Assembly (NCBI GenBank): GCA_030063045.1
Contig: JAQSEB010000242.1
Span: forward strand, 1-64,000
Direction: 5' to 3'
From: Pratylenchus scribneri
Taxonomy: Eukaryota > Nematoda > Chromadorea > Rhabditida > Pratylenchidae
Length of the DNA: 64,000 bases
A program made the translations under genes and the position numbers. Position 1 is the stretch's first letter; every line of letters starts with the position of its first letter. The notes beneath the pieces are model-generated. The model made no database searches, was not told the origin of the DNA, and saw only the letters and a list, made by a program, of their open reading frames with translations. This document shows, piece by piece, positions 1-64,000 of this stretch.

Positions 1-317
1 GAACCCATGACCCCAAGCCCAAGCCGATAACCATCCCCAAATTCCAATTCAAATCCATGCGCCAATGCCCAAATGAAAATGCTTCCTCTTCCTCTAATTT
101 TCTTGTTATCTTTTTTCGAACCCCTAGCGCACGCATGGGCGTATTTATATATTTACGAAAGATTTAATTGATTGTATTTTATCCAAATTTTGTGGCCATC
201 AATTCTTTGAATTTAACTCTCATTCATATCCAAAATTCCATTGATTTATGGAATAAAAACTTCCTTCTATTATTCGGGTAATATATTCTATTATTTTTTA
301 TTAAAAATTAATTTGCA
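1..317. other. Upstream flank, no gene seen
   Basis: The first 150 bases are somewhat richer in C (CCCAAGCC-like words), the rest AT-rich. It probably contains the promoter of the first gene. Confidence 0.4.
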
Positions 318-3300
318 ATGCTCTATGAAGAAAAAAGATCAAATTCAATGTTGCCATTATTACTTCTTAAATTATTTTTAATCTCACTGTTCATCAATAA
401 TGCTGCTACTATGGAAATTTTAGGCAGTGATGGTAATTAATTAATTATTTTTTGAATTAAAAAATATCATAGAAAAAAGTTTTAAATAATATTACCCAGA
501 GAATCACATTAATTTACAATAAATTGTTTTCATGACTAATTAAGCGGTTAAACTTCTTTTGGAATATTTCCATCCGAGCCAAATTTATCGCTCATACAAC
601 AAAATTCGAATTTCTAAGGGGTTATTCCTTGCATTCTTCAACCCTTCGGAGCCCCAGCGGTATGAGCTTGTCGCTTTTGCCACTACTAGGCTTAGAAGTT
701 ATCGGTTACGGTTTATTGTTTCGGCCCTTTCGGGGTTCAAAACTTTCTGTATCTGCTGGGGCTAGACACGGTGCAAGAAAAAAAAGGAATGGGAATTATT
801 AGCTGCCGGATCAGAAGAATAGCACTATGAAAACATAATAGAAAATCATAAATCTACTAGCTATAAGAAATCTCGTACATTATGTTAAAAATTTTTTAGG
901 CTTATCCATTTTGAAAACTATCTTGAGCTTAAAAAATTAAGTGAAAATCAAAAAAATATATGTGCTAAAATAATATGGAAAAATACATTTAATTTTCATT
1001 AATAATTAGAATTAGAACTAATTATTTTATCCCAATTATTGACGAGTTTTATCTATTTGTATATGAATTGTGAATTTAGGAGAATCCATTATAATTATTT
1101 AGATGTTATATATTTTTTGGTAATTTCATTTTTATTTTTTGCTAATTAAATATTAGTACTATTCAAACAAAATAAAATAAAATTATTTGATGCTATGAAT
1201 TTTTGCAGAATTAGGCGAAGATCCGGATGTGCAAAATATCAATGTTGTTTATGAAATTCTTTACGGTGATTTGAAAGATTTTAACGATCAAGTACATATG
1301 GAATATTCCCAAATGGAAATTGCTTTGTTCTTTTATAAAAAATTTTGTTTCTCAATTTTGACGGAATACAAGCATATGGAAAAGGAAACAGAAGAATTTC
1401 GTGAACATTTCCATCAAATTGAAAAAGATTATCAGGATTTCAGTAAACGAACAGTAATGTTGGACCACAAGATCTGCAATTTCTATAAAATGTTTGTGAG
1501 AATGATTTTCGACAAAATTTTGGATAAAAGTGAACATTGGAGGCACTATTTACATTTTCGGACTCGCCATTTATTTTGGCTAGATAATCAGGTTTTTAAT
1601 TATTTATTATATTAAACTAAATAATAAAAAATCAAGATTTAAAAGTTTGCACCGAATCATTGGCATTTAAAATTTATCAAATTGAAAAATATAAGCAAAC
1701 AAACATCATGAAAATCTCGAACAAATAAGAAACATTTCTCAATTTTTAGTATTAAAAATGAAAATTTTGTATTTTTATTTTGTGTTAATCAATACCATCC
1801 TCCGAAATCAGGGCTAAAATCGTATTCGAGAGTGTGAAATTATTAAGTGAAATAGATTTAAAAAGAAGTTAAATGAAATAATATAATATTAATTTAGTGG
1901 AAAATAAATATGGAAGAATTCTTCAAAAATAAAAAATTTAATTGGCAATCAAAAGAAAATTGCAAGAAAAAAGAATGCAATAATTTGATAAAATATTTGA
2001 CTAAAAATCCACAAAGTTATATGGCCAATTATTGGTCATTGAAATGGTTACTCGCCAATTCGTCAGAATTCATCAAAACTGTCAAGGAAAAATCTGATAA
2101 AAATTTTTTGGAAATGAAAAGACGTATTTTTATTTTAACCGGCCCAATCGGCTTTGATCGTTTGGAATTGACAAAAATGGATATTTTAAAAATTGGTAAA
2201 TGAATAAAAGTTAAAAAGATAAAAAATAAATCATTAATTTATGTATGCGGATATTTTTCCTTAAAAATAAAAATAAAATAAATTTTTTTGCAACATATTT
2301 TTAGATGAGATAAAAATCTATTAAAATTTTCAAAAAAAATTAAATTACTATATATTTTCATAATTCTTTTTTAATTATATTATTAACAGCCTGTAAAAGT
2401 AATTTTTTTTCAGGATCTCTAATTCCGGAATTTGTCCAAATCTGCTTGAAAAGGTAAGAAATATAAAATATTGAAAGCAATGGTAACAGTATCGTTCCAA
2501 TTTGCTATTCCTACCCTTCCCTCTCTTTTCTTAATTTTTTTTTTATTTTTTTTCAAATAATTTCGTATTATTTGACTCTTTGTTTTCTAAATTGTAAATC
2601 AAAAAATGTTTTCCATTATTCGACAGACGCCCTTAACCAAATTTTTCTTTAAAGTCAAAATGACAAAAATATTCAAAAAATATATGTTTAATATGTTTTA
2701 AATATAAAGATTTTTTTTCTATTTTCTGTAAATTTTTTTAGATTTTTAATTAATTTTTAAGAGCCGATTTATTGAGTGATTTTGTCGAGTCTATTTTGGA
2801 TTAATAATCTCAATGAATTTAAGCATTATTAATTTAAAACCATTATAGTAAATATGTAGATTACTTTTTTAAATAACTGAAAAATAAAATAGAAAATTTT
2901 AATACTTTAGTACAATGGAAATTCGATTCCATTCAGATATTTGACTGGGAATGAAGATTCAAGAAGATATCAATTAAGAATGTCAATCAGTTTGCTAATA
3001 AATAATTTCACCAAATTTCGTCAATCTATGTCTAGCACAAAGAAAAAAATTGAGGAAAACAAACAAAATTTGGCCAAATTTGATCGAATTTATGAAAAAA
3101 TTAATGGCCTACTCAGTTCAATTGCAGATTTGGAGGATATAAACATTTTAAATGATGAAGGGAAATTGGAACAAGTGATTAGTATTCTGATAAAATTATA
3201 TGAAATATTCGAAAATGGCAATCCGAAAATAAAAATAGAACATTTTGCCGCAATAAATGAAGATGATTTGTTTGAATCAAATTTGAATTTAGAATTGATG

Positions 3301-6300
3301 GAAAGGAAGTTTGTATTTTGTTAATTTAAATAAATTAGTAATTGGGAAAAGCAAAATTTTTTGACCGATAGTTATGGCTTAAAATTATTTTTAATGAAAA
3401 TGAATTTTATTTTTATTAGCCTATTTTTAATATAATTTAAGCATTCTGAGAATTAATATATAAATAAAATTAAAGTTTATAATTTATAACAATTTTTTAA
3501 TTTGATATCGAAATTTTCAAAATGGGTTAATTTAATTCCTTGATAAATTATTTATAATTACTCGCAAAAGTTATGTGAATGATGAGAGGTTCGGGAAGTA
3601 CTATTCTGCATTTAGAATAGAAGTAAAGGGGAGGGGAGGGTTAAAAAATAATTTTATAATTGATTAATCTTATTTAATATTATTGTAAATAAAAATTAAA
3701 CATTGATAAGGGAAATAATTTTGGCGGACGATTATTTTAAATTAATCGACAATCAATTGAAAAATGCTGATGAAGATATGGAAAATATTCTACAAAAAGG
3801 CAATGGCTCTATCTACAGACTGGCTTCATTGATTGGAGGGAGCGATAATCTGCTTGAAATATGGGCAAAATATACGGAAAAAATTCGATCCACAGAATGT
3901 AAGTTAATTTAATTAATATTTTTGAGGGATGGAAAATTATTTGTTTGAATTTGCTCTAGTTCAATGTTTTGAATATTTTACAGATTTTAACATCGATTTT
4001 GATAAAAGAATCAGAAAATTTTATGAAATATTACTTAATAATGAGAACTTAATGAGCCAATTTCTCAGCAGTGTAAATTTGAATATTATTTTGTTGATGA
4101 ATACTATCGAAAAAATCCTGGCTGAGAATAAAAACCAAAGTTTCAAACCATTATTAGAAGATTGGCGTTGTATGATGCGATTAAAACTCGACTTACTTTA
4201 TGTGAAACCAGCATTTATGATCAGAACTGACAAGGAAATGACTTTAACAGGTAAAAGAAAAGCAATTTTACACTTTTTAGTAAGAATATAGAATAATGTT
4301 CGATTAAATTGAATTTTTTGGTACGGAAATTGAAAAAGAAAAAAAACTAATGGACCATTCATTAATCGCAATTCTTTTTCCTTTAATTAAATCACAAAAA
4401 AACCAGAATTTCATTATTATTGTAGATATTACCTGAATTATGAATCGCATAAAATAATAATATATATTTATTTTATTTGCCCGATTTTATCTTTTTTGTT
4501 AATAAACAAAATATTTTAAACTCAATTTATACTTAACTTTCATAAATTTGCCTTAAAATGATATTATGTAAATTTTCTAAAATTTTATTTTGTTAAATTA
4601 CCATTAACTCATTAATTTTCATATGAATTATTTTACATCCCTCCCTATTCTAGACTGGGAATTGTCCTAAGGTTATCAGTGAAAATGTGTGAAATTAAAA
4701 TAGAAATAAAATGATAAAAATGAAACAAAAATAACTAGTAGAATAATTCCTATTTTAAAGAAAATTTAATATTGGAATTTACTGAAAAGTGGGCCAAAAA
4801 AAGAAGTTACGCAAATGAAATTCGAGCTGAATTCGAAAAATTGAACGAACAAAAGGATGAGATTCTAAAAAAAGACAATGAAAAGCCAGAACTTTCTTCT
4901 CGTTTCCAAGACATCCACATTGGACAATTGATAAAATTGGCTGAAGAAGACAAGCAAAATTATAATAATAATGAGGATCCACTTAGTGAGGCCAAAACAT
5001 TTAACTTTTGGCTTTTCTTCCAAGGTTAGATTTCCATGAATTGTTTTTTAGAAATTTAAGTTGGAAAAATTTTTTAAAAAATTTTGAAAGTTATTATTTA
5101 ATTCAAAAATTTGTTCACAAATCGTTTTTAACAAATCTCAATTCTCTAATCAAAAAAAGTTTTTGGTAGATATTATGTTTTGTGTCTATGTCATCCGATG
5201 AGCATTAATTTATGGCTCATTCGATTCGGACTGGTTGATTTTGTTTAATAAATGATAATTCTTACAAGATTGAATTGGTATAAAAAGCTGAAATTTCAAT
5301 CGGCCCTAAGCTCAAACTTAGGTTCAAAACCGACCAAATCTATTTGAATTAGAAATAGAAATCTTATAAATGAAATCAACCCCAACGAATATATTTTACC
5401 ATAAATTATGTTTTTCGAGAGTAAGTTAATGCCGAAATTGTAATTTTTAAAAACAAATTGGTTATTAGAAATTTATATTAAATTTTATAAAATTTTTAAA
5501 AATTTATGGATAAATCAAATTTTTTAATCTATTTCTCTTTCTTATATATTATTTTTTAGAATTATCTACAAATCGAGACTTAACATTATTAGCTAGACTG
5601 GCCATCATTTTTAATAAAGATGGAATGGAAAAATTGATGGAAAAAGTATCATTGTTAACTAAAATCGAAGAAAAACCAATGTCTGGACAAAAATTAAAGA
5701 AAAGGAAAAATAAAAAGAAAACATCAACAGAACAATCTATAAAACAAGGTGAAGGTATATTTTAAAAAATTATATTAAAATACGGAAAATTTTTCCAATG
5801 ATTTAATCAGGGTTTGGATCTAATTAAACAATTTATAAGAGTAAATTTTTTTCTGTAAATTTATAATCGAGAAAATTTAAAAATAATGCAAACTCTTATT
5901 CGAAATGATTTTATTTTTTTTTAAATTTTTTCATACCCTTTGATACCCTCATTTTCCGTATGCCCATAAGCTATTATTCAAGCCATTTCAGTTTCATTTT
6001 TAAATGAGGTTGAATTCCAGTTTAATAGTTATAGCCTAGAAGGAGATTGGTATAATCCTACATACATCGATAATATTCTCAAATTTCCTAAATATTTCTA
6101 ATTTTGGAATGATATATGAATATTTAGAGAAAGAAAAATAAGAAATAATTAAAAAATATAAAATTGCAAGAAATCATTAAATTCTCACTTAATTATTTTA
6201 GAACTTCGAAGTGATATGACTGCTGAGAGTTCAAGTAAAGAAAATGAATCATCAAAAGAAAAAGAGTCATCAAGAGAATCATTAGAGCAAACTTCTGCTG

Positions 6301-9300
6301 ATGTTCAATTGCATCTTCCAAACATAGAGCAAATTTTGCACACCACCAGCAGCATTGGACATGGCGAAAATTTGGCCAATGTTGTTGATGCTGGCTCATC
6401 AGATTCAACAAAAATTCATATTGAAACGAGCATTGATCAAACAAAGGCGAATTCTCCAGCAGAATGTAATTGCATTTTTGTCAAAATAATTTTTGCAAAA
6501 AAAAATATTAAAATAAAATAATATATTAAAATAATCCGCCAATATCCAAACATTCATTTGAATATAATTCTTTTTTTATATATATAATTCAGTTTCCTAG
6601 TAGGCAAAATTGAATAACTAATTTTCTTGCTCGATTAAAGATCCTCCCGCCACAAAAACTTTTTCTCCTAATTAAAGCGGGAATTTTATTTCCAATTTTT
6701 TAAGAAATTAAAAATGAATGGAATTTCGATATTATTTAAAATGAACAATAATTTATTATTTAAGAAGAATTTGGCAATCCCGGAGAATTATGATCCCACC
6801 AAAAAAATTTTTTACAAATTCTAAAACCACATTTGTAGGGGTAATCGGGAGCCTAGAACACGAATCTGACTTGCATTTTGTTATATCTCACCATCTTGGT
6901 AAGATATTGCCCACTTTTACCAAGTTACGCACAGGGGGGACCAAGGGCATTTTTGGTGTAAAATTTTTGTATAGTGAAATTATAGCTCAATCGCGCAGCT
7001 CGCAGAGCTGAATCTAAAGGTACCATTTTTATGAGGTAATATTGCAAAATAAGCAACTTATAACCAAAAGAATATTTATCTTGGTAATGTATTTAGATGT
7101 ATAACTTGTCCAATTTACATTATTACTTTATAAAAAGGTACCATTAGATTCAGCACATTAGATTCAGCTCGACAAGCTGCGTTGAATTTGAATGAACTAT
7201 AATTTAGCTATATAAAAATTTTCAACAAAAATCCCCTTGGTCCCCCTTTGCCTATCTTGGTAAGATATTGCCGACTTTTACCAAGATGGTGAGATATGAC
7301 AAAATACATGTCAGATTCGTGTTCTAGGCCCCCGATTACTCCTAGAAATCGGGTTATAGAATTTTTAGAAATTTTTTTGGAGGGACCATAATTCTCCGGG
7401 ATTGACAAGAATTTAATTTTTTATTACAAATTTTTAGTCTTAAGACCAATTCAATTAAATCTAAAGCTTTAAATGTCTCCTAATAAGAGATTTAATTTGC
7501 AATTATATTGAATAATGAATTTTGAAATGTGAAAATGTCGAAAGCATCTTTATATATATATAAATTAATTTTCTCTTTGTTTAAATATGCTTTCATTTCA
7601 TTCCACGAATTTTATGATTTTGTAAAAAATTCTGAAATTTCCACTTTTTTTGTCATTGAAAAAATTTTTCTGGAAAATTTTTTTTTGAGGAAAATTTTTT
7701 TAGAAAATTGAGTATAATATTACATTTTTTCATAAATATTTGAAATTAAAATTTTGAGAAATTAAATTTATTTTTAAAACACAAAATTTAATAGATTAAA
7801 AATTAAACATTTTTCTACATTGGATTGCAGTTTCTCCCACAACTGATGTGACAATTCCGAGCAGTGAAATGTATCAAAATAATTTGACTAAATCAAAATT
7901 AGAGTTGGTATTGAATGAATCCAAATGGTTAACGAATGATATTATTGATGCATATTTGGAAATGTTAATAAATGGAAATTTGTATTATAATGATGGCACT
8001 TTTGGCTTCATTCCCAGCTTTGTGATTCTTTCTTTCAAATATGAAACAAAATTCCCAATGGAATGGCTGCAGAAAACATTACAACAAAGAATTGCTGATA
8101 ATGTCCAATATTGGCTGATACCGGCTCATTTGAATGAAAATCATTGGGTATTGACCGTGATGGATGTTCATGAAAATCGACTTCACTACTTCGATTCTTT
8201 GAATCCAGGCAGCACAGATGAAAAATTCACCAGAGAAATTTTCAATATATTCCATTACTTATACATACAAATTGATCATCCTCTAAGTGGACAATTCGTT
8301 TTCTCCGAAAATGACAAACCCCCAACAAAGAGCAGAACAGATTTGCCCAAACAAAAAAATGGAATCGATTGTGGCATTTTCTTGCTTATGTATGCGCTGA
8401 ATATTTTTATAAAAAAGAGTACTGATGCTGAAATGCATATAATACAGGGAGGTATAAAAGAAGCACGAAAGAGGATTTACCGGGAGCTGATGTTAGATCG
8501 ATTGTAAGTTTATTTATATATCTATAGTTCATTTTTATATAAATTTCACAATGGGTTTTTATTTAATTATATAACCTAAAAAACTTTGCTTGATTTCCAT
8601 TCCATATAATATTTCAATTTCAACCTCATTAAATGACAAAATTGCAAAAAGTTTAAAAATATTTTAATAAAGGATTTAATTTTTTAAATAAGCTAATAAC
8701 ATTTTAAGAAGCATTTAGGCAATTTATAGCACATTGAAGCATGTCAATTTTGTCTGACTTTTTCCAAAATTCAATCAATTTAATCAATGAAACTTTTATA
8801 AAAATTTTTAAGTTTATAAAAACTATTTATCATATGCGAATAATTATGTTTTTTAATAAAAATTTAATTAATTTTAGCCTAGAGTATTTTTTGCATATTA
8901 ATTGAAAAATTAATATTTCGTTATTTTGTTTTGAATTTTAATCTCAATATTTAAATAAATATAGCTATGATACCGTTTAAATAATCGTTATTTTTTAGTA
9001 AGAGTAATTATATCGATGATGATGTATTAGAAAGTCTGTATCTGCTTCATTCACCGGAACAACAAATATCCGAATCAAAAAATTTGTTGCAATCCAAGCT
9101 TGGCGAAGCAAAAGAATCATCAAAAGTAAAAAATTTAAATTTAAATTCTATATTATTTTATAATTGTAATTATAAGTTCACCTGTTTTGTAATTTAACCT
9201 GAGCGAATTTAATCGAAATTTGATATTTTAGAATCAATCAAATTTCGATAAGAAGTTTTTATTAACAAAACAAAAAATATTAATATTTATTTTTAATTTA

Positions 9301-9373
9301 ATAAAATTTAAGATTATAAAATCCACAAGAAAAATCGAACGCCTTCCTTCAATACATATAATGCCGATGGAAG
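318..9373 (+). CDS. Secreted-type protein with N-terminal module and Ulp1/SENP-like (C48) cysteine protease domain; first half of a possible protease-poly(A) polymerase fusion gene
   Basis: Exons joined in phase: 318-432, 1209-1591, 1898-2195, 2414-2453, 2937-3308, 3711-3898, 3984-4250, 4761-5024, 5560-5754, 6202-6465, 7831-8503, 8999-9125, 9313-9373. Exon 1 encodes a signal-peptide-like leader (best start ATG 348, core LPLLLLKLFLISLF; ATG 318 is also in frame). Exons 2-9 form a roughly 600-residue module I do not recognise; it has motifs LKWLLANS and GFDRLEL and ends in a Lys-rich then Ser/Glu-rich linker. The 7831-8503 exon is a C48 domain: His in NENHWVL (8142), Asp in HYFDSL (8193), Gln and Cys in KQKNGIDCG (Cys codon 8370), so the catalytic set is complete. 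Known family role: cleaving SUMO or related ubiquitin-like tags, normally in nucleus or cytosol, which makes the secretion signal odd. The last exon ends in phase 1 and reads directly into 9764; alternatively this gene stops near 9.2 kb. Confidence 0.7.
559..775. repeat. GC-richer patch in intron 1 with 9-bp inverted pair
   Basis: This patch is clearly richer in G+C than its surroundings. AGCCCCAGC (650-658) is matched by GCTGGGGCT (755-763), with CCCTTCGG and CCCTTTCGGGG inside. It may be a small repeat element or a structured RNA fragment; I cannot assign it. An ORF across it has no ATG and lies inside the intron. Confidence 0.35.
6775..7404. mobile_element. 630-bp foldback (inverted-repeat) element in an intron
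   Basis: The left arm (6775-7013) and right arm (about 7180-7404) are imperfect reverse complements over more than 200 bp. Both ends carry CAATCCCGGAGAATTATG (left) or its complement, and both arms contain the CACCATCTTGGTAA core. There is no coding capacity for a transposase, so it is a non-autonomous foldback/MITE-like element. It lies wholly in the intron 6466-7830 just before the protease exon. Related sequence recurs around 35.9-37.4 kb. Confidence 0.85.
7831..8503 (+). other. Ulp1/SENP C48 peptidase domain exon
   Basis: One 673-nt exon carries almost the whole protease domain. Acceptor is ttgcag at 7825-7830, donor gtaagt at 8504. The order W-L-I-P, NENHW, YFDSLNP, then Q-(x)5-C-G is the diagnostic order of the Ulp1/SENP/DeSI-like fold, and spacing between His and Asp (17 residues) and Asp and Cys (59 residues) is normal for the family. 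Specificity for SUMO, NEDD8 or another tag cannot be read from the sequence. Confidence 0.85.
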
Positions 9374-9763
9374 GTAAAATTTAAAATAAAATAAAAATAG
9401 GATTTATTATTATAAAAGAAATATAGTTTCATTAAAAATCGATATTAGACCATAAAATTAGTAAAAAAAAATCAAATAATTATAGTAAATATTGAATTTG
9501 CAACGAGTTATGTTCAAAAAATGTCTAGTTAAATATATATGTATTTTGGAATTTTTAAATATATTTTAGTACATATTCAGCAATAGCTCATAATTTTATT
9601 TATCAGTTTTTAACTAATTTATACTATATTATATTATTGATCGAGTTATCAATTATTAGAGTAAGATTTTGGTAGAATACTTTATCCTCAATATAGCCAG
9701 CTGAATAATATTAAATGCAGACTCTCATAATTTTTTTAACGTTTCTTTTTTTTCAATCAACAG

Positions 9764-12700
9764 AACCAAAAGATAAGTGGACGGACATAGTGAAAAATGT
9801 ATATTATGAAGGAATTTTTGCCAAAGATTACAACGAATCCACACAAATGCATACGAAAAATGGTGTGAAAGTTGCACTTTTTCACTTTAAAAAATTGGCC
9901 TCCTCTATTTTAATGGAATTTATACAAAATTATATGGGCAAAATGGATGAGATATTCTGTAACGAAATAGAAGCCAGATATATCGAATATAGGGAATTAC
10001 TAAAGTTGGAAGGCAAAAATGTCGCACACTATGCTTGTATTTTCTTCAAATTTTTCATGCGATTGAAAAAGAATATAATTTTGACAAATTATATGGAATG
10101 GAACAATTATGCACGCTTCAGAATGCGACATTTTTATTGGATTGATCCCAAGGTATGGTTTATAAAATTTTTTGAATAATTTTTATGGCAATCTAATAAT
10201 AATGGTTTAACTAGAAAGGGATTCCAATAAAATTATACCATTCTTTTTGGGTTGGGTTTCTCGTATAAGAAAAACTAGTTCTACTTTCTATTCCAGTTTA
10301 AAATTTAATATCCGATCAAAATTATCAAATTATTAAAGTATTGAATGATGCACATTAAATTTACAAAAATTCATTTTAGTAATTCATGAAAAAATTTAAA
10401 AAATATGTAAATTAATTTGTCCCTCTTATTTTATTTTATAAAAAGAAATATGAAAATAAAATTAATATTAAAATTTAAATAATTTTATTAGATTTTGAGA
10501 CTCATATACATAATTATAAAATTTATTATTAATTTAAAATCTTCATCTCACAATTAATTCATTTTTTATTAAAAAAAATATAATAAAATGGCAAAGAATA
10601 TTTCGAACAACCTAAAATAATTTTAACATTTTTAGTTTGATGAGAGTATAAATTCCATCACGCCGGATCTAATAATGGAAGAAAAAGATTGCAATGAAGA
10701 AGAAATAAAAAAGGTTATTCGAAAGATCGCAATTGAACATCCATATTCGAATATTTCACATTGGTGGACATTGAAGTGGTTGTTACAAAATTCGCCAAAA
10801 TTCAAGAATGACTTAAATGCCTATAAAGGAGAAGAATTGTTGGTAATGAAAAAACGCATTTTTGATTTGCTCGGGGAAAATGGTTTTGATAGATTGGAAA
10901 TGGCCATTCCAGTATTGAAATTTCGTAAGTATTAATAAATAAATTTAATAATAGAACAGAATTAATCAACTGTATTTTTTAACAAATCAAAATTAAAAAT
11001 TTGATGAAATTTCTTAATCAATTTAAAAACCAAAAATTTTATTACTTAATACAGCAATTAATTAATTATTATTGAGTTAAGATATAAAATTTTGATGATA
11101 ATCTTTTCATGAGACATTAGCAGCTTTATCTTTTTACAAATTAAGCAATTATTTTTTAATAATTGAAAAAGTATGAGAAAAAAAAACTTCTAATTGACTA
11201 AAATCGGGCATTTTTCTTGGATTGGTCAATTAATAATTTTTGACCTGAGAGCAATTTTTGATATGAATAAGAGCTCTTTTAGCCCATTGCTATTATATAA
11301 ATTTTTTTTATTAGTTTAAAAGATTTCGTAGATATTGGACAATGAGCAACAAATATATTCGAAATTCTAGCAAGATATTCATAATTGAAAGCATACGCCT
11401 TATGTAAATTGTAAAAATTGTAGTAATATTCAATATATTTTTCCAATCATAAATCTTTTAAATTTTAAATTATTTTGAGCTTTAAACCAGAGTGTTTTAC
11501 AGTTTAAAATAATATAAATTATACCAAAAAGCTGGATTTTTTTCACTTAATTTAAATTAAAAATTTTAACAAATTTTTCCCTTAATAAATTTTCCTTTTA
11601 GATGATGGCATAGAAGAAATGACTTTAGTTAGTATAAAAAGGTTTTTATAATTAAAAAAGAATATGTTAAACATTTTTTAAAGATATCTGTCCGGAGGCT
11701 TGGAAGGGACGAAACATGAATTCCGAATTGCACTCATCTATTTTTTAAATATTTTCAATATATACCGGAAATCTTTTAGAGGTTCTGAATTGGATAAACA
11801 AAAATTGGATAATATTTATGAGCAAATTGTTGATGTTAAACTTGTTCAATTCATTGATGAGGAGCACACATTGGAAGAAGAAATGGATGAATTAAAAGAG
11901 GCAATTTGCATATTATTGAAATTTTTTGAAATGATTGGAAACGAATCCTTTCCCATTGTGTCGAAAGAAAAAGTTCTTTCTATCAGCTATGAACAAGCAA
12001 TGCAATGCACAGTTGATGAATTTGAAAGTACAATGGAAAGGTTATTTTACAAAATTTTCAGCTCTAAGCCATATTATAAAAAATAATTAATAAACTTAAA
12101 ATAGAAGGATCATAAATATAATGAATAAAGGAAAATATAGTAAAAAATTCATTACAATTTAGAATTAATTATTTACTAATAGCATCAAAAATTGTAAAAA
12201 AATAAATTAATTATTCAATCAAATTTTAAAAATTTCTAAAGTATAATTATCACAAAGCAAAAAAGTAAATTTTTATATTAAATTTAAGACAACGTTTTAT
12301 GCTGCAATTTTATTATTATAATACAATGGAAGATCATTTATGCAATGGGGACGAGCAGTTGTTAAAAATATTAAAGTATGAAGAAGGAGCAATTTATAGA
12401 TTGAAAGAATTAATTGGCTATGACAATCTTCGTGAATTATGGATGGATTATCTCGAAAAAATTAGGGACAGAAAATGTAAGTATTTGTATGTAATTCTTT
12501 AATTATATAGGAAATGAAATTTGAAAATTTTCAATCAAACGAAGAGCATTTAATTTCTTTTCTCGGTCTTTGTAAAATGACCTTACAAAATAAATTGGGA
12601 ATATTAAATATCGTAAATTCTCCAACTTGACCAGGCGGAATAAGTTGGAAAAATTAAATTCCGCCTATTCTCCAACTTGACCAGGCGGAATAAGTTGGAA

Positions 12701-15700
12701 AAATTAAATTCCGCCTATTCTCCAACTTGACCAGGCGGAATAAGTTAGAAAAATTAAATTCCGCCTATTCTCCAACTTTACCAGGCGGAATAATTTGGAA
12801 AAATTAAATTCCGCCTATTTTCCAACTTGACCAGGCGGAATAAATAGGAAAAATTAAATTCCGACTATTTTCCAACTTTACCAGGCGGAATAAGTTGGAA
12901 AAATTATATTCCGCCTATTCTCCAACTTGACCAAACGGAATAAGTTGGAAAAATTAAATTCCGCCTATTCTCCAACTTTACCAGGCGGAATAAGTTGGAA
13001 AAATTAAATTCCGCCTATTCTCCAACTTTACCAGGCGGAATAAGTTGGAAAAATTAAATTCCGCCTATTCTCCAACTTTACCAGGCGGAATAAGTTGGAA
13101 AAATTAAATTCCGCCTATTCTCCAACTTTACCAGGCGGAATAAGTTGGAAAAATTAAATTCCGCCTATTCTCCAACTTGACCAAACGGAATAAGTTGGAA
13201 AAATTAAATTCCGCCTATTCTCCAACTTTACCAGGCGGAATAAGTTGGAAAAATTAAATTCCGCCTATTCTCCAACTTTACCAGGCGGAATAAGTTGGAA
13301 AAATTAAATTCCGCCTATTCTCCAACTTTACCAGGCGGAATAAGTTGGAAAAATTAAATTCCGCCTATTCTCCAACTTTACCAGGCGGAATAAGTTGGAA
13401 AAATTAAATTCCGCCTATTCTCCAACTTTACCAGGCGGAATAAGTTGGAAAACTTAAATTCCGCCTATTCTCCAACTTGACCAAACGGAATAAGTTGGAA
13501 ATATTAAATTCCGCCTATTTTCCAACTTGACCAAACGGAATAAGTTGGAAATATTAAATTCCGCCTATTCTCCAACTTTACCAGGCGGAATAATTTGGAA
13601 AAATTAAATTCCGCCTATTTTCCAACTTGACCAGGCGGAATAAATTGGAAAAATTAAATTCCGACTATTTTCCAACTTTACCAGGCGGAATAAGTTGGAA
13701 AAATTAAATTCCGCCTATTCTCCAACTTTACCAGGCGGAATAAGTTGGAAAAATTAAATTCCGCCTATTCTCCAACTTTACCAGGCGGAATAAGTTGGAA
13801 AAATTAAATTCCGCCTATTCTCCAACTTGACCAAACGGAATAAGTTGGAAAAATTAAATTCCGCCTATTCTCCAACTTGACCAAACGGAATAAGTTGGAA
13901 AAATTAAATTCCGCCTATTCTCCAACTTTACCAGGCGGAATAAGTTGGAAAAATTAAATTCCGCCTATTCTTAAACTTGACCAGGCGGAATAAGTTAGAA
14001 AAATTAAATTCCGCCTATTCTCCAACTTTACCAGGCGGAATAAGTTGGAAAAATTAAATTCCGCCTATTCTCCAACTTTACCAGGCGGAATAAGTTGGAA
14101 AAATTAAATTCCGCCTATTCTCCAACTTTACCAGGCGGAATAAGTTGGAAAAATTAAATTCCGCCTATTCTCCAACTTGACCAAACGGAATAAGTTGGAA
14201 ATATTAAATTCCGCCTATTTTCCAACTTGACCAGGCGGAATAAATTGGAAAAATTAAATTCCGACTATTTTCCAACTTTACCAGGCGGAATAAGTTGGAA
14301 AAATTAAATTCCGCCTATTCTCCGACTTTACCATTCGGAATAATTTGGAAAAATTATCCGCCTATTCTCCAACTTACTCAGGCGGAATAATTTGGAAAAA
14401 TTAAATTCCGCCTATTTTCCAACTTGACCAGGCGGAATAAATTGGAAAAATTAAATTCCGACTATTTTCCAATTTGACCAGGCGGAATAAATTGGAAATA
14501 TTTAATTCCGCCTATTTTTCTACTAGACCAGGCGGAACAAGTTGGAAATATTTAATTCCACCTATTTTCCAAGTTACTCATCAGTTCGTAAATGTCATTC
14601 TCCCCTCTAAAATTGTCCCCAATAACTTCAAAATATTCATTTCATTATTCAATCCTTTATGATAAAAGAACCAAAAGGCTTATGGCTCGCACGGGGTACA
14701 TTTTTAATAAATTCAATTGCAGATTTTTCTAAATCACTGGATCATATAAGGCAATCATTTGAAATGTTTATTACTACAAAAGATGCCCAAATTCGACAAT
14801 TGAATAAAACAAAGATAAAAATATATATACTAATGCGATGGCTTGATCATACTTTGGAAAAATATGATCGAAGTTTCGGCGGATTACTATCGAACTGGCA
14901 TCTATTGTTTCGTGCCAATTTGGACCAATTAAGAGTGCATCCAAATCAAGTGAATACAATGGAAATTGATTGCACATTTAGGGGAGAAAATATTATTGAA
15001 TTTGTGAATAAATGGAAGTTTAAGACACGAGATGAACAACGAATTCGAGAAGAATATGATTTAGAACAAGAAAAAATTGACAATTTTATAGACAATTTTA
15101 ATACAAATGAGGCCCTACCTTTAATGGATGGATATCAATTAATTCTTGTGGAAACTATACAAGCTTTGGTCAATGAGGATAAAAAAGGGAAGAAAACAAA
15201 AATAGATACAGAAAAAGCAAAAGGAGTTAATATTTTACAATATTTTAAAGGTTACATTTTTAAATAATTCAATATAATTTTTAATTTCTTATTATGAAAT
15301 TAAAAAATTATTGATAATAAATTTAATTGCGATTTATCTAATTGCAGATCTTCACAATCATCCAGACCAAATTGTACGAATAGGCGAATTATTAAATATT
15401 GATTTTCTAAAACGTTTGTATGAACAATTAAGGATAAAATTTATTGCAAGCCAATTCAGTCAATTAGGTGAATTATCAATGCCAATAATTGATTTAGAAA
15501 TTGATGAGGTGAATTCATTGCAAAAGAATATGCCTCCTCTGGGTGGAAGTCCAAGAGAAGGCGGAATCTCAAAATCAGCCAAAAGGAAATTAAGAAGGAA
15601 TAAGTCAAGATTGAGTGCAACTTCAACCGATGAAGAGGAAAATATTTCAATAAAAGAAAGTGAAAGTGCGGAGGAAAAAATAGAAAATGTTCAAGAAATT

Positions 15701-18700
15701 CCAATAAGAAAAAAATTGGAGAGAAAAGGAAGCTCAAAGGAAGTCGCAGCAATGTCACCAAAAGGAAGCCCAGTGTCAATGTCACCAAAAGGAAGCCCAG
15801 CGTCAATGTCACCAAAAGGAAGTTCAGCGTCAATGTCACCAAAAGGAAGCCCAGCGTCAATGTCACCAAAAGGGAAAAAATTGGAGAGAAAAGGAAGCAT
15901 GAAAGAAATAACGGGAACGTCGTCACCAAAAGGATTGCCAAAAGTAAAAATTTTAGAAAGAAAAGGGAGCTCAAAGGAAATCGAAAAAAGCGAACTTGAT
16001 GAAAACAAAAATAAAGAAAAACAAAGACAAAGAAATTTAAAAAGGTTCAATAAGGAATTTGGAGAAACAACTCAAATTGTAGATCTTCGAGCAAAATCGA
16101 TAGAAATACAAAGGCCAAAAGACCAAATATTGCGAAGAAGTTTAAGCTTGGGAAGCAAAAGCAACCGCGAATTTATTTTTTGTAAGAAGAAAAATTGGAA
16201 ATAATTAAAATGTAGTAAAAAAGTGTAAATATCGAAAAGAGTATTTAAATATCGAAAATATTAACATTTTCAAAAATTATCCTTAACTCACAAATTGAAA
16301 AAAAAATTAAATTTAGTTTAATGTTTAACCAATTTTGATTTAATTTTGAACGAAAAATAAAATTTGTTTAAATGATAATAACTTAAAATTTTATCAAATG
16401 ATGGCAGATTATAATTAATTCAATGCATCTTGATTAGTTCTAGCAAATATTTTTAAAGTATAAATGCTTATAATTAATTTGATGTTTATATAATTCCTTT
16501 TTTTCGACAAATTGAATACTAACATAAGAAAAATAAATTGTTTTTTAATACAAATAAAATTACAGCTTGTCGATGGAATGATTATTTGCATGGACTTTAT
16601 GACAAATATTTGACTAAACCATCAATTAGATTGCGCACAATTTTAAATGCTTGTGTCTATATAAATGAAACATATGCAAAATTAACATTAACTGAGACTA
16701 TTTGCAATTATAAAAAAGTATGGCCAAACCCATTACCATGGAAAATTGATGAGCAAAAAGTCAAATTGTTGAGAGAAAAATGGCGTCAAATTATTCGTCC
16801 TTATTTATTAAGAAAAAATAATTCATTGGAAAATGTCAAGAAACTAATTGATGAATTGCATTCATTGTTTTATCAAATTCAAATTATATTAAATGCAGAT
16901 AAAGAAAGGACTTTTAATGAAAAATCAACTTTAGAGGAAATTACTGACACACTTTCACAAATGCATTCAATTAAATTGTCACATTTTTTGAGCATTAAAT
17001 CAAAAAGCAAACATGAAAAATGGATAAAAGAATTTATGAACCAGTCTAAAAATAAAATTTTTGGACTGCTCCAACAAATTGATGATTTGGCAATGGAGAT
17101 AAAAATTACTAAAAAGAATTATCAAAGATTTGTGGACCGAATCGAGGCATGGCATAAATATGAGGCACAAATGGCTTTGGGTATATAAAAATAATATTTT
17201 ATTTTAAGCAACATTTTTAAGATGAAAAACTTCTCAAACAATATAAAGTTAAAATGAAAGAGTATATTCCGCGTAAATCTCATAATTGGCAACAAATAAT
17301 GCTTAGCAATAAAGAAAAGGCAAGGCATTCGGCACAAACAAAAAAAGTATAATGAAATTTGAATTTTTAAATTTAAATAAAAATATTTTAGCTACAAGAA
17401 AAAATACAATTTGTTGATCGATACATCGATGAAACAGAAAGTGGCGAATATGAAAGGGCTCAAATTTTTAAAAAAGCAGTTAATGCAGTAGAAGAAATTA
17501 TCAAGGAATGGGTAATTTTTTTAATATTATATAAATAGATTTTAATTATTAGATGAAAAATTTTTTCATATTTATTTCTTTTATTTCTAAAATTTTAGAA
17601 CATAAATGCAGAATTATTGCATACTGGCTCCTATTTGATTGGTGCATTGACTGTTAATTCGGATGTGGACACAATTTGCATGTTACCAAAAGAAACTAAG
17701 CTAGCCGATTTTTTTGGAAATAGCAAATGTGAAATATCTGAACACAATCCACAAAATAAAAGCAAATTTATTAGGAAAAGAACATGCACTGATAATTCTC
17801 TCCATTGCAAATTTTGTTTGGTAGAAAATTAAAAATTTACAAATATTTAAATAAATTTAAAAAATAATTAAAAAATTTATTAAATATATAATTTACAGAA
17901 TCAGAATGTAATGAATTTGTCAAAAGTGGAGACTGCAAGAATACCTTTACTTAAATTCTCTTATTGCTTGGATAAAGATATTAATGTAAAAGTATTCAAA
18001 AATTGTGAAGAAAAAATAGAATTTGATTTGATGTTTGCTGCTCTCGATAAAAATTTTAAAGGAGTTTATGATATTGACGAATATATAAAATCATTGGATC
18101 AGATGAATGAAAATTCTATGAATGGTGAACAATTAGCAACTTATACTTCTTTGACAGGTAAAAAATATAAATCATGATTGCAATATATATTTAAATATTC
18201 AATATTTTACAATACTGCAATAAATTTTTAAATATTTTTATGTCATTTTAGATTTAACAAAAATCCTTAAATCCATATTCTTAAAAATTATTTATTTTAT
18301 TGTTTTAAATGAAACATTAATTACAATTCTGATTATTATTATTATTGAACTTTAGCAAGTATTTTTATATATTTTTTAAGGCTTTAAGCAAAATATTGCT
18401 ATAATTGGTGTATTACCGAAAAATCAGCGAAATTTCCGCATTACAATTGCCACTATAAAGCATTGGGCAAAAGGTAAATTTAATTAAAAATATAAATATA
18501 TTTTATATCTTTATTATATATAGTGAATTACATTTACAACCCCTTTCATGGATTTTTGAAAGGAATTGGAATAACAATTATGGTTGCCAAAATTGTTATA
18601 ATGTTCCCAAATGCAACAGTGCCCTTCTTATTACGAATGTTCTTCTTCTATTATTACGAATGGTATTAAACTTAAATTAAACATATATATAAATTATAAT

Positions 18701-20256
18701 ATAATATATAACTACAAGCAAAAAAGGCAAGTGAAATGTTTTTAAATGAACCCCACGAACGATATTATTACCGATGAGAAAATCTGTGCCAAAAATAATT
18801 TTTTTATTTAGGCCTTGGCAAATGCCTGTACAATTAATGGAAGTAGAAAAGTTTGCCATGAATGGACAACCATTATGGGAGAATGAAGAACGGTCGAAAA
18901 GAATGTTCTGGCATTCCCATTTAGGCATATCAACTGATTTAATGATGCCCATCATTACGCCATACCGTGAAGATGATATTTCCTTCTCCTCTTCAAATAT
19001 AATGACTGAGAATACAAAAGCCATTATTTTAAGGTCCATAGAAAATGGTATGTAAAATAAGATTTTTATTTATTAATATTTTTTGCAGCCTTATACAGCT
19101 TGAATCAAATTCAAATCGGACATTCTGCTGAATGGGATTTATTCTTGAATGGGATGAATATATCAAAAGAGGTAAATGATTTTTTAAATATTATAGAAAA
19201 TTTCATTATTTTAATGAATATTTTGAATTTTAAACATTTAAAAATATATTATTTTTTAAACTTATTTCTTTTAAAAATTATAGTATCAATATTTTCTTGT
19301 GATAAATTGCGGTCGAATGAAGCAAATTCTCTCGGATGATCTTTGTTCATTCACAAATTCACAATTGGCAAATCAAGTGATCTATAATATTGTAAATAAC
19401 AACAAAAATAATACAAATATTTATCGAGCACATATTATGCATGTAACGGGCGAAAGTAAAAATAAATGCATTGTGCTAAGACAAGGAGGACAAATCTACA
19501 GGTTGTAAAATGATTAAAAAATACTTTTATGTATTTTTTGTTGATTTTTTAAAAATATTCATTTTTAATGAATAAATTTTTTGGTCACGATTTTTTTTAA
19601 CTTTTAGTTTTCTTTTCTATTCTGGCTATATTCCTCGATTTTATCATTTAGGGATAATCATTATATCAAGATAGGTTCCATTAAAAATAATAAAGCAAAA
19701 AGTAGAGAATAAATGATTTCTTTTTGTCTAAAGATAAATATCAGCATTCATATTTCCGTGATTTGTAGATAGAGAGTCTAAATATTAAAATTATTTGCCT
19801 AAATATTATTTAAAATATAATATTTATTATATTTAGCAAAAAATATATTAAATAAATAAAATTTATTTTTTTCAAAATTTGAAATACACAGTTCCTATTA
19901 TTGCAAAACTTGGCTTGTTGGAATCAAATTTATAGAAGGTAATGAAATTAAATTCGACAAGCAATCATTCGAAAAGATATTGGCTAATGAAAATGAAAGA
20001 ATTATTCAAAAATATATTGGTATATTGAGAAGAAAAGAAAATAAACAAGTAAATTTAAAATTTCTATTATTTTATATAATAGAAATATTTTTAGAAATTT
20101 TACGAATTTATAAAGAATGAACAAAATTATTTCTTAATGTCAAAATTTGTCATACTTGATGAAATCTCTCAGTGGTATGAAAAATAAAGTTTTTAAAAAT
20201 TATCTTTTAATTCCAGGGGAATTGATCTTCATGGCTCAGAGATTGTGCATCAATGA
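9764..20256 (+). CDS. Second module copy fused to a eukaryotic-type poly(A) polymerase; second half of a possible fusion gene
   Basis: Exons: 9764-10152, 10636-10924, 11602-11641, 11684-12040, 12289-12476, 14723-15250, 15348-16181, 16566-17180, 17222-17346, 17392-17511, 17599-17820, 17899-18157, 18381-18473, 18524-18662, 18812-19047, 19089-19171, 19284-19501, 19892-20048, 20095-20174, 20217-20256 (stop TGA). The first six repeat the module of the upstream half with the same phases. From about 17392 the protein follows nuclear poly(A) polymerase: GSYLIGALTVNSDVDTICML gives the nucleotidyltransferase GS and DxD (Asp codons 17662 and 17668), the third carboxylate is in IEFDLMFAAL (18025), then NFRITIATIKHWAK, LMMPIITP and the RNA-binding-domain region. 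All catalytic carboxylates remain. If this is a separate gene it could start at ATG 9715, giving leader MQTLIIFLTFLFF, although that stretch also looks like a polypyrimidine tract before the 9764 acceptor, or at ATG 9361. Confidence 0.7.
12621..14575. repeat. 50-bp minisatellite, about 39 copies
   Basis: Units of exactly 50 bp begin TCCAACTTTACCAGGCGGAA and end ATTCCGCCTATTC. Each unit holds two dyads: TCCAACTT with AAGTTGGA, and GGCGGAAT with ATTCCGCC. Variants (GA or TA after CTT, AGGCGG versus AAACGG, AATT versus AAATT) recur in blocks, suggesting multi-unit duplications. The 3' end is more diverged, including a shortened unit near 14340. The array fills most of the intron 12477-14722 of the poly(A) polymerase half; the paralogous intron (3899-3983) is only 85 bp. 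Confidence 0.95.
15752..15880 (+). repeat. 27-bp coding tandem repeat (MSPKGSPAS, about 4.5 copies)
   Basis: Within exon 15348-16181 the nonapeptide MSPKGSPAS is repeated, with single changes (PVS, PAS, SAS, PAS), in a Lys/Ser-rich linker. Either side, a longer unit of the form KKLERKGSSKE occurs at about 15710, 15885 and 15945. SPK motifs are possible proline-directed kinase sites; the region is predicted disordered by composition. It joins the second module to the poly(A) polymerase part. Confidence 0.85.
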
Positions 20257-21583
20257 AATTTAATGATAATTCCTTTAAAAGATTGAAACAAATTATTGCT
20301 TTTCTCTTTCTAATTTCGCAATTTTTTCTGAGTAGAATGCAAAAAAATGAGTTCAAATCTTCAAAATTTTTATATCAAAGACAAATAATTATAGAAAAGT
20401 ATTATGAAAAATGAAAATGTAAAAGATCTACAAAGTCAATGTTGAAACTTGAAACTAATAAAATATATTCTATTTTTAGAAATTTGAAAAGAATATACGG
20501 TTCCCAATTTGAATTTCACTTTTAATAGATTTAAGTCAACTTATGCATAATTTTATTATTTATTAATATTTATTAATATTATTATATACATTTTTAAACA
20601 ATGTACAGTACTTTTCAATATGGAATTTACTAATTGTTACAAATATATTGGTTAACCTAATTATAATTCGAATTTAAATTATTCGACAACTAATTTATAT
20701 TTTTTATTTTATTAAAAATTTTTGAATATGATTATTCCCATCCCTTGAGTTATTCACAATTTAGAAATTTTCTTTTAAGTAAATGTTTCGAGTATTACAC
20801 CACTATTCGTTAACAAAATATCTTCAAAATTTTAGACACACTAAGTCACAATCACAATTTTGTTTCTCTCCACACAAGCTAAAAGTGCATGACCATTGGC
20901 ATCTAATTAATTTTTCGCACTTGAATAAACAATAAAAGCATTTGGTTTTTGGGAAATAAGGGAATGAATTTTGTTTTATTAATGAATACATTTTATATTT
21001 TTTTCATTGTCTGAGAAATAGCCAAGCATAAAAATTTAACAAATTTTCTTTTATTCGAATGAATATTTATTTACAAATTCTATGATTTTCATTTTATTGG
21101 TTATTAAACAAATTCTTACATCCTTTGACAGACTTATTTTTTAATTAAATATATTTAATTCAATTTTTATGTTAAAAATGTAGAAATGTAATGAAAATAG
21201 GAAGGAAATTTTTGAATTAAAATACAAATTTTTAAAGGAAAAATTTGCATGATAAAATTGTTTACCATTTTAATAAGTTAAAATCATGGAATTAATGTAT
21301 AACATTGTACTTATTTTAATACTTGAATTTAATCACGATAATCACAGTCTGCTTCTTCATAAATTAGTCAGATAATAAAATGAATAAATCTCACCGACAT
21401 AACTATAAATTAAACTAGAGTTTATAGACTTAAGTTAAATTCACTTGAGTAAACCTATTTTTTCCATAAAAAATGTTTATAGATAAAAAAAAGTCGTTTT
21501 CATTTAAAATATAATCCAAAAAAATTAAATAGTTTATTTAAAGGTTGATTATTTGTTAAATTATAAAATTCCTAAAATTAATT
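20257..21583. other. Intergenic, AT-rich
   Basis: No coding signal seen. About 20905-21000 resembles 31105-31190, in front of the paralogous receptor, and may hold shared 5' regulatory sequence. Confidence 0.6.
20905..21000 (+). promoter_or_regulatory. 5'-flank block shared by the two Srsx-like receptor genes
   Basis: The stretch containing AATAAACAATAAAAGCATTT and the following GGAAATA-GGGAATG resembles 31120-31175 upstream of the second copy (AATAAACATTAAAGCATTT, GGAAATATGGGAATG). Each lies about 0.4-0.7 kb before exon 1. This may be regulatory or simply residual duplication homology. Confidence 0.3.
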
Positions 21584-24354
21584 ATGAATATCAATATATC
21601 AAATGTACAAATAAATCCGGTAAGCCAATTCAGACAAAATCAATTTTATTTAATAAATTTCACAGGTTTATTTGGCCTTCAAAGAACCTGGTTTCCATTT
21701 GGGTTTATTCCTGCCTGCATTGGTCTATGCAATTTTGGCAATGATTGGCATACCATTGAATGCCAGTGTTTGCTGGGTGACCATCAAGCATCGGTAGAAA
21801 ATTTGTAATTGGGAAAGGATTTAGAAAATGGAAAACTCTTTATTTTCTTATCCAAACACAAAGTAAAACAAGAATTTAGTTCCCATTAGTTAATTTTATT
21901 TCAATCTTTATAAACCCAATGTTAACCATATGTGATTCGAGTGCAGTTTGAGCTTACAATCTAAAGGTCTTTTATGTTTCCAATGGCCCATCCATTTGAT
22001 CAATTATGCGTCCAATGTAATTTTTGATGCTATATCATCTCCACAATAGTACTATAAATATGGGTATTTCCACAATAGCAAATATAGGCGTTTCGATTAT
22101 AATAAATTGGAAACCGGTTATAGACCCTCAAATCTTATAACATTTTGTAGATCTCATCGAGACGCATCGATTGATATATATTTTGTTATGGTTTGGCTAA
22201 AATTAAATAGTTTAAAACCAAAAACTTGAAAAATGGTTTAATGTCATTTAATTTTGGCCAAACCATAACAAAATATATACCAATCGATGCATCTCGATGA
22301 GTTCTACAAAATGGTATAATGTTTGAAGGATCTATAATCGGTTTCTGATTTATTATAATCGAAAACGCCTATATTTGTACCATTTTGGAAGTGACCATAT
22401 TTGTACCGCCCTTTACATATTTTGGAAATGACCACGGACGGTAATTTTTATGATAATCTAGCATATCAAAGTCCTAAATCCATTGCATCGAACCTAAAAA
22501 TTTAACCTAGCTTAATCTAAAAACTTTATTGGTTGCATAATTAATTGTTTGGAAACATTGAAAATAATTTTAATTTCGGTGCACTTAGAGGAAAAATTTA
22601 AGCTTATTCGTTAAAGATGTCTATTCAAAGTATTTATTAACCGTATATTTTTAGTAGTTCACTCCGATTCAACACTTGCATTTTACTCGCCCTTTATTCC
22701 TTCTTCGCTATTCTTCATCAATTCAGCCATTTCCATTTTTTCGGCATCGCTGTGAGTGGCATCAATTTCTATCCACTTCGATTGGCTCTTTCTATCCAAA
22801 TTTACTCTCTTGTTGGAAGCATTTCTTGTTTCAATCAGGTTTGAATGAAATTTGCTTATATTAAAATAGATTTGCAAAAAAATGTTAAATTTAGTAAAGC
22901 TCCAAATATTTTTTCTTTAATAATTTTGGCCAAAAATTGTTTTCCATTTTTGTAAATGTTCACCAAAATTGTATTTTACCTTTTTAACCAAAATGTATTT
23001 TTTCTATTTTCGAAATTAGCCAAAATGTATTTTCTCTTTCCGGAAAATGGTCGCCAAATTGTGTATTTTTTTTAAAAATTTTCGCAAAAATGTGTTTTCT
23101 TTTTTAAAAAATGTTCGGCAAAATGTATTTTTTCCTTTTTCAAAAATGTTTGCCAAAATATGTATTTTTCCTTTTTCAAAAATGTTTGCCAAAATATGTA
23201 TTTTTCCTTTTTCAAAAATGTTTGCCAAAATATGTATTTTTCCTATTTCAAAAATGTTTGCCAAAATATGTATTTTTCCTTTTTCAAAAATGTTTGCCAA
23301 AATATGTATTTTTCCTATTTCAAAAATGTTTGCCAAAATATGTATTTTTCCTTTTTCAAAAATGTTTGCCAAAATATGTATTTTTCCTTTTTCAAAAATG
23401 TTTGCCAAAATATGTATTTTTCCTATTTCAAAAATGTTGTATACTCATTTATCAATGAAAATGAACCATAATTGTATTTTATTTTTTTTGGAGAAACGCC
23501 TAGGAATTTTATTTTACATCCTTATGGCTGGATATTGGAGAATTATCACAAAGTGGAAATTGAATTTATATTTATTCAATATTCAGGTTGCATTACTCAG
23601 CCTGGATCGGCTCTTCTCGGTTATTGCCCCAATTTACTATCGTCAATTAAATCAGTGCAAATATATATGTTGCCATCTTATAATAAATGCTGCCATGAAT
23701 GTCTTTTACTTTTTACAAATTATTCCGGCAGCAAATCTACTATCGGAATGGCCTTGCACCGGTTATGTTGCTGAATTTGTTGCATTTCCCACACTTGGAC
23801 CAAATTTTTGGACAACAGCATTAGGAATATTTTTTGCCACAATTTTAACATATTTGCTTGTGGGCATCATGGTCAAGCTAAAGACAGGTGTATCTTTTAA
23901 ATAGAATAAATTTTTACAAAAATAGTTTCCCAATATTATTTTTTAATTTACAGAAGTGACAAACGAAAGACAGCAAAAAATTTACCGTTCTCTGTTTTTG
24001 ATTGTCATAATTAATGTTGGCGGCTATTTATGGTCTTTAATTTTGAATGTTCTTTTTAAATTATCCCCATTGTCTGCTATTTCTTTATTACAACTTTGGT
24101 ATATAAAATTGTTCGCAAGTGGTATAATATTAAATATTGGAATTATGTCAAATGCGCCAATTCTTTATTATAACAGGTAAATCTATAATTTTAATTTATT
24201 TTAATTTTTAAATTCATTTTTTGTTTCTAATTTTAGCATTGATTATCGAAATGCTTATAAAAAGGAATTTAAATCGTTTCGATTATTCCGAATTATTTTC
24301 ATGAGAGGACAACAAGAACAAACAGCACCAATTAATCGAGTTTATCCAATATAA
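21584..24354 (+). CDS. Srsx-like serpentine chemoreceptor (7TM GPCR), intact copy
   Basis: Six exons join in phase: 21584-21619, 21666-21793, 22655-22838, 23587-23887, 23954-24176, 24237-24354, giving 329 aa, a normal receptor length. Short extracellular N-terminus with a NIS glycosylation site; TM1 LFLPALVYAILAMIG; TM3 end ALLSLDRLFSVIAP in the DRY position; TM7 end NAPILYYNR, then a basic tail. Chemoreceptors of this kind act in the membranes of sensory neurons. The family call rests on the RSSLRFN loop, the LDRLFSV motif and the NAP-x-x-YY end, which resemble nematode Srsx; another rhodopsin-like class is possible. A foldback element lies in intron 2 and a minisatellite in intron 3. An AATAAA follows the stop near 24372. 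A paralogue at 31523 has identical lengths for exons 1-3. Confidence 0.85.
22036..22433. mobile_element. About 400-bp foldback/MITE element
   Basis: The left arm (about 22036-22215) and right arm (about 22245-22433) are reverse complements with scattered mismatches; for example TAGGCGTTTCGATTATAATA pairs with the complement near 22350-22372, and TTTTGTTATGGTTTGGC pairs with GCCAAACCATAACAAAA. It sits inside intron 2 (21794-22654) of the Srsx-like gene. No ORF. Ends and target duplication are not sharp. Confidence 0.8.
22925..23437. repeat. 36-bp minisatellite in receptor intron
   Basis: A unit such as AAAAATGTTTGCCAAAATAT plus TGTATTTTTCCTTTTTC repeats about 9 times nearly exactly between 23110 and 23437. 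Four or five diverged units precede it from about 22925. Because 36 is divisible by three and the unit lacks stops in several frames, long ORFs appear on both strands; they are repeat artefacts. The array is inside intron 3 (22839-23586) of the Srsx-like gene. Confidence 0.93.
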
Positions 24355-25045
24355 CACAAATATGAATATTGAATAAATATTTTGCTTTGTAACTTTGTAT
24401 GTACTAATGAATAAATTTTAAAAATGTAATCCATGTCTCTATTCTAAACATTGGAAATTTTATAGAAAAATCGGCTATACTCGTATTAGCCGGAATTCAA
24501 TTTCTAACAATAGCCATCTTTTTTTAAATTATTTTATTTCACTTCCCCTTTCAATCTCGAATTCTTTTTAGATATGTTGAATACTGGTTCTTTCTCACCT
24601 TTTCTCTCTAGGCAACCATTTAAAGCCAATGCCAGTTTACCTTATTATTTTATGTATTTCACACATTCGACTACATCATTAAAAAAATAAAAACATGAAA
24701 AATGATAAATTAATAAATACATTTTATTATAAAGCATTAATTTATTGCTATTCAATGAATGAATATACTAGTTATGTGTGATAAATGAATTATATGGTCA
24801 TCGTTCTAGTTATTTAATAAAATTGATAAGATCTGGGCTGGAAAACTGGCATTGATTGTATTGAATACTGATAATATAAATAATTTTTACAGAGTGGAAA
24901 AGCCGTATAAATGTATATTATATACAATATAAGTTTGCATTTAGTTAAGCGCTATGAATAAATTTATTCTAAATTTTATGCAAATGCAATTTTAACAGTG
25001 CAAAAATTGAATATGTATTTGATTTGTCAATGTTTATGAAGTTGA
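24355..25045. other. Intergenic, AT-rich
   Basis: No gene seen. The part from about 24900 starts a block duplicated at about 29600 that includes the 3' flank of the small-peptide gene. Confidence 0.5.
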
Positions 25046-25237
25046 TTATTTCTCTTCCTCATCCTCCAATAATGCAGCTAAAATGTCGAGCCCGAGCATT
25101 GTTTTCCACGGTTTCGGCGGTCCTTTTGATGATTTATGTTTGCGCTTTTTGGCATCCACACCGCCGAAGGATCCACCATCTCCATTGAAAGCCAGGAAGA
25201 AAATCATCATTGGCAAAAGGAGGATAGAAAGACGCAT
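25046..25237 (-). CDS. Small secreted peptide precursor, copy 1 (63 aa)
   Basis: A single-exon ORF, ATG to stop. Residues 1-17 are a hydrophobic leader (LSILLLPMMIFFLAF), followed by a Gly-rich stretch, a basic cluster KKRKHKSSKG, a short PPKPWK segment, an amphipathic hydrophobic stretch TMLGLDILAALL and an acidic tail EDEEEK. I do not recognise the family. Signal peptide, lack of Cys and small size fit a secreted peptide (neuropeptide-like, antimicrobial or effector); none can be chosen. The paralogue at 29737-29928 is nearly identical from residue 13 onwards, while the first part of the leader differs. That pattern suggests selection on the mature part. Confidence 0.75.
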   Translation of the reverse strand: MRLSILLLPMMIFFLAFNGDGGSFGGVDAKKRKHKSSKGPPKPWKTMLGLDILAALLEDEEEK

Positions 25238-25390
25238 TTTTTTCAGAATTTGATAAACAGTGTGATTCGGTTGAGTTTTGTTCGTTGATTATGACTCTTT
25301 TTTTATTCAAAATTTTTTTTATATCATCCATAATTGGCCATTGTGCATATATGGAATTTCATTTAATTTAAATGTATATGTTTACACAGC
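25238..25390 (-). promoter_or_regulatory. Conserved 5' flank of small-peptide gene copy 1
   Basis: About 150 bp upstream of the start is strongly conserved with the flank of copy 2 (29929-30090), including the minus-strand TATA-like GATGATATAAAAAAA and CATATATGCACAATGGCCAA. The stretch probably holds the promoter and 5' UTR. Confidence 0.4.
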
Positions 25391-27360
25391 TTTCATTTTC
25401 TCCTATTTTGTTAAATTTCGGATGATAATAAAATTTTCATATATAATCTCTCTGATTTGTAATTTGTATTAACGTAATTTCTGCTATAATTAAATAAATT
25501 GCTTTGTAAATGGCCCTCTCTGCAACTGAAAATTTTTGAAAATAAAATCATAGGTTAATTCATTCTCACTGTAAATTAAGTCACATGAGAAATGAGATTA
25601 TGTTTATGTTTGTTATTTGCTTAGCTTCTTCTATCCTTTAATAATTGCATACAATTGTCAAATGATATTATATTTATATTAGTGATTGCAAATTTTTTGG
25701 TCATTATTTATTTTGACATATTTATCAAATTTACTTGAAATTGAAACCATTAATTAAATTTAATCTATGCTTTTAAATTTTCCATTATTATTATATTCTT
25801 TTCTTCAATAATTGTTCGAATTCATAGAAATGAATCAATTCAAATTCTTGTAAAACACAGCTTATATTAATTAAAAATTTAAATAAAAATAAAAAGAGAG
25901 AAAATCGAAAATATTGATATTAAAAATAAAAATAGGCAGAAAATGATAAAAATTAAAAATTGAGAATAAAAAGAATGAATATATGAATAAATTTGTTGTT
26001 TATTTTATGCATAAGATGGTCAAACAGAGAAACAGAAAAGTACAATTTAAATTTATTTTGATGATTAGTCAATATTTGCTCTTGTCTTTATGTGGTAATG
26101 CTATGATGCACATGCTCATGAATGGAAAAGTGGCGAATGATACAATTATGACGCACATATTTTTAATTTAAAATTGTATTAAGATCACTTGACTTGATCA
26201 ATGTCATTTTTAATGATTTATTCAATTAAAATTTTCTAAAAATAGCATTTAATTGGCAACTTAAAAATGTAAACCAAAAAATTTGCTTTTCTCATTTCCT
26301 ACAAAAAACCCTTTAATTTTACCCATATCAACCCCTCTAAAATTTAGATGCGCAATTCAGAATTTGTCCTCTATTAATGTTTTCTAAATTCTCGACTCAC
26401 ACCTTCGTTTCTCTTTTCAAACGTTTTAAGCTTTGAACACAATGAAAATGTTCGTGTTAGATTAAAAGTTAATGCTTTTCATTGTGAACAGTGAACACCC
26501 CAAAATTTTAGAAGTCAGGTCCGCGTGCACGAGTTTTAATGCTTTAGCATGAATTCGAGCAACAAGAAATATTCATAATGGAAAAATGAAAAAAGCGCAT
26601 AACTCATTCGAGGCAACGATATAGCATGAACTCCAAAACTAAAACAAAGGAGAGCCAAAATTTCAAATATATTCGAAATCATTCGTTTTCGCGGTCATGT
26701 GCAATTGCGTGTTGTTTTCTTTGTGAAATGGCAACGAATTTCTTCTAATTTTTTGACCTCCCTCGCAACACGAACACGAAACCTCTTATTGTGAACTTAA
26801 TTTAAAAGGCTGTTTTTATTAAAGAATACATTTTAATATTATTATTTTTCATTATTCTGAGTAAATTGAAAAATTTTCTACTGCGAATGCGAAGAAATAA
26901 AAATAATAATTAAATAAATAAGATTGAAATGAATGAAAAACAACATTTCAAAATTCAGAAATAAAGATTCAATTCCATTTTTACTTTTAATGCGAAATTT
27001 TTAATGTAAAATGGTCCTTTAAGGGAAAAAGTTAAGTCTAATAAGCTCCATCGGTTAAAATTTAAGCCAAGAATGGCCGAGACTAGGAAAGTTTAATCTA
27101 AAAATGGCCTTGATACGGCAAAATGGTCTTGTGAGGAGAAAATTTAACTAAAAATGGCTCTTAAAAATGCCAAAATTTCGGATATCGGATCGGTTTAGCC
27201 CAAAATATTCGGATGGAATATCGTTTTGGGAAAAAATATCGGATTTCGGATAACAGATTTTGGATAATCCGTGGCTGCTCTGCTACGGAGTCCACTCTTA
27301 CATTTACATTTCCACAGTTCGAACAGGTTTAAAAACTTGCCACTTTAACTATTTACTGAA
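25391..27360. other. Intergenic, partly duplicated block with repeat debris
   Basis: 25400-26400 is an imperfect duplicate of 30100-31050 and shares a patch with 34770-35050. A 61-codon ORF at 25983 is not preserved in the copies. About 26435-26795 has weak inverted ends (GAACACAATG... and its complement) and may be an old MITE. 27000-27170 holds degenerate AAAATGG-type subrepeats. Confidence 0.45.
27170..27282. mobile_element. Degenerate hAT-like MITE end
   Basis: Iterated CGGAT/ATCCG-type words (TTTCGGATATCGGATCGG, ATCGGATTTCGGATAA) end in GGCTGCTCTG, whose complement CAGAGCAGCC resembles the CAGGG-type hAT termini seen elsewhere in the window. The left end and target duplication are not visible. 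Confidence 0.35.
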
Positions 27361-29370
27361 ATGTCATTGGAATCAATTTTGTTGCTGATTGCCTCTCTCC
27401 GCAATCAATTCATTATTTTCTCCATTGCTATCAGTTTGCCCTCAATTTTGCTGTATTTGGCCGAAATATGTATCATTTTGCGGCATAAACAATTCCGTAA
27501 CAAATCATTTTATTTGCTTATCCTCATCAGAGCAATCCCAGTAAATATAGAAATTATTTTAATAAATTAATTCTTTATTTTACCCGGCAGAATTTAATCT
27601 ATACCTTGAATTCCTATTATTTCTATCGAATGCCCATTTTATTTGGCTATTTTCTTTATCCAATCTATCAAAATCTGCCAAATTGGATGTTACGAATGGC
27701 ATTTTTTTTCGTACGTAGCACATTTTGGGCTGATAATTTGGCCACAATTTTTATTCTTCTAAATCGATGGACCGCAATCAAAATGTCTCTACGCTACAAA
27801 ATGGTTCATGAAATTTTATTAATTAATTAATTAATTAATTAATTAATTAATTTAATAGATTTGGCGAAAATATCTAATTTATGCAACAATCATAATATAT
27901 GGACTCCCATCGATTGTATCTTTTGAACATTTTTTTGTAGATGCTTTAAATCAAATTGATATGGCAAATGGCGACAATTCGCCTACAAGTTTCTATATTG
28001 TGCAGGAACATCAGCCCACATTCCCAATAATTGCTATCTTTCCATCCACCTCCATGATTATTTGTATTTTTATTAACATCGCCATTTTATATGAATATCG
28101 AAAACATCAAAAAATAATAGCAGAAAATAAGGAACAAACAATACAGAAAAAAGTGAATACAAAATTGTTGGCCTATGCATCAGGGGTGGGGTCGAAATTT
28201 CGATTTTCGATTTCGATCGTCGAAATTTCGATGTTTTAGTTTCGATTCGATTTCGATTTCGAAAAGCGTCGAGTTTCGAAAAAATTTCGAAAAAGGCAAA
28301 GGGGGGACCCTTTGCTAGTTTCAATCAAAAATTTAGTATATTTTTTGAAACGAATTCCTTTTTTACTTAAAATTTTCTTATTTTTGCTCAAAATATTTAG
28401 TTTTTTAATTTATTTTTCAATTATTAAATCATCAAAATATGTTTTATAATTGTTTTAGGAATAAAAAATGAAAAGTTCAAGATTTAATAATATTATTTTG
28501 TTGATAATGGCCAAAAAATAATGTAACATGGAAAGAACCGCACCTAAAATAATCATCGAAAAAATCTACCAATTAATTTGTCATTTAAAAAATATCAAAA
28601 TAAAACCTTATGAAAAAAAAAAAACCAAAAATTTCTTAAAAAAGAAAAGCTAAGTTCGGTTGGGTATTGGTTTCATTGGCAAACTATTTTGGCCAATAAC
28701 AAAACAAGAAAATTTGGAAAAGTTTCTTTTATTTCACAAAATGCTAAACCCTACAATTTTATTTTTGAAATATCATTGAATATTATTTTTGGATAAAAAT
28801 TTCACTTTTTTGTATTTTCAGAAATTTTTTTCACTTTTTAAACGATTTGAAAATTTTTTTGAAAAATTTCGATTTTCGATTTCGATTATCGAAATTTCGA
28901 TGTTTTAGTTTCGTTTCGATTTCGATTTGGATGTGAGTTTCGATTTCGAAGCAAATTTCGATTTCGATTTTTTTGAGTTTCGACCCCAGCCCTGCTATGC
29001 ATTGATTACATTTGTTGGACATATTATTATGGCGATATATTATGTGAATATTAAATATTAAAAAAATTATATAATTGACAAAATATTGATAGATTAATTT
29101 TTTTAAATTTATATTTTGATTCAGGTTCTAATTTACATTGTTGGAACCATGAATAATATGGCATTGATTGGTGCCGTTTATACCCATTATCCATGGACAT
29201 TGGACATTGGTATTGTAGTTTTACCAAGTTGGCTCCTTTTCTGGGCCAGCGATTCGTTCCGACGCCAAATGATCGCCGATTTTCTGCCAAAATGTTGTCA
29301 AAAAATATTCAAGAAAAAAAAGACGGAAATTACGCCAGTCATTAATTTGAAATTGAATGGAATTCATTGA
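27361..29370 (+). pseudogene. Srg-like serpentine chemoreceptor with a hAT MITE in exon 3
   Basis: Exons 27361-27540, 27591-27803, 27859-28180 plus 29003-29043 (split by the insertion) and 29125-29370. The protein follows the intact paralogue at 41309 through all exons: start MSLESILLLIASLRN, TM3 end FILLNRWTAIKMSLRYKM, IWRKYLIYATIIIYGLPS, and tail LPSWLLFWASDSFRRQM. The NR-W-T-x-I then I-W-x-K-Y-L and LPS pattern resembles Srg receptors. Exon 3 is interrupted at KLLAYA by the 814-bp MITE. The gene is broken unless the element is spliced out: GT at 28186 and AG at 28988-28989 would leave six extra in-frame residues. Everything else is open, so the damage is recent. Confidence 0.8.
28181..28994. 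mobile_element. hAT-type MITE, 814 bp, with perfect 8-bp target duplication
   Basis: The termini are CAGGGGTGGGGTCGAAA and, at the other end, the complement of CAGGGCTGGGGTCGAAA. Flanks are an exact CTATGCAT duplication (28173-28180 and 28995-29002). CAGGG ends and an 8-bp duplication are hallmarks of hAT elements. Both subterminal regions are built of TTTCGATTTCGA words; the middle is AT-rich without coding capacity. Confidence 0.93.
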
Positions 29371-29736
29371 ATGAAGATTAATAGAATTGGAAATGAATTC
29401 GTACATTTGCATTTAATAAAAAAAAATATTAAATTTTGTCACAAAATTATGAGCATGGAAAATACATCAAAAGTGGAAAATTTATATTTTTATGCAATTT
29501 TATTTGTTTCCTTGAGGAATTAATTAATTTGTATCTGTTGCCTCTTTGCATTTCCTTTCCTATCTATTTATGTAGTTATTTTAAATCACAGTACTTGTAA
29601 ATAATTTTTGAGGAAAAATGTATAAATGCATATTGCATATAAGTTAGCATGTTTTTTTTTTTTAAATTTTATGCAAATGCAATTTTACTGGTGCAAAAAT
29701 GAATAGATTTGAATTTGCCATTGTTTATGAATTTGA
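29371..29736. other. Intergenic, AT-rich
   Basis: No gene seen; from about 29600 it duplicates the 3' flank of small-peptide copy 1. Confidence 0.5.
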
Positions 29737-29928
29737 TTATTTCTCTTCCTCATCCTCCAATAATGCAGCTAAAATGTCGAGCCCGAGCATTGTTTTCCAC
29801 GGTTTTGACGGCCCTTTTGATGATTTGTGTTTATGTTTTTTGGCCTGCACACCGCCGAAAGATCCTCCATCTCCAGTGAAAGCCAAGAAGAAAATCATCA
29901 TAGAAAAAAGGAAGAAGAAAAGGCGCAT
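29737..29928 (-). CDS. Small secreted peptide precursor, copy 2 (63 aa)
   Basis: Paralogue of the gene at 25046-25237 with the same plan: leader LFFFLFSMMIFFLAF, Gly-rich spacer, basic cluster KKHKHKSSKG, PSKPWK, hydrophobic TMLGLDILAALL and acidic tail EDEEEK. The start is chosen at the Met matching copy 1 (29928); an in-frame ATG three codons earlier (29937, MKEM) is also possible. In the mature region only a few residues differ (R to H, P to S), while the first leader residues differ more. Function unknown. Confidence 0.75.
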   Translation of the reverse strand: MRLFFFLFSMMIFFLAFTGDGGSFGGVQAKKHKHKSSKGPSKPWKTMLGLDILAALLEDEEEK

Positions 29929-30090
29929 TTCTTTCACAAATTGATGAACAGCAGTGTGATTCGGTTGGGGTTTGTTCGTTGATTATGATTTTTTTTGCAT
30001 TCTAAAATCTTTTTTTATATCATCCATAATTGGCCATTGTGCATATATGAGCACGTAATTTAATTTAAATATACGTGTTTACTCAGCCTT
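29929..30090 (-). promoter_or_regulatory. Conserved 5' flank of small-peptide gene copy 2
   Basis: Matches 25238-25390, including GTGTGATTCGGTTG, GATATAAAAAAA on the minus strand and the TTGGCCATTGTGCATATATG block. Probably the promoter and 5' UTR. Confidence 0.4.
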
Positions 30091-31522
30091 AATTTTCTCC
30101 ATTTTTTGTAAAAGTTGTCGGATGATCATAAAAGTTTCACATATAATCTCTCTGTTTTGTAATTTGTATTAACGTAAATATTTTAATAAATTGTTGTGCC
30201 AAATGCCCTCTTTGCAAGTGAAAATTTATGGAAATAAAATCATAGGTGAATTCAATTCATTTTCACTGTAGAATAATCCCTTGAGATAATATTTGCTTAG
30301 CTTTCTTCTTCCCATTAATAAATTATAATTTCAGCAGTTCTTTGTGTTTTGTGCCTCATCATGATAGTGATTTGTAGATTTTTCATTTTTTACCATTATT
30401 TTGGAATATTTTTCAATTTAATTTTTAATTTTTCTCTTCATAAATCAAATTTCACCATTGAATTAATTGTTCCTTTATTATTAATTATTATTATTTACTA
30501 ATAGAAGAGATAAATGAATTTATAAAATTTTAGCAAAATACAGCTTATAATTAAAAGTATAAAAAGTTTAATTAAAAACAAAAGAGATAAAATCGAAAAT
30601 ATTGAAAGTAAAAATTGGAATTAAAAAGAATGAATATTAGATTGGTTTTTTAATGCAAACACAGAGTAATGGCATGGGTCAAACGTCAAACAGTGAGAAA
30701 CAGAAAAAACAATTCAAATATATTTTGATGATTGTCAACATTTATTCTTTTGATTTTGGAGTAACGCCATGATGCATTTGAGTATAAAAATGATATTTGG
30801 GCACAATGGTGACGCAATACACAATTTATTGTATTGGGTTGCCTTGACTTGATCATTGACATTTTTAATTATATATTCAATGCAATTTTCTAAATATGGC
30901 ATTTAATTACCAATTTAAAAATTTATACCAAAAAACTTGCTACACATTTTTTTCTCATTTCCTATGAAAAAACCCTTCTATCAACCCATTCGAAAATCTA
31001 AATGCGCAATTCGGAATTTGTCCTTTTAAATATCATCAAATTCTCGACTGCGTGACGACTCCGCTTTTCATATACATTTTTTAATAGTCCAAAATAATTA
31101 GCTTCTCATTAATTTTTTTCATTCGAATAAACATTAAAGCATTTCATTTTGGAAATATGGGAATGTGTTTATACATTTTAATTTTTTTCTCTTTCTTAAG
31201 TAACCAATCATAAAAATTAATGTTCGATGAATTCCATTTTGTTTGGTTTTAAACAGAAATCTAGATGTATGCCGGTTTCTTCTTATTTAAGTTGATTTTT
31301 AATTAAAGATGTGGATTATAATTTAAAATGGAGTTAATATAAATTTCAAGAATTTTAATCCATTTTTTAGTCAAAAAATTAAATCAATTTAAAACTAATA
31401 ATCAATTTAATTCAATTAGTGACAAAAAAAAATCCATATTTAGTCAATTATCAAGAAAACAGGTTTTTTATTTAAAATAGATTATAAATTCTGCAATTTA
31501 TTATAATTTCAAAAAATCAAAT
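30091..31522. other. Intergenic duplicated block
   Basis: 30100-31050 is the diverged copy of 25400-26400. 31105-31190 resembles the 5' flank of the other Srsx-like gene. No coding sequence seen. Confidence 0.5.
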
Positions 31523-33617
31523 ATGAACAACAGTTTTTCCTTGGAACAAATTAATCTGGTGAATTAGAAAGGACAAAATGTTATCATTTTTAATAAATAT
31601 TTTAGGTATATTCGGCCTTCAATGAGCACGGCTTTCATTGGGGTTTATTCTGGCCTGCATTTATATATGCAATGATTGCAATGATTGGCATACCGTTGAA
31701 TGCAAGTATTTGCTGGGTGACCGTTAAAAATAGGTTCGAAATTTTATTTGGTAATGATATTGAATAAAAATTTATTATAATAAGAAACATTTAGCTTTTA
31801 ATTGAAAAAAAAAAGAATCTGGTCTCCATCTTTTCCAATTTATGCAAAGCTAGGTAAACATGATGCCAAGATTTATTATAGAGAGATAACATTTCTAAAT
31901 GTTCACATTGCTTACCAAAATTGCCAAATAAGATTGATATCCAATTCTTGCTTATCAGCATCCTTTTACTTTAAAGAAATTTTTTTTAGTTTTAAAAGAT
32001 TCTATAACTAATGGATGAATTCAGTCAGTTAATTTGAGTAGCGAATAGACCGAAACAAATGAATGTCCTTTTTTTCAAAAATTTTAGTTCCCTTCGATGT
32101 AATAACACCTGCATTCTGCTTGCCTTGGATTCCTTCTTTGCAATTCTCCATCAATTGGGCCATTTCTATTTTTTGGTCATTGCCTTGAGTGGCATCAATT
32201 TCTATCCCCTTCGATTGGCTCTACCTATCCAAATTTATTCTGTCGTTGGTGTATATTCTGGTTCCTTGCAGGTCTAAATGTTTTTTTTAAAATTTAATTT
32301 TGAACCAAAAAATCAATTTAATTTCGAGTTCAGATTTTTCATGCCAAGAGGGAAAATTGAAGGTTATTCTACCGGTATATGTTTATGGTCATTCAAGGAC
32401 AGACCTATCCTTAAGTCTAATCCTAATTCCTAATCACCCCTGAGAGTGACTTTTCATTTCTTAAACATCTGTGGACCATGATAACACACAAACCATAAAT
32501 ATCAAATTGTCTAATCTAATTTAATTTTTATTAAATTCGTATTCCTTTGTTGAAAGTTTATATAGGATAAAAATAGACCATTATAATTATTTTAATTTTC
32601 TATTTTTTTTCTATATTTTTAATGTTTTTTCGGCAAAATATTTTTCCATTATTAAATATAATTCTGAAACTAGGTGGCATTGCTCAGCCTGGATCGACTC
32701 TTTTCGGTCTTGGCTCCACTTTGCTATCGTCAATTAAATCAGCGCAAATATATTTTTTGCCATCTTCTTGCAAATGCCGCCATCCACTATCTTTTTCCTT
32801 TCACTAAATATTTCGGCAGCAAATAGCTTACCTGAATGGCCTTGTACCGGTTTCGTTTCTGATTTGATGACTTTACCCAATCTTCCACCAATTTTATGGG
32901 CCATAATTTTGGCAATATTTTCTGCAACAATTTTGGCATATTTACTTGTGGGAATTATGGTCAGGCTGAAAACAGGCAAGTTTCTATGATAGATAAAATT
33001 TAATAATATATTCAAGTAAGTCTTATAAAATAAAAAAAATTATGAGATTTTTATAAAAATTGGAATAATAATTTTTATATTTTGTTTTTAATTCTCAAAA
33101 AGCAAAAAAATGTCTGAATTCGTAAATCCGATTTTGCTACAAGTAATAAAAATGATATATTTTTTTTTAATTTTGCAGAAGTTGCAAATGAAAGACAGCG
33201 GAAAATTTACTTCTCATTATTTTTGATTGTCCTAATCAATGTTGGCGGCTATTTTTGGAGTTTAATCGTAAATTTTCTATATAAACTCTCTTTGTTGCCC
33301 ATCTCATTATTGCAATTTTGGTATATAAATATGCTTACTGATGGTGTCTTATTGAATATTGGTGCAATGTCGAATGCGCCAATTTTATATTATAATAGGT
33401 AAAAAAATAATTTTTATATAAAAATAACCCTAATTTTATTTAATAAATATATCTTTTTAATAATTTTTTATTCCATTTTAGCATTGATTATCGAAATGCA
33501 TATAAAAAGGAATTTAAATCGTTTCTATTATTTCGAATTTTCATCAAAGAACAAGAACAATCTTCAACAATTATTCAAGTTTATCCAATTACGAAAACAC
33601 AAATGAATATTAAATGA
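31523..33617 (+). pseudogene. Srsx-like serpentine chemoreceptor, frameshifted copy
   Basis: Exons 31523-31558, 31606-31733, 32088-32271, 32674-32975, 33179-33398 and 33482-33617. Exons 1-3 match the intact paralogue in exact length (36, 128, 184 nt). Exon 4 is 302 nt instead of 301: one extra base in 32776-32792 shifts the frame, and a TAG follows at 32824-32826. After the shift the other frame continues with ISAANSLPEWPCTG as in the intact gene. The exon 4 donor is GC (gcaagt at 32976). The remaining exons are open, with TM7 end SNAPILYYNR. A single lesion means a young pseudogene or an assembly error. Confidence 0.8.
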
Positions 33618-33767
33618 ATATTTTGCTTAATATAATGTGAATAAAATTTTTAAAAGTAAAATGTTTTTTTTGCAAAATATAATTTTCAATAAAATTTAAG
33701 TCTTAGATAAAATAAATTTGATGTTATGACACGATTTATTTTTTTATGGTCACGTAACAGCATACTT

Positions 33768-34085
33768 TACTCTTTGGCCTATATGTACTCAATATATTTC
33801 AAAAATTTGTAAAAAAATCATAATGAAGGAATATAAATAAACTAAAGGATGGTTGTTCTATAGTTTTTAATAGAAAAAATTATTCAATAAGAAAAATCCA
33901 AAAAAGTTATCATTTTAGAATGTCAAATAATACTCTTTGGCATATATATGTATTAGTCGATATATTTCAAAAATTTGTATAAAAAATCATAATGAAGGAA
34001 TATAAATAAAGTAAAGGATGGATATTCTATAGTTTTTAATAGAAAATATTATTTAATAAGAAAAATCCAAATCATTTTAGGCATA
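33768..34085. repeat. Two tandem copies of an about 160-bp noncoding block
   Basis: 33768-33925 and 33927-34085 share runs such as AAAAATCATAATGAAGGAAT and GGATG-TTCTATAGTTTTTAATAG. They lie between the frameshifted receptor and the relic and may mark the duplication that produced the relic. Confidence 0.7.
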
Positions 34086-34174
34086 ATTGAATTTGGGGCC
34101 ATTTTTTAGAAATACATAAAAAATCAATATGAGGGTATTTTAAAAAAATAAAAAATATAAGACTGTATTTTTTG

Positions 34175-34554
34175 ATGGGGAATATGATTCTATTGATTGT
34201 GTTTATCAATGTTTGCGTTGCGGCTTTTTTTCGGGTTAAATCGTAAATTTTCTCTTCAACCTTTCTCTTTTACAGGTCACATTTCTGCAATTCTGGTATA
34301 TAAATATATTTACAGATGGCTTATTAATAATTATTGAAAACATGACGAATGCACCAATTCTATATTATAATAGGTAAATTTAAAAAATTTGAAGAAATTA
34401 AGCCACCGAAAAGTAATCATTTTTTTATTTTTCAACTTTGGCACAGATTACCGGAACGCATATAAAAAAAAAAGAATTCAAATCGATTCCATTCATAAGA
34501 AGACAACAAGAACAAATATCAATTAATCGCATTTATCCACTTAATCAAAAATGA
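34175..34554 (+). pseudogene. Relic of Srsx-like receptor exons 5-6
   Basis: The segment resembles 33210-33617: degraded TM6 (ATTGTGTTTATCAATG and TTAAATCGTAAATTTTCTC), TGGTATATAAATAT, AATGCACCAATTCTATATTA before a donor, then the last exon with AACGCATATAAAAAA and a tail ending in TGA. Upstream exons are missing and the frame is broken, so it cannot encode a receptor. Confidence 0.7.
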
Positions 34555-35640
34555 ATATTTAATTTTTTAATACGTTTTGAATAAATTCGTAAAAAAATAA
34601 CAGATGAAATATTAAAAAAATGAAATTATTTAAAATAGGCTAATAAGTATTTGTATTTTTCTTTCCTGAAAAACTATGATGGCTTTATGAGGATTAAAAC
34701 ATTTGTCCTACATTTGATTAATATTTTTAAATATTTATCAATTTAAATTATAAAATATTTAATTTTTTTATAATCATAAATATGCTTTTAATTTTTCCAT
34801 TATTATTACATATATAAATAATAAATTAAAATGCTCGTAAAAAACTGCTTATAGAGTGATAAAATCGAAAATATTCATATAAAAATAGGCAGATTTTATA
34901 AAAATTAACCATTGAGTAAAAAGAATGAATATATGAATAGATTCTTATTAGTTTTAATGCATAAAGAAAGAAAAACAGAGAAATTGGTATAAATTAAATA
35001 TACTTTAATGTTTGTACGAAATTTGTTTTTGTTATTTTACTGTACCAAGTGATGTACATGAGTTGCCAACAAATTAACATTCCATGCGAAAGAATTTCCT
35101 AGAAATGAATGGAATAATATGCCCTACCTAGGGCGATGCTCATTTTAATGCAACAGTTTTTATTTACAAATGAGGATTTATAGCAACAAATGGCATGTAA
35201 AATAATAATGCCGTCTGAACATTTCACTTGTTTCGCCATTCATTTTTTGGCTTTTGAGTTTTTTTTTGTCAACAAATTAACATTTGGTTGAAATATTTCC
35301 TAGTAATGAATGAATGTCCGATTTATGACACATTTTAATTGCAATAATTATTTTATTTTTTTTCTGTTAAAAAGAGGAGATTTATGGCACCAAATGGCAT
35401 ATAAAATAATAATGCCGTCTGTACATTTCTCTTTCTTTCGTCAATCATTTTTATCCAACTAAAATGGTGCACGGTAGTCTTATTAGGCTATTATTCGAGC
35501 TTTTTTTGATATATTAAGGGAGAAAGTAAATGAATAATATACGCTTATACAATAAACCAATTAATCAAAAAAATCTGCACGAATCCATTCATTCGCGATT
35601 CAAAAAGTTAACTATAATCGAATCAATTTAATAAATAAGA
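34555..35640. other. Intergenic, AT-rich
   Basis: 34770-35050 has remnants of the block also seen at 25700-26070 and 30400-30730. Two imperfect copies of a CATTTTAATGCAA/AAATAATAATGCCGTCTG block occur near 35150-35240 and 35330-35425. No gene seen. Confidence 0.5.
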
Positions 35641-38600
35641 ATGTTGGAAAAATATTTCACGGGCGGTTGGGATTTGTACATGTTCCAGCATGAGAAATGG
35701 ACTGAAAAATATAATTGTGCGCTGATCGATGTTGGCTCCATTCCAATGGAAGATCGAAATGCACATCCAAATATTTCATATTTGCTAATTGTACTGGGCA
35801 TTTTTTACTATGTGAGTGCATTTGTAAGATTATATTTTGATAATTTTCAATTATCCTCACAAAAAATTACGCAAGGTTCGTCCTAACAGTAATTTTGAGT
35901 GTTTCGAATCTGATATGTGACATCCTTTTGCTCATATGGCCATATTAATAAAGTAAAACCAACTTTTACCAGGAAATTGTCCATGTGGGACAAAGACCAA
36001 ATTTCAGAATAGGCTTATTATAGGTTATAGTCAAATCAATGCACCTGAGCGAGCTCAATATCAATAGAATGGTACCATTTTATTCGGTAATATTCCATTA
36101 TTGGAAAATTATGGTCTAAGGAAATCTATGTCTTGCTATGTGGTACTTATCCTTTTTTATCCGCTTTTTTGGCCATCTAGGGAAAAGTAAGTCTTCTTAT
36201 GGATTATCAAGATCAACGTTAGGCTCACGTAGGGTCATTCAGGGATAGAATATCATCTCATCTAACCCGAATTGACCCCAACCTTATTCCTCCTGGGGCC
36301 TATTTCAATTCAGTCAGAAATATGATATGATTCTATGATATTTCATATTTTTGTTTCAATTAAGCCATTTTCCTAATTTTATGATATCATATGTAAACCA
36401 AAATATGATTTCTGCCTCTGATGCCATATCATAGGAACAAATCATATGTAAAAGAAGCTGTTTCAATTAATTTTCCTGCATATGATATGATTTTTCCCTT
36501 TCCCGCATCATATAATTAATTTAAATTAATTTTAATTAATTATAACTTTCTTATTTAAATCTTTTAACATTTAATTTTTTCACTATTTTAATAAGAAAAT
36601 TTTTCTCTATCGATCCATATAAAAATTTTTGAAAATTAAGCAAATTTTTTTAAATATGATTTTTAGTAAACTTTCAATTTTATGGATGAAAAATATTTTT
36701 AAAATACTTATAAAATTCATACAAACCAAAATAAATTATTTTTGGGATGATTAAACAACATTATCTTTGAAAATTCATATAAAATCAAGATTTAAATTTC
36801 GTTAGATAAATTATAACTCATTAGATAGAGCAGAGTCTTTTCTATCAGATATTTTTTATTTCATATTTTTATGAATTTTTCTAAATTTTTTATGAATTTT
36901 TTTCGGCGCATCATATGCGGATATATCCCCTCGAAACCACATATACGCGCATATGATTTTTCAAAGGGACGGTATCATATCGCTGATATGATGCATAAGG
37001 GAATTGAAACAGAAATATGACTTATCATAGGAAAAATCGTATGCGGCGTATGATTTCTGCGCTGATATGATACACATATCGCAGATATGATATCCGACCT
37101 AATTGAAACAGAAAAATATGATAAATCATACGCTGCCTATGATTTTTCGCCCTTTTTAATTGAAACAGAATTTTTACATATGATATGATATCATATCAGC
37201 GAATCATATCATATTTCTGACTGAATTGAAATAGGCCCCTGCTGGTGACTCAAAAAGGGAACTTTCACTTTTACCGCCATTCTCATTAAAAAAGCGGATA
37301 CAATTGGAAAGTGGCGGTATTTTGATACTTAACTTCTCCTTATTGCAATATTACCTTATAAAAAGGGTAATCGTCGATTGAACTATAATGTGACAATGTA
37401 AAAATATTAATGCCCATGGTCCACCTTTGTTTTTTCTTGATATACTAGGCATAGGCAGCATCTTCACAAAAATTGTATGATATTACTAAAATGAAGTCAG
37501 CTTCATGATCCGCATCCAAAATCATTCTTAGAAAAAAATTTTCATAATTTTGTTGTGACATATAATATAACCGAAAAGTACCCGTATATTTAAGATGAAA
37601 ATTATTTTTGCACAGATCCTCTACATTCCATGCATGTTCTCATTCATAAAAAATTATCATCGAGAGAAGGGAGATGCAAAGGTTTAGTGTTACATTTTTT
37701 TAAAATTTTAAAATATTATTTTTTTCCCTTAAAAGACCTGTTATGGATTGATGTTGTATATCTCAATCACAGACATGGGTGCTCTTTGGATTGTGACTGT
37801 GTTGCATGGATGGCTGAGTTTGAATGGAGCCATGTTTTGTTCATATCCAGAATTGATCTATTTTGCTGGCGGATTTGCAATTTGTGATTTTTTATAGACC
37901 ATAAATTAACTTTTAATTTTTTAATAAAAAAATTTATTTTTCTAATGCAAAAAAAAGACTTGTGATGTCGATCAATGCTTCCATCTGCAAAATTAAAAAC
38001 TCGTCATCCGAATTTAAAACTCAGGCAAAAATTTTTAAAAACCTGGTAAAAAACTTGACACAGATAAAATATATTAAATTAAAATGCAATATAAATGCTT
38101 TCCAAAATTTTTATATTTTCTCTTGTGACTCGACTTATTTGAGTTATTCGTGTTGTAAAATAAAGATATCAAAAGCTTAAAATTTCCTGCAGCTGCAGGA
38201 AGTAAAATTAATTAAAAAATGTCATGTTGGAGGTGAGAATTTTAGCTAATAATGATCGTTCAGCAAAAAAAATTAGACCACAAAATGGCCGCAGAACAAT
38301 GGAATTTAGCTAACATTTATAAACATGGTAAAAACTTAACAAATATTAAAATACCGCAAAAAACTGAAAGGGTTATCAAAAATTTGGCAAGCATCATATT
38401 TTCCTAATACTATGGCAGCCCTGTGACAACAAAAATAAAATAAGGATATAGATAAATGTATTATGTATGTGAAAGATTAATATAAATATTATTATTTTTC
38501 AGTTTGTAGTTCGTGTGAAACTTGGGGCGATCTGGTATAGTAAAATTTAAAAAAAATATATTCAAAAAATTTATAGGCTTTGGCAATTAATCGTTGCCTT

Positions 38601-39824
38601 GACATCATTGCACCATCTTTGTCAGAAAAAATTTTCAAAGGTCGCAGATTGTGGCTTTTGGCGTTGTTATTCACATTGGAAGGCGTCTGGGTGGGCATTT
38701 TAAACGCGCCAATTCTCTTCAATGGATTATTGTTTGTTTGGCTTCAAAATCCTTATTTTGGTTATCCAGTGAATTCATCTTTCATTGTCAGTAATATTTC
38801 TAATTAAAAAGTTATATAACTAATTACCATAAAATGATAATTTTTGAATTTTTGATGATTAATGTACCTAATTTTTGTCCCAATGAAATGTGGAAATGCA
38901 GATTCCAATAAATAAATTCTTCCTAGTTATAAAAAAAATTCAAATATGACAGACACTGACAGTTAATTTTTACTTTTTAATACGCAGTATCAAAATGAGG
39001 CATTGGCAATTACTGAGTGTTTCCTTGCCTTGGGCACCCCATTCGTCTATTTATTCTTCATGATTATATTTTCTGTCAAAATGAAAAAATGGATGAGTCT
39101 GAGTTCGACTGGTGATGGAATAATTATTACAAAGGCTAAGAAAAAAGTAAAAATATTTAAATATTTTTATTTTGATTATCTTATTAAATTTCCATTTTTA
39201 AAAATATTAATAAATAATTAACAATAATTTTCTATAAATAAAACTATTTTTAGGTCTTCATCCAAGTGGTATTGATTTCTTTTTTCAATTTCACCGCTGC
39301 CGGCATTTACTACTTGGCTGAGCGGGCGGCATCAAATCAGACTATGATTTCGAAACCTCTGTTGATTTTTGCGCATTTGGCTTGGGTGCAGATCCATGGT
39401 AATTTTAATTTAAATATTCTTTAAAAATTATATTCTTTTTATTAAATGTATTTTCCAACATACATAGGAATTATAATTTTTTGATTATTAAAAAAATTAA
39501 ATTAAAAAAAAAGTAAAATTTTATTTTTAATTCTTAATAAATTTATTTTCCAATGTGAATATTTAATAGAATTTATTTAATTTACCCCAAAAAGGCGCAC
39601 CTCCTGTAATATACCTTGCCCTTAACAACACCGTTCGTCAGGATTGTAAACTCTTGTTGATAAAAATTTTCAAACCGCATAAAATTCGTCGAGTTAACAA
39701 CATCACTTATATTGTTAGAACAAAATTACTTCGCACAACCACTTTGAGAGATGGCAGAATTGGACCAAATAATTTAAGTAAGCAGAATTTTATAGAGTTA
39801 TTAATAAAAATGACGATAAATTAA
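35641..39824 (+). CDS. Srt-like serpentine chemoreceptor (7TM GPCR)
   Basis: Exons 35641-35811, 37616-37681, 37736-37883, 38503-38534, 38577-38786, 38988-39146, 39254-39398 and 39595-39824 join in phase to about 386 aa. Srt hallmarks appear in order: EKYNCALIDV near the N-terminus, GIFYY followed by ILYIPCMFSF across the first splice, CYGLMLYISITDM, FCSYPELIYFAGG, ETWGDLALAINRCLDI at TM3, and IHGAPPVIYLALNNTVR at TM7. Nematode Srt receptors are candidate chemosensory GPCRs. Exon 4 is only 32 nt. The C-terminal tail is longer than I would expect; a donor-like gtaagc near 39779 may instead lead to another exon. Intron 1 (1.8 kb) holds nested mobile elements. Confidence 0.85.
35930..37430. mobile_element. 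Older foldback element interrupted by a nested MITE
   Basis: Sequence outside the inner MITE has inverted resemblance: TATAGTCAAATCAATGCACC and GGTACCATTTTATTCGGTAA on the left, versus the complement of TTGCAATATTACCTTATAAA and GTCGATTGAACTATA on the right. The same words occur in the element at 6775-7404 (GGTACCATTTTTATGAGGTA), so it is probably the same family. Exact ends unclear. Confidence 0.5.
36295..37239. mobile_element. 945-bp MITE with about 39-bp perfect terminal inverted repeats
   Basis: The left end GGGGCCTATTTCAATTCAGT continues as a perfect inverted match of the right end for about 39 bp (36295-36333 against 37201-37239). The interior is rich in CATATGATATG-type palindromes and repeats the motif TTTCAATT or AATTGAAAC many times. 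No ORF. No clear target duplication. It lies in intron 1 of the Srt-like gene. Confidence 0.9.
38184..38203. repeat. Perfect palindrome TTCCTGCAGCTGCAGGAA
   Basis: An 18-bp perfect palindrome with G+C content unlike its AT-rich surroundings, in intron 3 of the Srt-like gene. It could form a cruciform or be a dimeric binding site; no function is assigned. Confidence 0.7.
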
Positions 39825-41308
39825 ATTATTTAAAATAATTTTTACTTAATTCTATTTTCTCATGATTATAATATTTCTTTATTTTTCTTTCGGATAATAT
39901 TTCAAAAAAAAACAATTTATTTATTTGTTATTAGTATTATTTTTAATAGACTATTTTTTGAAATCTATTTAAAGATTTAATTATGATTTTCCAAAATAGA
40001 TGCAGTTTTAATAAAATTTAGATATGATCCAAAGTAGAACATGACCAAATATGAGTGTATAAGAAGCAACAATATTACAAATGCTGCTGAATTATCTGGA
40101 TAAAAAAATATTTGATCAATATAAATATGAAATTGTCTGTCACCAATGCTTTTGAAATCAAAAAAAATAATCAATTAATATTTTTATAACACATAGCTTT
40201 TCAATTTTTTATTTCTACCTATAATTATTTAGAATTTTATATTAAAGTAAAATAAATATTAATAAATAAATTTTGAAAGTGTCAAATTCAATCTTGTCTG
40301 GCTGACATCAGAAAATAATTTCAAAATTTTTTCAGGCAAAAAATTATTTAAATCTTTTCCAAACAAATATTCATTCCAATTAATAAAGTTTAAACAAATA
40401 AAAATTATATTAATTTCAATTTCCCATAATAGATTTAAAATGAACTCTAAAATGATGATCAATTCTTTATTAATAATACTTATTTTCTTCCCATTTTATG
40501 CTAAATTATTCTGATTAAATATGAACTAAAAATAATTTTTTAAAATAAATGTTATAAAAATTGTTTGAATTAGATTTTTAATATAAAAAAACAAGGAGGA
40601 TCATCTAGATCTAGCTTATATCCGTTGACGATTCTAAAAAAAATGGGAATGGAAATTTAGACAATTACATAATAATATAAATGCAAAACTGTTTCAAATT
40701 TTAAATGAAAATATAATATAAAATATAATAAATATGTATATGTTTATTCTACCAAATTTTTTATGTTTTTCAAACATTTTTAGGTTTTACATTTTTTTTT
40801 CCAAATATTTGGTGTATCTTAAAATTTATTATTTTTTTTATACATTATGTTTCTATTTAAAATAATTTGTTCTATGTTGCTTAAAATAATTTATTCAAAA
40901 CATTAATATTTATTGCCAATTAAAAAAATTTCAGAATTTGTATTGTATTTGAATTTGCCTGTTGATGGAATCGCCAAAATGTGCATGATTACAATTAAAA
41001 TAACAATTCTTGGTATTTCACTTCAAATTCCAAGCAATTATTTCGGTATTCACACAAAATAATACATTTTCTTTAATTATGTGAAAAATATTTGTAACCC
41101 TTTTAGTTATGGGCACCAGAGATTATGAACAATCTTAAAAATACAAAATGTCCAAATAAAATAAAAACCTTTAAAAGAACATTTCATTTCAAAAATTTAC
41201 TTCTCTAGAATAACATTTTTTTTAAAAAATATATTTAATTTCTGCTATGGCTAACTTGTGATTAATGACAATTTAAATAATATTTTTCCCTAGACTTTGT
41301 CCACAAAA
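39825..41308. other. Intergenic, very AT-rich
   Basis: No convincing coding sequence. A weak open stretch after an acceptor-like sequence near 40935 has no partner exon. Confidence 0.5.
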
Positions 41309-42486
41309 ATGTCATTGGAATCAATTTTGTTACTGATTGCCTCCCTTCGTAATGAGTTCATCATTTTTGCAATTGCCATCAGTTTGCCTTCCATTTTGTT
41401 ATATTTAGCCGAAATATACATCATTTTGAAACATAAACAATTTCGTAGCAAATCATTTTATGTGCTTATCCTATTCAGATCAATCCCAGTAAATATAATT
41501 AATTATTTTTTAATAATATTAATTCCTCTCCAGAATTTAATCTACACCTTGAATTCATATTATACTTATCGACTGACAATTTTATTTGGCTATTTTTTGT
41601 ATCCAATTTATCAAAATCTCCCAAATTGGATGTTGCGAATGTCATTTTTTTGGACTCGTTATACAATGCTGGCTGATAATTTAGCTACAATTTTTATTCT
41701 CCTAAATCGATGGACTGCTATCAAAATGCCTGCACGCCATAAAATAGTTCATGCAATTTTATTGATTAATTAATTTTTTTATTCTAATAGATTTGGCGAA
41801 AATATCTTATCTATGCTACCATCACAATCTATGGACTTCCAATAATTTTTTCTTTTGAACATTTTTTTGTAAATGCTTTAAATCAAATTGATATGGCAAA
41901 TGGCGACAATTCGAATAATAACTTTTTTATTAAACAAGAACATCAGCCTAGTCTCCCAATAAATGCAATATTTTCTTCTGTTTTCATGCTTATTTGTATT
42001 TTCATTAACATCGCCATTTTATATGAATATCGAAAACATCAACAATTAACAAAGACTCAAACAAATCAGAAAAAGGTGGATACCAAATTGTTGGCCTATG
42101 CATTGGTTACATTTTTGGGACATCTTTTTATGGCAATGTATTATGTGAATTTTGCATATTTTTAATATAAAAAATTATATAATTGAAAAAAATTGATTTC
42201 TATTTATAAATTAATTTTTTTTTTAATTTTAATTCAGGTACTAATTTATATGATTGGAACGATGAAAAATTTAGCATTGATTGGTAGCATTTATATCCAT
42301 TATAATTGGGTAATGGACTTTGGCAATGTAGTTTTGCCAAGTTGGCTCCTTTTCTGGGCCAGTGGTTCATTTCGACGCCAAATGATCGCCGATATTATGC
42401 CAAAATGTTGTCGAAAGATATTCAAGAAAAATATGAATGAAATTACTCAAGTCATTAATTTGACGAATTTGAATGGGACCCATTGA
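41309..42486 (+). CDS. Srg-like serpentine chemoreceptor (7TM GPCR), intact copy
   Basis: Exons 41309-41488, 41534-41746, 41791-42144 and 42238-42486 give 331 aa, all junctions in phase 0. Start ATG 41309 matches the paralogue at 27361. TM1 FIIFAIAISLPSILLYLAE; TM3 end FILLNRWTAIKM; then IWRKYLIYATITIYGLP; TM6 LLAYALVTFLGHLFMAMYY; TM7 VVLPSWLLFWASGSFRRQM; and a Cys-Cys basic tail (KCCRKIFKK), a possible palmitoylation site. The pattern is closest to nematode Srg receptors; the family call is moderate. Exon lengths 180 and 213 are identical to the disrupted paralogue, and its uninterrupted exon 3 shows what the MITE split there. Confidence 0.87.
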
Positions 42487-43265
42487 AGGAAGAATAATAC
42501 AAATGGAGATCAATTTAATTTTTCGCTCATTTTTGCTTGTTAAAATGTATAAAATTATATGACACTTTATATTACGTAATTAAAATTGATGTGAATGAAT
42601 TATAAGAAATTCATCATCATGTCAGGGACAATAATACAAATAATAATAATTATTTAATAAGAAACTTTAGTTTCTTTTTCGCAATTTCATTTTTAATACT
42701 TTGCTCATTTAAACTTTTTCATTGTATTTCGTCAAAAATTGTATATTCATATTTTTTCAATTTAATTTATATATTCAAAAATAGATAAATTAAACACTTA
42801 TGAATTACGATTTTTATGGATTTCCTCTTTCCCTCTTTTTCTATCAAGCCATTTTGCGGAAAGATTTAGATTGTAAAAAATTTATTATTAATTAATAATT
42901 ATTTTATATTTTTATATATTTTTGCATTTTAGATTAATTTCTGTGAATGCAATAAATTTTAAATTAATCGTATTTGCTTTTTATTTATAGTAAATTCAAT
43001 GAAAATATTGAAATATTTAAAAAGATGTATTTATTTATTTCCAGATTTGAAATTCTCTTAAATTTTTTTATTCATTTTTGATTGTAGTAAAATGGCAGAA
43101 AATTGCCATTTTAGGGTTTAGAAACTTATAACTAATTTAGATTTTAGCTTTATTCCAATCGGGCTGCTTCTTTGTATATAATTCCGTTTGTTTTTTTTAC
43201 TAGATTTTCTATACATATTTTTTTATGTTTTTAAATACCTCATTTTAAATTACTAATGAAATTAA
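42487..43265. other. Intergenic, AT-rich
   Basis: No gene seen. Confidence 0.6.
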
Positions 43266-43541
43266 ATAGCAAAAAGAAAAATTGGGGTCCAACCTGCGTC
43301 AAGGTTGTCGATTGGGTTGGCCCCTGTGTATACTGGGCCGAATGATCGATTGCACTCCTCGACCCCCTACAAATTGGAAAAGAAACCTTTTTGTCCAATT
43401 ATAGAAAAAGCTGGAAAGTTGACTTCCTTCCCATACGCGGAAGATGATATCGACTTGTTTTCATTCACAAATCCAATCATCAAAACAATTAATCCCCCGC
43501 AGCGCGTCCATACAATTCTGTCTCACAGGCAAAACAAGTGA
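43266..43541 (+). CDS. Unassigned open reading stretch (possible exon)
   Basis: An open frame of about 91 codons with higher G+C than its flanks. It includes VYTGPNDRLHSSTPYKLEKK and SFPYAEDDIDLFSF, and ends in TGA. There is no ATG; an acceptor-like AATAG sits at 43265-43269, so it would have to be a last exon. I find no upstream partner exon and no known domain. It may also be non-coding. Confidence 0.2.
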   Translation: MAKRKIGVQPASRLSIGLAPVYTGPNDRLHSSTPYKLEKKPFCPIIEKAGKLTSFPYAEDDIDLFSFTNPIIKTINPPQRVHTILSHRQNK

Positions 43542-43710
43542 AAATAATATGTGGCCCCTCTTTTTGGTTGTTACCGGTTTTTGTTTCCCCAAACTTGGCG
43601 CCAAGAAAGAGTCCCCTTAAAGGCAAACCCATCTTTTTTGTCTCTATTTTATTGTTAATAATGAAACATTTGCGCACACGAATTTTTGGTTTTCAATTAA
43701 ATTTTAAAGT

Positions 43711-43950
43711 TTGAATTTCAACTTTAAATTTAGAAATTTGGTAGTATTCCCCGGATTGGGAGTTGATGGCAAATTAAATTTTCTTTTAGAATTTTTTAAA
43801 ATAATAGAAAAAATTAATCCAATAATAAATAAAATTGTTGTAATATTGGCCAAAATGAACAAAAATCCAACAAGTATCACATATAATGTGTGAATGGTTA
43901 AAAAAGACTGAGTGGAGTTTTCGATTCCGAGATTACGCGTGCGATAATGT
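43711..43950 (-). CDS. Minus-strand exon with a transmembrane helix (partial gene, unassigned)
   Basis: On the minus strand a stop-free stretch reads GIENSTQSFLTIHTL, then a long hydrophobic segment (FLFILANITTILFIIGLIF), then basic KNSKRKF and LPSTPNPGNTTKF. This is the layout of a single-pass membrane protein with N-glycosylation sites (NST, NIT). Its flanking exons were not found, and the overlapping plus-strand ORF lacks an ATG. Confidence 0.3.
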
Positions 43951-44115
43951 CACTTTATTCTTTTCATTTACTTTTTACCTATTTTTTCGTGAAATTAATT
44001 GCCTCAAATAGGTACATTTTTTGTGGATCCCTCATCAATTTCCACCTTTAATAAATTGTAAAAATAATCTTAAAATAAAATGGCCATAGGTCTCTATATT
44101 GTGACTAATTTAAAT

Positions 44116-44618
44116 CAGGCATGACCACGGCTACGGCTAAGCCGCGGTTAGCCGCGGCTAGCCGCGGCTACGGGCGGCTAACGGCTACAAATTTTGAAAA
44201 TTTGACGGCTAAAGGGCGGCTAACGGCTATAAACCCATACCCGCGGCTAGCCGTGAAATACCCGCCATATACAGATTTTCTATTTTTGGAGATTTTTTCA
44301 TAAAATTCCCTCCATCAATATTTATTATTTTTTTAATTTACAGATTTTTGCCATTATTTTAAAATTTTTGGTAAATAATTTGCAAATTTTTCCCAGCAGG
44401 ATAATTTTTTGCCTATTTTTTTCTTTTCTGGACTATTTTTTTTTAATTTTTTTGACCAAAAAATTTTTTTTTCTAAAATACGGCTAACCGCGGCTAGCCG
44501 CGGGCGGCTACGGCTATGAAATTTGAAAAATCATGCGGCTACGGGCGGCTACGGCTATGAAATAGCCACGGCTAAAACGGCTACGGCTATTGAAAAATTG
44601 TAGCCGTGGTCATGCCTG
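44116..44618. mobile_element. hAT-type MITE, 503 bp, with perfect 8-bp target duplication
   Basis: The termini CAGGCATGACCACGGCTA and its exact complement are flanked by the duplicated ATTTAAAT (44108-44115 and 44619-44626). Both subterminal regions are arrays of GGCTACGGCTA, GGCTAGCCGCGGCTA and similar palindromic words, far more G+C-rich than the genome. The middle is AT-rich. The 8-bp duplication and CAGG ends fit the hAT superfamily. Confidence 0.92.
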
Positions 44619-44626
44619 ATTTAAAT

Positions 44627-46075
44627 GTTCAATATTTTTTTTTTCAAAATGAGCAAAATATTCTTAATCAAATGATATATTATTAATTAATTAAATTAAA
44701 AAAGATTTATAATTTAAAATAATTATTTTTTTTCAATAAAATTTTCACATTTCAATTTGGCCAAATAATAAATTAATTTTAATTTTTAAATTAACATATT
44801 GGATATTTAAGTTGGTAATATATTGGTTAACTTTGACCTAAAAATCATGAGATTTTAATTTTTTCCTCCAACCATATTTTTCATAGGATTAATTCCTCTC
44901 TGCTGTGAATTTCTCGCCTATTTCCTCATGCCTTTCCAAAATTACCCTAATCTTCCCTCATTCCAGCCGAAAAAGAGGTTGAAGTTATTTCTCATTTTGG
45001 GTGAAGGCCAAATTCTGGGTGCAGATGCGCATGAAGCATTTTAACGAAAGAAAGGAGGGATGAAAGACCTTGAGAAGGGCGCAAAATGAGTCAACCTCCT
45101 TTTTTTGCTATTGTTCAACAATATTGAATGAATTATTTTTTCATTTTTTTGAGGGACAAATGATTCAACCTCCTCAATCGTCTCATTATATTAATATATT
45201 TATTACCCATTCAGCAATAAATAAATTTTTCCATTTTTTAAGTGCGAATTGCGGATGATGAATGATTCGCGATTCCGCCATTTATTTCTAAAAAATTTCC
45301 CATCATCAATCAAATAAAAATGATTGAATACCTCAGGCCTTCTTTTGCCAATAACTGATAATTCAACAAATTATAGTAAACAATTCGGGGAGGCGATATG
45401 AAATTTGAAAGCTTCAAAAAGCCAAAAAATTGTTTTACATTTTTGAAATTTCAAAACATTTAACAGTATATCTTTTTTTAAATTTCTTATTTTTTATTAA
45501 ATTATAATGATTGCAAAAATGAGCTACTTTCCCTTAAAAATTCGCTTTTATTAGTGAGCAAAATTAAAAAAATTAAAAGGAATAAATTTTAGATTAATAT
45601 TTTGGTTTTAAAATTGTATATCATTTTCCAAAATGGGATTATTCCTTGTTGAGTCATGGGAAAGAAACCGAAACAAAAGTACTCTCATTCAGTGGTACTC
45701 AATTGGTGTTCTCGACCATTTTTGAAAGAATTGCTCATATTTTTTTTATGGCCCGCAGTTCATTTCATGGTTTACTCAACAAAATTTTGGGGGCCAAACA
45801 AACAAAAAAGGGAAGGTGGTGTACACGGGTGCCTCATTCATTTAACAGCAGAAGAAGAATGAAAAGGGGCGAGGGGAAGGACAAATTTTTGGGTTGCGCG
45901 GCCCACCAAAAAACGAGTTTGCCAATTAGATAAACACCAATTTTTATCAGCGGGCGCGAGAAACCCATCCTCCCCCCCTACACCTTCATCTCTTCTTTCA
46001 CAAATATTCTTTTTTCCACATTTAGATGCGATTTTAAATTCTTCCACAATAAAATTGGTGAATTTGAGAATATTT
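44627..46075. other. Intergenic, 5' flank of the PAN/mucin gene
   Basis: No supported gene. The stretch 45640-46000 is somewhat G+C-richer and has open frames on both strands, but none has recognisable features. Confidence 0.45.
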
Positions 46076-49000
46076 ATGAATTTTTTTGCCGCAACATTTA
46101 TTTTTTCAATTATAATATTTTGCAATGAATTCATTGGAAGTGGACAATCACCGATTGCTGGAAAACCACCGGAAGATTTAAGTGAGTCAAAATTTAATTT
46201 TTTAAGTACATTTAAAATTTGGGAAAAATCGGTCTCTAAAGTCACTGAAAAATCGCTCAACAAAAAATAGATGAGTTATTCTGCAATTATTGAACCGAAT
46301 AGGATGATTTAAAATCTATTTATTAACTACATAAATATGTATCAAATGATATTTTTCACATTTTGGAATATTCAATTTAAAAAAAATTATGACTAAATTA
46401 AAAAATTATCAAGACGACTTTTTATGATATTTTTGTCCACAAATTAGCTAAAATTTCTAATATTTTTATATTCTAATTGATAATCAATATATAAGACTAG
46501 AAAATGCATTTTATTTAAATGATTTTAATTAATTTTCTATTAAATTAGTTCGTCAAATTTTTGGGAACAAAATGCCGGGAACAAAATATTTAAAACTTAA
46601 GAATTATTTAGACCGTAGGGAATATCCTTAACCAAAATATCATTAATTTTGTTCGAGATTATTTTTTCTGTTCATTAAATTAAACAATTTCGTTCTTTAA
46701 TGTTTAATCATCTAAAATTCAAGGTTGCCCTTCTCCAAGTCATGGAATTTATGGGAATGTTTTGTTCGCAATAACGGCCACTACAGAATGGGAACAGAAG
46801 AAAGCATTTTGGTTAAGTATGGATATTCCATCAAAAACAATTCAGGATTGTATGCAACAATGCTATAAATACAGATTTTGGTAAGTATTAAGCAAAATAT
46901 TATAGCCAAAAAAATTCATAAAGATTATAAAAATCAACATTATAAAATGAACTAATATTTCTAAAAATTCCAGTTATTCCATTCGTTTCTTCAAAAATGT
47001 CAAAAAATCTTGCCGTCTATTTCTACATTCCAGTGATGATTGCAAAGGGAAATTGATGTTGTCAGCCAAAAAAATTAGTCAAAAGATTGATGAATTAAAA
47101 GTTGATCGAGTTGTTGTGGAATGCCTAAAATGTATGAAAAATGATGCAGCCGGAATTGCCACAATGAACAATGCCGAAGATGCGCCCAAAAAATCGGATA
47201 ATGACAAATCATCAGGCAAGAAATTTATTTAAAAAATTGATAGTTTTTATTAATTCCAGAATTAAAATTGTTAGCATCTGATACGCCTACGCCGTCACCA
47301 AATCTTAAAGGACATTTCTCTCAGAATGATGAGCCATTAACGAATTCCGCAGAAGCAGCTAATGCAAAATTCAAAGCAGAACGGAACTCGCCGACTTTGA
47401 TGACACCCGATCCAAGAGAACAACGACAAATTTGGAGGGGTACGTTTCCAAGTTTAGAGACAATATTTTTTGCCTCTATAATATTGAAAATTTAAAAGAA
47501 TAGAGTTTCATTCATGAGAATTTGGTTATTCTTTTGAGACGTTTTTCTTTTCTTGGTATTCTAATTCTATTGATATATTGATTTTTGACCAAATTATGGC
47601 AAAAGAAATTAGAAAAATTCTTAAATGTCTAAAAATTAGCTTTTTAAAATTTGTTTTAATCATGACAATTAATAATATATCTAAATTTTCAGCTTGCCTT
47701 GTGACCTTCGAAGTGGTTCCAGAAACACAAAGAGAAATGGCTTTAAGAGAAATTAAGATGGCAAAAACGGCATCTGTGACAAGGTTACTCAAAATTTAGA
47801 AAATAATTAAAAATCATCATATCGAAAAATTGAGATTTTTAAGGCAATCTAAATAACTATAACGAAAATATTAAGCTGATTTTAAACGAGGATGGGATAA
47901 GTTGGATTAAAAAGGATACAAAATTTGATTGACCTTTTTTAATTAATTTTAATTTAAAAAATTATTTTGCTAATTTAAGTCTAAATGAATGCGCATTTAT
48001 TTGTTATCAAAATGCTTGCTCAAATATTTTATTTGAATTATCCGATTCCGAAGAGAAACCATCAAAATGCCATTTGGACATTGAATCGAACAAAGAAACA
48101 TGCAGTCCAAATTTACAAAGGCATTATTCCTATCCAAATGTGAATAATACTGTGGTCAGTTGCGTCCGTTGTGGTCAGTTAAATATATTTATTTAAATTT
48201 CCAAATAAATCAATGAAAAGCCGAATTAGACAATAAATATTTAATTTTTTAAATTAGTGGCACACAAACCAACAACAATTTCTCCCAATGCTGAATATGT
48301 TACACAAAAATATGCTTCGACCATTGAAGGGAGTACGAATTCGCCTATTCAATTGAACGGTAAATCATGAATGAGAATGATTAAAAAATAATCGAATGAT
48401 TGTATATATGAAGTTTTAAAACTAGTTCTAAATTGTGTGAAAATAAATTATAAAAATGAATTTTGCTATACAATCAATATATACAAATTAAATATTAGCT
48501 TTTTAAATTAAAAATTTAATTTTAATTTAGAGGATCTAAACTAGATTTTTTTAACCAAATTTTTCCGACCAAGTATAGAGTTATATTTATATTAATCATT
48601 TGATTTTTATTATAAAAATTAGCTAACCCAATGTCGTGAAAATTTGATTGATTTGATAGATTTAATGATAATTTTGATATAGACTAAATTTCGTAAAATT
48701 TGGTTAGCTCTCACTGTTAATTCTATTAATAAGTTCAATTTCTAAAATTGAAACTTTAAACCATTTTCATAACAGAATCATCTACAAAACTGGCTACAAC
48801 AATGGAGGAGGAAACATCTACAAAAATAACTTCCCAAATGGAAGAAACATCTTCAATAAAAGCATTGGAATCAGAACAAATTCAAACAACTTCTCCTATT
48901 GTTGGACTTCCCGCAGAATCCAAAGAATTTAGCCCTCAAACAACTATTGAATTTTCTACAAATGAGGAAACATCAACAACGAGTAAAATAATATCTGAAG

Positions 49001-52000
49001 AGCCAATTCCATTGTTACCTATTATAATTGTAGATGAGCATGGCCCTGGAGAGGATGGCTCAACACAGAGACCACATTCTGTCGGATTGGCCGTTCCATT
49101 TCGTGAAACTACGGAAAAGTCAGCATCGGAGACAAGCATTAATTTACTTTCGCTAGACCAACTCATTAATAATGAAACAGAATCCTCATCAATACCAAAT
49201 AGTGAATTTTCAAAAACAATAGAAAATGAGGAGACATCGACAAGTTCTTCAAGTGCAGCATCGAAAACAACGTTTATTTTTGAGGTAACAACAGAAGAAT
49301 CAAATGGAATGACGCAAACAACGAAAATTATACCTGAAAATGTAGCTGCTGAATCTAATTCAGAAAAAGAAACAACAATGAATGAGCCAAGTTCACCGGC
49401 ATCTATTGTAGAATATTCCACAATGGCAGCTTCCACTGCAATTCCAGCAGAGTCGTCACAACCTATTTCAATTGTGGTTAATGGAAACGAGCCAAATGAA
49501 TTAAAAGGGACAACAATTTTTGGTGAAAAGGAATCCACAATAATGGTTACAACCGTAATTCCAACAGTTTCGGAACAGAAAAATATTTCGATAAATGAAA
49601 ACGGGGAAAATAATTCCACTCCATCAAATGTTGAGTCCATAACAACGGTATCTCCTGAAGCAGAAGACGAAATGACGAAAGAGACTTCAACCACAATTCT
49701 GGCGGAATCTCCGATTCAAAATGTCGCGATAATTGGAAGCGAAATAAATGAATTAAATACAACTTCCAATGCGCTCGAATCAACAATATTCCAAGAGGAA
49801 AAAGTCCATTCCACCATGGCTACTTCATCCCAAACTGAAATGCCTCAAACAAATGTTGGGATAATCGAAAATCAGGCAATTCAATCCAGCACAACCACAG
49901 CTGAACCTCTATCTCCGGAGGAAGAAATACAATCCACAATAACTGATTCATCTCAAATGGTAAAATATTTATTAATTTCAAAGGTTTATTTGTATTAAAT
50001 TAAATATCATTTTTTATATAAAATTTGGAAATTTTTTGATGAATGAAATACTTGAAAAAAAAAATATTTAAAATTAGACTTAAGTTAAATTATGAGAAAA
50101 ATTAAAATTAAGTCAAACTTGACCATATTTCAGGGCTCTGAATCGAATCACAAAATTTGATTTTTTTTTATTTAATTTTGATTTTTGTTATTTCAGATCG
50201 CCACACAATCAACTCCAAATATCGCTATAATTGGAAGCGAAATGAATGAATCTAACGAAACTTCTGTTGCTCCTGAAACAACCATATCACCGCTAGAGGC
50301 AGAAATAAAAACAACAATACCTGCTAATTCTTCACAAAAAGAAAATTCTCAAGAAAATATTGCGATAATTCAAAATGAAAAATCTAAGGCAACAACATCT
50401 ATGGAGCCTGAATCGACAATTTCGCCAGAAATTGAATTTCAAACCACAATCGCTCAGTCAAAAATCACACAAACAAATATACAGGTAGTCGAAAATGAGG
50501 GAATAAATTATCGATTAACAAAATATTTCAAAAAGATTCAAAAAACAAAAATGTTTTGAGATAAGAAAACAAAAAAATATTTTTAAAAATTTTAATTTAT
50601 TCTTTTTTTATTAATTCTGATTTTTTTTATGTTTACTAATTCTGATTTTTTTGTGTTTTTACTAATTCTGATTTTTTATATTTTTACTAATTCTGATTTT
50701 TTTTGTATTTCTAATTCTGATTTTTTGTGTTTTTACAAATTCTGATTTTTGTGTTTTTATTAATTCTGATTTTTTGTGTTTTTGCTAATTCTGATTTTTT
50801 GTGTTTTTGCTAATTTTGATTTTGAGTTTTTACTAATTCTGATTTTTTGTGTTTTTACTAATTCTGATTTTTCTATTTTAATTAATTCTGATTTTTTGTA
50901 TTTTTACTAATTCTGATTTTTTTTATGTTTTTGTTGATTCTGATTTTTTGTGTTTTTGCTAATTCTGATTTTGTGTTTTTACTAATTCTGATTTTGTGTT
51001 TTTACTAATTCTGATTTTTTGTGTTTTTACTAATTCTGATTTTTCTATTTTTTTTGTATTTTTGCTAATTCTGATTTTTTGTGTTTTTACTAATTCTGAT
51101 TTATTGTGTTTTTCTACCAATTCTGATTTTTTGTGTTTTTGCTAATTCTGATTTTTTGTGTTTTTGCTAATTCTGATTTTTGTGTTTTTGCTAATTCTGA
51201 TTTTTTGTGTTTTTACTAATTCTGATTTATTGTGTTTTTCTACCAATTCTAATTATTATTTTTTTGTTAATTCTGATTTTTTGTGTTTTTGCTAATTCTG
51301 ATTTATTGTGTTTTTCTACTAATCTGATTTTTTATGTTTTTGTTTCTGATCTTTTCTGTTTTTGCTAATTCTAATTTTTTGTATTTTAATTAATTCTAAT
51401 TTTTTAAATTTTTCCTATTTCTGATTTTTTTGTTTTTTTTTTAACTAATTCTGAATTTTGTTTTTTGCTTATTTGGATTTGTATGTTTTATAATTTTAAT
51501 ATATTCTTTTTTTATTGTTATTTATTATGTTTTGATTCTGATTATTTTGTATTTCATTAATTTCTATTTTTATCTTTTTTAGTTGTTTCAAAATACATAT
51601 TGACTTTTTTCTGTCTTCAATAATTCATATTTTTTTTTAGATCACCAGTGAGTCTAGCTCATCGATATCGTCTCTATCAGAATCTACATTGGCTACATCT
51701 CAAACAGAGAATCCTCAACCTGAAAATGTTGTTGTACTTGGCAATCAAGCAACCGAGAATAATGCAACAACGATTTTGCCTGGATCCATATTAACACCAG
51801 AGAATGAAATGCAATCATCATTGGCTAATTCAGCACAAAAGGCAAGTTATTTTTTTAATAGTTTAATAGTGCAAAATTTAAAAATCAGTTTCATTAAAAT
51901 GACAAATTTTATTTTTCCATTTTCATTATTGTTTTTAAAAAAAAATATTACAGAAATTTCTTTAAATTGGGACTTTGAATATATTCTGATTTATTGTGTT

Positions 52001-55000
52001 TTTAAACTAATCTGATTTTTTGTGTTTTTGCTAATTCTGATTTTTTGTGTTTTTGCTAATTCTGATTTTGTGTTTTTACTAATTCTGATTTATTGTGTTT
52101 TTCTACCGATTTTGATTTTTCGTGTTTTTGCTAATTCTGATTTTTTGTATTTTTGCTAATTCTGATTTTTTGTGTTTTTACTAATTTGTATTTGTATGTT
52201 TTATAATTTTAATATATTCTTTTTTTTTATTAAATCTGATTTATTATGTTTTGATTCTGATTAATTTGTATTTCATTAATTTTTATTTTTATATTTTTTA
52301 GTGGTTTCAAAATACATAGTGACTTTTTTCTGTCTTCAATAATTCATACTTTTTATTTTAGATCACCAGTGAGTATAGCTCATCGATATCGTCTCTATCC
52401 GAATCTACATTGGCTACATCTCAAACAGAGAATACTCAACCTGAAAATGTTGTTGTACTTGGCAATCAAGCAACCGAGAATAATGCAACAACGATTTTGC
52501 CTGGATCCACATTAACACCAGAGAATGAACTACAATCGTCATTGGCTACATCTGAAACGGAGAATCCTCAACCTGAAAATGTTATTGTACTTGGCAATCA
52601 AACAACCGAAAATAATGCAACAACGATTTTGCCTGGATCCACATTAACACCAGAGAATGAAATGCAATCGTCATTGGCCAATTCAGCACAAAAGGCAAGT
52701 TATTTTTTTTAATAGTTTAATAGTGCAAAATTTAAAAATCAGTTTCATTGAAATGACAAATTTTATTTTTCCATTTTCATTATTGTTTTTAAAAAAAATA
52801 TTACAGAAATTTCTTTAAATTGGGACTTTGAATATATTCTAATTTATTGTGTTTTTCTACTAATCTGATTTTTTGTGTTTTTGCTAATTCTGATTTTTTG
52901 TGTTTTTGCTAATTCTGATTTTTGTGTTTTTATTAATTCTGATTTTTTGTGTTTTTGCTAATTCTGATTTTTTGTGTTTTTGTTAATTCTGATTTTTGTG
53001 TTTTTATTAATTCTGATTTATTGTGTTTTTCTACCGATTTTGATTTTTCATGTTTTTGCTAATTCTGATTTTTTGTGTTTTTCTACTAATCTGATTTTTT
53101 GTGTTTTTGCTAATTCTGATTTTTTGTGTTTTTGTTAATTCTGATTTTTTGTGTTTTTATTAATTCTGATTTTTTGTGTTTTTGCTAATTCTGATTTTTT
53201 GTGTTTTTGTTAATTCTGATTTTTTGTGTTTTTGCTAATTCTGATTTATTGTGTTTTTCTACCGATTTTGATTTTTCGTGTTTTTGCTAATTCCGATTTT
53301 TTGTGTTTTTCTACTAATCTGATTTTTTGTGTTTTTACTAATTTGTATGTTTTATAATTTTAATATATTCTTTTTTTTATTAAATCTGATTTATTATGTT
53401 TTGATTCTGATTAATTTGTATTCCATTAATTTTTATTTTTATATTTTTTAGTGGTTTCAAAATACATAGTGACTTTTTTCTGTCTTCAATAATTCATACT
53501 TTTTATTTTAGATCACCAGTGAGTATAGCTCATCGATATCGTCTCTATCCGAATCTACATTGGCTACATCTCAAACAGAGAATACTCAACCTGAAAATGT
53601 TGTTGTACTTGGCAATCAAGCAACCGAGAATAATGCAACAACGATTTTGCCTGGATCCACATTAACACCAGAGAATGAACTACAATCGTCATTGGCTACA
53701 TCTGAAACGGAGAATCCTCAACCTGAAAATGTTATTGTACTTGGCAATCAAGCAACCGAAAATAATGCAACAACGATTTTGCCTGGATCCACATTAACAC
53801 CAGAGAATGAAATACAATCATCATTGTCTACATCTGAAACGGAGAATCCTCAACCTGAAAATGTTATTGTACTTGGCAATCAAGCAACCGAGAATAATGG
53901 AACAACGATTTTGCCTGGATCCACATTAACACCAGAGAATGAAATACAATCATCATTGTCTACATCTGAAACAGAGAATCCTCAACCTGAAAATGTTCTT
54001 GTACTTGGCAATCAAGCAACCGAAAATAATGCAACCACAATTTTGCCAGGATCCACATTAACAATAGAGAACGAATTCCAATCGACATTGGCTAATTCAA
54101 TACAAACGGCAAGTTATTTTATTTTTATTCATTTATTAGTACCAAATTTAAAAATCATTTTTTTTTAAATGGCATTTTGTTCTTTTATTTTCATTTATTT
54201 TTCATTTAAAACAAATTATAAACGAAATTTCTTTTCAATTGTAATTTTATATATATTATGATTTCTGTATTTTAACTAATTTTTTCTTGTTATAATAATT
54301 TTCATTTTTTAAAATTTAGCTAGTTCTGAATTTTTCTCTCTAAATTAATTATGTTTTTTTTGTGTTTTTACTACATAATTCTGATTATTTGTCTTTTTAT
54401 AAGTCTGATTTTTTATGTTTTACTAATTCTGATTTTTTTGTGTTTTTTATTAATTCTGATTTTTTTGTTTTTGCTAATTCTGATTTTTTGTATTTTTTTT
54501 AATTCTGATTTTTTTGTGTTTTTGTTAATTCTGATTTTTTGTGTTTTTGTTAATTCTGATTTTTTGTGTTTTTGTTAATTCTGATTTTTTTGTGTTTTTG
54601 TTAATTCTGATTTTTTGTGTGTTTTTGTTAATTCTGATTTTTTTGTGTTTTTGCTAATTCTGATTTTTTGTATTTTTATTAATTCTGATTTTTTGTGTTT
54701 TTCTTAATTCTGATTTTTTGTTTTTTACTAATTCTGATTTTTTGTTTTTTTTTTGCTTTTTGAAATTTTCCAAATAAAAGCGAATTTTTTCTTTCTTAAA
54801 TAATTATTATTTTTTTTTTATTTTAAGTCTGGCTCATCGATATTGCCTATATCAGAATCGACAATCGCTACATCCGAAACGGAAAATCCCCAACCAACTG
54901 AAAATGTTGTTGTACTTGGCAATCAAGCAACGGAAAATAATGCAACTACGATTTTGCCTGGCTCCACATTAACACCAGATATAGAATTGCATTCCACATT

Positions 55001-58000
55001 GTCTAATTCAGCCCAAATGGCAAGTTATTTTTTTCAATAATTTAATAGTGCCAAATTTAAAAATCATTTTCTTTAGATGTCAAATTTTATTCTTCCTTTT
55101 CATTATTGTTTATTTAAACAAATTATTACGGAAATTTCTTTAAATAGGACTGAATATATTATGTTTTCCGTGTTTTTGCTAATTTTTCTGTTTTAATAAT
55201 TTCGATTTTAAAATTAAAATAATTCTGATTTTTTGTACAAATGGCAAGTTATTTTTTTCAATAATTTAATAGTACCAAATTTAAAAATCATTTTCATTAA
55301 AATGTCAAATTTTATTCTTCAATTTTCATTATTGTTTATTTAAAAAACAAATTATTATGAAATTTTCTTTAAATTGGGACGGAATATATTATGATTTCTG
55401 TGATTTTGTTAATTTTTTATTTGTTTTTACTAATTCTGATTTATTATGCTTAATTCTGATTTTTTGTATTTTTATTATTTCTGATTTTTTGTGTTTTTAT
55501 TAATTTAGATTTTTTGTGTTTTAACTAATTCTGATTTTTTGTGTTTTTACTAATTCTGATTTGTTTTTGCTAATTCTGATTTTTTATGTTTTCACTAATT
55601 CTAATTTTTTATGTTTAATTCTGATTTTTTCTTTTTCATTAATACTTATTTTTATCTTTTTTGATATTTTCAAAATAAATAGCGACTTTTTTCTGTCTTC
55701 AATAATTATTATTTTTTTTATTTTAAGTCTGGCTCATCGATATTGCCTCTATCAGAATCGACAATGGCTACATCCGAAATGGAGAATCCTCAACCAACTG
55801 AAAATGTTGGCATGCTTGGCGAAGAACTCAATGGGATAAATGCAACAACAATTGAGGCAAAATTAAAAGAATCTTCCGGGTTTGAATCTACAATAGCTTC
55901 TACAATGTCAACTCCGATCGAATCGTCATCGTCACCAACAAATGTTGTTGTACTTGTTGAAGGTACCAACGAATCAAATGAAACAACAATTCTTGAAACC
56001 GAATTTGCATCATCTACCATGATTTCACCAGCAGAATCATCTACAAATATTGAATTAATTGTAAGCGAAATAAATGAATCCAATATCACAAGTGAGACAG
56101 AGCAAATAACAATATCAGAAATGGAGCTAACTACAATTTCTCTATCCGGATCGACGGAAAATATAACTTCACTTAGCGAAGGGGCCACCGACAATTCATC
56201 AATAACTGGACCAGCTTTAACGACATCAGAGATCGAAGCAGAATCCACAATATTCACTTCTACAACAATACCAAATGAAACACCATTACCAATAAAAAAT
56301 ATTGCGGTGCTTAATGAAGAAGCCAATGAAACCAACAGAACAAATAGTGAACCAACATCAACAGCAAACTCAGAGACTGAGCAAACAACAATTTCTCAAT
56401 CACAGTTGCCAGAAACTACTACAATTAATTCTTTGATTACAGAAGAGGTCAATGAGACCACAAATGGGGCAGAATTAACAGCCACCTCGGAAATGGACTT
56501 ATCTACCATTTCACAAACAATATTGTCAGAATCGACGAAAAATGCTGTTTTACTTGGTGAAGGGGACACCGAATTGAATTCAACAAAAGCTCAGAATGGT
56601 CTATCAACAATACCGGAAATGGAATTAACTACAAATTCTCTAATCGAATCGACGGAAAATATTAATTTTTCTGATGAAAGTGCGACCAAGTTTAATTCAT
56701 CAACAACTGGATCAGCTTTAACGACATCAGAGATAGAAGCAGAATCCACAATATTATCTTCTACAATAATACCAAATGAAACACCATTACCAATAGAAAA
56801 TATTGCTGTGCTTAATGAAGAAGCCAATGAAACCAACAGAACAAGTAGTGAACCAACATCAACAACAAATACAGAAATTGAATTAACAACGATTCCTCAA
56901 TCAAGATTGCCTGAACTTACAACAATTACGGCTATAATTGGCGAAAAAGCTACTACAGCGACAACAAATGAGGCAGAATTAACATCAAATTTTGAAATGG
57001 ACTTAACAACAATTTCACAAACAGAATTGTCAGAATCAACGAAAAATGCTGTTTTACTTGGCGAAGGAACCACCGATTTCAATTCATCAACAACTGGACC
57101 AGCTTTAACGACATCAGGGGCCGAAACAGAATCCACATTATTAACTTCTACAATAATGCCAAGTGAATCAGCATTACCAATTGAAAATATGGCGGTGCTT
57201 GGTGAAGAAACTGATAAACTAAACGAAACAAGCAGTGAAACAACAACAACTGAAAACTCAGAAATTGAGCAAACAACAATTTCTCATTCAAAGTTGCTAG
57301 AAACTGCAACAATTAATTCTATAATTACAGAAGAGGCCAATGAGACCACAAATGGGCCAGAATCAATAGCCACTTCGGAAATGGACTTATCTACAATTTC
57401 TCAAACAGAATTGTCAGAATCGACGGAAAATATTACTTTACTTGGCCAAGCGGCCACCGAATTCACTTCATCAACAGCGATTGGACCAATTTTAACAACA
57501 TCAGAGATCGAAGCAGAATCCTCAATATTAACTTCTACAACAACTGCAAATGAATCAGCATTATCCATAGAAAATATTGCCGTGCTTGGCGAAGAAACCG
57601 ACAAACTAAACGGAACAAGTAATGAACGAACAACAACAGAAAACTCAGAAACCGAGCAATCAAGTTCTCCATCAGAATTGTTAGAACAAACGACAATTAT
57701 TTCGATAATTAGCACAGGGGCCAATATGACAACAAATGGGCAAGAATCAACAGCAATTTCGGAAATGGACTTAACAACGATTTCTCAATCAGGATTGTCA
57801 GAACAAACCACAATTATAGCGATAATTAGTGAAGCCACTGATTTTAATAAAACATCCAATGAAACTGAATCGACAACAACCTCGGAAATGGAGGAATTAA
57901 CTACCATTTCTCAATCAGATTTGACAGAACCCAGTACAATTGTTGCGGTAATTGGCGAGGAGGCAGCAGAATCTATCGGACAAACTACTGAATCAGGTCC

Positions 58001-60725
58001 AACGACATCCCGAGAAGCAGAATCCACATTATCCATTTCGACCTCATCACCAGTAGAATTGCAAAATCCAACTGAGAATATTGCTTTACTCGGCGGAATG
58101 GCCTCATCAGAATCAAATGCCACCACATCTGGGCAAGGACTAACGACATCAGTAGAAGCCGAGTCAACATTGTCCAGTTCTATGGCATCTCCAGAGGCCC
58201 AATCAACATTGTCCACTTCTATGGCATCTCCAGAATCAACATTGATAATTTCATCTCACTCAGAATTATCAGAACCAACAACAATCGTTCCCATACTTAG
58301 CGGAGAAGCTGAAGAATCCGTCGGAAGTACACAACAACAAGAAATATCTCAATCTTCTCTGACTCCAAATCAAAATGAAGAAGGTTATTGGGAATTTTTT
58401 AATTTCTATTATTAATTTTCTTCCATTAGAAATGTTGGCTACCACATCTTTAGCGCCTGAATCTTCGGAATTATTAAATGCTGTTGCGAACCTTGTCGAC
58501 ATAGTTAAAATAAATGCAAATTCAACAGATCAAACACCGTCATCGAATTTAATTGATTTTATTGAACAGAACAAATCAATTGGAGATATTCGCCAACACA
58601 GTCCACCCGGCTTTGATATTAGAGGTATTTTTTACGAAATTACTACTGTATTTATAAATAGGGATATTATTAATTTGAACAAAAAATTTAATTTATAAAA
58701 TACATTAATATTATTATTTAAATTAAAATTGTAAAAATTGAATTTTCTTAAAATATATTTTTTTCAATTATAATAAAAATTATAAATTTTTTAATTAGTC
58801 CAAAAAATTCCAATACCAATTTTACTGCGAAATGAAAACATTTAATAATGTTTTACAATTTTGAAATAAAAAGCATATTAGACAAGAACAACAGAAAAGA
58901 TAAATTATATAGTCTCGAAAATTTTTAGCCAAAATAAATCAAGTTATTATTTCCAATTTTTATAAAGAATGCCACGGTGATATTTCCTTTTCTGGCGAAC
59001 TTTTAACGGACTACACTCAATCATTCGAAGTCATATTGGCCACAGAAACAATTTATGAATGTGCAAAAACATGTTTCCAATTGAATTGTACACGGGCGGC
59101 TTTCACGCATTTTCCACGTTCCGCCTGCCTACTTCACTTTTCTTCCAATGAAATTCCGCTAAACTCGAAATGTGGCAATGAAGAGGAGCTTCATTCGAGC
59201 TGGGATTTCAAAAAAGTGTCAGAAGTTGCCAGCATAAATTGTGTAAAATGCTCCACTGACAATGAAGGAAGGCATTTAATTGAAGGAAATGAGAGGAGAT
59301 TACATGATGAATTTAGTCTGGACAACTTCAGGCAAATATTGGATACGCCAACAAATCATATTATCAATCCTCAAGGTTGGAGTTTGATTAATGTTAAATA
59401 ATTTTGCAAGCCAAATTAATTTTTAAGATGATTATTAGCTTTTTAGATAAACAAATTTCATACTATTTTATAACTTGGATTATGATGAATTGATTGTAGG
59501 AAGAATTAATGGATTTGATAGAAATAAACAAATGAGCGAAAATGGGAAAATAGGATAAAATTATGCAGTTTTTTGGATAAAAAATTTCTCAAAAATTATA
59601 TTTTTCATCTATCATTCTGATTACGAAAAAGTTTTAAAATATTTAAAAATGTGAAAAATTTAGATAGTCGATCGATTAATAATATAAAAATAAATATTTT
59701 ATCCAATTAAATTCTTAGGTTTTACAACACATTGCCATGGCCGGGTAGAATTCGTTACTTATCCTGTGCCTGATTTACATCATCTTTCAAACATAACCAA
59801 CGATGTACCAGCAGATACACCAGCTGATTGCGCAAGGAAATGCTATGAAATGGTAATTTTGATTAATAAAATATGAGTTTATAATTAAATTAAGGAATCT
59901 TGCTTAATTGCTGGTTTTATACCAACTCCGGGACATGAATCGGCCGGAGGAATTTGCTTAATAACCGAAAATTTGCCAAATGATGAACATTGTTCAGCAG
60001 TGGATGTAAAACACACGCCCCAGCATGCATCAACAGTGCCTTTCCTTATTGAATGTATTCGATGCACAGGTTAGTGAGGAAGATAAAAAAACTAATTAAT
60101 TAGGACAATTTGAATTTTTAAAAAAATTTTTCTTGCATTTTAATCGAGAAAATAATTTGCCTATGGGTAATTTTTAATTCCAACACGAATTTGATAGTAA
60201 TTTTTGTTTTCAATCTTGGGAAGAAAATGGAGATATTTACTAGGGAATAGTGATATAACACATTTATTGACATTTTACTATATTATGGCTAAATAATATG
60301 CCTGATTATTGTTTATTAGTATACAAAATTTTATTTGAAAATATAAATATAGAAATTTTTATTGCCAAAAATAAATAGATTTTGATAATAATGACAATTT
60401 ATTAATTCAGAATGCAATTACACACTTTCTTTAATGGATTCTGAAAGAGCGAATACTGACTATGATAAAATATTGGATGTTAATTCGGTGGGTGAATGTG
60501 CAGAAAAATGTGCCGCTTCAAATGGATGTTCAAATGCTCATTTTGATCCGAATAAATTAACAGTGAGAAATTTGAATATTTTATAAAATATTTACAAATT
60601 ATTTTTCGCAGTGTTCATTCATAACCGAAGATTTTCCTACTGCTGGAAATTGTCCAATTGAAGCTGGATTGCAAACGGATGGAATATTTCCAATCTCATT
60701 AAATTGCGTCCAATGCAGAAAATAA
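46076..60725 (+). CDS. Giant secreted PAN-mucin-PAN protein (about 2,566 aa)
   Basis: Twenty exons join in phase: 46076-46181, 46724-46880, 46974-47215, 47260-47439, 47693-47783, 47980-48173, 48258-48359, 48776-49959, 50197-50484, 51641-51841, 52362-52694, 53512-54108, 54828-55019, 55728-58383, 58430-58624, 58968-59375, 59719-59852, 59895-60069, 60411-60562, 60612-60725 (TAA). Signal peptide NFFAATFIFSIIIFC; PAN 1 from 46724; PAN 2 from 47693; a long Ser/Thr/Glu-rich region with many N-x-T/S sites; PAN 3 from 58968, PAN 4 from 59719, PAN 5 from 60411. PAN is inferred from the Cys spacing and endings such as VECLKCM, VSCVRCG, NCVKCS, IECIRCT, NCVQCR. PAN and mucin domains are known together in nematode apical matrix and cuticle proteins. 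No ZP domain, membrane anchor or GPI signal is seen, so it should be soluble or matrix-bound. Several introns use GC donors. Confidence 0.85.
50600..51480. repeat. 25-bp minisatellite (TAATTCTGATTTTTTGTGTTTTTGC), array 1
   Basis: About 33 degenerate units of 24-26 bp fill the intron 50485-51640 of the PAN/mucin gene. T-richness on the coding strand resembles a greatly extended pyrimidine tract. Confidence 0.93.
51990..52190. repeat. 25-bp minisatellite, array 2
   Basis: Same unit as the 50.6-kb array, about 8 copies, in intron 51842-52361. Confidence 0.9.
52835..53340. repeat. 25-bp minisatellite, array 3
   Basis: Same unit, about 20 copies with an expanded higher-order block, in intron 52695-53511. 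Confidence 0.9.
54350..54765. repeat. 25-bp minisatellite, array 4
   Basis: Same unit, about 16 copies, in intron 54109-54827. Open frames over it are repeat artefacts. Confidence 0.9.
55425..55640. repeat. 25-bp minisatellite, array 5
   Basis: Same unit, about 8 degenerate copies, in intron 55020-55727. Ahead of it, 55025-55150 and 55240-55400 are tandem copies of an intron segment (CAAGTTATTTTTTTCAATAA in both). Confidence 0.85.
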
Positions 60726-61173
60726 ACAAAAAATGAATCAAGAAGAGATCTCATTACGAAAAGCTCAAATGATGCTGATATTTTTCTAATTTACTGTTTA
60801 AAATTTACATAATAATTTAAGTGCCTAACCAAAAAAATGCAATCAATTAATCATTTATTTTAAAAAAAAGTTTATTAAAAATGGTTAGCACTGCCAAATG
60901 TTTTTCTTTGCTTTTTTTAAATCATGATAAAATTATAATTGTTTTACATTTTTAATTAAAATTCCATGAGTTAAACAATTTTAATAAAACAAACCCAATT
61001 TTACAATTGCAAAATTGAAATTTACATTTGAAAATCTCAAATATGTTTCCATTTTATCAAATCTTTCATCAAAAAATACAAATTGAAAATATTTTAATTG
61101 TCAATTTTATCAATTCATCCATCCGGCATAATTATTTCAAATTAAAATCCATTTCCATTCATTATAAAAATTT
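60726..61173. other. Intergenic between convergent genes
   Basis: AT-rich, no gene seen; presumably carries both 3' ends. Confidence 0.5.
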
Positions 61174-61712
61174 TTATCGCCCCCATCGGCCTCCCCAGCC
61201 TCGACGACCCCATCCGCCTCCCCAACCTAAAAATTTAAAATTTAAAAATAAAATATTTTTAATTTCTAGCCTCGTCCTCCCCATCCTCCGCCCCATCCTC
61301 GGCCTCCCCAACCGCCCCAGCCTCCACCCCATCGGCGACCGCCTCTGCCTAAAATTTGATTATTTTTATTATTTTTTTTAAATTACAAATGGCTAAATTA
61401 ATTAAATATTTTCCCAAAAATTTCTTTTTAGAAGACAAGCCAAATAGAAAATGTTGACCTAATTTTTGGTTGAATTTTTCAAAAATGCTACTAAAAATAG
61501 AGAATTATCAACAGAATAAAAATTTGTTTTTTTTAACAATTATCCATCATCAAATTTATTAATCTATTTTTTCTTTTTTTTTGGTATATAAAATAAATTT
61601 TTAATAATAAAAATAAATTTGACTTACCAAATTGTGCATCAACTTCGACCATGAAGAATGTGCCAATAATTACCAATAAAACTATCAGTAATAATTGTTG
61701 GCGAGTTAACAT
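61174..61712 (-). CDS. Gly/Trp/Arg-rich secreted peptide (antimicrobial-peptide-like)
   Basis: Minus-strand exon 1 (61712-61628) encodes MLTRQQLLLIVLLVIIGTFF and MVEVDAQF, a signal peptide with cleavage expected near DA-QF, and ends in phase 1 at GTAAGT. Exon 2 starts at 61348 and reads GRGGRRWGGGWGGWGGRGWG and onwards. It can stop at TAG (61268-61266) after GGRG, or splice from a GC donor (61270-61269) to exon 3 (61226-61174), adding GWGGGWGRRGWGGRWGR before TAA; the frames agree. Short, cationic, Gly-rich secreted peptides resemble nematode nlp/cnc-type (caenacin) antimicrobial peptides, here with Trp instead of Tyr. A cuticle or eggshell role is also possible. Confidence 0.75.
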
Positions 61713-62466
61713 TTTTTAAAGGATTTATTAGTGGTTTTTAAACAATCAAAATATTTTTGTGTTTCTCTGAGTTAATTCTGGTCAGCTTTTATAATTTTCG
61801 ATTCATAGAAGAACGCTAAAATATTTTTTGGTAATCCTACACCAAACATCCTTTTCATTGAATTACGCACTAATTTGTCATTTGGCGATCAAAATGACAC
61901 ATCCGCACCGATCCATTTTCGGCGATTTTTGCGTAAATAAATTCAGCAAACCGCCAAGAAGCAAAGATCCTGACGTAAATGGCGCGCAATTTTTGTTGGG
62001 TTATTAGCTACACTTTTGTTCCTTAAACTCCTCAAAATTTCTTGTTTATGTTCAATAGTTCCGCAAATAATTCTTGAATCATTCAGTCGCTTAACGCTTT
62101 ATTCGCCTGAAAGCACTATCAAAGGAAAAAATGAACAGTGCATTGGGTTAGAAATGTTTTGGTCAATGCAACAAATATCGTTGGCATCAAACTAGGATAT
62201 GGGAAAGAAAAAATGAATAAAAAAGATTAATTTTTAATTGAGATTTATCAAACCAAAATTATGTTCAAAAATTTATAATAAAAAATGGAATAAGAAGTTT
62301 GGAAATTATATAGAAAATATTTCAAAAATTTTATTAAAAGTGAGAACTGACTCCACTTCCTAAAATTTTGATCTCTTACTCGGGTCTTACAAGACAACAC
62401 CGATTCCTTATTCATTGTTAATAATTAGAAAACCAAGATGGTTTTTTTTAAAAATAATGGGTGATT
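61713..62466. other. Intergenic
   Basis: The 5' flank of the Gly/Trp-rich peptide gene is probably here. No other gene seen. Confidence 0.4.
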
Positions 62467-62589
62467 TTAAAAATCTTGACCTAGTTTGTAACAACCGATA
62501 AGTAACCCTTCATTTAATATTACGTTGACAATCTTCGCATAGAATGATGCCAAAATAATTATTGTGAAGAAAATTTGGAGGAATTTCAT
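62467..62589 (-). CDS. Possible small secreted peptide (partial model)
   Basis: A minus-strand ATG at 62589 opens a 40-codon frame with leader MKFLQIFFTIIILASFYA. A donor-like GTAATA after IVN (62523) could splice to downstream minus-strand sequence around 62410-62350 (ESVLSCKTR, then EVESVLTF). The leader is convincing as a signal peptide, but the rest is unconfirmed. Confidence 0.3.
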   Translation of the reverse strand: MKFLQIFFTIIILASFYAKIVNVILNEGLLIGCYKLGQDF

Positions 62590-63532
62590 CACCTTTATCC
62601 TTTTTCAATAAAAGAATGAAAATTGGAAATAATAAAATGGTTTAAAAAAATTTATGAAAAAGAAAAAGAAAAATGATTATTAAAAATTTATAACAGAATT
62701 TTAAACATTATAAAATGGAATATGTATTCGTTAAATATTCCATTTAAATATTGGGGTTCAGAAGAATTGCCCATTAAAAAATTGTTGAATATTAATAAGG
62801 TTCAAAATATTTAATTGAATCTTTTTATCGTCTTTTGGTTGATTTTGATGTGTCTTCGATTCATTTTTCCATAATGTTTCCCAAATTTTTAAAATGGAAT
62901 AAAAGCACCAACTGCTGGAATGTTGTAACACCATGGTAAATATAAAGAAGTAAAGTGACAATATCAATTTGTCAGTTTCGACTAAAATCATAAATAAATA
63001 GAAAATTTTTAAAAAATTAAAAGACAGAAATCAGTGCATGGAGTTTTATTGTATTTTTGAATTGCAATCCAATACAGGAGAAATTTTCTGGCATTTACCA
63101 TTGTAAAAGATGAGCAAACCCAAAAATTGCAATATATGAGCCCTTTGGAACAATTATCAAAAATTGAAACAAAAAAATTTCTATTTTTCTCAAACAAAAT
63201 AATGATTACTAATTGTTTTCACTTTAAAATATATTAGGCTTATACTTATAACAATTTCATTTTTTATAGAGTTTGTTTTAGTTTTCTATTATTTTTATAT
63301 TGGAAGTTGTAAACAATCGCAACAATCGCAAATAAATCTTTTAAAAATTATAGTTTTTATGATAATGTCTTAAATTTAAACAAAAATTATAAAATTACTT
63401 CTAATCGCAAAGTTCTTTTTTCAAATTTTATTAGTTAAAAGTTATCAAATTAACATGATATCTATCGATGTGCATCTTTTTTATTCTAATCCTTCAAATA
63501 ATTGATTCATGGGTTGATCAAGGCCTGCGCAA
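62590..63532. other. AT-rich, unassigned
   Basis: Minus-strand ORFs of 77 and 62 codons (about 62758-62991 and 63009-63197) have no recognisable domain, leader or paralogue; I do not call them genes. Confidence 0.35.
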
Positions 63533-63640
63533 TCAATGAGTGCAGTTATGTTCGCAGCAATATGGGACGAGAATCTGGCTGCCCTCAGGAGCACATTCCT
63601 TGCATGCCACTACAGCCTCTTTTCCGCATTGGTTGTGGCC
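63533..63640 (-). CDS. Cys-rich C-terminal coding end truncated by a MITE
   Basis: On the minus strand a G+C-richer frame reads NQCGKEAVVACKECAPEGSQ, then LVPYCCEHNC and TH before TGA (63535-63533). Six Cys in about 34 residues suggest a zinc-binding or disulfide-rich fold. Its upstream side meets the CAGGG terminus of the MITE at 63640, so the rest of the exon should lie beyond the window. Family not recognised. Confidence 0.45.
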   Translation of the reverse strand, partial: GHNQCGKEAVVACKECAPEGSQILVPYCCEHNCTH

Positions 63641-64000
63641 AGGGCTGTGCAGGTGCCGGCTGAGACCCGGCACGGCACGGCACGTGCCGGCCTTCGTCCG
63701 GCACGGCACGGCACCACTTTTCCGTGCCGGCTGAAAGCCGGCACGGCATGGCACGTGCCGGCACGGTGTCAGCACATATTAAAAAAATTTTTTTGTTATC
63801 AAAAAGTGAAAAAATTTTATGTCAATTTCAAAAATAAATTCTAATTTGCAAATAAAATCCAAAATTTACAAATGAAAATTCAATTTAAACGTATTTTTAC
63901 AATGAATTAAATGATTTTCTTCACTTATTAATGCTCCAAAAAATTATTTATATGCCTTTTCCCGCCTTCGGCCGGGTCTGTGCCGGCACTGTGCCGGCAC
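63640..64000. mobile_element. hAT-type MITE, left part (runs off the window)
   Basis: It begins CAGGGCTGTGCAGGTGCCGG and continues as repeated CCGGCACGGCACG and CGTGCCGGC words, then AT-rich sequence, then CCGGC words again at the window end. This mirrors the two complete hAT MITEs in layout. The preceding octamer GTTGTGGC (63632-63639) should be repeated after the missing right end. Confidence 0.8.

Follow-up and report, generated by a model that had tools for sequence, protein, structure and literature searches.

Proteases of the Ulp1/SENP family (C48; e.g. SENP1 and yeast Ulp1) and canonical poly(A) polymerases (PAPs; e.g. bovine PAP and yeast Pap1) are both well known apart. In the genome of the plant-parasitic nematode Pratylenchus scribneri, we identified a locus at which both are predicted to be joined, together with two copies of an uncharacterised module of ~700 residues without Pfam match. 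Like Ulp1/SENP enzymes, the protease displays the domain match and the H-D-Q-C set; unlike them, it lies inside a 2,752-residue model, behind a hydrophobic leader, and is joined to the modules and to a PAP. The polymerase shares with canonical PAPs the nucleotidyltransferase and central domains and three aspartates, but forms the C-terminal part of a fusion; a match to the RNA-binding domain PF04926 of Pfam was not obtained at E 0.05, this region being diverged. SUMO proteases also stand out in another migratory plant-parasitic nematode, Ditylenchus dipsaci, in which SUMO-specific protease genes are reported as enriched, the available part of that report making no mention of domain fusion (PMC10866927); in the available part of a further paper, SUMO appears only as an expression tag (PMC5919673). 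No description of a SUMO protease-PAP fusion was found among the literature matches listed, a weak negative as the bracketed spelling poly(A) may be missed.

The window, i.e. the whole 64,000-nucleotide stretch analysed, corresponds to C242:1-64000, loci being named by contig and position in the same P. scribneri genome. The genome searched comprised 227,248,964 bases in 276 contigs, for a published assembly of 227.24 Mb in 276 contigs, whose annotation drew on RNA-seq (PMC10138993). The rebuilt splicing of 33 window exons produced a frame of 8,259 nt and 2,752 residues, with a single stop as codon 2,753 and AG/GT at all internal exon boundaries, so that our reconstruction reproduced the totals claimed by an earlier, sequence-only reading of this DNA. 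Its features are the following:

318..432, + strand: exon 1, encoding a hydrophobic N-terminus (MLPLLLLKLFLISLFINNAA) that resembles a signal peptide by eye, and ending in a phase-1 donor (reconstruction, hydrophobicity rule)
1209..6465, + strand: module copy 1 and Ser-rich exon 10 (reconstruction; C98 frame; alignment with copy 2)
1209-1591, 1898-2195, 2414-2453, 2937-3308, 3711-3898, 3984-4250, 4761-5024 and 5560-5754, + strand: exons 2-9, module copy 1
6202-6465, + strand: exon 10, Ser-rich
7831..8503, + strand: exon 11, Ulp1/SENP-type C48 protease domain, donor GTAAGT overlapping an in-frame TAA (Pfam, SENP1 similarity)
8999..9125, + strand: exon 12, 5' portion of the linker, entered in phase 2 and left in phase 0 (127 nt, 4 of which differ from C98)
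9313..9373, + strand: exon 13, 3' portion of the linker (IERLPSIHIMPMEE), entered in phase 0 and left in phase 1 (61 nt, 8 of which differ from C98)
9764..15521, + strand: module copy 2, carried by exons 14-19 and running into the first part of exon 20 (end approximate)
9764-10152, 10636-10924, 11602-11641, 11684-12040, 12289-12476 and 14723-15250, + strand: exons 14-19
12589..14572, no strand: minisatellite with 39.7 copies of a 50-bp unit, within the intron that separates exons 18 and 19
15348..16181, + strand: exon 20, which completes module 2 and continues into the Lys/Ser-rich stretch
16566..17346, + strand: exons 21-22, conserved region ahead of the polymerase
17392..20256, + strand: exons 23-33, PAP nucleotidyltransferase and central domains, stop at 20254-20256

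Exon 20 also contains a 27-nt coding repeat (15750-15873). Elsewhere in the window, long Ser/Thr-rich repetitive open frames, mucin-like by eye and broken by 25-bp tandem repeats, occupy 48760-58415, and a pair of similar ORFs at 27859-28239 and 41294-42165 would encode multi-pass membrane proteins, which look like receptors by eye.

The proposed succession of module, Ulp1, module and PAP was confirmed in the window sequence. Exon 11 matched Pfam Peptidase_C48 (E 1.7e-15, 57.9 bits for a cut-off of 20.7) and SENP1 (E 1.1e-10), and the residues that we take to be catalytic are all present (H900, D917, Q970 and C976 in the 2,752-residue numbering). By profile match and catalytic set, this domain is a predicted SUMO-type protease. 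The polymerase half matched PAP_central (E 2e-22, 79.9 bits, cut-off 27.1), NTP_transf_2 (23.5 bits, cut-off 21) and bovine PAP (E 8.5e-26). Alignment to the latter placed the three presumed catalytic aspartates at Asp 2266 and 2268, in a weak first segment, and at Asp 2361, in a strong one; by its domains and these aspartates, this half is a predicted poly(A) polymerase. Rfam gave no match at gathering scores. The two module copies aligned over 734 columns with 28% identity (E 8e-71), and neither matched Pfam at E 0.05. Searched against a set of 5.8 billion proteins, residues 780-1560 of the full model found no homologue at E 0.001, and module 2 none at E 0.1, a weak absence since a PAP query itself recovered 4 proteins only, a sign of low recall. 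Profiles of two module-2 exons against solved structures reached best E values of 0.47 and 0.032. The first exon of the module is predicted to fold as a helical structure (pLDDT 81), for which no match stood out in a fold search, and the model of exon 19 reached a pLDDT of 53.5. That the modules bind a target or a ribonucleoprotein (RNP) is a guess.

A collinear copy of the gene at C98:508000-534000, with aligned pieces 66-90% identical, contains counterparts for all 33 window exon peptides. Its frame, built from the nearest compatible AG/GT keeping the frame open, spans 33 exons, 8,262 nt and 2,753 residues with one terminal stop, and 31 of the 33 exon ends fall at the expected place, exons 31 and 32 being off by 6 and 9 bases. 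A chance joining of frames is ruled out by this full 33-exon frame. Between window and C98, the overall dN/dS was 0.38 (Nei-Gojobori point estimates, without significance test), with values of 0.47 for module 1, 0.36 for Ulp1, 0.35 for the linker, 0.40 for module 2 and 0.28 for the PAP, and weaker constraint in the Ser-rich exon 10 (1.21) and the Lys/Ser-rich stretch (0.78).

A third gene, at C55:1614000-1634000, read over its whole length (23 exons, 5,202 nt, 1,733 residues), joins a module 1 copy to a PAP in frame, one of its exons retaining a linker remnant of 23 residues. Since its module resembles window module 1 and its PAP the window PAP, our inference is that it derives from a loss of Ulp1 and module 2. 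The exon 21 peptide is 88-91% identical among window, C98 and C55; no counterpart of it was found in five other upstream-to-PAP stretches searched (C16, C198, C203, C22 and C127). In exons 25-33, the peptides of C98 and C55 are 80-100% identical per exon, versus 48-84% to the window, an excess closeness that exons 21-24 do not display, and the dS between window and C98 reaches 0.77 in exons 23-33 versus 0.06-0.17 elsewhere. The end of the window PAP (17899-20256, exons 25-33), being much more diverged than the rest of the gene, thus probably originated from recombination or conversion with another copy.

Genome-wide, we counted at least 93 matches to the Ulp1 exon, at least 55 to the module exon and at least 88 to PAP_central (exons or pieces), which suggests a large expansion of both the Ulp1 and PAP families. 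The table of locus order drew on 30 Ulp1 places out of 93, namely the 19 closest plus 11 more, on every one of the 55 module places, on those 34 PAP_central places out of 88 whose contigs carry such loci, and on one further PAP. At the 19 close loci (Ulp1 exon at least 50% identical to the window), a same-strand module was systematically found downstream, about 1.2-2.7 kb from Ulp1; a PAP domain was present within 30 kb at 18, the exception lying 12 kb from a contig end, and a module within 12 kb upstream of Ulp1 at 14. The 11 more distant Ulp1 places showed both module and PAP at one, and neither at ten. For 15 of the 35 tabulated PAP rows, the 25 kb upstream contained no listed Ulp1; a module lay in the 20 kb upstream for 13 of these rows (12 loci). 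The order module-Ulp1-module-PAP, as read from sequence, is thus recurrent in the family, with further modules at some loci; the module-PAP join was read base by base in the window, C98 and C55, and rests on order elsewhere. At C127:800334, the Ulp1 exon is immediately preceded by a leader-like peptide (~400 nt upstream) and module 1 went undetected, which may indicate a copy devoid of this module.

Within the family, the position of the catalytic Cys is occupied by Cys at 14 of 20 loci and by Ser at six (C203:893754, C46:1916819, C16:477475, C21:1538301, C21:1718630 and C21:1888295), these last being possible pseudoproteases or enzymes with altered chemistry. Asn replaces the catalytic Asp in C98 and C109, among the 13 loci read at that position. 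The donor of the Ulp1 exon is kept at 17 of 20 loci, as GTAAGT with an overlapping in-frame TAA (15) or as GTATGT with TAT instead (2), and its usual form is absent from the other three.

The junction between Ulp1 and module 2 bears on the case for a single gene. The phases of the two window exons proposed as a bridge (8999-9125, 2 to 0; 9313-9373, 0 to 1) were reproduced. In 12 of the 13 other loci tested, the bridge is a single open exon whose phases allow entry from the Ulp1 donor (phase 2) and exit at AAG/GT into the module-2 acceptor (phase 1), with a conserved 3' end of the type SKLERLRSIHEIPKE; the frame is broken at the thirteenth (C21:1888295). Since the 5' end of these single exons resembles window exon 12 and their 3' end exon 13, the window pair appears to correspond to a single ancestral linker exon interrupted by an intron. 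The linker script reported phase-compatible sites only; six noncoding stretches used as a chance control gave 0, 5, 0, 0, 0 and 0 candidates and five real linker intervals 6, 1, 1, 1 and 1, so that the evidence rests on the enclosed conserved peptide, compatible phases alone not being rare. In C127, C16 and C22 (3 of 3 tested), a single exon without stops covers the end of module 2 and the same linker, and closes with a phase-1 donor that precedes a further module. No linker match was found at 4 of the 19 close loci (C151:156727, C98:443648, C151:100598 and C55:819029), nor at the distant C109:427534, where the Ulp1 donor is present; weak traces were observed at three of these four and at C109. 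C151:156727, C98:443648 and C55:819029 form a divergent class without the usual Ulp1 donor and linker, with a weak RLRSIQ trace. Overall, the Ulp1-linker-module join is predicted from the sequences to be intact in 14 of the 15 loci with a recognised linker.

A separate transcript or trans-splice site starting at 9361-9764 had been named as the sign of a second gene, and two ATGs of this interval were compared with other loci. ATG 9715, which would open a second protein with its own signal peptide (MQTLIIFLTFLFF), is ruled out, as it has no counterpart in C98, and ATG 9361, present in C98 too, where it opens exon 13 immediately after the acceptor, is not generally conserved, the 13 other linkers carrying IPKE or IPTE (11) or MPEE (2) there. 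Because two genes need a stop and a start, both absent from the single-exon linker loci, one gene producing one inferred mRNA and one protein appears very probable, and the initial preference for a fusion over tandem genes is supported by the C98 frame and the conserved linker. Counting against one gene are the donor TAA, through which intron retention would end the protein at Ulp1, the loci devoid of donor or linker match, the broken linker of C21:1888295, and the little constraint in exon 10 and in the Lys/Ser-rich stretch; the Ser-for-Cys and Asn-for-Asp replacements count against this reading too. Two adjacent genes, module-Ulp1 and module-PAP, perhaps in a trans-spliced operon, could use TTG-TAA at 8502-8507 as a stop and the ATG of C98 exon 13 as a start, and would accommodate the four close loci without linker match. 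However, the open, phase-compatible single exon at 12 of 13 other loci, the donor retained in the two loci with TAT in place of TAA, the lack of general conservation of the putative starts and the coding linker remnant of C55 make this arrangement quite improbable.

We also consider it unlikely that one primary transcript gives several products, through retention of intron 11 (an Ulp1 form ending in DRL) or through cleavage at the linkers, possibly by the protease itself. Ulp1-like proteases process viral polyproteins, and both the donor overlapping a TAA at 15 of 20 loci and the repetition of the SKLERLRSIHEIPKE motif at module junctions would fit such products, but no Gly-Gly pair was found in the linker exon peptides examined, and self-cutting cannot be general since at least four Ser-for-Cys loci (C203, C46, C16:477475 and C21:1538301) retain an open linker. 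As for a decaying, functionless duplicated family, the broken linker and the Cys to Ser changes would be expected of it, whereas frames open through 33 exons in both window and C98, with a dN/dS of 0.38, leave it very little probability.

For this probable fusion gene, the destination of the product is less clear. The signal peptide of the sequence-only reading stood in part: the hydrophobic character of exon 1 follows from the hydrophobicity rule, the likeness to a signal peptide being a judgement by eye. By the same rule, a hydrophobic first exon with a phase-1 donor occurs at 5 of 7 loci, window included, the remaining two giving weak tblastn matches (E 1.6 and 0.24). Because of this leader, of the many diverged copies and of the plant-parasitic owner, entry into the secretory route (secreted or ER-routed), possibly directed to the host, may be entertained as a possibility, albeit a doubtful one; a secreted poly(A) polymerase would be biochemically odd. 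The chain would comprise the hydrophobic leader, a helical module 1, the Ulp1-type SUMO protease, a short linker, module 2, the Lys/Ser-rich stretch and the PAP. More tentatively still, its modules would hold a target or RNP, its protease would remove SUMO or a related modifier from the bound target, and its polymerase would tail the RNA of that target, a mechanism that we regard as rather unlikely.

The broadest picture, of multi-copy modular fusion enzymes combining modifier removal and RNA tailing in one secreted chain, with a variable number of modules and a junction linker motif perhaps acting as a processing or docking site, appears unlikely as a whole. If the two enzymes are joined, SUMO removal would be tied to RNA tailing in one chain. 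Mammalian PAP is regulated by SUMO, and this would offer a rationale, open to test, for pairing these enzymes. The family also shows natural variation in its number of modules and in whether its proteases carry the catalytic Cys.
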